Shown piece after piece: positions 1 to 64,000 of a DNA stretch of 64,000 bases (position 1 is its first letter; the number at the start of each line of letters is the position of its first letter). The DNA lies in NCBI GenBank assembly GCA_025963715.1, contig JAOQAG010000017.1, positions 1 to 64,000 of the forward strand, given 5' to 3'. A program made the translations under genes and the position numbers. Origin of the DNA: Bacteroidota bacterium (GTDB lineage Bacteria > Bacteroidota > Bacteroidia > 2-12-FULL-35-15). The notes beneath the pieces are model-generated. The model was given only the letters and a program-made list of their open reading frames with translations. It was not told the origin of the DNA and searched no databases.

Positions 1-45
1 TTATCCGCGGTTGGTCTTCGCGCCAGCAGAAGAGCAAATTACATT
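1..45. repeat. Diverged partial copy of the dispersed palindromic repeat
   Basis: The core CCGCGGTT followed by CGCCAGC and an AAATTAC tail resembles the middle of the repeat at 11660-11851, in the same orientation, but with several mismatches and cut by the window edge. It looks like a third, decayed copy of the repeat pair at 1568-1760 and 11660-11851. Confidence 0.4.
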
Positions 46-81
46 ACAAGATCGTCCCGCACGTGCGGGATTGTTAATTTT

Positions 82-119
82 GCCCGCCCGAATGAACGAA
101 TTCATTCGTTCGGGCGGGC
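82..119. repeat. GC-rich palindrome
   Basis: The arms GCCCGCCCGAATGAA and TTCGTTCGGGCGGGC pair over 15 bases with one mismatch that would be a G-U wobble in RNA. No T-run follows, so a rho-independent terminator is unlikely. A second small palindrome, CCCGCACGTGCGGG, lies at 55-68. The unit resembles the dispersed hairpins elsewhere in the window. Confidence 0.55.
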
Positions 120-164
120 CTTCAAAAAGTTAAAAATTAAATAATTGTAAAATTAAAAAATAGT

Positions 165-197
165 GTCTGTTGGTACAAAGTTCCGGATACTCATTAA
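165..197. repeat. Solitary terminal repeat of the MITE-like family
   Basis: GGTACAAAGTTCCGGATACT is nearly identical to the right end of the full element at 22260-22459. The matching left end and central palindrome are not visible nearby, so this is an orphan end or a deletion remnant. Confidence 0.5.
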
Positions 198-230
198 AGT
201 TTAATATGCTAACCACGAGTGCAGTGCAGA

Positions 231-256
231 AGCGAACCGCCTGGTTCGCTTTTTTT
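231..256 (+). terminator. Rho-independent terminator
   Basis: An 8-bp perfect stem AGCGAACC/GGTTCGCT with a 4-nt loop (GCCT) is followed directly by a run of T. The gene it would terminate lies left of the window. It also insulates the next gene, which starts at 311. Confidence 0.65.
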
Positions 257-285
257 GCGCTTTGCAATTACCTTTCGTACATTTA
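254..285 (+). promoter_or_regulatory. Candidate Bacteroidota promoter for the 311 gene
   Basis: TTTG at 254-257 and TACATTTA at 278-285 are separated by 20 bases. This resembles the Bacteroidota -33 TTTG and -7 TAnnTTTG pattern, with one mismatch in the last base of the -7 box. The predicted start of transcription would leave a short leader before the ATG at 311. It overlaps the tail of the preceding terminator. Confidence 0.35.
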
Positions 286-310
286 TGATCCGACTTTGTG
301 AAAAATATAA

Positions 311-1510
311 ATGGATAAAACACAAACGAATAATAGTATGCAGTTCAACCACAGGAATTTTTATTTCATCATTACTTTATTTTTTTTATTGCCGCTTGCT
401 CAAAGTTGTTCCGTAAGCAAACCGGTTGCAGGACAAGATCCATATATAATGGATGATTCAACAACGATATACAGCACCAATGCTTCCAAGCCTTTTAAAT
501 ATGGTTATGCACTTACAAAACAGGAATGTAAAGATGAATTTGAAGATTATGTAAGAGATTACCAGTTAAAAAAAGGCGATGAGGTTGCTGATATTGGCGC
601 AGCAAGCGGCTGGGTAGAAGGTGCATTTTCTGTGCTGGTAGACAGTGTGCATTTTTACCTGGAAGATATTGATACCAACTTTTTGAGTGAAACGCAGTTG
701 AATAAAGTCATTACTTATTACAACAAAGTGAGGGAAAGTCCGCAAACCAATACGTTTAAGTTTGTGATCGGCACCGAAAAGAAAACCAATTTACCCGACA
801 GTACATTTGATAAAGTTATTTTCAATAATACCTTTCATGAAATTTATGAAGTGTATGATATGATTGAAGATGCCCGTACAAAAATGAAACCGGAGGGGAA
901 GCTGATGATCCGCGAAGCATTTTCGAATGATTATAAAACCATTTGGCACCCGGACTGTAATTTTAAATGCTACCAGGTAAAAAAGCTTATCAAAATTTTT
1001 GAGATACAGGATCTGTACATTACCGGGATGACAGAGCCTGAAAATTCGTTTTACAATCACCTGACGTTTGAGAAAAGCAAAGAACGTTCGGATGAATTTT
1101 TAGCCCGAAAAAATAAAATAGAAGCATACATGCAGGAATTAGATCTGATCAATAAATTCAAGTCTGCGAATGATTCTGTTTGCACCAATAAAATAAGTGC
1201 TGATCTTAAATTACATGCTGCTGAAATTGCAGCCGTCTATACAACGCTGGAAAACTATGTTAATACGGTAGGTTATCAATGGCTCAATAATAATAAACTG
1301 CAAGCCGCTATTAATGTGTTAAAAATAAACATCGCTTTGTATCCGGATAGCGCTAATGCGTTTGACAGTATGGGGGAAGCGTATATGAAAAATTTACAAT
1401 ACGCCCTTGCGCTGCAAAATTATACAAAGTCGTTAGCGCTGGATCCTGATAATGACAATGCGAAGGACGCGGTCAAAAAATTAAAAGGATTGTTGCATCT
1501 TCCGGAATAA
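311..1510 (+). CDS. Lipoprotein with SAM-methyltransferase domain and C-terminal TPRs
   Basis: The N-terminus has a hydrophobic stretch ending LAQSC (Cys33), a plausible lipoprotein signal peptide, so the protein is probably anchored in an envelope membrane. Residues about 60-250 look like a class I SAM-dependent methyltransferase: VADIGAASG (92-100) fits motif I, and a later segment around NNTFHEIYEVYDMIEDA fits the post-motif region. The last ~75 residues form TPR-type helices (AIN..LKINIALYPDSA, then NYTKSLALDPDNDNAK). Substrate is unknown. A cytoplasmic-type enzyme fold behind a lipoprotein signal is unusual, since SAM is not normally available outside the cytoplasm, so either the signal is an anchor only or the domain binds something else. 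The gene is alone, with a terminator before it and a repeat after it. Confidence 0.75.
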   Translation: MDKTQTNNSMQFNHRNFYFIITLFFLLPLAQSCSVSKPVAGQDPYIMDDSTTIYSTNASKPFKYGYALTKQECKDEFEDYVRDYQLKKGDEVADIGAASGWVEGAFSVLVDSVHFYLEDIDTNFLSETQLNKVITYYNKVRESPQTNTFKFVIGTEKKTNLPDSTFDKVIFNNTFHEIYEVYDMIEDARTKMKPEGKLMIREAFSNDYKTIWHPDCNFKCYQVKKLIKIFEIQDLYITGMTEPENSFYNHLTFEKSKERSDEFLARKNKIEAYMQELDLINKFKSANDSVCTNKISADLKLHAAEIAAVYTTLENYVNTVGYQWLNNNKLQAAINVLKINIALYPDSANAFDSMGEAYMKNLQYALALQNYTKSLALDPDNDNAKDAVKKLKGLLHLPE

Positions 1511-1567
1511 AATAAATCAGGATTACTAACAAAAACTACAAATTTTATAGGATCTAACAGTTCGTCT

Positions 1568-1760
1568 GCCTTTTACTTTTTGAAGGCAAAAAGTAACAAT
1601 CCGCCGCGGCGGACTGCCTGTAAGGTAATTTTTCCTTCCGCTGGCGCTGTAGGAAAACCGCGGTTAATTGCGCGCATGCGGTTGATCGCTCCGTAGCTAT
1701 GATTTTTCTGGCGCTTATTTCCGCTATTACTGAACAGGCCGAAATAGTCTGCAGAATGGA
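1568..1760. repeat. Dispersed repeat, inverted partner of 11660-11851
   Basis: Read on the minus strand, this segment matches 11660-11851 closely through blocks such as CCTTCCGCTGGCGCTG, GGAAAACCGCGGTTAATT and CGCTATTACTG. It contains its own hairpin TTACTTTTTG-AAGG-CAAAAAGTAA at 1574-1597. No open reading frame of note lies inside. Units of this kind are common between genes in Bacteroidota. Confidence 0.7.
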
Positions 1761-2107
1761 TATCCTTTTGTTTTTACATAGTGGCAGCAGAATGTTTGAG
1801 AAGCGGAGTACGATTTTAATTCATCCCGATCCGTAGGGAGTACGAAAAAAAAATTAGAAGGGTGCGGCGGCCAGAACAAGTAGCGGGGACGCGTCGGATG
1901 GTGCGTGAGACCGATGGCTTGTTCTTGAATTTTTTGTTTCTTTTTGTTTCAAGACAAAAAGAAAAGAGGATGGAATAAGACTCAATTTGATTTCCATCTT
2001 TTTAGGGATTTAATAAACCTGCATTCTCTAATGCAAAACCATTTAGTATCAAATTTTCGATAGTCGATTAAAGAAGAAACACAACACCCATCAAAACACA
2101 ACAAATA
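1761..2107. other. Intergenic stretch with imperfect hairpins
   Basis: No gene is visible. There is an inverted pair AGAACAAG/CTTGTTCT (about 1873-1880 and 1918-1925) and a hairpin CTTTTTGTTTC-AAGA-CAAAAAG near 1938-1962. This is repeat-derived DNA continuing from the element to its left. Confidence 0.4.
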
Positions 2108-2145
2108 AAAAAACGGGTAACATAATTTGTTGCCCGTTTTTTTTA
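2108..2145 (-). terminator. Rho-independent terminator after the type IX secreted protein
   Basis: The stem AAACGGGTAAC (2111-2121) pairs with GTTGCCCGTTT (2129-2139) with one mismatch that would be a wobble in RNA. Both sides carry long A or T runs, so it can act in both directions. It lies just past the stop codon of the leftward gene ending at 2165. Confidence 0.75.
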
Positions 2146-2164
2146 GAAATAATTACCTGAAAAA

Positions 2165-4090
2165 TTACTCTGCAATTAATTTTCCGGAACCCGCAAGGAT
2201 TCCATTATTCATCAGGCGGTAAAAATAAACGCCACTGTCAAGCTGTCCTCTTTGAATACTAACGGTAGATCCGCTAACAATTTGCTCCAGCACTTTTTTA
2301 CCGGTAATGTCATACAATTGGAACGTCGCATCTTTTAAAACAACACCTGCATCTACGGTTAATGTTGTGGATGTACTGAAAGGGTTGGGATAAATGTGAA
2401 TATTTTGTGCCGCTTGCTGCGATACAATTCCTGTGCATACATCAATGATCACAGAAGCCGAATCAGCATTCGAACATCCGTTCGCATCCGTATACGAATA
2501 AACGATCATGTGTGTACCCGTTCCGGCTGCTGCTGGCGATAAGGTATTGCCGCTGATGCCTGCGCCGGAATATACACCGCCTGCAGGGCTTGCACCGCTC
2601 AGGGTTACATCCGGATTATAAATACAATACGTTCCGAAGGAAGAAACCGAAATCGCTGGTAATGGATTTACAGTAATCGTTGCTGTTCCGGTGGCTGAGC
2701 ATCCGTTTGCACCCAGTGCCGTTACTGTATAAGTAGAAGTGCTGGCCGGTGCATCGCTTAGCGAACCTCCGTTCACTGCACCCGGGGTCCAGGTGTATGT
2801 GGCGCTGCTTCCTGTAACAGTTACTGTTGCGCTGTCGCCCTGGCAGATAGTGCTGCCTGTGGTTACAACAACCGGTAATGCATTTACATAAATGGTGGCG
2901 CTTGCTGTATCCGAGCAACCGTTTAGATCGGTAGCAGTAGCGGTATAAGTTGTGGTAACGGATGGCATATCGGTAACGGAAGCGCCAGTAAGCGCGCCCG
3001 GGTTCCATGTATACATCGTGCCTGTACCGTTGCCGGTTAATGTTCCGGCTGTTCCTGCGCAAACGGTATCGCCGGAAGCGGTAACAGAAGGAAGCGCATT
3101 AATACTCAGGGTAAGTGAATCAGCATTGGTACATCCGTTTGCATTGGTAACACTTACACAATACATTCCGGCAGTACCGGCAGTAATGCTTTGTGTGGTT
3201 TGTCCGCTGCACCAGGTATAGCTGGCACCGGCATTGCCCGCATCAATTGTAAGGTTGTTTCCCTGGCAAATGGCGGTATCGTGTAATGCCAGGGCTGGCA
3301 ATGGATTTACCTGTACGGTGATGGTATCTTCTACCGAACACGACAGGGAAGTAACCGCTGCAATGCAGGAATAATCAGCTGTTGCGGCAGGGTTAACCAT
3401 AATGGAAGAGGTGGTTGCGCCTGTGCTCCACAAATAAGTTACCGGTGGGTAATCATAATGCACAATACCTTCCCAGGGGCGCGCATTAAAAAATGTTCCG
3501 AAAGGATAAGCGCCGCCTGTTCCTTCAAAAATGGTAAGATCAGCGTTACCAGCAAGTGTTGCTCCTGTTGCCGTACCATTGTGGTAACGGTTGTTGTTGC
3601 TCGCTGCGGCAGTATTGGTGAGGTAAAACGCATAGGTCTGTCCGGCTGGGATCACAATGTTTACCGTTACCGGGATAATGGTATAGGCATTCGGTGCGTT
3701 TGGCGTTACCGTGATTGGTCCTGCAAGCATTGTCCATGCAGCGGAATTGGTTTCGGAACCTACAAGTGTTCCCACTTTGTAATAAATATAATACTCGGTG
3801 GTTGGGTTAGGGATGTTCGCGATCAACCCTTCGAAATACCGAATCCGGATGGTGTTTGTGGCTGTGATGTCAAACATGTTTCCATCCTGTCCGTTATTGT
3901 TTACAATCGGGGTAGGTACAACCGTATCAACCGGTGCACCGGCGATCACATTAAATGTAAGCATGGTGGAATCGCCAGCACAAAGTACGGAATCCGTTGT
4001 GGTGATCTGCCGGTCGAATGCGCAGGATTGTGCATTGCTGCCGAGGTAAGCGCAAAGCAATACAATAATTAAGAGTATATTTTTTTTCAT
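2165..4090 (-). CDS. Secreted repeat protein with type IX secretion (T9SS) type A sorting domain
   Basis: A Sec signal peptide (MKKNILLIIVLLCAYLGSNAQ) is followed by about 220 residues of unclear fold and then tandem Ig/PKD-like segments. Each carries the pattern of a C..AGDS or ICQGDS start, a YTWxPG core and an ADS/CS end, as seen in Bacteroidota adhesin-like proteins. The last ~80 residues contain IHIYPNPF, LYDITGKKV and GVYFYRL, the hallmarks of the T9SS type A C-terminal sorting domain, so the mature protein is probably displayed on the surface or secreted. Ligand and role are unknown. The gene is monocistronic, with an exact -7 box upstream and a terminator downstream. Long antisense frames over it are composition shadows. 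Confidence 0.88.
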   Translation of the reverse strand: MKKNILLIIVLLCAYLGSNAQSCAFDRQITTTDSVLCAGDSTMLTFNVIAGAPVDTVVPTPIVNNNGQDGNMFDITATNTIRIRYFEGLIANIPNPTTEYYIYYKVGTLVGSETNSAAWTMLAGPITVTPNAPNAYTIIPVTVNIVIPAGQTYAFYLTNTAAASNNNRYHNGTATGATLAGNADLTIFEGTGGAYPFGTFFNARPWEGIVHYDYPPVTYLWSTGATTSSIMVNPAATADYSCIAAVTSLSCSVEDTITVQVNPLPALALHDTAICQGNNLTIDAGNAGASYTWCSGQTTQSITAGTAGMYCVSVTNANGCTNADSLTLSINALPSVTASGDTVCAGTAGTLTGNGTGTMYTWNPGALTGASVTDMPSVTTTYTATATDLNGCSDTASATIYVNALPVVVTTGSTICQGDSATVTVTGSSATYTWTPGAVNGGSLSDAPASTSTYTVTALGANGCSATGTATITVNPLPAISVSSFGTYCIYNPDVTLSGASPAGGVYSGAGISGNTLSPAAAGTGTHMIVYSYTDANGCSNADSASVIIDVCTGIVSQQAAQNIHIYPNPFSTSTTLTVDAGVVLKDATFQLYDITGKKVLEQIVSGSTVSIQRGQLDSGVYFYRLMNNGILAGSGKLIAE

Positions 4091-4110
4091 GGGTTTGTTT
4101 TTTGAGTAGT

Positions 4111-4118
4111 CAAAGATA
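4111..4118 (-). promoter_or_regulatory. -7 box (TATCTTTG) of the T9SS-secreted protein gene
   Basis: On the minus strand TATCTTTG matches the Bacteroidota TAnnTTTG consensus exactly, about 20 bases before the ATG at 4090. The -33 element is poor (no clear TTTG at the expected distance). Confidence 0.5.
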
Positions 4119-4188
4119 GAAAAAAGAGGAAATAAAACAGGTATTGTTTTTTACCGCAATGCAGCAGTGCGATCAACATTTGTTTAAT

Positions 4189-4556
4189 CCTTTTGTTGAG
4201 CGTAGCGTCCCGCTACGTCCATTTTAAAGCGGCCTCTGGCCGCATCCGATTATGATTTTATCTGTAAATTACACACCCCTAACCCCTCTCAAGAGGGGAA
4301 TTTGATCCTGATGAATTAAAAATTATATTCTTCAATAAAATTATAAAATAATAATATACTCAATAAGTCGTGAAGAATGCAGTTCCCCTCTTGAGAGGGG
4401 TTAGGGGTGTGTGCTGCATTTAGCTAAACACATAGCTTAATGCACAGGTTCGTAATATTAGTTTCTGTTTATAAAAAAAACATTTAAATGAAAAAGGCGG
4501 GACGCCTGTCAGGAAGAACCTAGCGGGACGCTACGCCCAACGGCAAAAGGTTAAAA
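4189..4556. repeat. Nested palindromic repeat between convergent spacer ends
   Basis: Two inverted repeats are nested. The outer arms contain GTAGCGTCCCGCT near 4194-4208 and its complement AGCGGGACGCTAC near 4533-4546. The inner arms ACACACCCCTAACCCCTCTC (4271-4290) and its complement ending near 4412 match over about 30 bp. The inner 80 bases are AT-rich. No gene is present. The symmetry suggests insertion of one palindromic unit inside another. Confidence 0.65.
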
Positions 4557-4568
4557 GTATGACTACGA

Positions 4569-5672
4569 TCATTCTTTACTCCCCAGCAAAACAGAGCTCC
4601 AACCGTATTTATCTTTTTTTATTTTCCAGATAAAACCGTCAATAAAATAATGCAGCAGCTGTGGCAATGCCAAGAGTGGGATCAACAGCGACATTAAATT
4701 TTTGCTATCCGTAAGATCAGGTAAAAAAGCAGAAGTAGGAAAAACGCTGCCGTGTTCTTTCCATATAAAACCATCCCACAGCAATTCTTCGGCGTAAGCC
4801 AAAACGATCAGGAATCCCAGGAAAATAAGAATGTTCCGCGGTTTAAAAAACACGGCGATCCAATTTGTTTTAGCTGGGATCTGCTCTTTTTGTTTGTTGC
4901 CGTAAGCCCAAACCAATGCGTAATAGGGGATTCCGTGGCTTACAACATTCAGCAATGTAAACGTGAGATCGCCTTTTAAATACACAATGCCCATGTACCA
5001 GGATACAACGGTACCGGCGACCAGTAAATTTTTTGGCAGGTTAAATTGTTTGTATTTTATAAAAAAGAAAATTTCTTTTGAGATGTAAACCAATAAAATA
5101 ATCCCGTAAATGATTTGAAAAACGGGGATCAGCTGTGGATAATTGAAGTATACAAAATCGTTATCGATGAACCAGTTGAATAATTGTTTCCCCTGTAAAT
5201 GCCAATAAAGCAATGGATACAGCGTGGCGGCATAAATGGTAAGGGTGTCAATTTTTTTTGAAATGGAAGAAGGCTGCTCCTTGCGTGAATACAAACGCAT
5301 GAAACCGTATTGTTGCCGGATAAAATGAAAAACAGCAAGATACGTCATCACTCTCCAAAAGAATAAAGGATTTATGGAATGCAGGAATACGCCTGTAATA
5401 TAAATGATCAGCGGACTGCCGTAAAAAAGAAGCTTGTTTTTTAATACCGTTTCTTTGTCCATGTACGTGCGGTAAATAGTGCTGTACACATGGCCCACAT
5501 CAATACACACAACGAGGAAAAACCACAGCCATTCACTTTCGCCGTTTGTATCATTGAAAAAAAGAGTAGGGAAAAGAAAAATAATAAGCAGGCACAAAAA
5601 TGGCGGAAGCAGTATAAATACTGTATCGTACAGGCTTGATTTGATCCAGGGATTTTTAGCTGCTGCGCTCAT
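4569..5672 (-). CDS. Polytopic membrane protein, last gene of the polyamine-type operon
   Basis: I do not recognise a family. The 367 residues contain about eight to nine hydrophobic segments, for example around 16-36, 45-60, 85-100, 110-125, 180-200, 215-235, 285-305 and 335-355. Conserved-looking polar residues (DVGHVYSTIYRTYMD, VFHFIRQQYGFMRLYSRK, SHGIPYYALVWAYG) face these helices, a layout seen in small-molecule-handling membrane enzymes or carriers. It overlaps the preceding oxidase gene by about 17 bases, indicating translational coupling. By position it may act on the same metabolite as the SpeD/spermidine-synthase-like proteins; this is inference only. Confidence 0.7.
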   Translation of the reverse strand: MSAAAKNPWIKSSLYDTVFILLPPFLCLLIIFLFPTLFFNDTNGESEWLWFFLVVCIDVGHVYSTIYRTYMDKETVLKNKLLFYGSPLIIYITGVFLHSINPLFFWRVMTYLAVFHFIRQQYGFMRLYSRKEQPSSISKKIDTLTIYAATLYPLLYWHLQGKQLFNWFIDNDFVYFNYPQLIPVFQIIYGIILLVYISKEIFFFIKYKQFNLPKNLLVAGTVVSWYMGIVYLKGDLTFTLLNVVSHGIPYYALVWAYGNKQKEQIPAKTNWIAVFFKPRNILIFLGFLIVLAYAEELLWDGFIWKEHGSVFPTSAFLPDLTDSKNLMSLLIPLLALPQLLHYFIDGFIWKIKKDKYGWSSVLLGSKE

Positions 5673-7296
5673 CTGTTTTGTTCAAAACCTGCTTGGCGGC
5701 CAGGATGCCTCTGTAAAATGCCTGTTCAAATATGGAAATTCCGCTCATATCGGAATGTGCAAAATAAAGATTCTCAAATCCTTTTTCGAGTATGGCTCTT
5801 GATGGGTTACTCCGGAAATGCCTGGTCGGGCTGATCATTCCGTGGCCCAGTACATTCACTTCAATGTCCTCGACCAGCTCTTCTATTTTTGGATGCACCG
5901 CTTTTAGATCATCAATGATAAATTTCTGCCAGTAATTTTCATCATTGGTATAAATCGCCAGCCGTTCTTCTTTTGGTGTGTGCTCCGAAAAATTGTAATA
6001 ATACGTGATCACTGTTTTTTCTTTGTCCGTGTCAAAGGTTTGATGGCAGGCATTTACATAACCGAGTGATTTTGAATTGTAGGAAACATTGTCCCAGGAA
6101 AGATCCTGCAGTCCGTTCAACTCTTTTTTAGTACGGATGCTGATGTTGGCAACGATCCATGGATAATATCCGAAGGAATCCCAGTTGATGCCGGTATCAA
6201 ATGCAAGTATGCGCTTGTTCACAAATTGCGGCGTTGCCATGATCACCTGCTGGCATTCGTATTTAATGCTTTCATTTTTTTGCACATCAAAAACAAAACA
6301 ATTCCAGTGTCCGTTTTCTTTTTCCACTTTGTACGTGAGCATTTGCGTATATAAATGCGACTGTACTTCCGACATTAATTTTTTCGTTAAAAAATGATTT
6401 CCTTCCGGCCATGCCAGCAGATCGAAATTGGACGCATTGCCCGCTTTACCATTGCGCGATGAAAAATAATGGAAGGCAGCCCATGCCGATGTGTTTTCGA
6501 TGGTGCTGCCAAAATCATCCTTGCAGCAATAATTTACATACCATAATAAAAAAACGGTGGTGTAATTTTCCTGTTTCAGGTATTCCGCAATGGTCATGGA
6601 ATCCAGCTTCATGAATTCTTCATCTTTGCTGCTCAATTCCAATGGAATGGTAAATGCCGGAAGTCCGTCGGTACCAATTTTATTTTTAAAGCTTTCGGTA
6701 TACGTTAAAAAACGGATCAATTCTTTTTTTTCTTCTTCGTTCAATCCCTGTTTCGGTGGAAGCCCGTCCTGCCAGATGCCGCGATAAAAAAGGCGTTCCT
6801 GCGGCTCAAAACAAATGTAATATTCGTCGTATAACGGTAAACCTGCATCATCAAAACCGGTAATGATTTTGTGATCGCTTAAAAAATCGATCAGCTCACA
6901 AAAATTTTCATTGGGGATAGGCAGATAATGCGCAGCAAATGGATATTCCGAAATAGCATTTTTTCCGCCTTTGGAATTCCCGCCAATTTCCGTATCCAGC
7001 TCAACTAATTTAAAATCGTTGAAGTTGTTTCGTTTTAACCAGCGTGCAGCGCTCAGTCCCGAGATTCCTCCGCCAACGATCAATGTATTTAATTGTTCGG
7101 TGCGCAGCGGTTGCGGAAATTTATTTTCCCGCAGCAAATGCCCCGTTTTTGAATTGGTGCCGGTGATCCGTGTTTGAAAAGCCGGTTTTGCAGAAAAAGG
7201 ATTGCAGGCATTCAAATACGGGATCGCCAGGAGAAGCCCGCTCATTTTTAAAAAGCTTCTTCTGTTCATGCCGCTATTGAACTTTTCCCCACTCAT
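5656..7296 (-). CDS. Tat-type FAD-dependent amine oxidase-like protein
   Basis: The N-terminus carries NRRSFLK followed by a hydrophobic stretch and a Cys (LNAC), a twin-arginine signal that may also be a lipoprotein signal. A Rossmann FAD site follows, LIVGGGISGLSAARW at about residues 73-87, then VELDTEIGGNS, the second nucleotide-binding element of the amine oxidase/phytoene desaturase superfamily. The C-terminal part has the closing FAD segment (LYFAHSDMSGISIFEQAFYRG). It likely oxidises an amine outside the cytoplasm, but the substrate is unknown. The frame extends to a TTG at 7302. ATG codons at 7296 and 7269 are both plausible, the latter placing the RR motif nearest the start. It overlaps the upstream gene by about 20 bases. 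Confidence 0.8.
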   Translation of the reverse strand: MSGEKFNSGMNRRSFLKMSGLLLAIPYLNACNPFSAKPAFQTRITGTNSKTGHLLRENKFPQPLRTEQLNTLIVGGGISGLSAARWLKRNNFNDFKLVELDTEIGGNSKGGKNAISEYPFAAHYLPIPNENFCELIDFLSDHKIITGFDDAGLPLYDEYYICFEPQERLFYRGIWQDGLPPKQGLNEEEKKELIRFLTYTESFKNKIGTDGLPAFTIPLELSSKDEEFMKLDSMTIAEYLKQENYTTVFLLWYVNYCCKDDFGSTIENTSAWAAFHYFSSRNGKAGNASNFDLLAWPEGNHFLTKKLMSEVQSHLYTQMLTYKVEKENGHWNCFVFDVQKNESIKYECQQVIMATPQFVNKRILAFDTGINWDSFGYYPWIVANISIRTKKELNGLQDLSWDNVSYNSKSLGYVNACHQTFDTDKEKTVITYYYNFSEHTPKEERLAIYTNDENYWQKFIIDDLKAVHPKIEELVEDIEVNVLGHGMISPTRHFRSNPSRAILEKGFENLYFAHSDMSGISIFEQAFYRGILAAKQVLNKTDERSS

Positions 7297-8791
7297 CTTC
7301 AAAATAATGAATTAAAATCTGGTTGTTTAATTTATTGATCTCGGTAGGTACACAAGCCATATCTTTTGGGAAGCTGGTCATTTCCGCATAACGCGATTCG
7401 TCGTAATATTTTAACTTATCAGGTAAAAAATAAGGAGTGGGCGACAAATTATAAAATCCCATCACATAGCCCCATTCGCCAAACGATGGTACGTATAAAT
7501 GGTACGCCAGCGTTTTAAATCCAACGGACTGCATGGTATTGTTTACGCACCAGAATGATTTGCGGGCAACAAAAGGGGAAGTACTTTGTACAACAAAAGC
7601 ACCTGTTGGAGAAAGTGCTTTTTTAATTTCTTTATAGAAGGAGGTGGTGTATAATTTCCCGACGGAAAAATTGGAAGGATCGGGAAAATCAATGATGATG
7701 AAATCAAAGATGCGGTGATTTTGTTTGAGCCAGCTGAATGCATCTGTGTTGATCACGTGCAGCTTTGGATTGGTAAGCGAATGATTGTTGAGCGCCTGCA
7801 ATAATTCGGAATGCTTGAACAGCGCAGTTACCGATGAATCCAAATCTACCAGTGTAATACTGTCCACCGTTGGATATTTTAATACTTCACGCACAGCAAG
7901 GCCATCGCCGCCACCCAGGATCAGGATATTTTTTGGATTGCTGATGCGTGATAAGCCCGGATGTACCAGCGCTTCGTGGTAGCGGTATTCATCGGCAGAG
8001 CTAAATTGCAGATTATTGTTCAGGTACAGCTTGGTCACACCTTTATCGCTTGTTAAAATAATGCGCTGATAAGGAGAGGATTTGCTGAAAATAATGTTTT
8101 CGTTGAACGACATTGACTCGGTATAGGTTTGAATTTGTTCTGCAAATACAAAACCGATCAGCAGGAGCAGGGTGGCAATAAAAGCCTGGATCCGGAGGAA
8201 ACGCAGGTATTTGATGGCCGATTCAAATGTAAAGCACAACACAATGGCAACAACAATGTTGAGTAATCCGAAAAAATAAGAGGTTTTTAAAAGTCCCATG
8301 TACGGAACCATAAAGAGCGGGAAGAGGATGGAAGCAAACAGTGCGCCGATGTAATCGAATGTAAATACTTTGGATACCAGCTCGCTGAAATCAAATTCAT
8401 CTTTCAGGATGCGCATCAACAATGGGATTTCCAAACCTACCAATGTTCCGGTAAGGATGATCAAACTGTAGAGGATCACATGAAAACCGCTGGCATGTTC
8501 AAATGCAATAAATAAAATGGTGGAGCTTACGCCGCCCACAACACCTACCAGGATCTCAATCTGGATGAACCAGCTCAGTAAATTCACTTTAATGAATTTA
8601 CTGAGGTAGGAGCCAATTCCCATGGAGAATAAATAGATCCCGATGATGGTGGAAAACTGGGTTACCGAATCACCAAGCAGGTAACTCGCCAGCGTTCCCG
8701 CGATCAATTCATAGATCAGCCCGCAGGTGGCAATCACAAATACCGAAACGAGCAGTAAAAGCTGATTCTTTTTTTTCTTGATCAGGGACAT
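7274..8791 (-). CDS. Membrane-fused spermidine synthase-like aminopropyltransferase
   Basis: Residues 1-220 form about seven transmembrane helices. Residues 235-490 are a spermidine synthase-like Rossmann domain: YQRIILT (241-247), LYLNNNLQFSSADEYRYHE (about 255-273), the SAM-site ILGGGDGLAVREVL (291-304), the acidic LVDLD (314-318), NTDAFSWL and the catalytic-region IIIDFPDPS. Free spermidine synthases are about 280-300 aa, so the membrane half is an added domain. The family transfers an aminopropyl group from decarboxylated SAM to an amine, and some membrane-fused members have lost that specificity. The adjacent SpeD-like gene supports a linked pathway. The gap to the upstream DUF350 gene is 3 bases. 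Confidence 0.85.
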   Translation of the reverse strand: MSLIKKKKNQLLLLVSVFVIATCGLIYELIAGTLASYLLGDSVTQFSTIIGIYLFSMGIGSYLSKFIKVNLLSWFIQIEILVGVVGGVSSTILFIAFEHASGFHVILYSLIILTGTLVGLEIPLLMRILKDEFDFSELVSKVFTFDYIGALFASILFPLFMVPYMGLLKTSYFFGLLNIVVAIVLCFTFESAIKYLRFLRIQAFIATLLLLIGFVFAEQIQTYTESMSFNENIIFSKSSPYQRIILTSDKGVTKLYLNNNLQFSSADEYRYHEALVHPGLSRISNPKNILILGGGDGLAVREVLKYPTVDSITLVDLDSSVTALFKHSELLQALNNHSLTNPKLHVINTDAFSWLKQNHRIFDFIIIDFPDPSNFSVGKLYTTSFYKEIKKALSPTGAFVVQSTSPFVARKSFWCVNNTMQSVGFKTLAYHLYVPSFGEWGYVMGFYNLSPTPYFLPDKLKYYDESRYAEMTSFPKDMACVPTEINKLNNQILIHYFEDEWGKVQ

Positions 8792-8794
8792 AGA

Positions 8795-9010
8795 TTATCC
8801 GTGAATTGCTGATGAAATGATCAGCCCAATGGCGATCATAAATGCAGATGCCAGTACTGCAAAGGCCATGTTTTGTTTGTCGATGATCTCTTTCCACAGA
8901 TCGCGCGGGGTCATTTTATCGATGAGCCAAAAAGCCAGGACCAGTGTAATGATTCCGAAAACAGCATAAACAAATGCTGCGGCCAGGTATTGTAAGTGAA
9001 GTGCTTCCAT
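8795..9010 (-). CDS. DUF350 small membrane protein
   Basis: The protein has 71 residues with two hydrophobic helices (about 8-28 and 48-68) joined by KMTPRDLWKEIIDKQN. The TPRDLWKEI-DKQN-A-A pattern is that of the DUF350/YjfL family, which usually has two or four such helices. The function is not established. DUF350 genes often sit with DUF4178 and polyamine-type genes, as here. Its tight spacing in the operon suggests it forms part of the same membrane complex. Confidence 0.8.
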   Translation of the reverse strand: MEALHLQYLAAAFVYAVFGIITLVLAFWLIDKMTPRDLWKEIIDKQNMAFAVLASAFMIAIGLIISSAIHG

Positions 9011-9032
9011 TGTGATGTATTTTAGTTCTTAA

Positions 9033-9206
9033 TTATTTATGGTAATAGGTACGTGAATTTGTCCGCTCTTTGCTATGGTTCTGTTCATTAAAGCTCAAAA
9101 AACGCAAGCCGGTAAACATGGAATATAAATAGATGGCCATAACCACCACTACAAATGAAAGGTAGTATTTTAATCCTTTCAGGTCTTGTTTGTTAATTAT
9201 CGTCAT
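9033..9206 (-). CDS. 57-residue single-pass membrane protein
   Basis: The start is the ATG at 9206, which overlaps the last 14 bases of the upstream gene. A longer frame reading into that gene is not needed. The protein has one transmembrane helix (LKYYLSFVVVVMAIYLYSMF) and a short polar tail rich in N, R and K. No family was recognised. Position and overlap make it a genuine small member of the operon. It could be an assembly or regulatory subunit for the DUF350 and DUF4178 membrane proteins. Confidence 0.6.
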   Translation of the reverse strand: MTIINKQDLKGLKYYLSFVVVVMAIYLYSMFTGLRFLSFNEQNHSKERTNSRTYYHK

Positions 9207-10479
9207 CGTCTGTTCCTGTATCGTAAGGTGAAAAATCACTGTTATACCACCTGTTTTTTTCAAAACGGTTTTTCCTGTAAAAATAAAAAATCGGGAAAAT
9301 AGCGAGCACAACCAATGCGATCAAACCGTTCGAAAAAATATACACATCGCGGGTAACGCTTACCGTTATGGATGCATACGACATGTTGGTAGGTTTTTCC
9401 GGGTAAATGATCATGTAATAGCTGCCTTCCGGTACCTGCGAAACTACTTTTGAAACCCAGTTCTCTCCTTCGCTCCAGTTTTCGCCATCGGTATAACCGT
9501 GGTAATATTCCGCTTCCAGATCCACATCGTACAAATCGCCTGTTTTTTCATTCACAAGCGTAATGCCGGTGTACATCCAGTTGTTGTCAATGTTGGTGCT
9601 TATTTTTATTTCGGTATTGGCCGTTCCGTATTTTAATTGAAAGGGCCTGGAGTAAACTTCTTTTTTATTTAAGGAATCGGTAACACCGAATGACTGGCTG
9701 AAAACCGCTTCTTCTTTTGATGCCATTAAAAAATAAAATTGTGAAAGCCCCCAGATCAGCGCAACCGCGATCAGCACTTTCCGGAACGCTGCTGTTGTAA
9801 ATCTTCCGATGTATGGCTGGATCATTCCCGTACCAACCCTATCGGGGATTGCGGTGAGAGTGAATGTGCTTTTTATTTCCGAAGGCTGTATGTATTCGCC
9901 AATGTACCAGGTAATGTTATCAGCGGTTTGCTCCTTTGTGATCATAAAGGGCGGACTGATGTATTCTTCCACCGCGGGAATTTCGCTGATGGAAAACTGA
10001 TAAATGGATTCGCCGCAGGCAGTGCTTAGTTTTGCCCTGTATTTCGAGAACAGGCTGTATTCAAAATCCCTGTACGTAGCAGTGCGCCCTTCCGTGATTA
10101 TAGGTAATCCCTTTATTTCTTTGAGATAGGTCCAGTGCCCTTCGTATTGCGCCAGGTAAGCCGGGCCATGCACGGGATTAAACAAGGTGTATTCGTGCCA
10201 GAAATAGCTGGTGCCGTTCTCCTTTTTATAAGCATAACCCACCACCACATACGGGATCTTATTAATGGTGCCCTGCGCTCCCAATGGAATGTCGAGCGGC
10301 TGCGCAGGCTTGTTCACCACATCGGATGTTTTGGCTAGTGCGCCGTTGTAAGCAGTGTAGAGCGTTCCGCAATCAGAACAGATAATGGAATACGCGTTTG
10401 AATTCAGGTACGAATCAAACGTGGCGTTACACTTGTAACACGTTTTTTTAACAGGGAGTATTTTGTTCGTTGCTTCCAA
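9193..10479 (-). CDS. DUF4178 zinc-ribbon membrane protein
   Basis: An N-terminal zinc ribbon has C14xxC17 and C34xxC37. The next ~150 residues contain GTINKIPYVVVGYAYKKENGTSYFWHEYTLF, typical of the DUF4178 beta domain. A transmembrane helix (VLIAVALIWGLSQFYFLMA) near residues 236-255 and another near 385-405 flank a beta-rich domain that should lie outside the cytoplasm. The acidic tail TGTDDDD ends the protein. DUF4178 has no proven activity. The protein pairs with the shorter DUF4178 gene just upstream (5-base gap). Confidence 0.75.
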   Translation of the reverse strand: MEATNKILPVKKTCYKCNATFDSYLNSNAYSIICSDCGTLYTAYNGALAKTSDVVNKPAQPLDIPLGAQGTINKIPYVVVGYAYKKENGTSYFWHEYTLFNPVHGPAYLAQYEGHWTYLKEIKGLPIITEGRTATYRDFEYSLFSKYRAKLSTACGESIYQFSISEIPAVEEYISPPFMITKEQTADNITWYIGEYIQPSEIKSTFTLTAIPDRVGTGMIQPYIGRFTTAAFRKVLIAVALIWGLSQFYFLMASKEEAVFSQSFGVTDSLNKKEVYSRPFQLKYGTANTEIKISTNIDNNWMYTGITLVNEKTGDLYDVDLEAEYYHGYTDGENWSEGENWVSKVVSQVPEGSYYMIIYPEKPTNMSYASITVSVTRDVYIFSNGLIALVVLAIFPIFYFYRKNRFEKNRWYNSDFSPYDTGTDDDDN

Positions 10480-10484
10480 TCGTT

Positions 10485-11141
10485 TTAGATCCAGTCTTTA
10501 AATTCGGTCAGTGTCGATACGTTCAGATCTGCTAATTTAACAGCAATTCCTTTGTACGCTTCCACGGTTTGTTTGTCGTAAATACACAGCGATGCCAGCG
10601 AACCGCTGACCGGATCAATGCATTCGTATTTAAAATATTCCTGGTCGTTGTAACAATCTTCCGGAATTTGTCCTTCCATTTGAAATTCAATTTGTTTGGA
10701 AAGATCAACGATGGTGTATTCAATTTTTTGGATCGTCATTTTATTACCCGCTTTTTTTCCTTTGATGGCTTCGGGAGTCATAACGATCGGGTCGGCCTCA
10801 AACATAAAATAGCTGAAACCATTTTCGATCAGCCAGTTTAGTTTCCCGGTATCAAACATCACCAGCCACTCGTTGCTGATGGCATTGTTGTTAATGCTGC
10901 GGATGTGGCCGATCACTTTAAAGGGACTATTCACAAACCTTCCGGTTGCCCCGATGGTAATGGTATTGATTGGGAGCAGGTTGCGTTTTTGTAATTTATC
11001 TTTGACGATATTTTTATCTTTATCCAGCTGGTAGGTATTGCCGCAGGAAGCGCAGGTAATGAACAGTGGCGGTGCAATGCTCAGCCCGGCCTGCGTGGAG
11101 CAGTCGGGACAGGTGAATTTATTTACAAGCGCGCTCAGCAT
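10485..11141 (-). CDS. DUF4178 zinc-ribbon protein, soluble paralogue
   Basis: The protein has a zinc ribbon (C11xxC14, C30xxC33) followed by one DUF4178 domain (GATGRFVNSPFKVIGHIRSI, then NEWLVMFD and NWLIENG). There is no transmembrane segment, unlike the neighbouring 428-residue paralogue, so the two may form a cytosolic/membrane pair. It lies 3 bases after the SpeD-like gene. In many bacteria DUF4178 genes accompany SpeD, DUF350 and spermidine synthase homologues. Function is inferred only from this association. Confidence 0.75.
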   Translation of the reverse strand: MLSALVNKFTCPDCSTQAGLSIAPPLFITCASCGNTYQLDKDKNIVKDKLQKRNLLPINTITIGATGRFVNSPFKVIGHIRSINNNAISNEWLVMFDTGKLNWLIENGFSYFMFEADPIVMTPEAIKGKKAGNKMTIQKIEYTIVDLSKQIEFQMEGQIPEDCYNDQEYFKYECIDPVSGSLASLCIYDKQTVEAYKGIAVKLADLNVSTLTEFKDWI

Positions 11142-11144
11142 TTT

Positions 11145-11495
11145 TTATCTGTTTAAACGGGTTGTATTTATTTCGGTTGCTTCTAATAAGCTGAGCAATT
11201 CCGCATGAATTTTTTCAGCGATATCGTCGTTGTATTTCATGTAATTACTCAAAAAAACATCGAAGGTCACTTTGTTGAATTCGGGCCAGGTATGAATGGA
11301 AATGTGTGATTCCGTAAGGCATACCACGCCTGTGTATCCCGAATCAGGGAACTGGTAAAATACTTCACCGATCTTTGATAATCCGGATCTCAGGATATAT
11401 TCATTCAGAAAATTCTCCACTTTTTTACAATCTTTGAGGATCATTGGATCCTTCACAGAAAATTCGGAAATAATATGCAGGCCTTTTTTGTACAA
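11145..11495 (-). CDS. speD: SpeD-like pyruvoyl enzyme (S-adenosylmethionine decarboxylase family)
   Basis: The 116 residues match the short bacterial SpeD type. TESHISIHTWPE (61-72) contains the self-cleavage pair Glu62-Ser63 and His68, at exactly the numbering of the Thermotoga enzyme. The residue expected to be the general-acid Cys83 (in a FTCG context) is here FLSN, so position 83 is Ser. Cleavage would make beta and alpha chains with an N-terminal pyruvoyl group. Some SpeD homologues have become arginine or ornithine decarboxylases, so the substrate is open. The start is TTG at 11495, chosen because it restores the family's usual N-terminus. First gene of the leftward operon. Confidence 0.8.
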   Translation of the reverse strand: MYKKGLHIISEFSVKDPMILKDCKKVENFLNEYILRSGLSKIGEVFYQFPDSGYTGVVCLTESHISIHTWPEFNKVTFDVFLSNYMKYNDDIAEKIHAELLSLLEATEINTTRLNR

Positions 11496-11517
11496 GTATG
11501 CGGGGTTAGTGTTTTTG

Positions 11518-11525
11518 TAAATATA
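11518..11525 (-). promoter_or_regulatory. Possible -7 box of the SpeD operon
   Basis: On the minus strand TATATTTA fits TAnnTTTG at all but the last base, 22 bases before the TTG start. No clear -33 element was found. Confidence 0.25.
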
Positions 11526-11555
11526 ATAAAAAAAGGTTTTTCTGATATTTTTTTT

Positions 11556-11673
11556 AATGAGTATGAGGAACTTTGTACCAATTCGGAATGATCATCTTAA
11601 ATGATGAATTGAAATTTCACTTCGCTTGTCAAACATTCTGTTACCAATTTGTTAAAATAATAAAATACTCATT
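11556..11673. mobile_element. Short MITE-like element (118 bp)
   Basis: The element begins AATGAGTAT and ends ATACTCATT, a perfect 9-bp terminal inverted repeat. The left 27 bases match the solitary end at 165-197 read in reverse (GAACTTTGTACCAA). It lacks the long central palindrome of the other copies. No coding capacity. Confidence 0.45.
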
Positions 11674-11851
11674 CTGCAGACTCTTTCGGCCTGAGCAGTA
11701 ATAGCGGGAATGAGCGCCAGAAAATTAAAGCTACGAAGCGACAAACCGCATACGCGAAATTAACCGCGGTTTTCCTGCAGCGCCAGCGGAAGGAAAAATT
11801 ACCTTTCAGGCCAGAAAAGGTTTTTGTTACTTTTTGCCTTCAAAAAGTAAA
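11660..11851. repeat. Dispersed repeat, inverted partner of 1568-1760
   Basis: Nearly the same 190-bp unit as at 1568-1760 but in the opposite orientation, ending in the hairpin TTACTTTTTG-CCTT-CAAAAAGTAA. The two copies flank the secreted-protein gene and the entire polyamine-type operon. Confidence 0.7.
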
Positions 11852-12028
11852 CATATAGAATGAGCCTGTTTGATTCTATAAAACCGGCAGTTTTTTAATT
11901 CAAAATCAGCCTTCCCGGCAATTTTATAAATAAATGTCACAAAGAGGCAAATTGTCCATTAAAAACAACAGGTAATAAAGCAGCTTTGTTTCGCCGATTA
12001 TTTTATATTTATAGAAGTAAATTTAATT

Positions 12029-12182
12029 GAGTATCCGAAAGTTTATACCAAGCTTATACTATTTTAATTGAAAAAACCTTAATTTGTGCGTCATTGCGAG
12101 GGCTTTTCGCCCGAAGCAATCTCACACCAGTATATGATCTAGAATGAGATTGCTTCGGGCGAAAGGCCCTCGCAATGACGTT
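12029..12182. mobile_element. MITE-like palindromic element, copy 1
   Basis: The left end GAGTATCCGAAAGTTTATAC is followed by a central inverted repeat at 12088-12180 with 38-base arms beginning GCGTCATTGCGAGGGC. The right terminal repeat present in copy 2 cannot be found; sequence past 12190 is unrelated. It is non-coding and lies downstream of the leftward gene ending at 12289, where its hairpin could affect the 3' end of that transcript. Confidence 0.65.
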
Positions 12183-12288
12183 CTTAAAATAACGCAGGAG
12201 CTGCCGGTATAGACGCGCTCCTGTGTTAATGGTTTAATGTGTTTTATAATATGATCCTGTACTTTGTCAAATATTTTGAGAATTGTTT

Positions 12289-14121
12289 TTATTCTTTGTC
12301 AGTAGTGTTGTTCTTTGTCTTTTTAATATACCTGAACCCGTATGAAACAGATGCATATATGCTTGCATTCCATACTCTGACGTAAAGGTCGGACGGTTTT
12401 AAATCAGAGCGCAGACTCATTTTATCATCATACACATTGGATAACTTATCTACCTGTCCCGCGATAACACCTGCTGATATAATAAATTGATTTTTATTAC
12501 CAAAAATAAAAGAAGGACCCGCCGAATATCTCAATCTCAGGTCGGGCAGATTAACGGCAGCTCCAATATCGAAACCAATCGCCCATTTCTTAAAGTGAGA
12601 AATTGAGGGAACATAATGCAATTGGCTCATTATTCCCAGGTCATAATTCTTTTTTTCTTTGATAAGGCTTATCGAGTCTTTTGATAAAGTATCTGCTGCA
12701 TATTTATTTTTCCATGCATAGCTATCATTCGTTAATCCTGATGCAAAAAAGCCCGTACTATAGCTAAAATAACTGGTGTTTCTTACAGGAATAGAAATCG
12801 TTTGTTTGGGTAACCTGTATTTGTGCATCATATACGCTTGCTGTGGAATTGTATCTCTTACATCCGTTTTCTTCGCCTTTACTTCCGTTTTTTTTTCTTT
12901 TTCGCCTGTTGTTTTATCCGCTTTTACTTTTTTATTATCCGGGTTTATATTTATAACAGTAGGGCAGCAGCCACAGCTTTTAGTTTGATCGGTACTTACA
13001 CCTGATGAACTTATGGTTGGTTTCTCCGGTGTTTTTGCTTTCTCCGCTTTTTGGGAATCAGAGGGATCGCTATCCGGAATTTCTTTCGGTGCATAAATTG
13101 TTGGGCCGGGAATTTTATAATCAAGCGCTACCGTTTTCGGACTAAGCTCAATAGCAATGTCCAGCTGATCGGCATCATTCACACTTAAGATCTGTAATTC
13201 TACTCCTTCCGCTAATTGCTCTATTGTACTTTTAAAATAGCTGGCTTTTGTTTTCAGATTAAAATAATCACTAACAGTTGATTCTAAACCCGGTTTCAGC
13301 TGGGTTAAAAAGTCGATAATTGGCGCTGTGCTTGCTTTTAACTTTTTTACATTATCCGGAGTTTTTGCCTGGTCTGCAATGACGGATAATTCGAGCAGGC
13401 GTGTGTTAAAAGTATTGATGTTTCCAATCAATCGTTTATAATCATTGCCGGAAGGTTTGTCGGAAAAATCCCATGTAGGAATTGTTTCCGGTAACAATGC
13501 CTTTTGAAGTATGTCTAAATAGAACTGATTATTGTCCGCTTCTAATTTATGAAGGTTGGATAAAAGTACTTTTTCCATTGCCTTTATTTCCTCCATCTTA
13601 TTTTCTAAGTTATCTTCAAATGCTTTTTGATCTGCCTTTGCAAATTCCTTTACCTTATCCTTTGGTGCTTGTCCATTAAGGTCTTTGTTAGCTGTAGGAT
13701 CTGTAGGACTTTTATTGATGTTTTTAAATTTAAGTCCCCCCGTTGCATTGTCAATCATGCCTGAAATGGCGGATGGATCAAACGCATTTTGAAATAAAAG
13801 TGGAACATCAGATGTATATTCTTTTTTATTATAGGATAGTGTTACATCATACTTTAAAGGATTAAAACCTTTTATTTTTAGTATAAATGTTTCATTCTTC
13901 CTTAGATCAAGATCTTCTAAGGTTGTTATTTTTCTTCTTGCTTTCTTTCTTGCTTTCCTTGTTTCTTTTTTTGTTGCTGTTTCTGTTGCTTTCTTTGTTT
14001 CTATAGTGGAATTGTTCGTCCATGTTCCTGTAACTAAATCATACGTAATGATTTTTTGTGCCATTAAAAAGCAGCTGTTAAAAAGCAGAAAACCGATCAG
14101 GGTACATTTTATTTTTTTCAT
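12289..14121 (-). CDS. Secreted coiled-coil protein with C-terminal beta-barrel-like region
   Basis: No family was recognised. There is a Sec signal peptide (about residues 1-21, ending FLMAQ), a short beta segment, and a basic stretch rich in K, R, A and T (about 43-65). A long helical, coiled-coil-prone region at about 145-330 is followed by a P/K/T-rich linker with CGCCP. The last ~150 residues alternate aromatic and polar residues (SYFSYSTGFFASG, WAIGFDIGAAVNLP, NASIYASVSYGFRY) as in small outer-membrane barrels. The layout suggests an outer-membrane protein with a periplasmic coiled coil. It is single, bounded by a MITE and by the defence island. Confidence 0.65.
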   Translation of the reverse strand: MKKIKCTLIGFLLFNSCFLMAQKIITYDLVTGTWTNNSTIETKKATETATKKETRKARKKARRKITTLEDLDLRKNETFILKIKGFNPLKYDVTLSYNKKEYTSDVPLLFQNAFDPSAISGMIDNATGGLKFKNINKSPTDPTANKDLNGQAPKDKVKEFAKADQKAFEDNLENKMEEIKAMEKVLLSNLHKLEADNNQFYLDILQKALLPETIPTWDFSDKPSGNDYKRLIGNINTFNTRLLELSVIADQAKTPDNVKKLKASTAPIIDFLTQLKPGLESTVSDYFNLKTKASYFKSTIEQLAEGVELQILSVNDADQLDIAIELSPKTVALDYKIPGPTIYAPKEIPDSDPSDSQKAEKAKTPEKPTISSSGVSTDQTKSCGCCPTVININPDNKKVKADKTTGEKEKKTEVKAKKTDVRDTIPQQAYMMHKYRLPKQTISIPVRNTSYFSYSTGFFASGLTNDSYAWKNKYAADTLSKDSISLIKEKKNYDLGIMSQLHYVPSISHFKKWAIGFDIGAAVNLPDLRLRYSAGPSFIFGNKNQFIISAGVIAGQVDKLSNVYDDKMSLRSDLKPSDLYVRVWNASIYASVSYGFRYIKKTKNNTTDKE

Positions 14122-14664
14122 GTGGATAGTGTATAAAATATGCTTACTCTGTTCCGGATTTTCAGCTTACTCCCTTTTATGTATCTGTTTGTATAAATCA
14201 ATAAACACGAATGGAGGAACGTAAAGCATATTCCTGCATTCCAATCAATTGCGGGGGAGTAGCCCGGGTGTATAAATAATTGGATGAAGCAATATTAGAG
14301 AATCGGTTTCCGCAGATCAAGATCATAAATCCCCGTATGTATCCCCGTAAAATTCCCGGTGGTAGAATAGGAGAAATACCTTTTTTATGTGAAAATAAAT
14401 TTGCTTTTTGTTTGGAAATACACTGATCATGGACTTGTCAGTTGCTTGCCTTTTTAATATTGGGTTCCGGAAAATAAGATCGGGTAGCTTGTATACGCCG
14501 GGCGAAACGCCAGCGCAATGGGAGTCCAGGCTTCTAAAGCCGTTAAAACCAGTCCCGCCTCCCCACATAAATTTATAGTAAGAACAGCCGTAATTTATTA
14601 TCTTTGAAACAATCGAAAAATGAGGTTTCAGCTGCTGTTTGCAGCAAAAAAATAAAAGAAATTT
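14122..14664. other. Intergenic boundary of the defence island
   Basis: No supported gene lies here. A short leftward frame at 14323-14568 has no recognisable motif. I found no tRNA, integrase or direct-repeat attachment site. The only signal is the -7 box at 14599-14606. The transition from housekeeping-type genes to restriction genes happens in this gap. Confidence 0.5.
14599..14606 (+). promoter_or_regulatory. -7 box (TATCTTTG) of the first type I restriction operon
   Basis: An exact TAnnTTTG match 58 bases before the hsdM ATG. The expected -33 TTTG is not evident. Confidence 0.4.
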
Positions 14665-17124
14665 ATGGCCATTAAAAAATCAGAATTATACAGTAAGATC
14701 TGGGCAAGTTGCGATGCCCTCAGAGGTGGAATGGATCCCAGTCAGTACAAAGATTATGTGTTGGTTTTATTGTTTGTAAAATACGTATCGGATAAATATG
14801 ATAATGATCCCAATGGATTGATCAAAATCCCCAAAGGCGGTAGCTTTAAGGACATGCAGGCGCTGAAAGGGAAAAAAGATATTGGCGAGAAGATCGACAT
14901 GGCCATTACTGCGCTAGCCAAGGAAAACGACCTTGTAAATGTAATTGATGTAGTGAGCTTCCAGGACGAAGAAAAACTGGGCCGCGGCAATGAAATGATC
15001 GATAAGCTCAGTTCCCTGATCGCGATCTTTGAAGACCCTGCGCTTGATTTTAGTAAAAACCGCGCTGAAGGCGACGATATCCTGGGCGATGCCTATGAAT
15101 ACCTGATGCGCCATTTTGCATCCGAAAGCGGTAAAAGTAAAGGCGAATTTTATACACCCGGAGAAGTAAGCCGCGTGTTGGCAAAAGTAATTGGTGTAAA
15201 AAAAGATACAAAAGCCAGGCAAACCATTTACGATCCTACCTGCGGCTCCGGCTCCCTGCTGCTTAAAGTAGCGGAAGAAGCCGATAACCGTGCAACCATT
15301 TACGGACAGGAAAAAACAGTGGTAACTGCCGCCCTTGCCAGGATGAACATGATCCTGCACAACAACCCCGAAGCGGAAATTAAAAAAGGACAAAGCACAC
15401 TGTCCGATCCTTTGTTTAAAAATGACCAGGGCAATTTAAAAACTTTTGATTTTGTGGTGGCCAATCCTCCCTTCTCTTCCAAAAACTGGACAGATGGTTT
15501 TGATCCTTCCCATGACCTGTACAACCGCTTTGAAGACGGAAGGATCCCGCCGGATAAAAACGGGGATTATGCTTTTTTACTGCACATTATCAAATCGCTG
15601 AAAAGCACGGGAAAAGGCGCCTGCATATTGCCGCACGGTGTATTGTTCAGAGGTGGTGCCGAAGCCGCCATCCGTAAAAGCATTGTTGAAAAAGGATTCA
15701 TCAAAGGCATTATCGGCCTGCCAGCCAACCTGTTTTACGGTACAGGCATTCCGGCTTGCGTGATCGTGATCGATATTGAACATGCTCATGCTGTAAAAGA
15801 TTTTGATGATAAGCACAAAGGAATTTTTATGCTGGACGCCAGCAAAGGCTTTATAAAAGATGGCAATAAAAACCGCTTACGCGAACAGGACATTCACAAA
15901 ATTGTAGATGTTTTTAATAAGCAGATCAAAATGCCTAAGTTCAGCCGTTTTGTGAGCCTTGCTGAAATCCGCGATCCCAAAAATGATTTTAATTTAAACA
16001 TTCCGCGTTACATCGATAGCCAGGAAATGGAAGATCTGCAGGACATTGAAGCGCATTTACTGGGTGGCATTCCCAATGCCGATATTGAAGCACTGAGTGA
16101 TTACTGGCAGGTATACAAAACATTGAAAACCCAATTATTCAGTCCCGCCAAACGTAAACAGTACAGCCAGCTGAAGATCACAAAAGAAAACATTAAAGCA
16201 ACCATTTTTAAGCATCCGGAATTTGTGAGCTTCAGCAAACAAATGGATGCCTTATTTGATGAATGGAAAGCACGCACCACCATCGTTTTAAAAGCGCTGA
16301 AAGTGGGAGTAAAACCCAAACAAACCATTCATGCCATTTCCGAAGATGTATTAAAAACCTATACAGGCAAAGCGCTGATGGATAAATACGATGTGTACCA
16401 GCACCTGATGAATTACTGGGCGGAAACCATGCAGGACGATTGTTACCTGGTGGCCGTGGATGGTTGGAAAGCCGAGCCTTACCGCATTGTGGTAAAAAAC
16501 AAGGCCGGAAAAAACATTGATAAAGGCTGGACCTGTGACCTGGTACCCAAAACACTGGTGATCGACCGGTATTTTATGAAAGAAAAAAACGTACTTGAAA
16601 AAATGCAGGCTGCGGCCGATGCTGCGGCTAGTGCTTTGCAGGAGTTGGAAGAAGAGCATAGCGGGGAAGACGGTTTTTTTGTGGATTTTGAAAAAGTGAA
16701 CAAGGTAACCGTTCAAAAACGCCTGCAGGAGTTAAAGAATAAGAAAGCAAAAGTACCTGTGCCTGCTGCCGTAGCAAAGGAAATGGCTGTACTCGTGAAA
16801 TTCCTGGAACTAACGGAGGAATTGACGGACTTAAATAAAAAAATAAAGATTGCCGAAATGGAGCTGGACCTGAAAGCACTGGGACATTATAAAACATTAA
16901 AAACCGATGATATAAAACAACTGGTGGTGGATGATAAATGGATGGCGAGCATAGAGCGGGGCGTGAAAACAGAAATGGAACGCATCAGCCAGCGGCTTAC
17001 ACAGCGGGTGAAAGAACTGGCCGAACGTTATGAAACTCCTATGCCAAAACAAACAGAGGATTTAGCCATACTGGAAACAAAAGTGAATGCTCACCTTCAA
17101 AAAATGGGATTTGTATGGAATTAA
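14665..17124 (+). CDS. hsdM: Type I restriction-modification methyltransferase subunit
   Basis: HsdM_N helical domain (residues about 6-145) leads into an N6-adenine methylase domain: DPTCGSGS (190-197, motif I) and NPPF (267-270, motif IV) are intact, so it should be active. EFYTPGEVSRVLAKVI just before motif I is typical of HsdM. At 819 residues it is longer than the usual ~500. The extra C-terminal ~300 residues are charged and coiled-coil-prone (LQELEEEHSGEDG, ELTDLNKKIKIAEMEL), a form known among type I systems. The protein methylates the host copy of the recognition site with HsdS. Its end overlaps hsdS by 10 bases. Confidence 0.92.
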   Translation: MAIKKSELYSKIWASCDALRGGMDPSQYKDYVLVLLFVKYVSDKYDNDPNGLIKIPKGGSFKDMQALKGKKDIGEKIDMAITALAKENDLVNVIDVVSFQDEEKLGRGNEMIDKLSSLIAIFEDPALDFSKNRAEGDDILGDAYEYLMRHFASESGKSKGEFYTPGEVSRVLAKVIGVKKDTKARQTIYDPTCGSGSLLLKVAEEADNRATIYGQEKTVVTAALARMNMILHNNPEAEIKKGQSTLSDPLFKNDQGNLKTFDFVVANPPFSSKNWTDGFDPSHDLYNRFEDGRIPPDKNGDYAFLLHIIKSLKSTGKGACILPHGVLFRGGAEAAIRKSIVEKGFIKGIIGLPANLFYGTGIPACVIVIDIEHAHAVKDFDDKHKGIFMLDASKGFIKDGNKNRLREQDIHKIVDVFNKQIKMPKFSRFVSLAEIRDPKNDFNLNIPRYIDSQEMEDLQDIEAHLLGGIPNADIEALSDYWQVYKTLKTQLFSPAKRKQYSQLKITKENIKATIFKHPEFVSFSKQMDALFDEWKARTTIVLKALKVGVKPKQTIHAISEDVLKTYTGKALMDKYDVYQHLMNYWAETMQDDCYLVAVDGWKAEPYRIVVKNKAGKNIDKGWTCDLVPKTLVIDRYFMKEKNVLEKMQAAADAAASALQELEEEHSGEDGFFVDFEKVNKVTVQKRLQELKNKKAKVPVPAAVAKEMAVLVKFLELTEELTDLNKKIKIAEMELDLKALGHYKTLKTDDIKQLVVDDKWMASIERGVKTEMERISQRLTQRVKELAERYETPMPKQTEDLAILETKVNAHLQKMGFVWN

Positions 17125-18326
17125 AAAAAGGATACAAATTAACGGAAGTAGGAGTGATCCCGATGGATTGGGAGGTAAAATTAGTTGAGGATTTTGCAGA
17201 AGTGAAAAGCGGAAAACGTTTGCCACTCGGTCATACTTTGACGAATAGAGAAACACCGCATCCTTATATCAGAGTTGTTGATATGTATCAGGGAGGTGTT
17301 AGTTTAGATGCTATTCAGTATGTTCCTGAATACATATATCCTGTAATAAAAAATTATAGAATTTTTAAAGAAGATATTTTTATTTCTGTTGCAGGCACGT
17401 TGGGTGTGGTGGGGGTAATTCCTGAAAATTTAAATGGAGCTAATTTAACTGAAAATGCAAACAGGTTTACTAATATAAAATGTGATAAAACGTTTCTGCT
17501 GTATGTTTTAATGTCTTGGATTATTCAGGATAGGATTGAGGCTGAAAGAACAATGGGAGCACAACCTAAATTAGCTTTAACCAGGATCAGAAGATTTGAA
17601 ATTCCTTTTCCACCAACTACCTCTGAACAAATTTCTATTGGTAAAGCCTTATTGGATATAGATTCCTTAATAAATGGTATAGAAAAACTAATTGAAAAGA
17701 AAAAAAATATCAAGCAGGGAGCAATGCAGAAATTATTTCATCCTAAAAAAGGATGGGAAGTAAAGACCTTGGGAGATTTAATTGCAGAAATATCGGATGG
17801 TGGAACTCCGCCAACTTCCAGCCCTAATAATTTTGGTGGACAGATTAATTGGGTTGTCATTGATGATATAAAAGATGAAATCTATATAACGAAACAAACT
17901 CTTACTGATGAAGGCTTTTCTAAAAGCTCTTCAAGATTATGGAAGCCAGAAACAATAATACTTTCAACTGGCGCTACAATTGGAGAGGTGGGTATAGCAA
18001 AAATTTATACAGCAACAAAACAAGGGATCTGTGGGATTGTAGTTAAAGAAAATGTAAGTAACATTTTTTTGAAATATTGGTTAGTGAAAAATAAAAATTT
18101 ATTGCTTTCAATTGCTCAGGGAAGTTCAATAAAGGAAGTAAGACCTCCTACTTTAATTAAATTTGAGATTAATATTCCTGAATATGAAGAACAAATTAAA
18201 ATCGCCACCATCCTTTCCGATATGGATACAGAAATAGCAGCATTGGAAACCAAGCTGGAAAAGTATAAAAATGTAAAAACCGGAATGATGCAAAATTTGT
18301 TAACGGGTAAAATACGATTGGTATAA
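17115..18326 (+). CDS. hsdS: Type I restriction-modification specificity subunit
   Basis: Two target-recognition domains are separated by helical spacers. TRD1 covers about residues 15-190 and closes with the helix containing IEKLIEKKKNIKQGAMQKLF. TRD2 starts at WEVKTLGDLIAEISDGGTP (about 214) and closes with IAALETKLEKYKNVKTGMMQNLL. Each half would read one part of a bipartite site. The central DNA looks more AT-rich than hsdM and hsdR on either side, as expected when TRDs are exchanged by recombination. Overlap with hsdM supports coupled translation. Confidence 0.9.
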   Translation: MELKKGYKLTEVGVIPMDWEVKLVEDFAEVKSGKRLPLGHTLTNRETPHPYIRVVDMYQGGVSLDAIQYVPEYIYPVIKNYRIFKEDIFISVAGTLGVVGVIPENLNGANLTENANRFTNIKCDKTFLLYVLMSWIIQDRIEAERTMGAQPKLALTRIRRFEIPFPPTTSEQISIGKALLDIDSLINGIEKLIEKKKNIKQGAMQKLFHPKKGWEVKTLGDLIAEISDGGTPPTSSPNNFGGQINWVVIDDIKDEIYITKQTLTDEGFSKSSSRLWKPETIILSTGATIGEVGIAKIYTATKQGICGIVVKENVSNIFLKYWLVKNKNLLLSIAQGSSIKEVRPPTLIKFEINIPEYEEQIKIATILSDMDTEIAALETKLEKYKNVKTGMMQNLLTGKIRLV

Positions 18327-18396
18327 AACAAAAAATGTATATCGCGGTAAGCAATCGGGTTTAAAAAGCGTATACGATCATTAATTCATAAATAGC

Positions 18397-21300
18397 ATGA
18401 GTAAAGTAGGACAAGCCGAACGCCACAGTCAGAACCGTATCGTTAAATTGTTTCAAAACAAATTGAACTATACATACCTGGGTAATTTTGAAAAACGAGA
18501 GAACAATAGCAATATTGAAGAAGAAGAGCTGCGGAAATACCTGGCAGGCACAAAAAAATACAGCGAAGCACTCATCAATAAAGCCGTTTTTGCCTTACAA
18601 AAAGAAGTGAGCATGAATACCAATGACGACCTGTATACGGCCAACAAAGAAGTGTATTCCATGCTGCGTTACGGCACTGCAAAAAAAGCAGAATCCATTA
18701 GCAAACCCGAAACGGTTCATTTTATTGATTGGGAAAATCCGCTCAACAACAATTTTGCAATTGCAGAAGAAGTGACTTTAAAAGGTGGAAAAGAGCGGCG
18801 GCCGGATATAGTATTATACATCAATGGCATTGCTATCGGAGTGCTGGAGTTAAAGCGCGCCAGCGTATCGGCCAGCGAAGGCATCCGGCAGAATCTGAGT
18901 AACCAGAGCAAATATTTTAATATCCAGTTTTTTCCTACCGTGCAGTTTATAATGGCCGGTAATGATAGCAACGGTTTGTATTATGGCACCACCAACACCG
19001 AAGAAAAATATTTTTTAAAGTGGAAAGAGGATCATGATGTGTATACTCCCGGCGAGCAGCTGCTGGACAAGCACATTTTGCAATTTTGCAACAAAGAGCG
19101 CTTGCTGGAAATGATGCACAATTTTGTGATCTTCGATTTTGGTACAAAAAAACTTTGCAGGCCTAATCAATATTTCGGGGTCAAAGAAGCGCAAAAATGC
19201 ATCGGAAGAAACGAAGGCGGTATTATCTGGCATACACAGGGAAGTGGTAAAAGCCTTACGATGGTGTGGCTGGCAAAATGGGTGCTTGAAAATTATGCCA
19301 AGGCCCGGTTGCTGGTTGTAACGGACCGCACCGAACTGGATGAGCAGATCGAAGGCGTATTTTCAGGCGTAGGCGAAACCATTGTGAGAACAAAAAGCGG
19401 CGAGGATCTAATCTCAAAATTAAATCATCCGGCTCCCCGTTTGCTTTGTAGCCTGGTTCATAAATTCGGAGGCAAAGAAGGAGAAGACACCGATGCGTTT
19501 ATCCGGGAGCTTAAATCCTCCGGCGATTTTAAACCCAAAGGAGATTTTGTTGTGTTTATTGATGAGTGTCACCGTACACAAAGCGGCGATCTTCACAAAG
19601 CAATGAAAAACCTGCTGCCGGATAATACTGTATTTATTGGTTTTACAGGAACACCCTTGCTTAAAAAAGATAAAAAGAAAAGTATTGAAGTATTTGGAAG
19701 ATACATCCATACATATAAATTTGATGAGGCCGTAAAAGACGGCGTAGTGCTTGGTTTGCTGTATGAAGCACGTGATGTGGATCAGCACGTGTACGATCAG
19801 AAAGGAATAGATACCTGGTTTGAGCTGGTAACAAGGGGGATGAATGATATACCCAAGGCTGAATTAAAGCAGCAATGGGGAACCATGCAAAAAGTACTGA
19901 GCACCAAAAGCAGGCTCGAAAAAATTGTATTTGATATCCGGAAAGATTTTTTAGATAAGCCGCGCCTGAGAGATGGAAGAGGAAATGTATTGCTGGTAGC
20001 AAGGAGCATTTATGAAGCATGCAGGTATTATGAGATTTTTCATACTTCAGGAATGAAAAAATGCGGGATCATTACCAGTTATGAACCGAATGAGAATACC
20101 ATCAAAATAGAAGAGACCGGAAATGGTGCAACGGAAAAAAAGGAGCAGTTTGAGATCTATCAGAAAATGCTGAAAGATTATGGTTTTAAGGATGCGGAGA
20201 ATTTTGAAAAATTTGCAAAAAAGAAATTCAAGGAAGAACCTGCCAATATGCAGCTGCTGATTGTGGTGGATAAATTACTCACAGGTTTTGATGCCATCCA
20301 CTGCACATATTTGTACATCGACAAACAAATGCAGGATCACGGGCTTTTTCAGGCGATATGCCGTACCAATCGCCTGGGGAAGGAAGAGGAGAATGATCCT
20401 TATTACAAAGAGTTTGGTTACATCGTTGATTATAAAAATTTATTGGAAAATTTAAATAAATCCATCTCCGATTATACTTCGGGTGCGTTTGACGCTTTTG
20501 ATACGGAAGATGTGAAAGGCTTACTGACAGACCGGTTGGTGAAGGCAAAGGAACGCCTGGAAGATGCAATAGAAGCCCTGCATCAGTTGTGCCTGGATGT
20601 GCCTCCGCCAAAACAACTGGAGCAGCATTACCATTATTTTTGCGGCGATCCTTCCAACAAAGATGATCTGAAAGAGCATGAAGAGATCCGCCTTACCTTT
20701 TATAAATTAGTAGTGGCGCTGATCAGGGCTTATAATAATATTGCCGCAGAGATCATTGAAGCAGGTTATACGCAGGAAGAAGCGGACAAGATCAAGGATA
20801 AAGTAAACTACTATGCGGAATTACGCAATAGCATAAAGCATTACAGCTCCGATTACATTGATTTGAAAAAATACGAACCGGATATGCGGGCCATGCTCGA
20901 CATGTATTTAACTGCAGATCCAAGCCGCGTACTCTCCAATTTAGGAGAAAGAACTCTTTTGCAATTGATCGTTGAGAACGGAATTGAAAATGCGGTTGAT
21001 CAGCTGCCGAAAAGTATAAAAGGTAATCGCAGTTCGATGAATGAAACGATTGAAAATAATATGCGAAAAACCATTATTCAGGAAATGCCCGTAAATCCTG
21101 CATATTACGAGCGGATGAGCCTGTTGCTTACAGAGCTGGTAAGGCTGAGAAAAGAAGGAGCTCTTGCCTACGAAGAGCTGCTCAAAAAATATGAGAATTT
21201 AGCGAAAGAGATTCAACCCGGTTCTAAAAAAACATACCCCGGCGAAATTGATACAAAACCTAAACAGGCCTTGTATGATAACTTAGATGGAAATGAAGAG

Positions 21301-21480
21301 CTGTCGGTAATGATGGATGAGCAGATCAGGTATGTGAAAGATGATGATTGGCGCGGAACACAGATCAAAAGAAGAAAAGTGGAAATCGTCATCAGGCAGA
21401 TCTTAAAAGAATATGGCATTACCGATGAAGCGGAAGTGAACCGGATTTTTGAATTAGTAGCTAATCAGAAAGAATATTAA
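18397..21480 (+). CDS. hsdR: Type I restriction endonuclease/translocase subunit
   Basis: An N-terminal PD-(D/E)xK nuclease is marked by D137 and E151-L-K153. The motor follows: QGSGKS (281-286, Walker A), DECH (389-392, Walker B), FTGTP (motif III) and LLTGFDA with AICRTNRLG in the second RecA lobe. The C-terminal ~300 residues are helical, as in HsdR. The length of 1027 aa is normal. With HsdM and HsdS it cleaves DNA lacking the proper methylation. It sits 70 bases after hsdS and 1 base before the protease gene. Confidence 0.93.
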   Translation: MSKVGQAERHSQNRIVKLFQNKLNYTYLGNFEKRENNSNIEEEELRKYLAGTKKYSEALINKAVFALQKEVSMNTNDDLYTANKEVYSMLRYGTAKKAESISKPETVHFIDWENPLNNNFAIAEEVTLKGGKERRPDIVLYINGIAIGVLELKRASVSASEGIRQNLSNQSKYFNIQFFPTVQFIMAGNDSNGLYYGTTNTEEKYFLKWKEDHDVYTPGEQLLDKHILQFCNKERLLEMMHNFVIFDFGTKKLCRPNQYFGVKEAQKCIGRNEGGIIWHTQGSGKSLTMVWLAKWVLENYAKARLLVVTDRTELDEQIEGVFSGVGETIVRTKSGEDLISKLNHPAPRLLCSLVHKFGGKEGEDTDAFIRELKSSGDFKPKGDFVVFIDECHRTQSGDLHKAMKNLLPDNTVFIGFTGTPLLKKDKKKSIEVFGRYIHTYKFDEAVKDGVVLGLLYEARDVDQHVYDQKGIDTWFELVTRGMNDIPKAELKQQWGTMQKVLSTKSRLEKIVFDIRKDFLDKPRLRDGRGNVLLVARSIYEACRYYEIFHTSGMKKCGIITSYEPNENTIKIEETGNGATEKKEQFEIYQKMLKDYGFKDAENFEKFAKKKFKEEPANMQLLIVVDKLLTGFDAIHCTYLYIDKQMQDHGLFQAICRTNRLGKEEENDPYYKEFGYIVDYKNLLENLNKSISDYTSGAFDAFDTEDVKGLLTDRLVKAKERLEDAIEALHQLCLDVPPPKQLEQHYHYFCGDPSNKDDLKEHEEIRLTFYKLVVALIRAYNNIAAEIIEAGYTQEEADKIKDKVNYYAELRNSIKHYSSDYIDLKKYEPDMRAMLDMYLTADPSRVLSNLGERTLLQLIVENGIENAVDQLPKSIKGNRSSMNETIENNMRKTIIQEMPVNPAYYERMSLLLTELVRLRKEGALAYEELLKKYENLAKEIQPGSKKTYPGEIDTKPKQALYDNLDGNEELSVMMDEQIRYVKDDDWRGTQIKRRKVEIVIRQILKEYGITDEAEVNRIFELVANQKEY

Positions 21481-21481
21481 A

Positions 21482-22198
21482 ATGCATCAGATCGAGATAA
21501 GCGATTTTTCTATTGATGTGATCCGGAAAAAGATCAGGAACATGCACCTGTCCGTTTACCCGCCAACAGGAAGAGTACGTATTGCCGCTCCACTCAATAT
21601 TGATGATGAGGCTGTGAGGCTATTTGCTATTTCAAAACTTGCCTGGATAAAAAAGAATCAACGGAAGTTTGAAAAACAGGAACGGCAATCGCCGCGGATC
21701 TATGAAGAAAGAGAAAGCCACTATTTTGAAGGAAAAAGATATTTACTGAAAATAACAGAAGAGGAAGCACCACCGAAAGTACTTTTAAGATCTAAAACAC
21801 AGCTCGAACTTTTTATGCGGCCGGGAACAAAACCGGAGCAGCGTCAGCAGATCCTGAATGACTGGTATCGTCAACAGCTGAAAAAACAGATTCCATCGAT
21901 CATCGAAAAATGGGAAAAGAAAATGGACGTTTCTATTAATTATTGTGGTGTAAAGCAAATGAAAACAAAATGGGGAGCATGTAATATCGAAGAAAAACGG
22001 ATCTGGGTAAACCTGGAGCTGGCGAAAAAGCCCTTACAATGTCTTGAATATATTATTCTTCACGAAATGATCCATTTGTTTGAACGGCATCACAATGAAC
22101 GTTTTTTAGCATACATCGATACGTTTATGCCACAATGGAAACTTTATAAAGAAGAGCTGAACCGCTTGCCAGTGAGTCATGGAGAATGGGATTATTAA
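21482..22198 (+). CDS. YgjP/DUF45-type metalloprotease associated with the type I system
   Basis: HEMIH at residues 194-198 with a following H204 (ERHHNERF) makes a zinc metallopeptidase site of the YgjP/SprT-like class, and MKTKWGACN before it is the family signature. The 238-residue length is normal. It begins 1 base after hsdR, so it is part of the same transcript. Genes of this family commonly accompany type I restriction operons. Degradation or control of HsdR is a plausible role but is not shown by sequence. Confidence 0.85.
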   Translation: MHQIEISDFSIDVIRKKIRNMHLSVYPPTGRVRIAAPLNIDDEAVRLFAISKLAWIKKNQRKFEKQERQSPRIYEERESHYFEGKRYLLKITEEEAPPKVLLRSKTQLELFMRPGTKPEQRQQILNDWYRQQLKKQIPSIIEKWEKKMDVSINYCGVKQMKTKWGACNIEEKRIWVNLELAKKPLQCLEYIILHEMIHLFERHHNERFLAYIDTFMPQWKLYKEELNRLPVSHGEWDY

Positions 22199-22259
22199 TG
22201 ATCACAAAACAAGGAATTGAAAGAAGTTAATTATAAAAAAGATTTGAATAAGATTGTAT

Positions 22260-22459
22260 GACTGTCGGAAAGTTTATACCAAGCCATAGCTATTTTATTG
22301 GGGAAAGTTTTAATCAACGCGTCATTGCGAGGGCTTTTCGCCCGAAGCAATCTCATTCTGGTTTTATACGCTGGTGTGAGATTGCTTCGGGCGAAAAGCC
22401 CTCGCAATGACGTTCTTAAAGTAAATTCTTTTTATGGTGCAAAGTTCCGGATACTCATT
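22260..22459. mobile_element. MITE-like palindromic element, copy 2 (complete, 200 bp)
   Basis: The left end GACTGTCGGAAAGTTTATAC and the right end (complement GAGTATCCGGAACTTTGCAC) form imperfect terminal inverted repeats. A long central hairpin lies at 22319-22412. Both sides are flanked by the identical 11 bases TAAGATTGTAT (22249-22259 and 22460-22470), a target-site duplication. It has no coding capacity and must have been moved by a transposase in trans. Confidence 0.75.
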
Positions 22460-22542
22460 TAAGATTGTATTGCTTATCCGGAAAGCCTGGAAGAATTAAC
22501 AGAAATAAAAAAAATTAAGCAGATCATTTTCCGCATCTAAAA

Positions 22543-23004
22543 ATGTATTCCCGCGCAGAAGCCTCACAATTAAAGCACGAATTCTGGATCGCTTTCGGGC
22601 GGTACATTTCCCTGAATCTCAATAGTGAGGGAATGAAGATCAATTGGGTAAATTACCATACCGGTTATAAATATGTATACTTCCGGATGGAAGTGGATCA
22701 GAAAAAGGCGGAGATCTCCATTCAGCTTACACATCCGGATACGCTCATGCGGGAGCTGTATTTCGATAAGTTCAGCAGCTTCCGCGCTATAATTACGAAT
22801 GCTCTTAACGAAGACTGGATTTGGGAAGCAGAAACAGCAGGCGAGTATGGCAAAAGCATTTCAAAAATAGCTACTGGAATAAAAGGCGTGAATGTGTATG
22901 ATAGAAACAGCTGGCCGGAGATTATTTCATTTTTCAAACCCCGGATAATTGCACTTGATGAAGTATGGAATGATATCAAAGATGGGTTTGAGGATCTGAG
23001 GTAA
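22543..23004 (+). CDS. DUF4268 protein
   Basis: The 153 residues match the DUF4268 pattern: SRAEASQLKHEFWIAFGRY at the start, a central FRMEVDQKKAEISIQL strand, and ALDEVWNDIKDGFE at the end. DUF4268 often occurs near or within restriction and defence genes, and its activity is not known. Here it is separated from the upstream type I operon by one MITE copy and followed by another in the same orientation, so it may be an independent insertion. A long leader of about 70 bases separates it from the MITE end. Confidence 0.8.
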   Translation: MYSRAEASQLKHEFWIAFGRYISLNLNSEGMKINWVNYHTGYKYVYFRMEVDQKKAEISIQLTHPDTLMRELYFDKFSSFRAIITNALNEDWIWEAETAGEYGKSISKIATGIKGVNVYDRNSWPEIISFFKPRIIALDEVWNDIKDGFEDLR

Positions 23005-23025
23005 AATTTTTGTGAATAAATATTG

Positions 23026-23225
23026 AATCAGGTTAGAAAGTCTATACCAAGTCTATAGTATTTTATTGAAAAAAAATTAATCAACGCGTCATTGCGAGGG
23101 CTTTTCGCCCGAAGCAATCTCACACCAGAACATAAGACTAGAATGAGATTGCTTCGGGCGAAAAGCCCTCGCAATGACGTTTAAAGTAAATTCTTTTTTA
23201 TGAGTACAAAATTCCTGATAATCAT
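23026..23225. mobile_element. MITE-like palindromic element, copy 3
   Basis: Left end near AGAAAGTCTATACCAAG, central inverted repeat 23086-23180 nearly identical to copies 1 and 2, right end near GTACAAAATTCCTGATAATC. Terminal repeats are more diverged than in copy 2 and no clear target duplication remains, so this is an older insertion. It is in the same orientation as copy 2. Confidence 0.65.
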
Positions 23226-23300
23226 TTACTATTTTTAGTAACTATTTCTTCCCTTGCCCGTCATAGGGATTAAATATTCAAAAATCCCCGTACGGAATCT

Positions 23301-25658
23301 ATGAAATTAAAGCTATTACTATTCGTCCTTATCATAAGTAACACCCTTTTTGCTCAGCAAAAACCAGAGCTTACCGGGCAGATAAAAGATGCAAAAACAA
23401 AAGAAAACCTGGAATTTTGCTCAGTGGCGGTGTATAACCCCAAAGATAGCCTGATCACAGGAGGCGTAACGGAAGGCAAAGGCTTTTTTACAATAGCGCT
23501 GGCCCCGGGAAGCTATTACCTGGTAGTACATAACATCGGGTATAAAACGGATACGAGCAGGATCTTCGACATTTCTGAGAACAAATTCCTGGGCGTGATA
23601 AAACTGGAGCAGGATGCTACTGCGCTCGCGGAAGTGACTGTGAGCACCCGTGCGGATGAGAACCAGCTGGACAAGGATGTACAGATTGTTACCGACAAAA
23701 TGAAAGCGGGCGCAGCAAGCGCCAAAGAAGTGCTTGAAAAAGTGAATGGCGTTACGTACGACCGTTATAACAACACCATAAAAGTAGATAACAATAGCAA
23801 AGTGGTTATTCTTGTTGACGGAATGGAGAAAGACCCGGAATATATTAAAAACCTTGCACCCGACCGGCTTAAGAAAATAGAAGTGACCCGCGATCCCGGC
23901 GGACGTTACGGCCTGGAAGGATATTCGGCAGTGATCAATATTATTCTTAAAAAAGATTACCAGGGAGCAGAACTGCTTTTCAGTGACCAGACATTGCAGG
24001 ATGCGGATGCGAAAAAAACAAAATACATCCCTGTGCAAAATGACCTTAATCTTTCTCTGAATTACGTCTACAATAAAATAAACCTGTATGGCAGCTATCG
24101 CAACAGCATAAACAATTTTAACTTTGATGCACACCTTAAAAAAGAATATGATAATGGCTTGATGGTGGAAAGCAACCCTGTGACTTCCAGTGAGAGGAAT
24201 ATGAACGTGATGGAGCGCAGCAATAATTATACGCTTGGCGCAGATTACTATCTCAACCCGAAACATACCATTAGTTTTGAAAGCGATATTTCAGCCGATC
24301 CATTAAAATATAACCGCACCAGCCAGCTCTTTCAAGTTAATTATTCAACGGGAGGGGTTTCAATGTTGAATTATAATTCGCAGTCCCTGCAAACCTCCGG
24401 AAGCCTGAACGCTGTGAACACGTTGTTTTATACAGGAAAGCTGGATGAGAATAACCTCATCAATGCCAGTTTTAATTATTCCATATATAATAGCAGCAGT
24501 ACAAATTATTACAGTGATGATCTGCTGAATATAACAGATCAAAAAGGCAAGGATACTAAAAACGCAACAAAATTTTATTTAGAGTATACACATACATTTA
24601 AAAAGCAGATGAATGTGCAGATCGGGTATGGGAATACATGGCAGCAGCAAAATAATTCACTTATTTCCAATGGTGTTACGGATAATTTTAAGTACTCCGA
24701 CCTGCGTCATAAATTATACGCCTATTATTCCTGGCAGCCCAAAAAGAAATTCGGAATTAAAGCAGGGGCAGCAGCAGAAACAAGCGCACCGGATGCTGAC
24801 GGGATAAAGCATTCCTACTTTATTATACAGCCGTATGCGGATATTAAATATACACCTTCGGAGAAGCTGGATTTTAAGCTGAAATACCGTGCCGATAACC
24901 GCTACCCGGATATTGATGAAACCAATCCTTTTGTTTCTTTTATTGATGTGCAGAGTGTAAAAGTGGGAAACCCTTACCTGAAGCCGCAGGTAACACACAA
25001 AGTATCCATGCAGGTGGATATCCTTGGGGGCCTGCTTACCCTTGAACCTTATTATCATTTTTCTGATAACTACATCACCGAAACGGGAATGTTACGGAAC
25101 GATAATGTTTTTCAATATAGCTATAGCAATGCAGGAAGCTATGTGAGGTATGGATCAGAGGCCAGGTTTACAATCCCACTTGGCAAATCGTTTGTTTTAC
25201 AATCGGATGCGGATGTTTTTAATAATAGTATTACGTATGCCGGTAATGCAAATAAATTTAATTTCTGGACAATGTCGTCCCAGTTCATTTACCAAAATAG
25301 TAAATATGCTACGGTTGCAGGTTTGAAGTACCAGAAAAATCTTGTTAAAAATATTACCGCACAGGGATATGATAAAGGAGATAATGATTTCTGGATAGCT
25401 TTTGTACAGCAGCCTTTCTTTAAAGAAAAGTTAAATGTGATGCTGTTGTATTTTATGCCAATAGATTTTGGCGTTGATTTTAACCAGGGGAGTTATGTAA
25501 AAACAGTAACATATAAAGAAACCAAAGCGTATGACATCAGCATTCTCAAGAATGTAGTAATACTCCAGGTAAGCTACCGTTTTAACAAAGGTAAAGCGGC
25601 AAATAAAACAGAGAAAAATATAGAGCAGGAAGAAGGAAAAAAGAAAGGGATCTTTTAA
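23301..25658 (+). CDS. TonB-dependent-receptor-like outer-membrane protein with carboxypeptidase-regulatory domain
   Basis: A Sec signal peptide (ends NTLFAQ) is followed by a carboxypeptidase regulatory-like beta domain (residues about 22-105; TGQIKDAKTKENLEFCSVAVY). A plug domain follows (about 110-225; VTVSTRADENQLDKDVQI, VILVDGMEKDPEYI, IEVTRDPGGRYG, VINIILKK), then a large barrel of aromatic-ended strands (to 785). This is the outer-membrane beta-barrel family common in Bacteroidota, usually moving a ligand in or serving as a receptor. No SusD partner is adjacent and the ligand is unknown. It stands alone among defence genes and may be older resident DNA between insertions. Confidence 0.85.
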   Translation: MKLKLLLFVLIISNTLFAQQKPELTGQIKDAKTKENLEFCSVAVYNPKDSLITGGVTEGKGFFTIALAPGSYYLVVHNIGYKTDTSRIFDISENKFLGVIKLEQDATALAEVTVSTRADENQLDKDVQIVTDKMKAGAASAKEVLEKVNGVTYDRYNNTIKVDNNSKVVILVDGMEKDPEYIKNLAPDRLKKIEVTRDPGGRYGLEGYSAVINIILKKDYQGAELLFSDQTLQDADAKKTKYIPVQNDLNLSLNYVYNKINLYGSYRNSINNFNFDAHLKKEYDNGLMVESNPVTSSERNMNVMERSNNYTLGADYYLNPKHTISFESDISADPLKYNRTSQLFQVNYSTGGVSMLNYNSQSLQTSGSLNAVNTLFYTGKLDENNLINASFNYSIYNSSSTNYYSDDLLNITDQKGKDTKNATKFYLEYTHTFKKQMNVQIGYGNTWQQQNNSLISNGVTDNFKYSDLRHKLYAYYSWQPKKKFGIKAGAAAETSAPDADGIKHSYFIIQPYADIKYTPSEKLDFKLKYRADNRYPDIDETNPFVSFIDVQSVKVGNPYLKPQVTHKVSMQVDILGGLLTLEPYYHFSDNYITETGMLRNDNVFQYSYSNAGSYVRYGSEARFTIPLGKSFVLQSDADVFNNSITYAGNANKFNFWTMSSQFIYQNSKYATVAGLKYQKNLVKNITAQGYDKGDNDFWIAFVQQPFFKEKLNVMLLYFMPIDFGVDFNQGSYVKTVTYKETKAYDISILKNVVILQVSYRFNKGKAANKTEKNIEQEEGKKKGIF

Positions 25659-25762
25659 AGTAAAAAATCAGTTTGCTTTCCGATACAACATTAAAGCTCA
25701 GAATTGATTGGTTTGGTGTTGTTGTAGGAAAATGTTGTTTTTCTGCAATATTCATAAATAAT

Positions 25763-25847
25763 ACTGTCATCCCGCACTCGTTGCGGGATCCCGTAAATGT
25801 TTGCAGTATTTAATTAGCCGATCCCGCAACATTGCGGGATGACAGTT
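25763..25847. repeat. Long inverted repeat (85 bp)
   Basis: The arms ACTGTCATCCCGCA and TGCGGGATGACAGT enclose smaller hairpins CCCGCA-CTCGT-TGCGGG and CCCGCA-ACAT-TGCGGG. It is an independent palindromic unit of the same general kind as the CCCGCACGTGCGGG motif at 55-68. Confidence 0.6.
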
Positions 25848-25961
25848 CTGGAGGATATTTATGTTTTCATATCAACATTGTTCTACAATACAACCATTAA
25901 TTTTAAGCTCAATTCGGCTCAGTTATAGACTTTATTAAATAATAATTTGAGCAACAAATAA

Positions 25962-25999
25962 AATAGTCATGGCTTGGTATAAATTTTCCGACAGTCATT
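25962..25999. repeat. Solitary MITE end
   Basis: The sequence GGCTTGGTATAAATTTTCCG followed by ACAGTC is the reverse complement of the left end of copy 2 (22260-22296) with only a few changes. The rest of the element is not visible. Confidence 0.5.
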
Positions 26000-26319
26000 A
26001 AATATTAAATACCGGGAAATACATAGGTTGCTCTAATGAAAAATGTTTTTTTCATCCCTTGTTTAATAAATTAATCTTTTTGAAGAATTAGTTTTCAGGC
26101 TAAAGTATGAAAAAAAGAGACACTTTTGTTGTTATAAATATTTGATATGCAGTGATTTATGATTAAAAATATTGTTTGTCGAAATACGCTTTTATATAGT
26201 TTTCGGATGGTTCAGTAATACCGATCATGCCACCATGGAGGAGATTACGGTAGCGGAATTGGAGAAGAGGTTAAAGAGTAAGATTGTGCTGATGAAGTAA
26301 AAAAAACATATACCTAATT

Positions 26320-26838
26320 ATGATAATAGATACACTTGCAGCCAAACTTAATGAATTTGCAACAGGTTATAAAATAGGAGGCTTGCAGCGATTGCGCCAA
26401 GAGCTAAAGGGATTATCTAAAATCCCTACCGCAGATATTTTTAATAGTTCTTCCATTGATGAAAATGATAAATGGGCTTTTCATGTGGGAGGACCGGAAA
26501 GAACTACAGTTTAATATAGGATACGACATTTCGGAACAATTTTTACGTTATGGCGTTGCTTTTTCCCTGGAAGCCAGTCGATCGTTACCAAACCCTGTAG
26601 AAGTACTCCAACCTAAAATCCAGCTCTTTAATACCTAAGGGAAGCTTTACCGCAATTATTGGAGTATGCTTATTGGCATAAAAAAGAAAATGTTGAACGC
26701 TTAATAATTGCATCTCAAAATGCAATTAGCCCCGAAGCTCTATTGTACCTAAATTTGTTGCGTACTACTTTTAAAATCCCTATTTATTATCAACGTTACG
26801 ATCCTGAGTCGCTGCGGCTGGAGCAGGAAATATATTGA
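26320..26838 (+). pseudogene. Twice-frameshifted remnant of an unidentified gene
   Basis: Three frames join into one plausible protein. The first (26320 to about 26490) starts MIIDTLAAKLNEFATGYKIG. The second (to 26638) reads ELQFNIGYDISEQFLRYG and VAFSLEASRSLPNPVEVLQP. The third (about 26638-26838) reads ALPQLLEYAYWHKKENVERL and ends LRLEQEIY. Both shifts lie inside otherwise well-behaved coding sequence. I do not recognise the family. Its place directly before a restriction operon suggests a former defence gene. Confidence 0.6.
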
Positions 26839-26962
26839 TTTTTAGCACCTTTCTTTCCTTATTAATGAAAGAAAATTGTTACGAATTTGTTATATTTGGG
26901 GAAATTGAAAAATGAAGCCAGAAGCTCATAATTAGAGATAATATTAATTGAATAGATAGTAT

Positions 26963-29900
26963 ATGGGAAGGTCAACAGTGCATTATGCTGATAATAAAAC
27001 AAATAACGCTTTAAAAAAGCTTCATAATAAGTTACGTCCGGCAGGTACACCTGTTCAGCGGGTAGAGTATATTATTGAGTTGCTTTTACTTCGCATTTTT
27101 GAAACTAAAATTAAAAAGGACGAAGAGTTTAAACCATTACGTAAACTTTTTTCCGCTGATTATCTTTGGAAAAACCCTAAAACAGGGATAGAGGAAACCA
27201 ATGAAAATCGTTTGTTCTCATATTTACCCAGCGTTAATAGCGAACAAATATTATCGGAATTAAATGATAATTTTTTTCCGTTTTATTCAAACATTTTACA
27301 AAGTTCCAGGAAAGTGTTTGAAGGGAATCTTCCTCAAAAGGTTCAGGATCAGTTGGTTTTAATAGAAGAGGTTTTTAGTAATTCAAATTTTACAAATAAC
27401 GTAAATAGTGGAAATCTAAGTGAGGTAATAAGCATCGTCGCAAACGATATAGAGGAAACCCGCTTATTAAAGACTGATCTATTGGGTGATGCTATCGAAT
27501 CGGCGCTAAGCGAGACAGGTGGAACAAAAGATGTGGGACTATTTAGGACTCCTGACCATATCCGTCAATTTATGACGGCTTTGGTTGAACCTGATTTTGA
27601 GGATACAATTTTTGATCCGGCTTGTGGCACTGGCGGATTTCTATTTGATGCTTTTGAATTTGTAATGCGTAGAGTAGATCTAAATCGACAGTGGCCAGGA
27701 GAAAAGTCAAATAGCGAGTTGGCTGAATGGTTTGATGAGTATTTTGAATCGAATTCAATTGATTTTCCAAGTATTGAACAGACAACCCAATTTTATAGAA
27801 GCGGTGTTTCAGGAATTGAATATTTAGGGATGATTCGCAAAATGGCAGCGATTAATTTTTATGTTAGAGGTTTAAATCCTGCTAATATTGAACAAGGTGA
27901 TTCATTGGCAAAATATAGCCCAATTACTGATAATGAAAGTAAATCCGTAATCCTTGCAAATCCTCCATTTGGCGCTCAACGAGATCAGGAATCATATCCG
28001 GATGTATGGGGTGAATATTCTAAGGAATCAGAAACAACCATCTTGTTTGTAAAACTGATGTTCGAGCAGCTGAAACAAGGCGGGCGCTGTGCTGTAGTTG
28101 TTTCAGAAGGGTTTCATACCTGGGACCAGGGAAGTGCAAAAGCACTGCGAAAAATGTTGTTGGAAGAAGCTCAATTGAAAGCTGTTATTTCGTTGCCGCA
28201 AGGTTTATTTATAAGTAAAAGCGGACAAGGGCCTAAAACTTCAATCCTTCTTTTTGAAAAAGGTGGTAAAACAGACTGGACCTGGTTTTATAAAGTGACC
28301 AATGATGGCTACTCGATGGGAACGAATAGAAAAGAACAAAAGGGGAACCAGCTGGTAGAATGCTTAACGTTCTATCATGCGTATGTAAAGCATGGAATTA
28401 AGCCACCTGCCAGTAAGAATCAATTTTGTATCCCTGCCGAATGGATTAAAACACTCGATCCAAGAATAAAAGAAAAAATACGGGTAGAAACGCGTGCTGA
28501 TATGGAAGTCAAAGGCAAAATTGAAAGAGAAAAAAAGGAAGCGGAACTGGATAGGAAAATAAAAAGTAATAAAGTTACCGCATCCGACAAACAAATGGAA
28601 TTGAAAACATTTGATCAAATGTTAGATAACCGTATTCAAAACGAAATTGCCAAACGTATTGACAAAGCACACAGCTATTCCTTCAATTTAGCAAATTATA
28701 AAAGCACTATTACCGATAGTCAAATTGTAGAATGGGCAGAAGCTTTAAAACACATAGAACCAAATGGGACAAAAACTTTAGAAGATGTGTATAAAAAATT
28801 AAATAATAGTAAACTCGAAAATGTTTTACCGTATCTACTCAAATTAAATCCAATCAATGCTCTTGAAGCTGATATTGCAAGGGAATATATTAATAATTTA
28901 GATAGTGACTTAATTGTAAAGCACAACGAATTAACTGTGATAAAGGAAATTTTGAAAAGTGGGGCAAAATATCCAATGGTTAAATTAAAGGGTTATTTAA
29001 TTTTGAATGAGAATAAAATTAAACCGAATAAAACTCCCGATGTTAATTACAAAGTGCTTGGTGTAAGTAATGAAATAGGCATTTTTTTAAATGAAAAACT
29101 GCAAGCTGAAGAAACTAATCAAAGTTACTTTGTAGTAGCGAAAAACGAATTTTGCTATAACCCATACAGGATAAATGTAGGAAGCATAGCTTTAAATACA
29201 AACGATTATGATAACCAAATAATTAGTGGTGCATACATAGTTTTTGCATGCAAAGAAGATGAACTTAATTCAAAATATTTAGAAACACTTTTTAAAAGCA
29301 AAGGCTTTTTAAATTATGTAAATGACAAAGCAAATGGTGGTGTGAGAATGAACTTTAAATTTGAAGATATGGAAGCGTGGGAAATTCCTTTACCTTCTAT
29401 TGATGAACAAAATATGATTGTTGCTCAAATTGAAAAACAGAGGGCAATTATCGAAGGATCAGATTTGGTTATGAAAAACTGGGATGTTGATGAAAATATT
29501 TATAATGAATTGCCTAAAAAGAAGATGCATGAATTTGCAATTTTAAATCCCTCTAAAGGGAGATATTTTGCATTATCAGACGATTCACTTGTCTCTTTTG
29601 TTCCTATGGCAAACATTGATGATGAATTTGGTAAAAGGAAGGAAAACATTGAAAAACTATATTTGGAAGTAAAAAAAGGATTTACTTATTTTGAAGAGAA
29701 CGACATTTGCTTTGCCAAAATTACTCCTTGCATGGAAAATGGGAAATGTTTTGTAGCGAAGGGTTTAACTAATAGGTTTGGGTTCGGAACTACAGAGTTA
29801 CATGTATTCAGACCTAAAGAAAACTGTTTAGAACCTGATTATTTATTTTATTTTTTGCGTTCAAAAAAATTCCGAAAAGAAGCAGAGATAAAAATGACTG

Positions 29901-30142
29901 GTTCATCGGGGCATAAGAGAGTTCCTGATGATTTTCTTTTGAATTATGATTATCCTGTGCCTGATATTCAGATTCAACGTCAAATAATTGCTGGATTGAA
30001 TGCAAAAAATAAAATACTGGAAGGGTTATTAAAAATGAAAACTGAAGCCCAAAAAAAAATCGATGCAATATTAGCAGATGTTTGGGATGTTGAATTTGTA
30101 GAACCAGTAAAAATGGAGGTAGAAGATGAGCAGGAAAATTAA
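26963..30142 (+). CDS. Fused type I methyltransferase-specificity protein (HsdM-HsdS)
   Basis: Residues 1-150 are helical HsdM_N-like. The methylase domain has DPACGTGG (218-225) and NPPFGA (333-338), both intact. A charged helical linker (about 500-620) leads to two target-recognition domains: the first from about 650 to 850 (YPMVKLKGYLILNENKIKP ... IPLPSIDEQNMIVAQIEKQR), the second from about 870 to 1050 (MHEFAILNPSKGRYFALSDD ... YPVPDIQIQRQIIAGL). This puts modification and both half-site recognitions in one 1059-residue chain, whereas the usual system uses separate subunits. The end overlaps the HsdR gene by 17 bases. Confidence 0.9.
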   Translation: MGRSTVHYADNKTNNALKKLHNKLRPAGTPVQRVEYIIELLLLRIFETKIKKDEEFKPLRKLFSADYLWKNPKTGIEETNENRLFSYLPSVNSEQILSELNDNFFPFYSNILQSSRKVFEGNLPQKVQDQLVLIEEVFSNSNFTNNVNSGNLSEVISIVANDIEETRLLKTDLLGDAIESALSETGGTKDVGLFRTPDHIRQFMTALVEPDFEDTIFDPACGTGGFLFDAFEFVMRRVDLNRQWPGEKSNSELAEWFDEYFESNSIDFPSIEQTTQFYRSGVSGIEYLGMIRKMAAINFYVRGLNPANIEQGDSLAKYSPITDNESKSVILANPPFGAQRDQESYPDVWGEYSKESETTILFVKLMFEQLKQGGRCAVVVSEGFHTWDQGSAKALRKMLLEEAQLKAVISLPQGLFISKSGQGPKTSILLFEKGGKTDWTWFYKVTNDGYSMGTNRKEQKGNQLVECLTFYHAYVKHGIKPPASKNQFCIPAEWIKTLDPRIKEKIRVETRADMEVKGKIEREKKEAELDRKIKSNKVTASDKQMELKTFDQMLDNRIQNEIAKRIDKAHSYSFNLANYKSTITDSQIVEWAEALKHIEPNGTKTLEDVYKKLNNSKLENVLPYLLKLNPINALEADIAREYINNLDSDLIVKHNELTVIKEILKSGAKYPMVKLKGYLILNENKIKPNKTPDVNYKVLGVSNEIGIFLNEKLQAEETNQSYFVVAKNEFCYNPYRINVGSIALNTNDYDNQIISGAYIVFACKEDELNSKYLETLFKSKGFLNYVNDKANGGVRMNFKFEDMEAWEIPLPSIDEQNMIVAQIEKQRAIIEGSDLVMKNWDVDENIYNELPKKKMHEFAILNPSKGRYFALSDDSLVSFVPMANIDDEFGKRKENIEKLYLEVKKGFTYFEENDICFAKITPCMENGKCFVAKGLTNRFGFGTTELHVFRPKENCLEPDYLFYFLRSKKFRKEAEIKMTGSSGHKRVPDDFLLNYDYPVPDIQIQRQIIAGLNAKNKILEGLLKMKTEAQKKIDAILADVWDVEFVEPVKMEVEDEQEN

Positions 30143-32540
30143 TGAAGCTACTTCTACTGATTTGCCAATCATACAACGATTAGTAAACGATTACGGATGG
30201 AAAGTTGGTGATACTTTATTATATCAGCAAACCTACGATATTTCGGAAAGTCTTAGACAAGATTATCCTAATCTTAAAAATATTCGCCCTGATATTGTTT
30301 TGCAGGATTTGAACGGTGAAGTAGTGGCCGTAATTGAAAATAATCTTGATAAAGAAAATAAAGATCTTTTAAAGCTTCGTACTGTAGTTACGCATTTATT
30401 GAAGCCTCGTTTCCTTTACGCATGCAGTGCCGAACGTATTTTGTTTTATGATAATACCTGGAAGGGATTAGAGGCTGGTGAATTTAAGCAGGTAAATGGT
30501 TTTATGACCTTGGAGGAAATGAAGCTCAAAATGGAGCAGCAAAAGAAAATTGCTTCCAACAAGGAAATTATTATTGATACAACCATTGCTGGTGGATTTG
30601 ACCCAACCGTTGGTAAAGAGAGATACTATCAGTTGGATTGTATTCGTACGGTTGTTGAAAATTACAAAGCCGGGAAACAAAAAATGTTGATCCACATGGC
30701 AACAGGCCTTGGTAAAACAAGAACGGCTGTAGCTTTGGTAAAGGCATTGTTATCCGGAGGCTTAACCAAACGTGTTTTATATGTAGTGGATAGAAGGATG
30801 TTAGCGAAACAAGCAATAGACGATGGTTTTGCATTGATAAGCAAAGAACACACGTCTAGTTGGATTACAACGGCTAATTTTAAAGCAAGAAAACATGCAA
30901 GTATTCATGTTGTAGTTATCGACACATTAGAACTCATTCACAGTGATTTGCCTTCAAACTTTTATGATTTAATTATTGTTGATGAATGCCATAGAAGCAT
31001 TAACGTAAATAGGAAACTTATCTTCGATCATTTTCTTTGTCCACGGGTTGGTTTAACAGCTACGCCAAGGATTGCTGTTCCAAAAGAAGGTGCTGAAGTT
31101 GCGGAAGAAGATCTGGAGATAATTGATACGTATAAATTGTTTGGTTGTGAAACAGGTGAGCCAGACTTTGCATTTGACATGGAAAGAGGGATTGATGAAG
31201 GATTTCTGGCTCCATATAAACCAATTGAATTAAAATCATCTTTAATCTCAGAGGCAGAGGAAAATGGAATTGAGTTTGACTATGTGCTGGATCCACAGGA
31301 AAAATATCAAATTGCTTTAGGTGGTGAAAAAAAACTTAAGTTAGAGCAACTCAACAGGAAATTTATCTCAAAAGAAAATTGTTTACGTATTGCAGAAGAA
31401 ATTAAAAAAAATACGCAATATGGAGAGAAAGTAATATTGTTCGGTGTTAGCCAGGCACATTGCATTGAATTGGCAAAAGCAATAAATAAAGTTTTTGAAA
31501 ATGATAATGCAGATAAACCATATTATGCGGAAGCTATAATTTCAGAAAATAATGAGCTAAATGAAACACTTAAAGCGTGGTTCAAAAAGCCGTATCAAAA
31601 GCCGTATGTTGTTACATCTGTAGATATTTTAAGTACAGGAGTGGACATTCCTTGTGTTCGTTATATTGCATTTGCAGCATTAACAAAGTCTGCTGGTAAA
31701 TATATCCAGATGGTTGGCAGGGGGACCCGTTTGGATCCTAAAACAGGTAAATTTAGTTTTACTATTCTCGATTTTGTTGGTTTGTGTAAGAGGATGGAAG
31801 ATAATGGAAAGGGAACGCTAAAAGAAAACAAAAAGGTTGTAAAGCCCGCGGCTTTAAAACCTAAAATGGAAGCATTGCTCAGGCCAAAAGGCGATTATTT
31901 TCTAATTGATAATCCTGACCCTGCCCATTTAATTCAAAGAGTAGTAATTCATGGTGATACTATAAATGTAATAGATAATCTTCCGATTGAAGAAGCAAAA
32001 AAGATTTTTGAAGATGAGTTGAAAAAATCGCAAGAGCCGGTTATCGTCGCTTTGAAAGAAAAAGCAGAACAAAAAGATTACCAGCCATCCGATGATGAAA
32101 TTGAAAAATTAATTGATTGGTTGAGTAAACCTAATACATTTTTGGATGAGGGGCATTTACAAAAAATGTATAACTATCCGGAAGGTTCAGTCTGGGATTT
32201 TTTATTGCATGCTTTAGGTAAAAAGAAAATTCCTACAGCTAAAGAGCGTATAGAGAAAAATTATCTTTCATATATACATACCTATAACTTTACTGATGAA
32301 CAGATTGTAATTTTAAAAAAGATAAAAAATGTTTTTGTTTCAAATGTTGAGTCTAAAAAATCGATTTCCGAAAAAGATATTTTCGGAAATCCCATTTATG
32401 AAAGGCTTATTGGTTCATATGAATCTGTAAGTGAAAAATTTAATGGGCGATTTAGTAGTGTCATGAATGAATTGAAAAATAATTTTATTTTTTTTATTCC
32501 TCCCCCAAAACCAATTCCGCCAACTGGTAATATAAAATGA
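30126..32540 (+). CDS. hsdR: Type I restriction helicase/endonuclease subunit of the second system
   Basis: Residues about 1-140 form an HsdR nuclease-like region with IRPDIVLQDLNGEVVAVIENN; the usual (D/E)xK lysine is not obvious there (ENN), so cleavage activity is uncertain. The motor is complete: MATGLGKT (191-198), DECH (286-289), GLTATPR, and QMVGRGTRLDP in the second lobe. At 804 aa it is the shorter HsdR type. The C-terminal ~150 residues resemble the EcoEI-type tail. Its start lies within the end of the HsdM-HsdS gene, and its stop overlaps the membrane-protein gene by 4 bases. Confidence 0.87.
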   Translation: MSRKINEATSTDLPIIQRLVNDYGWKVGDTLLYQQTYDISESLRQDYPNLKNIRPDIVLQDLNGEVVAVIENNLDKENKDLLKLRTVVTHLLKPRFLYACSAERILFYDNTWKGLEAGEFKQVNGFMTLEEMKLKMEQQKKIASNKEIIIDTTIAGGFDPTVGKERYYQLDCIRTVVENYKAGKQKMLIHMATGLGKTRTAVALVKALLSGGLTKRVLYVVDRRMLAKQAIDDGFALISKEHTSSWITTANFKARKHASIHVVVIDTLELIHSDLPSNFYDLIIVDECHRSINVNRKLIFDHFLCPRVGLTATPRIAVPKEGAEVAEEDLEIIDTYKLFGCETGEPDFAFDMERGIDEGFLAPYKPIELKSSLISEAEENGIEFDYVLDPQEKYQIALGGEKKLKLEQLNRKFISKENCLRIAEEIKKNTQYGEKVILFGVSQAHCIELAKAINKVFENDNADKPYYAEAIISENNELNETLKAWFKKPYQKPYVVTSVDILSTGVDIPCVRYIAFAALTKSAGKYIQMVGRGTRLDPKTGKFSFTILDFVGLCKRMEDNGKGTLKENKKVVKPAALKPKMEALLRPKGDYFLIDNPDPAHLIQRVVIHGDTINVIDNLPIEEAKKIFEDELKKSQEPVIVALKEKAEQKDYQPSDDEIEKLIDWLSKPNTFLDEGHLQKMYNYPEGSVWDFLLHALGKKKIPTAKERIEKNYLSYIHTYNFTDEQIVILKKIKNVFVSNVESKKSISEKDIFGNPIYERLIGSYESVSEKFNGRFSSVMNELKNNFIFFIPPPKPIPPTGNIK

Positions 32541-32995
32541 ATAATAAATTAAAAGCCGGAAATCAAATGGAACCTAAAGAAGATATTCAGGATAAAATCA
32601 CAGAAAAATATCTTGAACAATTATATAAAATATATGATTCCAGCATTGTTACATTAGATAAAAATATCTTGTACATTTCTTCAAGTGCTTTAGGGCTTTC
32701 ATTAACTTTTCTGAAAAATATAATAGATACCTCTAGTATTAAATGTTTTTTTATTTTGTCCGTTTCCTGGGTACTTCTGACGCTCTCAATATTGCTTAGC
32801 TTATTGTTACATAAAAATTCCATCAAGCTAATTAATTATTTAATTGTAAATGTATATCAGCAAAAAGAGGGGGAAGATTTGAATGCAAAAAAAATGCGAA
32901 AAAATGCTGAACTATTAAATGCTGTCGCTATCTGGTTCTTAATCACAGGGATATTATTATTAGTTGTATTTGTTTTAATAAATTTGAAAAAATAG
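32537..32995 (+). CDS. Small membrane protein linked to the second type I system
   Basis: No family is assigned. The 152 residues have three hydrophobic segments (about 45-62, 70-92 and 128-150) with a polar helical N-terminus (ITEKYLEQLYKIYDSSIVTLDKN) and a short loop between helices two and three. The layout resembles SLATT-type or other membrane effectors found with defence genes, but no signature proves it. The 4-base overlap with hsdR shows that it belongs to that operon. A membrane-perturbing effector and a simple anchor are both possible. Confidence 0.6.
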   Translation: MNNKLKAGNQMEPKEDIQDKITEKYLEQLYKIYDSSIVTLDKNILYISSSALGLSLTFLKNIIDTSSIKCFFILSVSWVLLTLSILLSLLLHKNSIKLINYLIVNVYQQKEGEDLNAKKMRKNAELLNAVAIWFLITGILLLVVFVLINLKK

Positions 32996-33203
32996 GTTTA
33001 TGGTTTTGAATAAATTAGATTTTTACAGTTAAATATATAGCAAATTGATTACTGAATCGAAGCATTTAAATGAATACAATATGATAAGGAAAATTACTAA
33101 AATGAAAATTAAATCCATTTGGAATCAAGAATAGTAGCATAAGAGTGGGTTATAAAATGCGTAATAATAAATTTTTTAAAACGGAGAATATTACTTTTTA
33201 ATA

Positions 33204-35981
33204 ATGATGAAACTCCATGAAACCATAGAGAGGATACTCTTAGAAGCAGGTAAACCACTTTCTGTTAAAAAAATTGCTCAACAAGTTAATAAATCCGGTT
33301 GGTATAAACGTAAGGATGAAAAGGAGGTTGAGAGTAGTCAAATCGGCGCGAGGGTCAGACAATATAATAATCTGTTACAGAATATAAACGGATACATATT
33401 TCTGACATCGGATCATTACTGGAAAGATATTTTAACCAGTTACTGGTCTGTAGCTGGCATATTAAGAGGTATTCTTTCTATTTCCGAATTGCAATTTGTT
33501 ATAGCTTGTGTCTTTTATTTTAAAAGAATAAAAGACCTCGCAAAACATAATGCCGATTATGCTAAGCGGTTTCGGATCATTCAGCACATGTATCTTGCCT
33601 CATCCAAAAACAGAAACATTCCTGGGTCGGAAAAAATAACATTTAATGATGTAATTGCCGAGTATTTAAGAATATATCCCAATACGAACCGGGAAAAAGA
33701 AATTGAGATCAATCTAATAATAAGTAAGTTAGATACTACGGAATATAATGAAGATGAATTCGGTAATATGTTCGAATATTTATTGAACCTGACTTCCCTT
33801 GATAGTAATAAATCCCCTGTTGCGTATACCCCAAAATCAATTCTTGAGCTGATGACCGGTTTATTAAAACCGGATAAGCACAAGAATATATATGACCCTG
33901 TTAGCGGTACAGGAGGATTGCTTGCCGAAGCACAATATGCTACGGGAGGAACATTGCATTCAAAAGCGCATGAAATTAATCATAGAGTGGCACTTTTAAA
34001 CCTGATGAACCAGGAAATGCACGGTTATTTTAATACTCAGATTTATGCTAAAAATTGTTTTGAGGATCTAAACAATCACGAGACATTTGATTATATAATT
34101 GGAGATTTGCCTATCGACGGGGTGGCAAATTATAATGAATATTATAGCCTTTTTAAACAATGGAAAATCAGCGCACCTTCATCCGGGAAAGGATTTAGCG
34201 CTATTCTTTTATACATCTTGTCGAAGCTTGGCCCCGGGGGGAAAGCTGTCATTACAGTATCTGAGAGTTTTTTATTTAAGAAAGGAAAAGAACTGGAAAT
34301 AAGAAAAATTCTGGTTGAGCAGGACATTGTTGAATCGGTTGTAGGCTTACCATATGGAGCTTTAAGGCCTAATACAGAGGCAAAGGCAGCCATACTTGTT
34401 CTTAACCGGAATAAAAAGTTAAAAGGGAAAATAAAATTTATCCGCGCTCATGAAACCAGCTCGGATAAACAAGGTGTTGATCTGAATACAGAAGAAATAC
34501 TTCAAATGTATATGGATCCGGCAGATGAGAAGAGCAATGTGCAGATTGTTGATAGTTTTGACCTTTTGAAGGATTACAATCTCTCGGCTTATGTATATGA
34601 TGCAGCGTTTGAGCTCAACAAACAAATGCGGAAAGAAGGCGGCGCAAAATTATTGGGTGATTTGGTAGAGATTCGATCGGGTATTAATATTGATAAAAAA
34701 GATCAGGTAGCAGATGGCGATGTACCTTTTATTAAGATTGAAAATTTATCACCGGATGTTTTAAGCATTTATCTGACAGAAGAACAAATCACTTCAAGGA
34801 TTCATTTACCTGATAAATTTTACAAGGATTTGATTCATCAGGAATGCATTCTTGTTGCCAGGATCGGAGATCACTTAAAGCCAACTTATTTTAAACCTTC
34901 AGAAAAAATAAGGACAATAGTAGCACATGGTGGCGTTCATACGCTTATTCCTAAAAAAAATGCGATTGATCTGGAATATCTCTATTACCAGTTAAATTCA
35001 GAATATATAAAGGAACAATTAAACCGGATTAAGCTGGGCGCCGTTATGCCTTATATGAGTATATCAGGCTTAAAACAAATACTGATCCCTTACGTTGAGC
35101 CGAAATCTCAATTGGAATTTGTAAAAACTCAAAAAGCAAATATAATAGCATCAGAAAGAGCAAAAATAGAAGATAAAATTAAGCTTTTGGGTTATAAGGA
35201 AGAGCGTGTTCAGATAGAAAGTGATATTGTGAGAACGTTGGTCCATCAACTAAGGCCTACGTTGCTAAATATAGATCTGGAAGTAAAAAAAATCAAACGT
35301 ATTGTAGATAATAATGATCTTTTAGACTTTAAGGAAGGAAATGATATTGGAAATACAGAAAAGGACCCACAGGTTGCTTCTTTGATAACGCCTCCTGTGG
35401 ATTATAGCTTATCAGAAATAATTCAAAAATTACAGCACGATACACTACAATTGAACCATGTGCTAACAACGGTTAACACAGTAATGAGCTTTAAACTTAC
35501 TCCCGGTGATATGGAAGAGGTAGATCTTATTAAGTTTTTTAAAGAGTATATGAAAATCAAAAAGATCGAAACCACCGGTAGTTTTGAAATTGAAGTAAAC
35601 GGCGAACATTTTTTTGCAAGTATTAATAAGCCTGCATTCAGAGATCTGATTGATCAGATATTTGTGAATATAAGGCTTCATGCTTTTAAGGGTGTTGTTG
35701 GAATTAAAAAAAGAGTTCAATTTATAATCAGGCAAAACAAAGAAAGAGGAATTGCAATAATAGAATACCAGAATAATGGCAAACCTTTTTTACTTACGCA
35801 GAAAGACTTTACTGACCCCTTTGTAAAAAGTCAGACAAGCACAGGTTCTGGCATTGGTGGTAATTATATATACCGGATTGTACAAGCTCATAATGGAGAA
35901 ATAACAGTCAAAGAAGAATTAAGATGGGGATTTGCCTTGACAATTGAAATGCCTTTAAATCAACAACTTAAAAATGAATAA
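33204..35981 (+). CDS. HARE-HTH / N6-methylase-like / TRD / histidine kinase fusion
   Basis: Four modules are visible in 925 residues. (1) A HARE-HTH winged helix, 1-70 (LHETIERILLEAGKPLSVKKI). (2) An N6-adenine methylase fold, about 100-460: motif I is DPVSGTGG (231-238), but the NPPF position reads DLPI (301-304), so methylation is doubtful. (3) One HsdS-type target-recognition domain, about 480-660 (LLGDLVEIRSGINID ... ISGLKQILIPYVEPKSQ). (4) A kinase-type C-terminus, about 670-925: phosphoacceptor-like H681 in LVHQLRPTLLNI, N-box N822, NNGKPF (857-862), DPFVKSQTS (871-879) and GSGIGG (881-886). The following gene is a receiver protein (8-base overlap), which supports a phosphorelay controlled by DNA binding. 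I know of no described system with this architecture. Confidence 0.85.
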   Translation: MMKLHETIERILLEAGKPLSVKKIAQQVNKSGWYKRKDEKEVESSQIGARVRQYNNLLQNINGYIFLTSDHYWKDILTSYWSVAGILRGILSISELQFVIACVFYFKRIKDLAKHNADYAKRFRIIQHMYLASSKNRNIPGSEKITFNDVIAEYLRIYPNTNREKEIEINLIISKLDTTEYNEDEFGNMFEYLLNLTSLDSNKSPVAYTPKSILELMTGLLKPDKHKNIYDPVSGTGGLLAEAQYATGGTLHSKAHEINHRVALLNLMNQEMHGYFNTQIYAKNCFEDLNNHETFDYIIGDLPIDGVANYNEYYSLFKQWKISAPSSGKGFSAILLYILSKLGPGGKAVITVSESFLFKKGKELEIRKILVEQDIVESVVGLPYGALRPNTEAKAAILVLNRNKKLKGKIKFIRAHETSSDKQGVDLNTEEILQMYMDPADEKSNVQIVDSFDLLKDYNLSAYVYDAAFELNKQMRKEGGAKLLGDLVEIRSGINIDKKDQVADGDVPFIKIENLSPDVLSIYLTEEQITSRIHLPDKFYKDLIHQECILVARIGDHLKPTYFKPSEKIRTIVAHGGVHTLIPKKNAIDLEYLYYQLNSEYIKEQLNRIKLGAVMPYMSISGLKQILIPYVEPKSQLEFVKTQKANIIASERAKIEDKIKLLGYKEERVQIESDIVRTLVHQLRPTLLNIDLEVKKIKRIVDNNDLLDFKEGNDIGNTEKDPQVASLITPPVDYSLSEIIQKLQHDTLQLNHVLTTVNTVMSFKLTPGDMEEVDLIKFFKEYMKIKKIETTGSFEIEVNGEHFFASINKPAFRDLIDQIFVNIRLHAFKGVVGIKKRVQFIIRQNKERGIAIIEYQNNGKPFLLTQKDFTDPFVKSQTSTGSGIGGNYIYRIVQAHNGEITVKEELRWGFALTIEMPLNQQLKNE

Positions 35982-36849
35982 TATTATACTTATTGATGAT
36001 AGAGAAGATTTTGTAATCCAGTTTGTGGAGTACGCCAAATCTAAAAATATGTCTATTGCTCACAAAAAAAGTTTTAGTGGGCTAAAGGAGATACTACCCT
36101 TACATCATCACAATTTTGCTGCAGTAATATTGGATATTAGGTGTTTGCTTGTAAATGAACAGGAAAAAGAAGATGCTGATTTTATAACTGTGGCATTAAG
36201 CTACCTTGATAGAACGATTCCTTTATTTCCCCGTTTTATTTTAACCGGTGATGATAAAGAGTTTGAAACGATAGGAAGATACTTTAAACAAGAGAAGGTT
36301 TTTAAGAAAACCCCGGAAGATTTAGAGAAGCTGTTTGTTGATTTAAAAAACTGTGCAGATAATTCAGAGCCTTTGCGCATTAAAAGAGAAAATGCTCAAG
36401 TGTTTGAATTATTTACGTTGGGCAAAATGGCTGCAACAGCTGAAGAACAGCTTTTAGCTCTTTTGAAAGATGGGCTTACAGAAAAAAGAATAAGTGAGTT
36501 CAGGGGAATACTCACGAACGTGAGAAGCTTACAGGAAATAATGTATAAATGTATTCATAACAGAGCTCCATTGGTTGTGCCTTCTCACGTATTTAAACCA
36601 AATGGAATGATAGAATTTAATAAATTAATGGCGCATTTGAATGGGAACCCTGATCGTAACAGGGGACATGTTACAACAACAACCGTCTATCAGGTGCAAC
36701 CTATATATAATCTTGCTAATTCATTGTACTGGGTTTGTAGTGAATATGTACATGGAACTGCTTCAAGAGACTATCAGATCAGCGATTATACCATAAAATC
36801 ATTAATTAATAATCTAATGGAATTACTTCTTTGGTCAAAACAATTTTAA
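35974..36849 (+). CDS. Receiver-domain protein with all-helical output region
   Basis: Residues 1-125 form a CheY-type receiver: D8 and D9 in IILIDDRED, phosphoacceptor D54 in VILDIR, T91 in ILTGDD and K111 in VFKKTP are all present, so phosphorylation should work. Residues 130-291 are helical with no DNA-binding motif that I recognise. The segment LANSLYWVCSEYVHGT resembles the conserved Y..S..xH helix seen in some HEPN-like proteins, but the R-x4-6-H RNase motif is absent. It starts inside the end of the kinase fusion gene, so the two are almost certainly partners. The output may act by protein binding rather than transcription. Confidence 0.8.
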   Translation: MNNIILIDDREDFVIQFVEYAKSKNMSIAHKKSFSGLKEILPLHHHNFAAVILDIRCLLVNEQEKEDADFITVALSYLDRTIPLFPRFILTGDDKEFETIGRYFKQEKVFKKTPEDLEKLFVDLKNCADNSEPLRIKRENAQVFELFTLGKMAATAEEQLLALLKDGLTEKRISEFRGILTNVRSLQEIMYKCIHNRAPLVVPSHVFKPNGMIEFNKLMAHLNGNPDRNRGHVTTTTVYQVQPIYNLANSLYWVCSEYVHGTASRDYQISDYTIKSLINNLMELLLWSKQF

Positions 36850-36870
36850 CCCTTACGTGATATAATAAAT

Positions 36871-37530
36871 ATGGAAAATAGTAATGATACGGGAATTGTA
36901 TATCTATTAATTAACCCTGTAATGCCCGGGCTGGTTAAAATTGGCTCTACCTATAGGGATGATACAAAATTCCGGATGAATGAATTGTATTCAACAGGAG
37001 TTCCATTACCTTTTGAGTGTATATATGCTGCCAAAGTAAAGAATCCGGAAAAAGTAGAGGGAGCGCTCCATACCGCGTTTGCTCCTGACCGGATTAATGC
37101 ACGAAGAGAATTTTTTGAAATAGAGGCTACACAGGCAATAGCGATACTAAAATTACTGGAGATCGAAGACTCCACAATGCAGATTGAAAAGGAAGTGGAA
37201 ATGGTGGATTCTGTTTCTTTGGAAGCAGGAAAGGAGTATTCCAAAAAACGGCCTAAATTTAATTTTATTGAAATGGGAATTCCCATAGGTAGTGAGATTG
37301 TGTGTACTAAAAATGGAGAAACAGCCATTATAGATTCGGATCATACAATTTTCTATAAAGGGGAAAGTATAAGTCTTACAAGTGCAACAAGGTCAATATT
37401 AGGTTATGCTTATAACGTAGCTCCCGGGCCTTACTGGACATTTAATGCCCGCCCGGTTTTACGTGATATAAAGAATCGAATAGCCGTTTTATTTCAGCAG
37501 GAGTATATCTGCTTAATAGGCGTTCTTTAA
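36871..37530 (+). CDS. GIY-YIG/T5orf172-type nuclease with RAMA-like C-terminal domain
   Basis: Residues 7-100 match the T5orf172 branch of GIY-YIG nucleases: GIVYLL (8-13), GLVKIG (20-25), RMNELYSTGVPLPFE with R35, KVEGALH with E63 and H67, and RREFFE. Residues about 128-205 resemble a RAMA domain (IPIGSEIVCTKNGETAIID, then SLTSATRSILG and GPYWTF), a putative reader of modified DNA found with methylases and nucleases. Together they suggest cleavage guided by modification state. It follows the receiver gene by 21 bases. The final ~20 codons run antisense to a remnant gene and may be a recombination-derived tail. Confidence 0.8.
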   Translation: MENSNDTGIVYLLINPVMPGLVKIGSTYRDDTKFRMNELYSTGVPLPFECIYAAKVKNPEKVEGALHTAFAPDRINARREFFEIEATQAIAILKLLEIEDSTMQIEKEVEMVDSVSLEAGKEYSKKRPKFNFIEMGIPIGSEIVCTKNGETAIIDSDHTIFYKGESISLTSATRSILGYAYNVAPGPYWTFNARPVLRDIKNRIAVLFQQEYICLIGVL

Positions 37531-37831
37531 TTTTTTCACAAAAGTCTATGCTATATGCTTTAAAGGAATATACTTTTTTTGCCTCGTCTCTCCAAAGGAA
37601 AAATTCTTAAAATTTCAGCAATATCGCATTGTTTCTTTCATATTCATTACGTTGAGATGAACGTCCTAAATCTTGATAGACTTTATCAATGGAATCATTT
37701 ATTTTTTCTTCAGTAAAATCTTCTTTTCTATATTTCTTGTATAAATTCAATAGGATTAATCCCTCTAATCTGTCTGGGATTAAAAGCTCATAATGATCTT
37801 TGGCTTCGCGATATAAATCAAATTCACTCAA
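37442..37831 (-). pseudogene. Truncated remnant gene with in-frame stop
   Basis: From a TTG at 37831 the frame reads LEGLILLNLYKKYRKEDFTE and QRNEYERNNAILLKF, then meets TAA at 37607-37609. Beyond the stop the same frame continues sensibly (EFFLWRDEAKKVYSFKAYSI, DFCEKIKERLLSRYTPAEIK) for 55 codons to TAA at 37442-37444. The remainder is lost. The intact family was not identified. The right end lies 12 bases after the CBS-HEPN gene, in the same direction, so the two were probably one operon. The left end now overlaps the 3' end of the GIY-YIG gene on the other strand. Confidence 0.55.
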
Positions 37832-37843
37832 GGAGATAATTTA

Positions 37844-38890
37844 TTATTGTTGCTGTTTTTGTTTTAATGTACTAGATAGAGTATGAAAAAAATTAACCGT
37901 TTGTCTTAATAATTCTAATCCTTGTGGGGTAATACCATCCGGGTCGAAATGCATAACGTCATTTCTTATTTTTCTTACTTCCTCTAGCTGCTTGATAATG
38001 ACAATTCTATCAATTTTCAACTTCAATTTTTCGAATTTTTCTGGATTCTCTATGATTTTTATATATTCTCCAAATGTTAAATCAGATAAATTTTTTATCT
38101 CTCTGCTCTTGTCGCTAGGGTCAATTGATTTTCGTAATTCATCAAGAGTAAATTTGCCATCAAGCATCCTCCGAATATGATTTTCAATTTGCTCAATTAT
38201 AAGAAAGGGTTCAGCAAGAGAAATAAATTGCTCGCCAATATCAGTTGAAGTTACAATGCCACTTATTGTTTTGTCCTTTTGACGAACTAGTACTACTTCT
38301 TTATCAAGAACAAATTTTACTGCATTAAAGAGAGGTTCATCGTAATTTAATATTACAACTTCATCTTTACAATCGTTCACTGTGAGACATCCTTTGCCAA
38401 GAGAAAGAGCTCGCCCGATTGATTTCCAGCTAATAATACCGTCAACATCTCTTATTCCTGATAAAATTGGTAATTGTGAATAGTCGTGCATTAGCATGAG
38501 AGTGATTGCTTCGCTAAGCTTTGTTTCTTTTTTTACGGTCAACAGTCCAGTTCCTTGATGATTTTCTCTAATAGTCCCAATATTTGCTGCCTTAAGTAAA
38601 CTTAGTCTTGGTGTAGGGTCAAGTTCTTCTTGCTCGTTCATCGTTTTGTTCGCAGATAATTTGGGCTTGGGCTTTATTTCAATTGATGAATAAAGCCAGG
38701 CATTTGAAAAATTTGGCTCAGAAAAAACTTCATATTGATCAAATAATTTATTAACCCTTTCAATAACTCTCCAACCTCTCCGAGATACATTGAGATAATC
38801 TAATGCCACGTGTGGAGATGTAGTCATAGATTTTTGATTTTTTTGTACTTCAGCCAATATCCCTTCAAAACTCAAATTAGTAGATTCCAT
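37844..38890 (-). CDS. CBS-pair protein with HEPN-like C-terminal domain
   Basis: Residues about 118-165 (TVKKETKLSEAITLMLMHDYSQLPIL) and 172-222 (NYDEPLFNAVKFVLDKEVVLV ... GIVTSTDIG) form a CBS pair, which usually binds adenine nucleotides. The C-terminal ~120 residues are helical and end with RNDVMH (309-314), matching the R-x4-H catalytic motif of HEPN RNases, with the polar residue after Arg that active members have. The N-terminal 60 residues are helical, of unknown role. The combination suggests a nucleotide-sensing RNase or toxin. A remnant gene follows 12 bases downstream. Confidence 0.7.
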   Translation of the reverse strand: MESTNLSFEGILAEVQKNQKSMTTSPHVALDYLNVSRRGWRVIERVNKLFDQYEVFSEPNFSNAWLYSSIEIKPKPKLSANKTMNEQEELDPTPRLSLLKAANIGTIRENHQGTGLLTVKKETKLSEAITLMLMHDYSQLPILSGIRDVDGIISWKSIGRALSLGKGCLTVNDCKDEVVILNYDEPLFNAVKFVLDKEVVLVRQKDKTISGIVTSTDIGEQFISLAEPFLIIEQIENHIRRMLDGKFTLDELRKSIDPSDKSREIKNLSDLTFGEYIKIIENPEKFEKLKLKIDRIVIIKQLEEVRKIRNDVMHFDPDGITPQGLELLRQTVNFFHTLSSTLKQKQQQ

Positions 38891-39083
38891 CTTTTGTCCT
38901 TATATTTTTTAAATTGGCACTGTAAATTAATTTTCTTACAAACTTGGACACAAAACATTCTTTCCCTAGGGGAATTTACTGTTTTAGTGCCATAAAATTG
39001 AGGGAGTAGCTCTTAGCTAAATTATAAAAAAATATCGTATTAGCAATTTAAATCGCAATTAGTTGGGAGCTAGTCTTATGGAA

Positions 39084-39777
39084 TTAAATGCTCGTTGAGT
39101 ACGATACTATTTCGTTTTTAAGTGTACGCTCTTCCGCAGATCCGGGTAAAACACCAAATTTTGGATAGAGTGTATAAGTGTTTAAATAGTGTTGAATATC
39201 TGGCCTTAATGAAGATGAAACATTTGTTGCAAAAGAGCGAAAGAAATCGATTCCCATGTGAATGCAACCAGCATTTAAGCCTGTTGAACCAGGTTGTGCA
39301 TTTGAACTCAAATCAGATATTGCTCCTAAGAATTTCCTAGCTTCTCCTTTTAAAGAATTTGCATTACTATAAAATTTACATTCGATTGCCAGTTTTAAAG
39401 CTGAATACATTGGGTAAGTAGCATACCCTAAAGCTCGATCTGTCGTTAAAATGCAGATATCCATTTCATGTTCTAACGCGTGTCCTTTTATTTCAATTCC
39501 ATTCCTTAATTCAAAAAGATGAGTATTAGCTCTGAAATCAAAAATAGCTATAATTATTATTAATAGGACCTGGGCTGCATTTGAAAACAAAGTCTCCACT
39601 AGCAGATAGGGATTGAGGTGTTAAAATAAAATTGCGTGATAAAGCTTCGTATGTTATAGAATAGATATATAATTCATATTTATTGCCATCACTTGTTATG
39701 CTTGTATAGTCAGATATCGTGGACAATGCACTGAAAAAATTATTAATACTATTTATCACGTTTGTAGGTATAGCCAT
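39084..39777 (-). pseudogene. Frameshifted PD-(D/E)xK nuclease-like gene
   Basis: Two overlapping frames make one protein. The first (39777 to about 39545) runs from MAIPTNVINSINNFFSAL to PGPINNNYSYF. The second (from about 39560 to 39084) continues DFRANTHLFELRNGIEIKGH to the end. The shift lies in the AT-rich run near 39540-39560. The second part has HEMDICIL and, 26 residues later, IECKFY, giving the D-x(n)-E-x-K arrangement of a restriction-type nuclease. Its first base overlaps the stop of the upstream 156-aa gene. Sequencing error in the AT run could also explain the break. Confidence 0.6.
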
Positions 39778-40247
39778 TATCTTAAATCCATATTAATAAA
39801 ATCGTTAGGGTTACAATCCTTTCCCATTAGGTCCTTTGCTAGTATTGAAAATAAATGTGTAAGATTCTTATAATCTTCCACCAATTTAGTTTGTTGTGCT
39901 TGATTAATAATAAATGAATCTATTTTACCATCAGTATCTTCTAATACTATAGAATTTATTTTATCAATTTTGCTAAAAGAATTATTTATACTGATGGTGT
40001 AATTTAAGCCATCAAGAAAATAACGAGAGAAGTGGTAAAGAATGAAATATTCAAAAATATGATTTGAGTATCTTGATGGTACTTTGCTGTTTATTGTTTT
40101 ATTTAGGACATCTGATTTATAGCCAGTATTATAGTTGTTAAAGTCATTGATAACAGATTTCGTATACAGATCAATATGTTCAATATTATATCGTTCTTTT
40201 ACGGTAAGAAATAGGTCGAGAAATTCTTGTTCTGTTATCTTAGTCAT
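39777..40247 (-). CDS. Hypothetical 156-residue protein upstream of the broken nuclease
   Basis: No family was recognised. The protein is mixed helix and strand, acidic, with no signal peptide or membrane segment. It starts with TEQEFLDLFLTVKERYNIEH and ends NPNDFINMDLR. Its stop overlaps the ATG of the nuclease-like gene (TAATG), so the pair is translationally coupled. It could be an immunity or accessory partner of the nuclease. It is transcribed away from the AbiE genes, from the shared region at 40250-40498. Confidence 0.55.
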   Translation of the reverse strand: MTKITEQEFLDLFLTVKERYNIEHIDLYTKSVINDFNNYNTGYKSDVLNKTINSKVPSRYSNHIFEYFILYHFSRYFLDGLNYTISINNSFSKIDKINSIVLEDTDGKIDSFIINQAQQTKLVEDYKNLTHLFSILAKDLMGKDCNPNDFINMDLR

Positions 40248-40329
40248 TTTGTTGGGTTGCTACATCTAAATTAGGTAATTTTGAATAAATAACTTATATA
40301 TCTGAAAATTATTGATTTATTATCTAAAC

Positions 40330-40437
40330 TTTGGCAAAATACGCAATTTGTGCCAAAATTTAGACCTTTTAAAAGACAATTATAGGTTTTAACAGCCCTC
40401 TATATTTTGGCAAAAAATAATTATTATTGCCAAAATG
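40330..40437. promoter_or_regulatory. Two palindromic operator candidates upstream of AbiE
   Basis: TTTGGCA (40330-40336) faces TGCCAAAA (40351-40358), and ATTTTGGCAA (40404-40413) faces TTGCCAAAAT (40428-40437). The same half-site TTTTGGCA therefore appears four times as two inverted pairs of similar spacing. They lie between divergent genes and directly before the AbiEi antitoxin gene. AbiEi-type antitoxins are known to bind inverted repeats in their own promoters, so these are likely autoregulatory sites. A TATCTTTA -7-like box follows at 40467-40474. Confidence 0.6.
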
Positions 40438-40498
40438 TTGTTTTTCTAGTCTAAAGAATATACTTTTATCTTTATAAACTCATAGCCCTAATACTACC

Positions 40499-41218
40499 TT
40501 GGAATTCAATAATTTGATATTAAATATATTAAATTCAAAAGAAAAAGTTTCTAAAAAAGAAATTGTAGAGATAATTCATAAACAATTTCCAGATATGCCA
40601 GATTCTACAATTAGCTGGCGTTTGCATCAAATGAAATCCCAAGAGCTAATTCAAAGTCTTAGTTACGGGAGCTATTCACTAAAATCTATAAATCATTTTA
40701 GCCCCAATGTATCTAGTTCTTTAAAGAGGATTTATAATCGCGTAAATAAAGAATTTCCATACATACAAATATGCGTTTGGGATAGTAGGTGGTTTAATGA
40801 GTTCATGCTTCACCAAATGTTTCGCTTTTATCTTGTAATTGAAGTTGAAAAAGATGCTGCCGAATCTGTTTTTAATTCCTTAACTGATTTTAGTAAAAAA
40901 GTTTTTTTAAATCCAGATGACGATATTTTTAATCGTTATATCTCGAATTTTAATGAAGTAATAATTGTGAAGTCATTAATTTCAGAAGCTCCGATAGCTG
41001 AACAAGAAGGAATTAAGATAGCCTCATTGGAGAAACTTCTCATTGATTCTCTTTCGGATAAAGGGCTATTTGCAGCCCAGCAAAATGAACTCGAGTTTAT
41101 ATATAAATCTGTATTTAATAAATACAATTTAAACATAAGTAAGATGAAGCGGTATGCTAAACGGAGAAATCAATTTGATAAATTAAAAATGTTATTAAAT
41201 AATAGCACTACAAAATAG
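40499..41218 (+). CDS. AbiEi-like antitoxin / transcriptional regulator (DUF6577 type)
   Basis: Residues 1-65 make a winged helix-turn-helix (KEIVEIIHKQFPDMPDSTIS, then WRLHQMKSQELIQ) and the rest has the AbiEi-type fold, including SLEKLLIDSLSDKGLF. The frame opens at a TTG at 40499; the first in-frame ATG is at codon 32, inside the DNA-binding domain, so TTG is preferred. It should neutralise the nucleotidyltransferase toxin encoded 3 bases downstream and repress their promoter through the palindromes upstream. Confidence 0.78.
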   Translation: MEFNNLILNILNSKEKVSKKEIVEIIHKQFPDMPDSTISWRLHQMKSQELIQSLSYGSYSLKSINHFSPNVSSSLKRIYNRVNKEFPYIQICVWDSRWFNEFMLHQMFRFYLVIEVEKDAAESVFNSLTDFSKKVFLNPDDDIFNRYISNFNEVIIVKSLISEAPIAEQEGIKIASLEKLLIDSLSDKGLFAAQQNELEFIYKSVFNKYNLNISKMKRYAKRRNQFDKLKMLLNNSTTK

Positions 41219-41221
41219 AAG

Positions 41222-42277
41222 ATGATATCGTTAGAAACATACTCTTTAGATTGGATAAAATCAATTAAAACGAAGCTTGGTAAAAAGATAGATGCTAAAA
41301 TGCTTGAAAAAGTAATTTACGCTCTTTCTCTCCTAGAGCAGTTGAAATTAAATGAACTCGATTTGATATTCAAAGGTGGAACCTGCTTATTGCTAACATC
41401 AAAAAAGCCATTAAGATTCTCTATTGATATAGATATTATTACACAAGAAAATGAAGAGAAGATAGAAAAGGTTCTTCATAAAATTATTGAAACAGGCATC
41501 TTTACAAAGTGGGAACCTGATAATGATCGTAAAACTGTTTCCAATGCCCCAATTAAGCATTACAAGTTCTATTATGGAAGCAAAGTAGATGATAGTTTTG
41601 GAGAAGAACCAATTTTACTGGATGTAATGATTTGCCCTTCTCCATATCCGGTTATTACGGACCAGGCTGTAGAACATGATTGGATAGACCAATCAGGGGA
41701 TCCTATAACTATAAAAATACCTGTTTATGAATGTATTCTCGGAGACAAATTAACCGCGTTTGCCCCAAAAACAACAGGAATTCTTTATAGTAAAGAGAGA
41801 CCTGTTGAAATTATAAAGCAATTGCATGATATAGGTTTTTTGTTTGATTTATCAAAAGACATAAACCTAGTGAAGCAAAGTTATTTGCGTGTAGTAAAAG
41901 AAGAATTAGGTTACAGAAGTTTGAATATTTCATACATAGAAGTATTGCATGATACCTTTGATGCGTGCGTTGCAATCGCTTCGAGAGATGAAAATAATGT
42001 GGATTATTTACACTTACAAAAAGGAATAAATAACATTACCAATTTTATAATTAATCGTTTTAAAATAGAAGAAGCTATAACTGCCGCTGGCAAAGTTGCC
42101 TACTTGTGCGGGTTATTGATGCAAGAAGAAATTAAAGAGCCTGAAAGGTTTAAATCTCCTGACCAAATTAAGGAAACAGCAATTACACATAAAGATTATC
42201 AATGGTTGAATAAACAGAAAAAATTAAATCCCGAAGCTTTTTTCTATTGGGAAAAGGCAATAGCATTAAAATCTTAA
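41222..42277 (+). CDS. AbiEii-type nucleotidyltransferase toxin
   Basis: The DNA polymerase beta-like nucleotidyltransferase signature is present: KGGT (51-54) with D69 and D71 in FSIDIDII. ECILGDKLTAF, with the conserved Lys, follows further on. The length of 351 aa fits the AbiEii/AbiGii family. Related toxins transfer nucleotides to tRNA or other targets and halt growth. It forms a type IV-like toxin-antitoxin pair with the preceding gene. Only 6 bases separate it from the next gene, a DNA methylase, so toxin and methylase are on one transcript. Confidence 0.85.
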   Translation: MISLETYSLDWIKSIKTKLGKKIDAKMLEKVIYALSLLEQLKLNELDLIFKGGTCLLLTSKKPLRFSIDIDIITQENEEKIEKVLHKIIETGIFTKWEPDNDRKTVSNAPIKHYKFYYGSKVDDSFGEEPILLDVMICPSPYPVITDQAVEHDWIDQSGDPITIKIPVYECILGDKLTAFAPKTTGILYSKERPVEIIKQLHDIGFLFDLSKDINLVKQSYLRVVKEELGYRSLNISYIEVLHDTFDACVAIASRDENNVDYLHLQKGINNITNFIINRFKIEEAITAAGKVAYLCGLLMQEEIKEPERFKSPDQIKETAITHKDYQWLNKQKKLNPEAFFYWEKAIALKS

Positions 42278-42283
42278 TATATT

Positions 42284-44365
42284 ATGGCAAAGAAAAAAAC
42301 AGAGAACCCAGTAGAAAATACAGAGGAAGTTGTATTAGATGATAATCAGCTTATTTGCCTACTCACAGGCGATATAAAAGCAGCTAAACCAAAAGAAGAA
42401 AACCTTCAATCTGTTATTCGTATGTTAAATGAAGAGTATGGCTTTGATCTTCCAAATATGCAAAGGGATTTTTCTATAACAGGTTTTGATGCTGAAACAG
42501 GTAGAGCAAAAAAGCAAAAAATAGATCTGGTTGTTTTTGAAAATAAAAAGAATCATGAGCAGGAGAATATTATTAGAATGTGCATTGTATATGATGAGAA
42601 GATAAAAGAAACAGATAAAAAAAATGGACTTGAAGTAACTTTGCAGAATGCATTGAATACATTAGATAATTGTGAATTCGGATTATGGTCAAATGGCGAT
42701 CAATATCATTTTCTGCATAAAACTCAAGATGATTTTAATAATATTGAATATGAAGACTTATCGGATTTCCCTGGAGAAGGGCAGACTTTGGAAGATTTAG
42801 ATAGATCAGATAAAAGTATTGCAAGAAAGCCGGCAAATGATTCATTAATAAGAGTTTTTAAAAGATGCCATGATTATATTTATGGTAATGAAGGTATGAA
42901 AAAAACTGCCTTTTGGGAATTACTCAATTTGATTTTTTGTAAGATTTATGATGAAAAGCGGAGATTTATTGCACTTGAAACCGGAGATAGTTATCGTAGA
43001 GAATTTTGGGTAGGCGTAAAGGAGCAGAACACACCGGATGGAAGAGCGAAAGTAGCAAAACGTATAAAAGGTATTTTTAATAAATTGAAAAATGACACTT
43101 TGTTTTCAGAAGTGTTTGATGGTAACGAACAAATAAATCTTACGGATAAGGGATTAGCTTACATAGCAGGTGAGTTAGCTAAATATTCATTTTTGGATGC
43201 TACAGTTGATGTTAAGGGGGTGGCTTATGAGACAATCGTTTCTAATACACTAAAGCAGGAAGCTGGACAGTTTTTTACACCACGTAATATTGTAAAGTGT
43301 ATGGTGGAAATGCTTGATCCTGATGAAAATCAGCGTGTATTAGATCCCGCTTGCGGCTCAGGAGGCTTTTTAGTAATGGTTTTGGATCACGTGCGTAGAA
43401 AAATTGCAAAAAAACTATTTCCCGATCTTTCTGGACCTTGGCTACAAGACAAAATGAATACGGTAAAAGTGAATAAGTTAGTAAAAGAATATGCAGAACA
43501 ATATCTATTTGGTTTTGATTTTGATCCTGATTTAAAAAAAGCTGCTCGTATGAACATGGTAATGGCAGGTGATGGACACGCAAGCATATTTCATGTAAAC
43601 TCGCTGGCATACCCCAAAGGGGATAATCCAGAAATATTAAAAAAAATAAAAGAAACTCTTAACAATAGTGTAAAGAAAAGCTCGGATAAGAAATTTCCAT
43701 TCGAATATGACGATGCTCGCGGAAAATTCGATCTTATTTTTACAAATCCTCCTTTTGGCGCTAAAATACCGGTAAATGATCCTGAGATTCTTAAACAATT
43801 TGATTTAGGGCATAATTGGAAAAAGAATGCTAATGGCGAATGGGATCGCTTTGCATTGAGCACAAGTGAGCCTCCTGAAATACTTTTTATTGATCAATGC
43901 TATCAATTACTAAAGCCAAGTGGCAAGATGGCTATAGTATTACCTGATGGGATTTTAGGAAATCCTAATACTGAGTATGTAAGAGCTTGGATTTTAAACA
44001 AATTTAAAGTGCTTGCTTCTATTGATTTGCCTGTAGAAGCTTTTTTGCCTCAAGTGGGAGTGCAAGCATCGTTACTGTTTTTGCAAAAAAAGACAGATAA
44101 AGAAAGATTAATAAAAAGTGAAAGTTATGACGTGTTTATGGCAGTGGCAGAGATGTTAGGAAAAGACAGAAGGGGAAATCAGGTATTTGAAAGAGATGAA
44201 GATGGAGCAGAGTTATTATTTGATGATGAAATTGAATACATTGTTGTAAATCATACTGGTAAGAAAGAACTGAGGAAAAGGAAAGAAAAGACTAGACACT
44301 TAGATGATGATCTTCCTAAAATAGCAGAAGCGTATCAAGTTTTTTTGAGAGGAGGTAAAATATGA
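42284..44365 (+). CDS. N6-adenine DNA methyltransferase of the MADS-like operon
   Basis: DPACGSGG (354-361) and NPPF (488-491) are intact, so activity is expected. GQFFTPRNIVKCMVEMLDP precedes motif I, as in HsdM. The N-terminal ~330 residues are an added region that starts like an HsdR nuclease-type domain (IDLVVFENKKNHEQENIIRM), where the E-x-K is ENK. The 693 residues thus exceed a plain HsdM. It is the first gene after AbiE and overlaps the specificity gene by 4 bases. It probably marks host DNA for self recognition. Confidence 0.85.
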   Translation: MAKKKTENPVENTEEVVLDDNQLICLLTGDIKAAKPKEENLQSVIRMLNEEYGFDLPNMQRDFSITGFDAETGRAKKQKIDLVVFENKKNHEQENIIRMCIVYDEKIKETDKKNGLEVTLQNALNTLDNCEFGLWSNGDQYHFLHKTQDDFNNIEYEDLSDFPGEGQTLEDLDRSDKSIARKPANDSLIRVFKRCHDYIYGNEGMKKTAFWELLNLIFCKIYDEKRRFIALETGDSYRREFWVGVKEQNTPDGRAKVAKRIKGIFNKLKNDTLFSEVFDGNEQINLTDKGLAYIAGELAKYSFLDATVDVKGVAYETIVSNTLKQEAGQFFTPRNIVKCMVEMLDPDENQRVLDPACGSGGFLVMVLDHVRRKIAKKLFPDLSGPWLQDKMNTVKVNKLVKEYAEQYLFGFDFDPDLKKAARMNMVMAGDGHASIFHVNSLAYPKGDNPEILKKIKETLNNSVKKSSDKKFPFEYDDARGKFDLIFTNPPFGAKIPVNDPEILKQFDLGHNWKKNANGEWDRFALSTSEPPEILFIDQCYQLLKPSGKMAIVLPDGILGNPNTEYVRAWILNKFKVLASIDLPVEAFLPQVGVQASLLFLQKKTDKERLIKSESYDVFMAVAEMLGKDRRGNQVFERDEDGAELLFDDEIEYIVVNHTGKKELRKRKEKTRHLDDDLPKIAEAYQVFLRGGKI

Positions 44366-45726
44366 AGTTGTTAAAAATTAAAAATAAATGGTTTGAGGAA
44401 AGTGATCTTCGTATGGATGCGGAATTCCATTTGAGTGATGGTCCTAATACTTTACGTCTTCTTAAAAAAAGTGCTATAGAAAAGAATCCATTAACAAAAG
44501 TTTGTTTGGAGATATTTAAGGGGCAGATATTCAAACGTTGTTATGTGTATTCAAAAGCAAAAGGTTTTCCTTTCCTTACAGCATCGGACATGATAAAATT
44601 AAATATACATTCCGGTACTTTTTTATCAAAAAAATACACCTTACAGTACAATCAACTTAAATTGGAGGCAGGGTGGATTCTGGTTTCAAGGTCAGGTACC
44701 TTGGGTATCACGACTTATACTAATAAAAATTTTGAAGGGATATTAGGAACAGACGATCTTATTAGAATTAAACCGAATTCCCAGAATATCAGATCTGGGT
44801 ACCTATATGCATATTTAGCATCTAAATATGGGCATTCCCTTTTAACTCAGTCAAGTTATGGAGGAGTTGTTAAACATATTGAACCACATCATATTGAAAA
44901 TCTCCCAGTTCCTCGATTAGCTCCGTTACAAGAAAAGACGATATCTGATTTAATAGAAGAATCTTCATTAAAAAGGGCGAAATCGACAGAAAAAATGACA
45001 AATGCTGTTGAAATTTTAGAAGAGATTATAGGACCCTCTTCTGTTAATTTAAAATACCAAGTTAAAATGTTAAAAAGTTCAGATATTATAAATTCTACAA
45101 AGCGATTGGATGCTTTGTGTGTAATTTCAAATAAAAAATTAAGAAAAGAACAATCGAAGGCAATTAATTGGGACGAGATTTATAGTTATTCGAAAAATAT
45201 ATTTGTTGGAAATAGAGGAAAGAGGATGTATGTTAATAATGGAATTCCTTTTCTGTCATCATCAGACATGCTATTGTTTAATGCAAAAAAATATTCAAAA
45301 AAAATAAGTAAAAACACTCCAGGTTTGGAAAATATGATCGTTCAAACAAATGATATTTTGATTTCACGATCAGGTACAGTTGGTAAAAGTATTTTAATAG
45401 GAGATGAATTAAATGGTGCTGCAATTTCTGAACATGCAATTAGGCTTGTAATTGATAAAAATAAAATTGCTCCAGAGTATGTATTTTGTTTTCTTAACAC
45501 TCACCGAGGGAAAATGGCTTTAGAAACAAATGCATTCGGCTCTGTTATTATTACATTAAATGAAGATATAGTGGGAAATGTTATGCTGCCTGAAATTGAT
45601 AAAAAAGATCAAAATAAAATAATAACTCTTATAAAGGAATATTTAAAATGTTTGGATTATGCAATTGTTTTAGAAAACAAAGCAGTTGATATGATAGAAA
45701 AAGAAATTGAATCATGGCAGAAATAA
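44362..45726 (+). CDS. HsdS-like specificity subunit of the MADS-like operon
   Basis: Two target-recognition halves are present: about 45-200 (FKGQIFKRCYVYSKAKGFPF ... HIENLPVPRLAPLQEKTISD) and about 265-430 (YSKNIFVGNRGKRMYVNNGI ... VGNVMLPEIDKKDQNKIITL). Each is followed by a helix. Repeated SRSGTLG and SRSGTVGKS motifs mark equivalent positions of the two halves. It would direct the preceding methylase to a bipartite site. It overlaps both neighbours, by 4 bases on the left and 13 on the right. Confidence 0.85.
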   Translation: MKLLKIKNKWFEESDLRMDAEFHLSDGPNTLRLLKKSAIEKNPLTKVCLEIFKGQIFKRCYVYSKAKGFPFLTASDMIKLNIHSGTFLSKKYTLQYNQLKLEAGWILVSRSGTLGITTYTNKNFEGILGTDDLIRIKPNSQNIRSGYLYAYLASKYGHSLLTQSSYGGVVKHIEPHHIENLPVPRLAPLQEKTISDLIEESSLKRAKSTEKMTNAVEILEEIIGPSSVNLKYQVKMLKSSDIINSTKRLDALCVISNKKLRKEQSKAINWDEIYSYSKNIFVGNRGKRMYVNNGIPFLSSSDMLLFNAKKYSKKISKNTPGLENMIVQTNDILISRSGTVGKSILIGDELNGAAISEHAIRLVIDKNKIAPEYVFCFLNTHRGKMALETNAFGSVIITLNEDIVGNVMLPEIDKKDQNKIITLIKEYLKCLDYAIVLENKAVDMIEKEIESWQK

Positions 45727-48700
45727 AACATTGTGGTAAATATCAAAGCCCTGTTAATGCAGGGGAAGAACGACTTTTAGAATTCCTAAAAGTAAATCTT
45801 CCTGACAATTTTTATATACTTCCAGGTATTGAGATTGCTAATCTAAACCCAAGGAATAACCAAGTTCAATATTTAGAATATGATTGCCTTGTAATAACTC
45901 CACATGCTGTTTATAATATAGAAAATAAAGATTATGCAGGACGTTTAGAAGGGGATGATGATTTTTGGTATCATAAAGAAAAGGAGATGCGTAATCCACA
46001 TAAAACAGTAAGGTTTAAGACTAGTGTTTTGAATAGCAAGTTAAAAACGATTGATCCATCCTGGTCAAGAGTTTGGATTCAATCGATAGTAACGCTATCT
46101 CATCCATTACAAAATCTTTCCGGTTTATTTGGTAATCATACGAAGGCGACTTTTAAATTAGACGAAAACCTGATAGACGCCATAAAGAACCCATATAATG
46201 TGGGTAAAATGAAAGAAGACATTCAAGATATTTATTTAAAAGTTACAAATGAAATATGCGGAACAGCGCAGCAAAGAAAACCTGAACAAAGAAAAGAGAT
46301 TGAGGGATATGAAATTCTAGAAGTGTTAGATCAAGAAAAAAATTACACGGAATACCTTGTAAAACCCAAAGGTGTTACTTCCGCAGTTAGAAAAAGAATA
46401 AAGGAATACGCTCTTGATATGCCTAGCTTGCCGGAAGATAAACGTCAAAAAAGAGAAAAGCAAATTAAGAATCAGTACACTGCTTTACATAAAATAAAAA
46501 CTAATCCATTTATTTTAAATGTTCAATTCATACTTGATGAACAAAATCATCAGTTTTTTTTAGAAATTACTGATTATTTGGATGAAAATAGTTTAAGGGC
46601 AGAACTAAAACGAAAAACGTTCACCTTTGAAGAGAAACTGCATATAATTGATAATATTATTACCGCTTTAAAAGCTGCGCATGAAGTTGGCATATTTCAT
46701 AGGGATATTTCTCCTGAAAATATTTTTTTAACAGGAGGTTATGCTTGTTTAGGAAATTTTGGTAAATCATATTTTTCTGACCATCAGGAAGAAGGATACA
46801 CTGTCCAGGCAACATTAACAGAGCAAACGGCTACAGCCTATCATGCAATGGAATTGATTCAAAAAGAAGCAAGTCGGGCATCTGATATCTATTCTTTGGG
46901 CGTTCTTGCATATGAATTGTTTGTTGGTAAGCTTCCTTTTATTTCCCCTTTTGAACTTAATAGGCTGGGTGGTAAACTTCCTGAATCGATACTTCCTAGT
47001 AAAATTAATCCCGCGTTACCTGTATGGATAGATAGTTTTTGTAATCATTGTATTCGCACCTCTCCTGAAGATCGTTGGAATGATCTCAAAGAGTTGGAAG
47101 CGTTTTTAGAAAAACATTCTCATACTGAGATTATACAGCAAGAAATTGTACCTGTTAGTAGTGATAAAGAGCATTCTTTTGAAATAGGCTCCCGTATTTT
47201 GGATTATACTATATATGGAAAGTTAGGAAGTGGAGGCTATTCGCAAGTATATAGAGTAAAGCATAGTTTAAGAAGTAATACAATTTATGCATTAAAAGTC
47301 TTTAATGAAAGTGTTCATGCCTCTTCTGTCATTGATGAATACGAGGCCTTGAAAGATATACAACATCCGAATATAGTAAAATTTGCCTGGAATGGGACTT
47401 TACCTTCTGGACAGTTTTTTACCTTAATGGAATTTTTAGATGGCGAAAATCTAAAAGATTATGCGAAGGGTGAAAAGCGACTTCCAATTCATCGTGTTTT
47501 TCAGGTTGCAAAAGATATTTTAAGCGCTCTATTGGCTATGCAGGATAAAGAGCCCTCGCTTTTTCATAGGGATATAAAGCCTCAGAATATTGTATTTGAT
47601 AAAGGCGAGCGTTTTGTTTTAATAGATTTCAATGTAGCTTCTGCGTTAGAAAACAATAAAGAACATGTTGGCACACACCCTTATTTAGCTCCAGATCTGG
47701 TTGCGGATAATTATAAAGTAAATTGGAATAAATCCGCAGATCCGTTTGCATTAGGTGTTACACTTTACGAGTTAGCTTGTAAAGCTTATCCTTGGAATGG
47801 GTCAATTAAAATTCCACTATCAGACAAAGATCCTGTACACCCTTGTGACGTAAATCCTAATCTTTCTAGATCTTTTGGCGATTTTATATATAAATCTATT
47901 CGGACTACTTATGATCAAAGATTTAAAGATGCCAAAGAAATGCTCCAGGCACTTGAAAATATTGGTGAATTTAACATTATTGAGCCTGAAAAAGTAAATG
48001 TTGAATCGGTAGATTTGTCAGTAACTGAAGAGAACTTTGTTAGTTATATTAATTCTTTATTTAGTCAATCAAGGCATGGAAATGCAGGAACAAGAGCTAG
48101 TATTAAAGTAAATGTGTATGATGAATTAACTTATACGCCAACAAAACTGGATAGTAGATTAACCCCAGATATTTTAGATGGTCGATATAAGCTTGTAATT
48201 ATAACAGGAAATGCAGGAGACGGTAAAACTGCTTTTATTAAAAAAATCGAAACCAAGGCTGGTAATAAAGAATCGTTGGAGCACCATAACGGAGCGAAAT
48301 TTAGTATTAAAGGAACTACATTCATAAGTAATTATGATGGCTCTCAAGACGAAGAAGAAAGAGCGAATGATCAGGTTTTGTCTGAGTTTTTTCTTCCTTT
48401 TGAAGGGTTAGCATCCTATAATAATGCTAGTGAGGGTAGAATTATTGCTATTAATGAAGGTCGCTTAGTTGAATTTCTAAAAACATCTGGGAAGTTTGAT
48501 GACCTAGCTAATATTATAGAAGAATACTTTTATAAAGGAGGAAAAATAAATTTACCCGAAGGCTTGTTGATAATAAATCTAAATCTTAGGTCCGTGGTAG
48601 CTTCAGAAGTTGATTCAATTAGCCTTTTTAAAAAACAGATTAAAAAATTAACAGAAAAACCGTTATGGGAAAAATGTACTGATTGCCCTGCTGCTTCAAA

Positions 48701-49811
48701 ATGTTTTATTCGCTACAATGTTGAAACATTTAATGATTCAGCCGCGGGAGACGAAATTATTAATCGTTTGGAATGGCTATTAAGAACTGCTGCACTTAAA
48801 CGAGAACTCCACATCACTATTCGTGACTTAAGATCTTTTATTTCATTTATATTGACAAGAAATTATCATTGTAATGAAATTCTAGATTTATATGAAAATT
48901 TAGAAAATGATCCAATAGAATGGTGGAAACTTCATTTTTTCAATATCACAGATGCTTCCGCTAATGATTTAGGTAATCAGGATAGACTTATAAATTTATT
49001 ACGCGAAACAGATATAGCTTCTGTATCGGCTCCAACACTTGATAGAGATTTGTTTTTTGGAGCTCATAAAAAGACAATGTTTTTGGAATACAATGAAAGA
49101 AACTTCTCTTTATTAGATGAGTTTAATGCTTGTAAAGTTTATACCCCTTCACATGAACAAACCGAAGAATCACAAGCACAAGTATTAGAAATGCATAAGG
49201 TTTTCAGAAGACATCAATTTTTTGAAGGAAAGATAAGTTTTGAAGCGCGATTACCTTATAGGTCAGTCGCTACATTTTATGAAAAACTTACTTCCGATTC
49301 GAAACCCAAAGAAGAGCAAAACCAATTATTAAATTCAACGCTTTTAAATGTTTCAAAAGCTATATCATTAAATGAAGGTTGTGATAAACCGGAAATTTAT
49401 AATAAGCATTTAGTATTATCATCGTCTCATGTAAATGATCCTTTTAGTAAATCTTTTAGGTTATTTCCATTAAGTGATTTTGAGCTTGTGATTAGTAAGA
49501 ATACTCATTTAGTCGATTATTTGGAGTATGAACCCGATAGTTTATTGTTTAGAAATAAATCTGATAATAAAGTAACACTCTCTATCTCTTTAGATTTATA
49601 TGAAATGTTAGATTTTATTGGCAAAGGGTATAGCCCATCTTTAAACGATTTAAGAGGTAAATTTATTGAATTGCAAATTTTCAAAAACCTTCTTGAAAAC
49701 CAACCTTATAACAAGGTGGTGGTTACTCGTGATAACCGTGAGTTTTATATGGTTCAGCTTAATACACAAAGAGCATTAGAAGTGTCGCCTTTACATTTGA
49801 CAGAATTATAA
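45714..49811 (+). CDS. NERD nuclease-like / tandem Ser-Thr kinase / P-loop ATPase (PglW-like)
   Basis: The 1365 residues hold, in order: a NERD domain (about 12-125; E19, D57, and E70-N-K72 in the PD-(D/E)xK arrangement); a first kinase-like domain (about 198-465) with HRD (329-331) but a degenerate glycine loop and NFG in place of DFG (348-350); a second kinase domain (about 495-755) with GSGGYS (505-510), K528, HRD (618-620) and DFN (638-640); and a P-loop ATPase (GNAGDGKT, 832-839) with a downstream Cys cluster CTDCPAASKC. The first kinase is probably a pseudokinase and the second probably active. NERD-kinase proteins occur in Pgl and MADS-type defences. The PP2C gene downstream is the likely counter-enzyme. 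Confidence 0.85.
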   Translation: MAEIKHCGKYQSPVNAGEERLLEFLKVNLPDNFYILPGIEIANLNPRNNQVQYLEYDCLVITPHAVYNIENKDYAGRLEGDDDFWYHKEKEMRNPHKTVRFKTSVLNSKLKTIDPSWSRVWIQSIVTLSHPLQNLSGLFGNHTKATFKLDENLIDAIKNPYNVGKMKEDIQDIYLKVTNEICGTAQQRKPEQRKEIEGYEILEVLDQEKNYTEYLVKPKGVTSAVRKRIKEYALDMPSLPEDKRQKREKQIKNQYTALHKIKTNPFILNVQFILDEQNHQFFLEITDYLDENSLRAELKRKTFTFEEKLHIIDNIITALKAAHEVGIFHRDISPENIFLTGGYACLGNFGKSYFSDHQEEGYTVQATLTEQTATAYHAMELIQKEASRASDIYSLGVLAYELFVGKLPFISPFELNRLGGKLPESILPSKINPALPVWIDSFCNHCIRTSPEDRWNDLKELEAFLEKHSHTEIIQQEIVPVSSDKEHSFEIGSRILDYTIYGKLGSGGYSQVYRVKHSLRSNTIYALKVFNESVHASSVIDEYEALKDIQHPNIVKFAWNGTLPSGQFFTLMEFLDGENLKDYAKGEKRLPIHRVFQVAKDILSALLAMQDKEPSLFHRDIKPQNIVFDKGERFVLIDFNVASALENNKEHVGTHPYLAPDLVADNYKVNWNKSADPFALGVTLYELACKAYPWNGSIKIPLSDKDPVHPCDVNPNLSRSFGDFIYKSIRTTYDQRFKDAKEMLQALENIGEFNIIEPEKVNVESVDLSVTEENFVSYINSLFSQSRHGNAGTRASIKVNVYDELTYTPTKLDSRLTPDILDGRYKLVIITGNAGDGKTAFIKKIETKAGNKESLEHHNGAKFSIKGTTFISNYDGSQDEEERANDQVLSEFFLPFEGLASYNNASEGRIIAINEGRLVEFLKTSGKFDDLANIIEEYFYKGGKINLPEGLLIINLNLRSVVASEVDSISLFKKQIKKLTEKPLWEKCTDCPAASKCFIRYNVETFNDSAAGDEIINRLEWLLRTAALKRELHITIRDLRSFISFILTRNYHCNEILDLYENLENDPIEWWKLHFFNITDASANDLGNQDRLINLLRETDIASVSAPTLDRDLFFGAHKKTMFLEYNERNFSLLDEFNACKVYTPSHEQTEESQAQVLEMHKVFRRHQFFEGKISFEARLPYRSVATFYEKLTSDSKPKEEQNQLLNSTLLNVSKAISLNEGCDKPEIYNKHLVLSSSHVNDPFSKSFRLFPLSDFELVISKNTHLVDYLEYEPDSLLFRNKSDNKVTLSISLDLYEMLDFIGKGYSPSLNDLRGKFIELQIFKNLLENQPYNKVVVTRDNREFYMVQLNTQRALEVSPLHLTEL

Positions 49812-49812
49812 T

Positions 49813-51363
49813 ATGAAAATTAATCAACAAGAAGCCATATTCAGAAATGAATTAATATTTGCAGCAGATGCTAAGGCAGTAAATGTAGAAAACATTTTAC
49901 TGAATTTATTTATGCTGCTCAATACAAACGGTGTTCGGCCAAAGCAATTAGCTCTTTCAGGAACAAGAAAAGAAGTTGATTTAGAAACAATGAAAAATAT
50001 CTTTCGAGTGTTGGAGGATAGAGGAGAAGTAGCTGGATTTAAAGAAAATCCTGAAGCAGTTGAAAATTGGTTAAGATGTAACCTGCTTAATATGGTAAAT
50101 CGTGGCAAAATTGACAAAGAAAAAATTTCGTCTTTACGCCCGATTCACTTGGAAAGCTATAAATTAAGGAATGCTAGTAGTGCCAGAGATTATAATACTG
50201 CTGATCAGGTTTATTATATGCTAAATCATTCTCCAAATGTTAGGGACGAATTAAGAAATTTTTTAGCTGAAGGATGGGATAAAAGCACTAATAAAATTAA
50301 TTTATATGAAGGAATTGATGTTGATAGTTTAGGGATATTGATGTTAATAAAGGATATTAAAACTGGCGGTTTTGTAGCTAGTAGTGCGGGAGTACAAAAC
50401 ATTAAACCTATCCTCGAAAAACAAGCAGAGTTGTTTTGTGACGATGTTAGAAGGTTATTGTTATACAAACGCACTATACCAAGAAATGTATTGTTGGACT
50501 ATTTGAAAATAATAATTGCTTTTCATCTATCTATTTATGTTCAAAAACTAATTTATTTATTACCAAAAATGATTAAGGCTGGTGTAAAAGAGGTAGAAGA
50601 TGATTGGAGTATCGTTTTAGATGTAACTGATAATTTTGAGTCAAAAGTAGCCGTGATTGCAAATGCGGATGCTGAAAAAATGAATAATAGTTTATTAGAA
50701 TACATTAAGTCGACATTTCAAATTAATGCTGCTTTGCGCATGTTGAAGCTGGAAAAGAACAATTCGTTAAATTTAGATGCAGCTATTGCTGCAGTTAATA
50801 GCCGTAAAACAGACCTTGAAATATATTATCAAGTGCAATGGGATAATCTATCATCATCTTGGGATGAAGATGATAAGGAAATTGTGAATGAATTTGCTGT
50901 ATATGAAGATTCTAGTTTTAATAAATATATAGAATTATTAATGCGATTGAGGGGAAATTACCAGTATCGATATTATATTCAAATGATTGATAATTTCTCT
51001 AATAAAAATAATGAACGTGGATTTATAGCTCAAGGAAGAAGTAAAAAGCATCCGCGAAGATTTGTTTTAGGTACTAGATTGCTGGAGGCATTGACTCAAA
51101 TAAATCTCTTAGAAAATCAAGGAGGGACGCTTCGTTCCAAAGCTATTTCCATTGAGGAGTTAATGGAAATATTTAGAAAACGCTATGGGCTTATTATTAA
51201 CGGGTTGGAAGATCCAAAATTTGCCGAAGCAGACTTAAATACAATACAAGCATTTAAAGAAAATGTGGGATCTTTTAAAAGTAAATTAAGACAAATTGGA
51301 TTTTATAATGATTTAAGTGATGCATTCATTCTTCAAAAAATTAGACCTCGATACGAAATATAA
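49813..51363 (+). CDS. Unrecognised helical protein of the MADS-like operon
   Basis: The 516 residues show no family signature that I can name. They are mostly helical, with a hydrophobic stretch around 232-262 (NVLLDYLKIIIAFHLSIYVQ) that may be a buried helix pair rather than a membrane span. Start and stop are within 1 and 7 bases of the flanking genes, so it is a fixed part of the operon. It probably joins the kinase-ATPase and the large ATPase as a structural or sensor subunit. Confidence 0.65.
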   Translation: MKINQQEAIFRNELIFAADAKAVNVENILLNLFMLLNTNGVRPKQLALSGTRKEVDLETMKNIFRVLEDRGEVAGFKENPEAVENWLRCNLLNMVNRGKIDKEKISSLRPIHLESYKLRNASSARDYNTADQVYYMLNHSPNVRDELRNFLAEGWDKSTNKINLYEGIDVDSLGILMLIKDIKTGGFVASSAGVQNIKPILEKQAELFCDDVRRLLLYKRTIPRNVLLDYLKIIIAFHLSIYVQKLIYLLPKMIKAGVKEVEDDWSIVLDVTDNFESKVAVIANADAEKMNNSLLEYIKSTFQINAALRMLKLEKNNSLNLDAAIAAVNSRKTDLEIYYQVQWDNLSSSWDEDDKEIVNEFAVYEDSSFNKYIELLMRLRGNYQYRYYIQMIDNFSNKNNERGFIAQGRSKKHPRRFVLGTRLLEALTQINLLENQGGTLRSKAISIEELMEIFRKRYGLIINGLEDPKFAEADLNTIQAFKENVGSFKSKLRQIGFYNDLSDAFILQKIRPRYEI

Positions 51364-51370
51364 TTAGACT

Positions 51371-54300
51371 ATGAATTTGACACAAAAATATTACGAATAT
51401 ATAGTTGAACTTATTATTTCAAAGTATGATAATGAGTTTAAAAGCGCAATTCCTGGACACTGTATTAAAGTTACAGGGCTGGGAACTGATCAAGTACATG
51501 GTCTACTCAACAAATTGAGAACTTCGTATGTGAATTTAGATACTTTTATTTTATCAGATAAGCTAAGCGGGAATGAATATGTGTCTCCTACAAAACTAAT
51601 AGAATTAAGAAATAACGAAGCAAAACCATTACTCGTTATTATTCCGGCCAATAATCGTACTGCAGCAGAAGATTCTTTCGGAAATGCAACATTTAAAGAT
51701 ATTAGTTTATCAGGTCTTGAAGATGAATTAGCCAAAAATCTACTTCAGAAATCACCAAATACAGTAAAAAACCTTATTGAAGAGGTCTTAAATTATATTG
51801 GTAAGATCGATATTTCTTCCAGAATACAATATTTACTATCAATAGAGTTAGATAGTTGGACTAAAAAAGCTGTAGGTAGTCATCTTTATCTACTTGGATT
51901 AATTCCCGATTCATCCTTAGGACTTGAAGAATCAAAGACTCGAACCAGGTTAAATTTCAATACAATTTGTACCGATAAATTATCTGAATTTAACCGAACT
52001 ATTTTTGAACGATTAAAAGAGCTTCCATTAGAAAAAGATTCAATACAAAGAGAGCTAATTTTATTTCTTAAAGAATCCAATGAGACTCGTAACAGAAAAG
52101 AGTTAGTAAAACAGATATATAGTAATTTTCCTAATCTCGATTTTGCTAATTGGCCCATTCCCGATTTAAATATTAAGGATGTAAGATTAAGTGTTGACGA
52201 GTTGCGATCATCAGAGTTTAAAAATGTTGATGGTGTAAAATGCTTGGTTACGCCAAACGGTAAGGCCGGAAAATTTAAAGTTCGAATCTCAACGGTCCCT
52301 GAACTTAGAACAATTCGAGAGCTTGCATTCTTTAGGATCATCCTAATGACTTCTGACGGAGGAGCAGGAGAATTTGTGCAAGAGCTAAAGAAGACAAAAA
52401 ATTCAACGAGTAAGCTGGCGTATAAAGATTTAAATGTCGCTATTGATTCGAATATTATTTCGGAAGGAACTTATTTTGTAAAAGTTTTAGCAGAAGATGA
52501 GAATGGAATTGGTTTAAATGTTGATGATGATTTTAAAGATGATGCCGTTGGAAGATATTGGCAGGAATTAAAAATCAAAGATCCTAATGCACAAAAATCT
52601 TCTTTAGAAAGAAAATTAACTTGTGATAGTGAAGATTTTTATTTTTCTGTATCTTCTGAGGAAGAGCCTGAAAGAGAAAGTGTCCGAAAAGATAAGTTGA
52701 AAAATGTCTTTCAATCTTACTTCAAATTTCGAATCGATCAATTTAAAAATGGTATTAGTCTTACAGAGCCAAGTCCAGAGGAAGGAACCTCTCAATGGAT
52801 TGAAAAGGCGGACGCAAGTATTAAGTCAACATTTCATATAAAATATGATTCAAAACATGATTATCAAATTAATATTTCAAGCAAGCTTTTTCAAATTGAA
52901 AGAACTTTTCTGAAATATTCAAATGAGCTTGGAAAAGTATTAGCAGTTGTTTCAAATAATCCAACGCAAATCAAGCTGAATTCTCTTAAGTTTTCTTCTT
53001 CTGACATCCTTAATAAATTAGCACCGCAAACATTTGTTCAAGCAAGAAAGGAATTATTTGATGCTATTTCGGATTCTGCTCCTAATAAGCAAGGAGTAAT
53101 TTTTACTTCAACTGTAAATACATTTTATAATCTAGCGATTACTTATTTAGATGAATTTTATTCCTGGACCAATCTATTAAAAGAAAAATTCAAGAATCTT
53201 AAGCCTGAAAACACTGATGAAACAAGGGAGTTGTATGAACTTCTTCTAGAGCTGCAGTCTTTAGATATTGTATCATTAAATACAAGATTAGAAGATAATC
53301 AGCCACTAGATGTAAAATTACTCTCCCCGCTGCACCCTTTAAGGATTGCATGGTTGGTAAGCCTCATTGATTTGTTTAATGATTGGGAAGTGAAAACTGT
53401 AGAGAACCCTAAATACAGGGCCGAATGGTTTAATAATCTAAATGATTTATTTTTAGGTGAGCTTACGCCCGAAAACAATCCATTGATACTTATTGATAGT
53501 AGCAGCAAAAGATCATTTCAATACGCAGGAGAACTAGCATATGGCTGGGGTATCTATTTGCAGCCAAACGAAGATGTTACAGGCGCAAACACACTAACTT
53601 CAATAAATAGGCAAATTAAAACATTCTTATCTAGAATATTAAATATTGATAGCGAGAATAGGATTGATAGTGAAGTTTCAGAAAAACTGATCATAAGACA
53701 TTTACGAAACTACATTTTACAGCATCCATATACAGATTGCTTGGTAATAAATCTTTTCAACGCAGGCGATGCCAATGCTTTTGCTAATGCGCTAGTGGAA
53801 TTAGAATCCGATCAATTCTTGAGACATTTGAGATATGAAATACGATTATTTAAAGGTGAAGATAATATTATTGATCACGGTGAAGGTTTGAAAAATCTGT
53901 TGAATCCAGATTTTACTGTTTCGGAACAAGCGGAAGCTTTTTCTCAACCCTCACTAAACAGGCTATTTCCGAAGCTTAGGTTTTCAATTAATTCAATAAA
54001 AGACTTTTTATCTAAACCATCTGATTATGGTGCTAATTTAAGCTTTGTAATTAGCCCATTTCCATCTAAAACGGAATTATATAATCCATTAGGAGATCAA
54101 GTTTCATTTTTTCTAAATGGTTTAATTACAAGCCCTGCAATTGAAGTTACAGCAAATGGCAATGAAATTCAATGGAATAAATTTATTTTCCCGAATGAAT
54201 CAGGGCAAAGAAGAACAGATGTTGCAATATCCATTTTTAAAAATGTTCAAACTTTTATTGCTGGTGCTTTAGCATCTAAATATACAGACTCACTGCCTGC

Positions 54301-56743
54301 TACTTCCTTATTACTTAAGGAAACTGATAAAGTTTTAATAAATAACATCCATGACTTTTCTGATTGGGTTGTTACTTTTGATAAAAATTTAGGACCGGAA
54401 ATATATGATTTGCCAGGAAACGAAGGGGAAATTCCCTTTTTATTAGATTTTGTTCCGGGTGAAGAAGTCACAGGTATATCAAGTTATTTAACGACTAGGC
54501 CGACATCTGAAATTGTGGGCTTATTAGGACCCCATTTTAAAGAATACGACATTCCGTATGATAATACGAGTGATAATGAAGTTTTAAAGATGCTTTTGGA
54601 GGATTTAAGAGCTGTAAGTAGCTCTTTGGTGATGCAACTTAATTCAGGGAAAAATAAAGCATTTGAGGTCGTTGGGGCAGCTTTTACAAAAAGAATATTG
54701 GAGAAAAAGAAAATCTTAGAAAATTCATTTTTAATTCCAATAGACTTGCACCAAAATTTATTTGAAGGTTTAATAAGCGAAAGTAAGAGCCGCGCTGATC
54801 ACTTGCTAGTAAGTATCGATATTGAAAATAAAAGGATAGAGTTTACAGTAATCGAAGTGAAATGTAGAAAAACTTTGAGTGATTCTGAAAGTGACGCATT
54901 GAAATTGAAAATGAAGGATCAGATAGATAATACTATACTTGCTTTTAAAACACATTTTGACCCTGACTACGCGCAGGATGCAGATAGGTTAGATCGAACG
55001 ATAAAAAATAAAGAACTAAAATCTTTATTAGAATTTTATATTAGTCGTTCTTTAAGATATAATCAGATTAATTCAAATACCTATCACCATTATTTAAATT
55101 TCATTCAAAAATTGGATAATGGCTTTGCTATGTCATTCAAAGAACTCGGCATTATTTTCGATTTTAGTGCTACCAAAAGACATAAGAAGGAAGAGTATAA
55201 TTCTTCATTAACGTTCTTTACATTCGGCTCTTCATTAATAAAAGAAATACTTGATCCAAACTCTGATTTGAATACTCAGAGATTAGAAAAAGCTATTGAC
55301 GATGAAAATTTTGTTGAATATTTTGGACCTTCAAAAGAATTATCACCATTCATTCAACGATTTAGTTTTAAGCAAGAAGAGTTGCCTCAACCCACTATTG
55401 TAAATTATGCGGAATCAAATGAAGATAAGCCCAAGGAAGTTCAAGAGCCATTAATAAACAATTCTAAAGACGTTATAACAGTACAAGAAAAAGAAGAAGA
55501 AGCGAAGAATGACGAAGCCGACAAAGGAGATCTTAAATATCCTGAGTATGAAATTGTAATTGGGAAAACTTCCGATAGTGTTCAGTATGGAATTCTTGGA
55601 AAGACGGTACAAGGCAAAGCAGTTGCAATAGATGCCAATGAGACGAATACAATAAGCCTATTTGGCGTTCAGGGAGGTGGAAAAAGCTATACAATTGGGA
55701 CTATGACTGAAATGATGTTGAAACAATTTGGCAACATTAATAAATTGCCTGCGCCATTATCAGGAGTTATTTTTCACTACAGTGAAACAATGGATTACTC
55801 ACCAGAGGCTACTTCAATGATATATCCCAATGATCAAGAAAAAGAAATAGCTCTTTTAAAAGCGAAATATGGTGCAGTTCCAGATTCGCTTGATGATGTA
55901 ATAATTTTAACTCCTTCAGATAAAGTTGAAGAGCGCAAAAAACAATATCCATCTATTGAAGTGAAAAAGATCTCGTTTAACTCTAAAGATCTTAATGTTC
56001 AGGATTGGATGTTCTTATTGGGAGCTGTAGGCAATGATGCTACATATATCCGACAGTTAAAGGCAATAATGCGTGAAATTAGAAATAATATCACAATAGA
56101 TGAACTTCGAACAAGAGTTGAAGATTCTGCATTACTTACAAATTCACAGCGGGCTTTAGCGTTACAGCGTTTAAGTTTTGCAGCTCAATATGTAGATGAT
56201 AACTTCTGGCTAAAGGATTGCTTAAAGCCTGGCCGTTTGTTAATTGTTGATTTACGTGATGAATTTATAGAAAAAGATGAAGCTTTAGGTTTGTTTGTCA
56301 TTATGCTTAATGTTTTTTCCGGAGTAAAGGAAATTAATGGAAAAAGCTTTAATAAGTTTATTGTATTTGATGAAGCTCATAAATACATGGGAAATCGGGA
56401 TTTAACTGATACAATTGTGACAGCTATTCGGGAAATGCGTCATAAAGGTGTATCTATTATGATTGCGAGCCAGGATCCACCAAGCCTTCCTAACGAAATT
56501 ATAGAATTGAGTAGTATCTTAATTCTGCATAAATTTAATAGCCCTCAGTGGTTAAAGCACATTCAAAAATCAATTACTCCAGTAGGAGAATTAAATGCTA
56601 CTGATTTATCTTCATTAGCACCAGGTGAAGCATTTTTATGGGCAACAAAATCAACCGATAAAAATATAATGCAAAGGCCAATAAAAATATTTACAAGACC
56701 AAGAGTAACCAAGCATGGAGGCGGAACAATTGAAGCCATATAA
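51371..56743 (+). CDS. Giant HerA/FtsK-type ATPase with embedded PD-(D/E)xK nuclease
   Basis: At 1790 residues this is the largest protein in the window. Residues 1-1100 are unassigned. A nuclease-like site follows: D1143 (SRADHLLVSID), then E1162-V-K1164 (VIEVKCRK). An acidic linker (about 1350-1400) leads to a HerA-type ATPase: GVQGGGKS (1432-1439, Walker A), VFDEAHKYMG (from D1667, Walker B) and IMIASQDPPSLP (sensor). HerA motors with nucleases process DNA ends, so this is a candidate restriction effector of the operon. The 3' end overlaps the phosphatase gene by 29 bases. Confidence 0.82.
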   Translation: MNLTQKYYEYIVELIISKYDNEFKSAIPGHCIKVTGLGTDQVHGLLNKLRTSYVNLDTFILSDKLSGNEYVSPTKLIELRNNEAKPLLVIIPANNRTAAEDSFGNATFKDISLSGLEDELAKNLLQKSPNTVKNLIEEVLNYIGKIDISSRIQYLLSIELDSWTKKAVGSHLYLLGLIPDSSLGLEESKTRTRLNFNTICTDKLSEFNRTIFERLKELPLEKDSIQRELILFLKESNETRNRKELVKQIYSNFPNLDFANWPIPDLNIKDVRLSVDELRSSEFKNVDGVKCLVTPNGKAGKFKVRISTVPELRTIRELAFFRIILMTSDGGAGEFVQELKKTKNSTSKLAYKDLNVAIDSNIISEGTYFVKVLAEDENGIGLNVDDDFKDDAVGRYWQELKIKDPNAQKSSLERKLTCDSEDFYFSVSSEEEPERESVRKDKLKNVFQSYFKFRIDQFKNGISLTEPSPEEGTSQWIEKADASIKSTFHIKYDSKHDYQINISSKLFQIERTFLKYSNELGKVLAVVSNNPTQIKLNSLKFSSSDILNKLAPQTFVQARKELFDAISDSAPNKQGVIFTSTVNTFYNLAITYLDEFYSWTNLLKEKFKNLKPENTDETRELYELLLELQSLDIVSLNTRLEDNQPLDVKLLSPLHPLRIAWLVSLIDLFNDWEVKTVENPKYRAEWFNNLNDLFLGELTPENNPLILIDSSSKRSFQYAGELAYGWGIYLQPNEDVTGANTLTSINRQIKTFLSRILNIDSENRIDSEVSEKLIIRHLRNYILQHPYTDCLVINLFNAGDANAFANALVELESDQFLRHLRYEIRLFKGEDNIIDHGEGLKNLLNPDFTVSEQAEAFSQPSLNRLFPKLRFSINSIKDFLSKPSDYGANLSFVISPFPSKTELYNPLGDQVSFFLNGLITSPAIEVTANGNEIQWNKFIFPNESGQRRTDVAISIFKNVQTFIAGALASKYTDSLPATSLLLKETDKVLINNIHDFSDWVVTFDKNLGPEIYDLPGNEGEIPFLLDFVPGEEVTGISSYLTTRPTSEIVGLLGPHFKEYDIPYDNTSDNEVLKMLLEDLRAVSSSLVMQLNSGKNKAFEVVGAAFTKRILEKKKILENSFLIPIDLHQNLFEGLISESKSRADHLLVSIDIENKRIEFTVIEVKCRKTLSDSESDALKLKMKDQIDNTILAFKTHFDPDYAQDADRLDRTIKNKELKSLLEFYISRSLRYNQINSNTYHHYLNFIQKLDNGFAMSFKELGIIFDFSATKRHKKEEYNSSLTFFTFGSSLIKEILDPNSDLNTQRLEKAIDDENFVEYFGPSKELSPFIQRFSFKQEELPQPTIVNYAESNEDKPKEVQEPLINNSKDVITVQEKEEEAKNDEADKGDLKYPEYEIVIGKTSDSVQYGILGKTVQGKAVAIDANETNTISLFGVQGGGKSYTIGTMTEMMLKQFGNINKLPAPLSGVIFHYSETMDYSPEATSMIYPNDQEKEIALLKAKYGAVPDSLDDVIILTPSDKVEERKKQYPSIEVKKISFNSKDLNVQDWMFLLGAVGNDATYIRQLKAIMREIRNNITIDELRTRVEDSALLTNSQRALALQRLSFAAQYVDDNFWLKDCLKPGRLLIVDLRDEFIEKDEALGLFVIMLNVFSGVKEINGKSFNKFIVFDEAHKYMGNRDLTDTIVTAIREMRHKGVSIMIASQDPPSLPNEIIELSSILILHKFNSPQWLKHIQKSITPVGELNATDLSSLAPGEAFLWATKSTDKNIMQRPIKIFTRPRVTKHGGGTIEAI

Positions 56744-57434
56744 TTTGAAAATATTATCTTTTTCTGAAAAAGGGATAAGAGTAAAGAATGATGATAAAAT
56801 TTATTTCGAGAAAATTCAGAATGATTCTTATTTATTCATCATCGCTGATGGGATGGGAGGTTATGACAATGGTGAAGCTGCCGCAAAGACCGCAATTGAA
56901 ATAATTTCAAAAAGGATTATAGAAAACAAGGATATTATTACAGAAGAATCCATCAATAGATTTTTTGAGGAAGCACACGCTGAAATAAATAAAATTTATG
57001 ATGAAGCTGGGGCCACTATTTGCGGTACGCTGATAAAAGAATCTATGGCACATATTTTTTGGTCAGGCGATGTAAAATTGTTTTTGGTAGATAATAGCAA
57101 CACCTTTTCGACTAAGGACCATACTTTACTAAGCCTTTTACAAGAAACAGAAACAATTATCAAGAGTGAAGAAATTTCAAGATTGCAAAATACAGTTACA
57201 CGCGCAATTGGAGGGAAAATAAGTAATTACTTGCCAGAACATGCTCATGTAACTATTTCTGACAATTTTAAAATACTTATGTGCTCGGATGGTGTTCATC
57301 AATTATATGCTGTTAATGAGATATTTAATAATTTAGCTTCTAAAGATCCTGAAGACTTTTTTAATGAATTAAAAATTAGATCAAAAGAATATTCTAAAGA
57401 TAATTATAGTGCCATTTTGATTTATAATGATTAA
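56715..57434 (+). CDS. PP2C-type protein phosphatase of the MADS-like operon
   Basis: The metal-binding motifs of the PP2C family are present: KNDD (24-27), ADGMGGYDNGE (44-54), SGDVKLF, MCSDGVHQL and DNYSAILI. The 239 residues form a minimal catalytic domain with no membrane or sensor part. The partner is presumably the tandem kinase protein three genes upstream, so the operon carries a phosphorylation switch with writer and eraser. It starts within the preceding gene. A 134-base gap then separates the operon from the MNT-HEPN gene. Confidence 0.87.
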   Translation: MEAEQLKPYNLKILSFSEKGIRVKNDDKIYFEKIQNDSYLFIIADGMGGYDNGEAAAKTAIEIISKRIIENKDIITEESINRFFEEAHAEINKIYDEAGATICGTLIKESMAHIFWSGDVKLFLVDNSNTFSTKDHTLLSLLQETETIIKSEEISRLQNTVTRAIGGKISNYLPEHAHVTISDNFKILMCSDGVHQLYAVNEIFNNLASKDPEDFFNELKIRSKEYSKDNYSAILIYND

Positions 57435-57568
57435 GGCAGATAGAGTTAGATTGAAACAATTTTAACATTTCTTTGCTCATAAATAATCTTTAAAAACCAT
57501 TGATTTTCCTGCAGTATTTCTGATATTGCGAAGGTTATTAATGGAAATTTCCTACATTTAACACAGAA

Positions 57569-58435
57569 ATGAAAACCGATTTATCACATTTGCCGGAATA
57601 CAAGCAAAACGAGCTAAAAAGCATCGTGGCTGCGCTTATTCCGCGATATTCGGAAATTGAGATGATCATTCTTTTTGGATCGTATGCGCGTGGTAATTGG
57701 GTAGAGGATAAGTATGTAGAAAAAGGTACGACTTACGAATACAAATCGGATTATGATTTACTGATCATTTTAAGTAAAAACGGACAGTCGAACAGCGATA
57801 CGCTTACGCAATCTATTTCCGGGAAACTGAACGAATTAAAACTAGATACTCCAGTACATCCGATTTTTCATGGGATTGATTTTGTGAATAAGGAATTGCA
57901 GGAGGGGAGCTACTTTTTCGGCGATATTAAAAAAGAAGGAATTCAATTGTTTAATACCAGTCGTTATAAGTTAGATGATAAGCGTGATATGAGCCCGGCA
58001 GAAGTACAGGCAAATGCTCAACGTGATTTTGATAATTGGTTTGTAAGTGCGAATGAATTTTATCTTGGTTTTACTGATTTTTATAATAGAGAAAGTTATA
58101 AAACATCTGCATTTATGTTACACCAAGCTACCGAACGTTATTTCGGAGCAATTCAATTAGTGTTTACAGGTTATAAGCCGAAAACACACGATATTGAAGC
58201 GTTAGGCTATCTCGCGAAAGCGGTGAATATGGAATTCGGAAAAGTATTTCCGCAGGCAAGCGTACAGGAACGCCAGAGGTTTTCATTATTGAAAAAAGCG
58301 TATGTAGATGCACGCTACAATATGGATTATAAAATTTCGAAAGAAGATTTAGAATATTTGAGTGAGCGCGTACAAATGTTGCGCGATTTAACAGAGCAAA
58401 TCTGTAAACAAAAAATAGCAAGCTTTACAAAGTAA
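57569..58435 (+). CDS. Nucleotidyltransferase-HEPN (MNT-HEPN) fusion
   Basis: Residues 30-110 hold a minimal nucleotidyltransferase: GSYARG (37-42) and D61-Y-D63. Residues about 150-280 form a HEPN helical bundle (AFMLHQATERYFGAIQLV, then RFSLLKKAYVDARYNMDY); no R-x4-6-H RNase motif is seen. In two-gene systems the MNT protein inactivates a HEPN toxin by adding AMP. Here both are joined, and the lost RNase motif suggests another use. It looks closer in base composition to the chromosomal part than its neighbours. Confidence 0.82.
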   Translation: MKTDLSHLPEYKQNELKSIVAALIPRYSEIEMIILFGSYARGNWVEDKYVEKGTTYEYKSDYDLLIILSKNGQSNSDTLTQSISGKLNELKLDTPVHPIFHGIDFVNKELQEGSYFFGDIKKEGIQLFNTSRYKLDDKRDMSPAEVQANAQRDFDNWFVSANEFYLGFTDFYNRESYKTSAFMLHQATERYFGAIQLVFTGYKPKTHDIEALGYLAKAVNMEFGKVFPQASVQERQRFSLLKKAYVDARYNMDYKISKEDLEYLSERVQMLRDLTEQICKQKIASFTK

Positions 58436-58487
58436 ATTTCATAATCAGGTTGATCGAGAGGATTTCATAATCTAAAACTCAACCTTT

Positions 58488-58970
58488 ATGAAATCAAACG
58501 AAAACCAGCAGGCAAATAGCCTGTTTGAAGCCCTTAAGAACGACAAGCACCAATTGTTAGTTCATCTGTTAAGCCCGATAGAACGCGCGGCTATTGAGCA
58601 GAAATATTACGTATTCGAATATTCCCTGAACAACATCAAGATTCAGGTTTCCAGCCAAACGTGTCAGCAATTAAAACAGATCAGCCTGATCAAGATCAGT
58701 CTTTTTACGAAGATCCTTGATGAAAACTCGTTGTTTTTAATTGGCGAGGACGCAAAGATCCAGATGTTCCTAGACACGCCCATCGAACACCATTATTTCC
58801 CCACGCGCTTATATCACACTTTAAAAGGTATGGATTGCCATACGATGCTGGACGTAATCAAGCTCGGTAGAGGCAGAGTTTCACACGGTCGGGGCATGGG
58901 CGAAATCGGATTGCAATTAATTGACGAATTGCTCGAAAAATACGGATGTGGATTTCTGTTTTCTAAATAA
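58488..58970 (+). CDS. Protein with RNA polymerase alpha-CTD-like helix-hairpin-helix tail
   Basis: The last ~60 residues (FPTRLYHTLKGMDCHTMLDV, then IKLGRGRVSHGRGMGEIGLQ and LIDELLEKYG) follow the helix-hairpin-helix pattern of the alpha subunit C-terminal domain (an RLxNTLK-type start, a GxKSxxEI-type middle and a final LxxxG). The first 100 residues are unassigned. It is therefore a candidate DNA-binding or RNA-polymerase-linked regulator rather than a true RpoA. It lies 52 bases after the MNT-HEPN gene and 5 before the zinc-ribbon gene. Confidence 0.6.
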   Translation: MKSNENQQANSLFEALKNDKHQLLVHLLSPIERAAIEQKYYVFEYSLNNIKIQVSSQTCQQLKQISLIKISLFTKILDENSLFLIGEDAKIQMFLDTPIEHHYFPTRLYHTLKGMDCHTMLDVIKLGRGRVSHGRGMGEIGLQLIDELLEKYGCGFLFSK

Positions 58971-58975
58971 AGCCT

Positions 58976-59341
58976 ATGGAAACAAAAACACTGAAAATTT
59001 GCCCCGAATGTGGTGAACCGCTCATCGGGCGAACGGATAAGAAATTCTGTTCGGATTTGTGCCGGAATAGTCACAACAATATTCAGCAAAGCCATACGAA
59101 CAAAAAGCTAAGTATTACGAACAGCATTCTGAAGAAGAATCGACAGATCCTCGAACGATTGATCGAACAACGAAGCTGGAAAGTTTCGAGAGATAAGCTT
59201 TTGCAACAAGGTTTTAGCTTTTATTATTTCACTAGTTTCCAGTATGATCAGGAAAAGAGCTTTTGCTTTTATTGCTATGAATATGGCTATTATGCTTTGG
59301 AAGGTAATTGCTATAAGCTAATGAAAATCAAGAAAGGATAG
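58976..59341 (+). CDS. Small zinc-ribbon protein
   Basis: CPECGEPLIGRTDKKFCSDLC gives a four-Cys ribbon of the CxxC-x(13)-CxxxC kind near residues 9-29, like those of DUF2116-type proteins. The middle is basic and helical, and the C-terminus is aromatic-rich (SFCFYCYEYGYYALEGN). A role in nucleic acid binding is likely but unproved. It is probably co-transcribed with the alpha-CTD-like gene. Confidence 0.65.
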   Translation: METKTLKICPECGEPLIGRTDKKFCSDLCRNSHNNIQQSHTNKKLSITNSILKKNRQILERLIEQRSWKVSRDKLLQQGFSFYYFTSFQYDQEKSFCFYCYEYGYYALEGNCYKLMKIKKG

Positions 59342-59352
59342 GGTTTTAATTG

Positions 59353-59408
59353 GTTGCAGATTTGCAACTAATTGAAATTTGATTTTTAATTCGTTGCCAG
59401 CTGGCAAC
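59353..59408. promoter_or_regulatory. Two GTTGC...GCAAC palindromes
   Basis: GTTGCAGATTTGCAAC (59353-59368) and GTTGCCAGCTGGCAAC (59393-59408) share 5-base arms with the same 6-base spacing, and the second is perfect. Their centres are 40 bases apart, about four helical turns. A related GTTGCAAATTTGCAC occurs at 59610-59624, after the next small gene. They look like regulator sites, with no T-run to suggest terminators. Confidence 0.45.
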
Positions 59409-59434
59409 CAATAATTATTAAAAACAAAATTGAA

Positions 59435-59605
59435 ATGAAAAAATCAGAAGGAGCAAAAATAGAAAAAGAGCTAAAGCTTTTGGGGCATCAGATCAGGTCT
59501 GGGACACTTACTTGCGGAGAGATTGAACGGGCAATTATAAAAATGAAAGCCCAGGTAATCAAACTAAAAGCTACTTATATGGAAATAGTGAACAAGGAGA
59601 ATTAA
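59435..59605 (+). CDS. 56-residue helical protein
   Basis: The frame begins MKKSEGAKIEKELKLLGHQI and ends ATYMEIVNKEN before TAA. It is highly charged and coiled-coil-prone, without Cys pairs or membrane segments. Small size alone makes it uncertain, but the reading frame, the ATG and the flanking palindromic sites are consistent with a real gene, possibly a small regulator or antitoxin. No family was recognised. Confidence 0.45.
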   Translation: MKKSEGAKIEKELKLLGHQIRSGTLTCGEIERAIIKMKAQVIKLKATYMEIVNKEN

Positions 59606-59661
59606 TCTGTTGCAAATTTGCACAGGATTAAAAATGGTTCTTTTGTTCGATCATACAATTG

Positions 59662-59895
59662 TTAAAATAGATCATATTTAGAGAAATGTCGTAATTTCTC
59701 GTAGTTTTTCTGGTTTATATCGCATATCGCAATATACGATATATAGGATTCGGATAGACTCGAGAATTCTTGAAAATTCTCGAGATAAGCTCGGAAGACG
59801 CCCCTTTTGAGCTCAATAGATGTTATTTTAGGACTTTCCGGCCAATTTTGCTTAAAAATGTCACTGAGGTCAAAAAGTGTCCATTGACTTTCCAA
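59662..59895 (-). CDS. Possible 77-residue hypothetical protein
   Basis: A leftward frame from ATG at 59895 (MESQWTLFDLSDIFKQNWPE) to 59662. Composition is protein-like (acidic, aromatic) but no motif is recognised and the end is abrupt. It is divergent from rdrA with a gap of 56 bases. It may be a real small gene or the 5' end of a lost one. Confidence 0.35.
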   Translation of the reverse strand: MESQWTLFDLSDIFKQNWPESPKITSIELKRGVFRAYLENFQEFSSLSESYISYIAICDINQKNYEKLRHFSKYDLF

Positions 59896-59951
59896 ATAAT
59901 AGTTATAAGTTAGCTTTTCATAGAAAAGTGAATTTGATTAAACTACAATAG

Positions 59952-62645
59952 ATGGAAGATATATTTATCGATTTAGAAAAAAGTACAGATGCTGAAGCTT
60001 TTGAGGCAGGAAGTATAATTCACCCAAAGGAGTATAAAGAAGCGATAGAATGGATTGAGAAAGGAATTTTATCTGCCAAACAACTTATTAAAGACTCAAA
60101 GGAGGATTTTGAAAGAAAAACTTCTGTAAGAAAGCACAATACAATTACAGTTCTAGGTACCCGAGGGAGTGGTAAAACTACTTTTTTAAAAAGCGTTTTC
60201 AAGCATTATAAAGAATCTAAAGATATTGAGATAATTGATATTATTGATCCTACTTTAATTGAAGAAAAAGGACATATTTTTTTAACTGTAATATCTATCA
60301 TTAAGGAAAAGGTTGACTTACAATTGAAAGATGAAAAACATCCTAGTGAAGATCGCGAAAAATGGAGCAAAATAGTTAATTCATTAGCTTTTGGATTGCC
60401 TTCAATGGATGGTGTGGGAGGCAATCTTTCTGAGTCAGATTGGCAGGATCCTGAATATATTATGGAAAATGGACTCAAGTCTGTTAATGCGGCTTTGCAT
60501 TTAAACAATCTCTTTAACCAATTTATAAGACAGGCGTTAGTTTTTTTAAGAAGAGATGCTTTTTTAATTGTATTTGATGATATTGAAATAGATTTTAGAA
60601 AAGGTTGGCCTGTGCTGGAGATGATAAGGAAGTACTTTACTACTGATCAAATAATTACATTTTTAAGTGGAGATTTACGTCTGTATTCTCTTGCAATTAG
60701 AAAGCAAAAATGGGGGAATTTCGGAAAAGCTCTTTTGATTAATGAAGGTGAATTACCTGGAAAGAAAACGTATTATAACGATATGGTAACCGAAATGGAA
60801 GGTCAATATCTTCTTAAAATTCTTAAGCCCGAAAGACGGATTCATTTAACCGCATTATCTCATAAAGTAAATATAAATGAATCAATTACTAACAAAGAAA
60901 AAAACTCATACTATATTTCGATAAACGGATCCGGAAAAAAGATTCTTATAACTGAAGCTTATAGGAATATGTTATCACTCTTCGGGATTAATAATAGCTA
61001 CCAAGCCGAAGTTTATATGACATTTTTGCTTGGATTACCTATAAGAATTCAAATCCAAATTCTTTCCGAGTATATTACAAACAAAGAGCAAATACAAGAG
61101 ATGAATGTTTTTGATCCCTTTTTGAGCGATTTACTAGAAAGAGGTGTCGATACAAACTTCATTGAAAGCTCTCCGAAATTAATTAATGTTGTGATTTTGA
61201 AGCTTTTATTAGCTGAAAGGGAACTGGGTGATACATACCAGCTTCAACCCAGTACAACTAATACCAGCCTAAATGCTGGTTTACTTTCTTTAAGTTTGTT
61301 CTCTAGCTTAAAAATGGCTGAAAATCCTTTTTTGATATTTGATTATTTTATCAAAATAGGCCATGTTCGGAATATGCTAAATAATTTTCCTTATGAAGAA
61401 ACCGATGAAAGAAAAGCATTAAGTATAAACCCTACTATTCACGATTTTTGTAAGCATTCAGGTGTCTATCAAGACAAAGTATTACGAGATGTGGTTGGTA
61501 ATATGAACGCTTATTTAATGGGGACTATTTCTGGAAACAAACCTAATTTTGGGCTAATTCCTATTCCCGCATTAGGTAAAATTTCTAAAAAAGGGAAGAC
61601 TGAGATTGCTGATAGGATAGATAGTGTTTTGTTTAATGAATCAGTATCGAAAGAAGCTGAGATATTAGGGTTGTTACCTTTAAGCATCTGCTCTTACAGC
61701 GCTAATCAAACTACACTCACTTATTCCATATATACTCTTTTAGGCACAATCGGGGAAATTATTAGAAAAAATGAGTTAGGTGATTTAGATAGAGGTTTAA
61801 TTGAACTATCACAAATAAGAACCTATTTAATTCCAGAATTTAAAAGAGGAGTTAATAATGGAAATGAAGTTGATAGTTTAGATATAGAATTCGCTGAAAA
61901 AAAGAGTAATAACATTGATAAATTAAAGAGTGACATTCAATATTGGGTTAATTCATATCCGGTTTTAAAGTCTATTTCACCTTATTTGCTGGGTAAAATA
62001 TCTACGCGATTTTATTATGCGTTAGAAGCAATTGAAAAATTGGAAAAAGCGAATGGATTAGGTGATATGATGCATCGTAGAATTATTGCATTTCTTAATG
62101 CAGTCCTACTTGAGGATGCTAGAGAAAACATTAAAGACTTCAACGAATTCAATAATAATAACACGAATTTGTTTGATACAATTTTTGTTAAAAATTTGAA
62201 AGCTGCTATTTCGAGTAATTATAATGAGCAATTAACTTTTTCCAAGTGGATGATTTCTTGCCCTATTTTTTTAAGCTATATAAATTTGTCTAATGATCTT
62301 TCTAATTCACTTTTAGCTTTTTGTTCAAGTTTACAAGAAAATAGATTAACTAAAAATTCTATTTATGATTTGCTGAATATTGTAAAAGTGACTAAAGCTA
62401 TAAGTAGTCGTGGGCCAAAGCCGGATGTAGTAGTGACAAAGAGCGCTTTTGATCCTATTATTCAATCTATGCAAGCGAATAATATGCCATTTGAATTATT
62501 TAGAAAAAACCCTAGCAAAAAGGTTTCAAGAGAAAATAATAAAATCATAAAAGAATACATAAATAAGATGTTTAATGAGGTTTGGGATTCAAGTAAAATT
62601 TGGAACTTAAGAAAGTACATTGAATCAAAGGATATAAAATGGTAG
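59952..62645 (+). CDS. rdrA: RADAR ATPase subunit (KAP-type P-loop)
   Basis: GTRGSGKT (69-76) is the Walker A and LIVFDD (205-210) the Walker B of an AAA-type KAP-like ATPase. The remaining ~650 residues are helical and unassigned, as in RdrA. The 897-residue length fits RdrA. The next gene has the H-x-H deaminase site of RdrB and starts within this stop region, so the pair is the core of the RADAR phage-defence system, in which RdrA rings work with the RdrB adenosine deaminase. On its own it would only be a KAP ATPase. Confidence 0.85.
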   Translation: MEDIFIDLEKSTDAEAFEAGSIIHPKEYKEAIEWIEKGILSAKQLIKDSKEDFERKTSVRKHNTITVLGTRGSGKTTFLKSVFKHYKESKDIEIIDIIDPTLIEEKGHIFLTVISIIKEKVDLQLKDEKHPSEDREKWSKIVNSLAFGLPSMDGVGGNLSESDWQDPEYIMENGLKSVNAALHLNNLFNQFIRQALVFLRRDAFLIVFDDIEIDFRKGWPVLEMIRKYFTTDQIITFLSGDLRLYSLAIRKQKWGNFGKALLINEGELPGKKTYYNDMVTEMEGQYLLKILKPERRIHLTALSHKVNINESITNKEKNSYYISINGSGKKILITEAYRNMLSLFGINNSYQAEVYMTFLLGLPIRIQIQILSEYITNKEQIQEMNVFDPFLSDLLERGVDTNFIESSPKLINVVILKLLLAERELGDTYQLQPSTTNTSLNAGLLSLSLFSSLKMAENPFLIFDYFIKIGHVRNMLNNFPYEETDERKALSINPTIHDFCKHSGVYQDKVLRDVVGNMNAYLMGTISGNKPNFGLIPIPALGKISKKGKTEIADRIDSVLFNESVSKEAEILGLLPLSICSYSANQTTLTYSIYTLLGTIGEIIRKNELGDLDRGLIELSQIRTYLIPEFKRGVNNGNEVDSLDIEFAEKKSNNIDKLKSDIQYWVNSYPVLKSISPYLLGKISTRFYYALEAIEKLEKANGLGDMMHRRIIAFLNAVLLEDARENIKDFNEFNNNNTNLFDTIFVKNLKAAISSNYNEQLTFSKWMISCPIFLSYINLSNDLSNSLLAFCSSLQENRLTKNSIYDLLNIVKVTKAISSRGPKPDVVVTKSAFDPIIQSMQANNMPFELFRKNPSKKVSRENNKIIKEYINKMFNEVWDSSKIWNLRKYIESKDIKW

Positions 62646-64000
62646 ATGATTCCACTTTTGTTCATTTGCTTTCAGATAATAAATCCTTGGCTTATTACTC
62701 TGAGGGTAAAACTCCTACGCTGGAGAGGATTAAGAGCCACTTATTTTTGTTAGTAAGGTCACAAAAAACTGCAATTCCAGACCATTACTATTTATTAAAA
62801 CAAGAAGAGGAATTTAAAGATATAAAGAGCATTAAGGATCTTCTGTTAGATGGTTTGTCAGTCCTTTCCAAAAAAAATCTTGATATTAAAGAAAATCAAA
62901 TTTTTGTATATGAATCCGAATTTGGTAATTGGCAGAGACTGATAACTTTCATTCCCCCACTTATTTTACAAAGTGTCAAACTTCATAATCATGCTCCTAT
63001 TAACGACACTACAATAGCATCAATAAATAGCTATTGGCGAGAATATTTAAAGCCAAATTGTCTAAGAACTGCACTTCCATATCCTAATATAGCTCTTGTT
63101 GAAGATTTAATACAAGAAGGCCCGGGATTACGTGATTTACATATTCATTTGAATGGATCTGCTGAAACGGATATTGTTTGGCAAGATTTCTTAAGAAAGC
63201 CTAGCATGGTTTATAAGCATTTAAAGAAAGGCTTTTTAGATCCAAAAATTTTAGAACAATTTGAGCAAGAATCTCACTTATTAAATCCGCATAAATTTTA
63301 TAATCTGTTATTACTTGCTAGAAAAATTCGTCAATTGTTTTACAATTTAATTTTCGAAATTGATGATCAAGAAATCAAGATTAGTTCATTAGACGCTTTG
63401 TTGCAAAAGATCGTATTTACTTCACATTTTCAAGACGGCTATCAAAACTTTAAGCATCCTTTTCAAAAATTACTCCCTGAAGATAAAGATTTAGAAAAAG
63501 GAAACGATTTACCTGCAGAAGCTTTGATGTATGCTTTAGTATTAAGAGAACTAAAAAGGGATGATGCTGAAATTATCGCACCTTTATTTCATTTTTACTT
63601 ATTAATTAAAGGGTTATCAAACCGACTTCTTGTTCATCAGGTTCATCAATATGGTTTCGAACAGTTTCAAAGACATACTTCAAATACACTTCGAAATCAA
63701 AGCGAAATAACTTATCACCAGAGATTTTTTCAAATTCATGGAAATAAATTAAGGAATATTTCGCTTTTAGAAGGACGGTTCTCTCCCAAACAAAGTCATG
63801 TAGAAAATGTAGTGTTATTAAATGCAATTAATAAAGGTTGGGGTGTATTTGAAAAGAAAATTGCCGGAGAAGGAGGAAAACCGACTCTTAAATTAGTTGC
63901 TCATTTTATTAAAAAAAAGGAGGATGATAAAAGTGAATGGATTCGGCATCGGAATTTTAGAGTTGATTTGAATAAAAGGGCAAAAGTATTAACTATTCTG
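62639..64000 (+). CDS. rdrB: RADAR adenosine deaminase subunit, 5' part (cut by window end)
   Basis: The ATG at 62639 overlaps the last codons of rdrA. The frame stays open for 454 codons to the window edge. LRDLHIHLNGSAE (164-176) holds the metal-binding H168-x-H170 pair typical of adenosine deaminases. The remaining metal and catalytic residues would lie beyond the window. RdrB forms a large shell and converts ATP or adenosine to inosine forms during infection. Identification rests on this motif plus the rdrA neighbour. Confidence 0.85.
   Translation, partial: MVDDSTFVHLLSDNKSLAYYSEGKTPTLERIKSHLFLLVRSQKTAIPDHYYLLKQEEEFKDIKSIKDLLLDGLSVLSKKNLDIKENQIFVYESEFGNWQRLITFIPPLILQSVKLHNHAPINDTTIASINSYWREYLKPNCLRTALPYPNIALVEDLIQEGPGLRDLHIHLNGSAETDIVWQDFLRKPSMVYKHLKKGFLDPKILEQFEQESHLLNPHKFYNLLLLARKIRQLFYNLIFEIDDQEIKISSLDALLQKIVFTSHFQDGYQNFKHPFQKLLPEDKDLEKGNDLPAEALMYALVLRELKRDDAEIIAPLFHFYLLIKGLSNRLLVHQVHQYGFEQFQRHTSNTLRNQSEITYHQRFFQIHGNKLRNISLLEGRFSPKQSHVENVVLLNAINKGWGVFEKKIAGEGGKPTLKLVAHFIKKKEDDKSEWIRHRNFRVDLNKRAKVLTIL

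Follow-up and report, generated by a model that had tools for sequence, protein, structure and literature searches.

Restriction enzymes are usually viewed as lone actors on DNA. Two-component signaling is a feature of the anti-phage system Detocs, which combines a TPR-kinase sensor, a receiver and a phosphorylase-type effector. The nearest published relative of the locus described here is the HEF_HK (PF19191) and Response_reg_2 (PF19192) pair of Bellieny-Rabelo et al. 2021, in which a kinase-like gene stands beside a gene for a divergent receiver and the two are linked to restriction-modification genes, to which they are proposed to signal (PMC8011034). The HEF_HK sensor is of the paraMORC type (HATPase_c_3), usually N-terminal, and its context is mainly type II restriction with C5-methylases (PMC8011034).

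Here, we analyze a gene pair in a 64,000-nucleotide stretch of a Bacteroidota genome (contig JAOQAG010000017.1, the window in what follows). Like the HEF_HK pair, it joins a cytoplasmic kinase, an adjacent receiver and a link to restriction-modification, but its sensor consists of a degenerate HsdM and an HsdS domain, and its context is type I. Neither the HEF_HK domain nor HATPase_c_3 is matched in the sensor by Pfam, which finds N6_Mtase and Methylase_S there instead, and PF19192 is absent both from the window's receiver, P0002, at E values up to 1 and from 22 family members at E values up to 0.01. Aligned with hhalign, the profile of P0002-type receivers reaches only 13.8% probability against Response_reg_2, over 69 columns; the kinase cores reach 81% against HEF_HK in profile comparison, a level to be expected for any pair of histidine kinases. 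We therefore reject membership in the HEF_HK/Response_reg_2 family on the negative receiver comparison. The likeness to Detocs lies in the histidine kinase and receiver; unlike that system, these genes show no TPR in Pfam and no match to a phosphorylase-type effector. Residues 71-625 of the sensor share the fold of type I HsdM/HsdS, from which it differs in having a single recognition domain, a lost motif IV, a fused kinase and no diversification. The PADLOC candidate PDC-S57 is a single gene that matches a GIY-YIG neighbor of the pair and lies outside the kinase-receiver module. In the literature searched, mostly without subscription papers, we found no description of a methylase-recognition-kinase fusion, in keeping with the original prediction that a specificity domain wired to a two-component relay would be new.

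A sensor with methylase, recognition and kinase domains

The genes discussed below, and the parts of the sensor, are as follows.

26963..32540, + strand: upstream type I genes, HsdR and an HsdM-HsdS fusion; probably part of the functional setting of the pair
32537..32995, + strand: small hydrophobic protein, predicted membrane protein; overlaps the HsdR stop and ends 208 bases before the sensor gene
33204..35981, + strand: sensor fusion P0001, 925 aa (Pfam, NCBIfam, AlphaFold2, Foldseek, 22-member alignment); N-terminal HTH at residues 1-70, helical region at 71-180
33750..34604, + strand: P0001 residues 183-467, degenerate HsdM-type methylase fold
34653..35078, + strand: P0001 residues 484-625, single HsdS-type target-recognition domain
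35100..35978, + strand: P0001 residues 633-925, histidine-kinase core; DHp with a long helix (633-703) bearing H681 and a second helix (736-761), then a CA/HATPase domain (771-917)
35974..36849, + strand: response regulator P0002, 291 aa; receiver (residues 1-130) and helical output domain (131-291)
36871..37530, + strand: T5orf172/GIY-YIG protein, gene 3, 219 aa (Pfam, PADLOC)

The three rightward open reading frames, 33204-35981, 35974-36849 and 36871-37530, lie within the span originally given, and the first two do overlap by exactly 8 bases. The predicted N6-methylase fold and single HsdS-type domain of P0001 are borne out by Pfam matches to N6_Mtase (residues 183-467, E 1e-37) and Methylase_S (residues 484-659, E 1.5e-8), and HATPase_c follows at residues 816-919 (E 2e-4). 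An N-terminal HARE-HTH, also predicted, does appear at residues 2-41, but as a weak match under the cut-off (E 2e-4). The AlphaFold2 model (pLDDT 82.6) finds its best Foldseek matches over residues 71-625 in the HsdM-type enzymes 7eew, PacII and 3lkd; the helical region 71-180 is the most variable part of the sensor.

The methylase domain looks catalytically dead, a prediction from sequence motifs: P0001 has SAM motif I (DPVSGTGG), and at catalytic motif IV, where EcoR124 HsdM has NPPY, it aligns DLPI in place of NPP(F/Y). Active type I N6-adenine methyltransferases combine motif I with (N/D/S)PP(Y/F/W) at motif IV, and our motif comparison finds no family member with both intact. DLP(I/L/M/S/F) occupies motif IV in all 13 members of the window's clade; members of the other clade show erosion of motif I as well as motif IV, with motif IV broken in most, and the sole member with a canonical NPPW has no motif I. 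We reject an active methylase on this loss of motif IV. An active orphan methyltransferase regulated or anchored by its kinase domain, in effect a common modification gene carrying an unusual tail, would account for the strong N6_Mtase match and the intact motif I of the window protein, but the state of motif IV across both clades makes this reading highly improbable. The window protein, like several close relatives, has kept motif I and so may still bind SAM.

The recognition domain, in turn, does not behave like that of a true specificity subunit. For eight of the closer pairs of relatives compared, identity in the recognition domain and in the methylase is 65/67, 43/47, 93/93, 64/59, 51/44, 41/41, 49/50 and 52/45%, while real HsdS and HsdM from type I systems of the same loci give 35/57, 35/56, 36/71, 27/51 and 29/37%. 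The sensor's recognition domain is conserved like its methylase and the rest of the protein, whereas real HsdS falls to 27-36% against 37-71% for HsdM; HsdS-like diversification between relatives is not seen in the sensor. This stability suggests that the cue read by the sensor is probably a constant one and speaks against a changing target sequence, which weakens the original view that a specific, variable one is read.

C-terminal to these domains, the predicted kinase core is upheld by several profiles. Residues 771-923 match AtoS (E 8e-10) and residues 769-920 match EnvZ (E 6e-6) in NCBIfam, placing kinase-profile matches within residues 670-925, and a kinase-region profile from three close relatives matches the solved kinase HK853 (E 1e-7). 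H681, N822, H826, G859, G883 and G885 of the sensor are invariant in 22 homologs, and profiles and invariant residues together identify a histidine kinase with a phosphorylatable His and an ATP-binding domain. Next to H681 the window protein has Q, a position that is acidic in just 6 of 22, and the G1-box Asp of the ATP site is not conserved, with N857 in its place; because of these two substitutions, the kinase could have little or no activity. The modeled helix bearing H681 (633-703) is continuous and starts close behind the recognition domain, which suggests a possible route from a binding event to the kinase.

The receiver and its output domain

P0002 contains the residues of a complete receiver, as had been predicted (there with K111 as the Lys): an acidic pair (D8, D9), the phosphoacceptor D54, T91 and K112. 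Across 22 aligned receivers, D9, D54 and K112 never vary, and the T91 position is always T or S. The receiver model (pLDDT 89) matches solved receiver domains in Foldseek with probability 1.00 and TM 0.7-0.77. Pfam gives no convincing match on P0002 itself; over 22 receivers it finds SLFN_AlbA_2 in four and, weakly, Response_reg in one.

The second gene had been read as lacking a DNA-binding output. This has to be qualified, as a conserved C-terminal helical domain of unassigned type spans about residues 131-291 and is swapped for SLFN_AlbA_2 in four homologs. R184, E188 and H260 in this tail are nearly invariant in a 13-member alignment. The tail of the window protein has no Pfam match as a fragment and no sequence match in the PDB, and whole-model Foldseek matches are dominated by the receiver domain; its HEPN/DUF4145-like look is only an impression.

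These features raise the possibility that the receiver is itself the effector, its C-terminal or AlbA_2 domain acting on nucleic acid when phosphorylated and causing abortive infection independently of neighboring genes. The SLFN_AlbA_2 fusions, the conserved tail residues and the loci with no recognized effector next door speak for this reading, but the helical tail matches no known toxin or nuclease fold, and the tight operons with hsdM described below argue that the receiver acts on the restriction enzyme. We regard a receiver-effector as unlikely.

Conserved pairing and defense neighborhoods

A receiver search of the sampled phylum returned 12 genomes, the window's own included, and a receiver profile search returned 13 genomes (about 3%), with scores clearly separated, 239 bits on one side of the break and 34 bits on the other. 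The kinase region, used as query against species genomes, led to 12 loci, which include Longitalea arenae (the closest), Pedobacter, Flavobacterium, Zunongwangia, a Pseudomonas and an Oxalobacteraceae MAG. After duplicate removal, the family comprises 23 loci including the window, the 22 others mainly from Bacteroidota with two from Proteobacteria; the closest, L077, is 65% identical, and a distant member lies on a Myroides plasmid (L024). Wide presence in Proteobacteria is rejected, as the one hit among 399 sampled is the seed itself. The kinase region was not found in viral contigs, and phage and plasmid records gave no match to the receiver, although the distant plasmid member exists.

Fusion and receiver are adjacent on one strand in all 23 loci, with spacing from an 11-base overlap to a 7-base gap, and the linkage is recovered from either starting point, the receiver search or the kinase-region search. 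Pfam over 22 fusions finds N6_Mtase in 21, HATPase_c in 18, Methylase_S in 11 and HARE-HTH in 6. Pairwise distances of kinases and receivers are correlated (Spearman 0.81), a value matched in none of 2000 permutations. Comparison across the family thus gives good support to the fusion-receiver pair as a real conserved signaling module, in both architecture and pairing. The original prediction of a DNA-recognition-like protein fused to a histidine kinase, with a receiver as its partner, is supported here, in the company of restriction genes: neither a lack of kinase-profile matches nor a failure of homologs to co-occur with the receiver gene, each of which would have refuted it, is seen.

The neighbors of the pair are varied. 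Type I restriction genes occur in 13 of the 23 loci, and in seven (L024, L041, L042, L044, L045, L047 and L076) hsdM directly follows the receiver, at a spacing from overlap to 71 bases. A WYL-like gene (compare the one annotated upstream in L024) precedes the sensor in many type I-linked loci. McrBC is found in L039 and L085; the SLFN_AlbA_2-fused receivers are those of L039, L085, L086 and L087, with McrBC directly downstream in two of these four. AAA_15 and UvrD are present in L043, and type III CRISPR in L040, where no methylase is matched in the sensor; in that locus (L040:1-14400) the methylase-less kinase-receiver pair sits between RAMP genes and Csx1_CARF/Cas6, followed by repeats. In 7 of the 23 loci the stretch examined, on contigs that are in some cases short, holds no recognized defense neighbor, and within the window's own clade type I restriction is less tightly linked to the pair.

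The window's own pair is part of a dense defense island, flanked by the upstream type I system on one side and by the PDC-S57 gene on the other. A second type I system lies at 14665-21480 (hsdM of 819 aa, hsdS, hsdR), close kin of those that follow the receiver in L041 and L042. Also in the island is a 348-aa protein with two CBS domains (37844-38890, - strand). The window further contains AbiEi/AbiEii, a toxin-antitoxin pair that PADLOC matches strongly (40499-42277), a MADS-like or PglW-like cluster (42284-57434; PADLOC mad2, mad5, mad6, which also matches PglW, and mad7, followed by a gene of 1790 aa) and an RdrA-like protein (59952-62645; PADLOC E 2e-29).

The third gene was originally cast as part of the system, as a GIY-YIG nuclease with a RAMA-like reader. 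It is a GIY-YIG protein by its T5orf172 Pfam match, and residues 2-204, nearly its full length, match PDC-S57 (E 2e-67), which places it in that PADLOC candidate family. The RAMA-like reader is not borne out, with no Pfam match to the C-terminal fragment at E values up to 10 and none in NCBIfam. A three-gene defense system with this nuclease as dedicated effector would fit its start 21 bases past gene 2 on the same strand and its status as a defense candidate; the other 22 loci, closest relative included, have no GIY-YIG homolog, and five other genomes carry one with no kinase or receiver beside it. We reject a dedicated effector on this co-occurrence and consider the three-gene system very unlikely. 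Since the gene is absent from the other loci and its homologs stand without kinase or receiver, we regard it as a neighbor independent of the module.

A possible phosphorelay to restriction and other defenses

We propose, with a probability of roughly 55%, that the pair is a cytoplasmic two-component module whose sensor kinase is built from a degenerate HsdM and half an HsdS, and that this module is attached to restriction and other defense systems. Read from gene context, control of defense by the pair is the likeliest reading. The dead methylase and recognition domain would bind a constant cue, which may be a DNA feature, SAM or a ligand related to the restriction enzyme; binding would move the long helix and alter autophosphorylation at H681, from which phosphate would pass to the receiver at D54. 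Once phosphorylated, the receiver would use its output domain to switch a nearby defense effector by protein contact, most often a type I restriction enzyme. Against this proposal, defense islands bring unrelated genes together, and sequence comparison gives the output domain no known relative.

What the sensor detects could be narrower. The dead methylase and recognition domain may act as a decoy that mimics the type I core, detecting DNA-imitating proteins of the Ocr/ArdA type or loss of SAM and triggering a back-up through the receiver. A dead methylase with kept fold, a non-diversifying recognition domain and type I company all fit such a guard, as does the SAM-site motif I kept in the window protein and several close relatives; the CRISPR-linked L040 has no methylase match, however, and McrBC-linked members would face other inhibitors. 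We consider a guard of this kind rather improbable. A more general form of it is also unlikely: a dead M-S half-enzyme with a kinase would sense SAM depletion, inhibitors that mimic DNA or some constant feature of foreign DNA, and its phosphorelay would activate restriction or other effectors, as a front-end coupled to type I, McrBC and type III CRISPR systems alike.

If our proposed two-component module is real, restriction and related defenses would be switchable by phosphorelay, through a pair built from a retired methylase inside the type I operons of several Bacteroidota. Such a sensing system would comprise two genes, one His and one Asp, and would show how an enzyme can be converted to the role of receptor.
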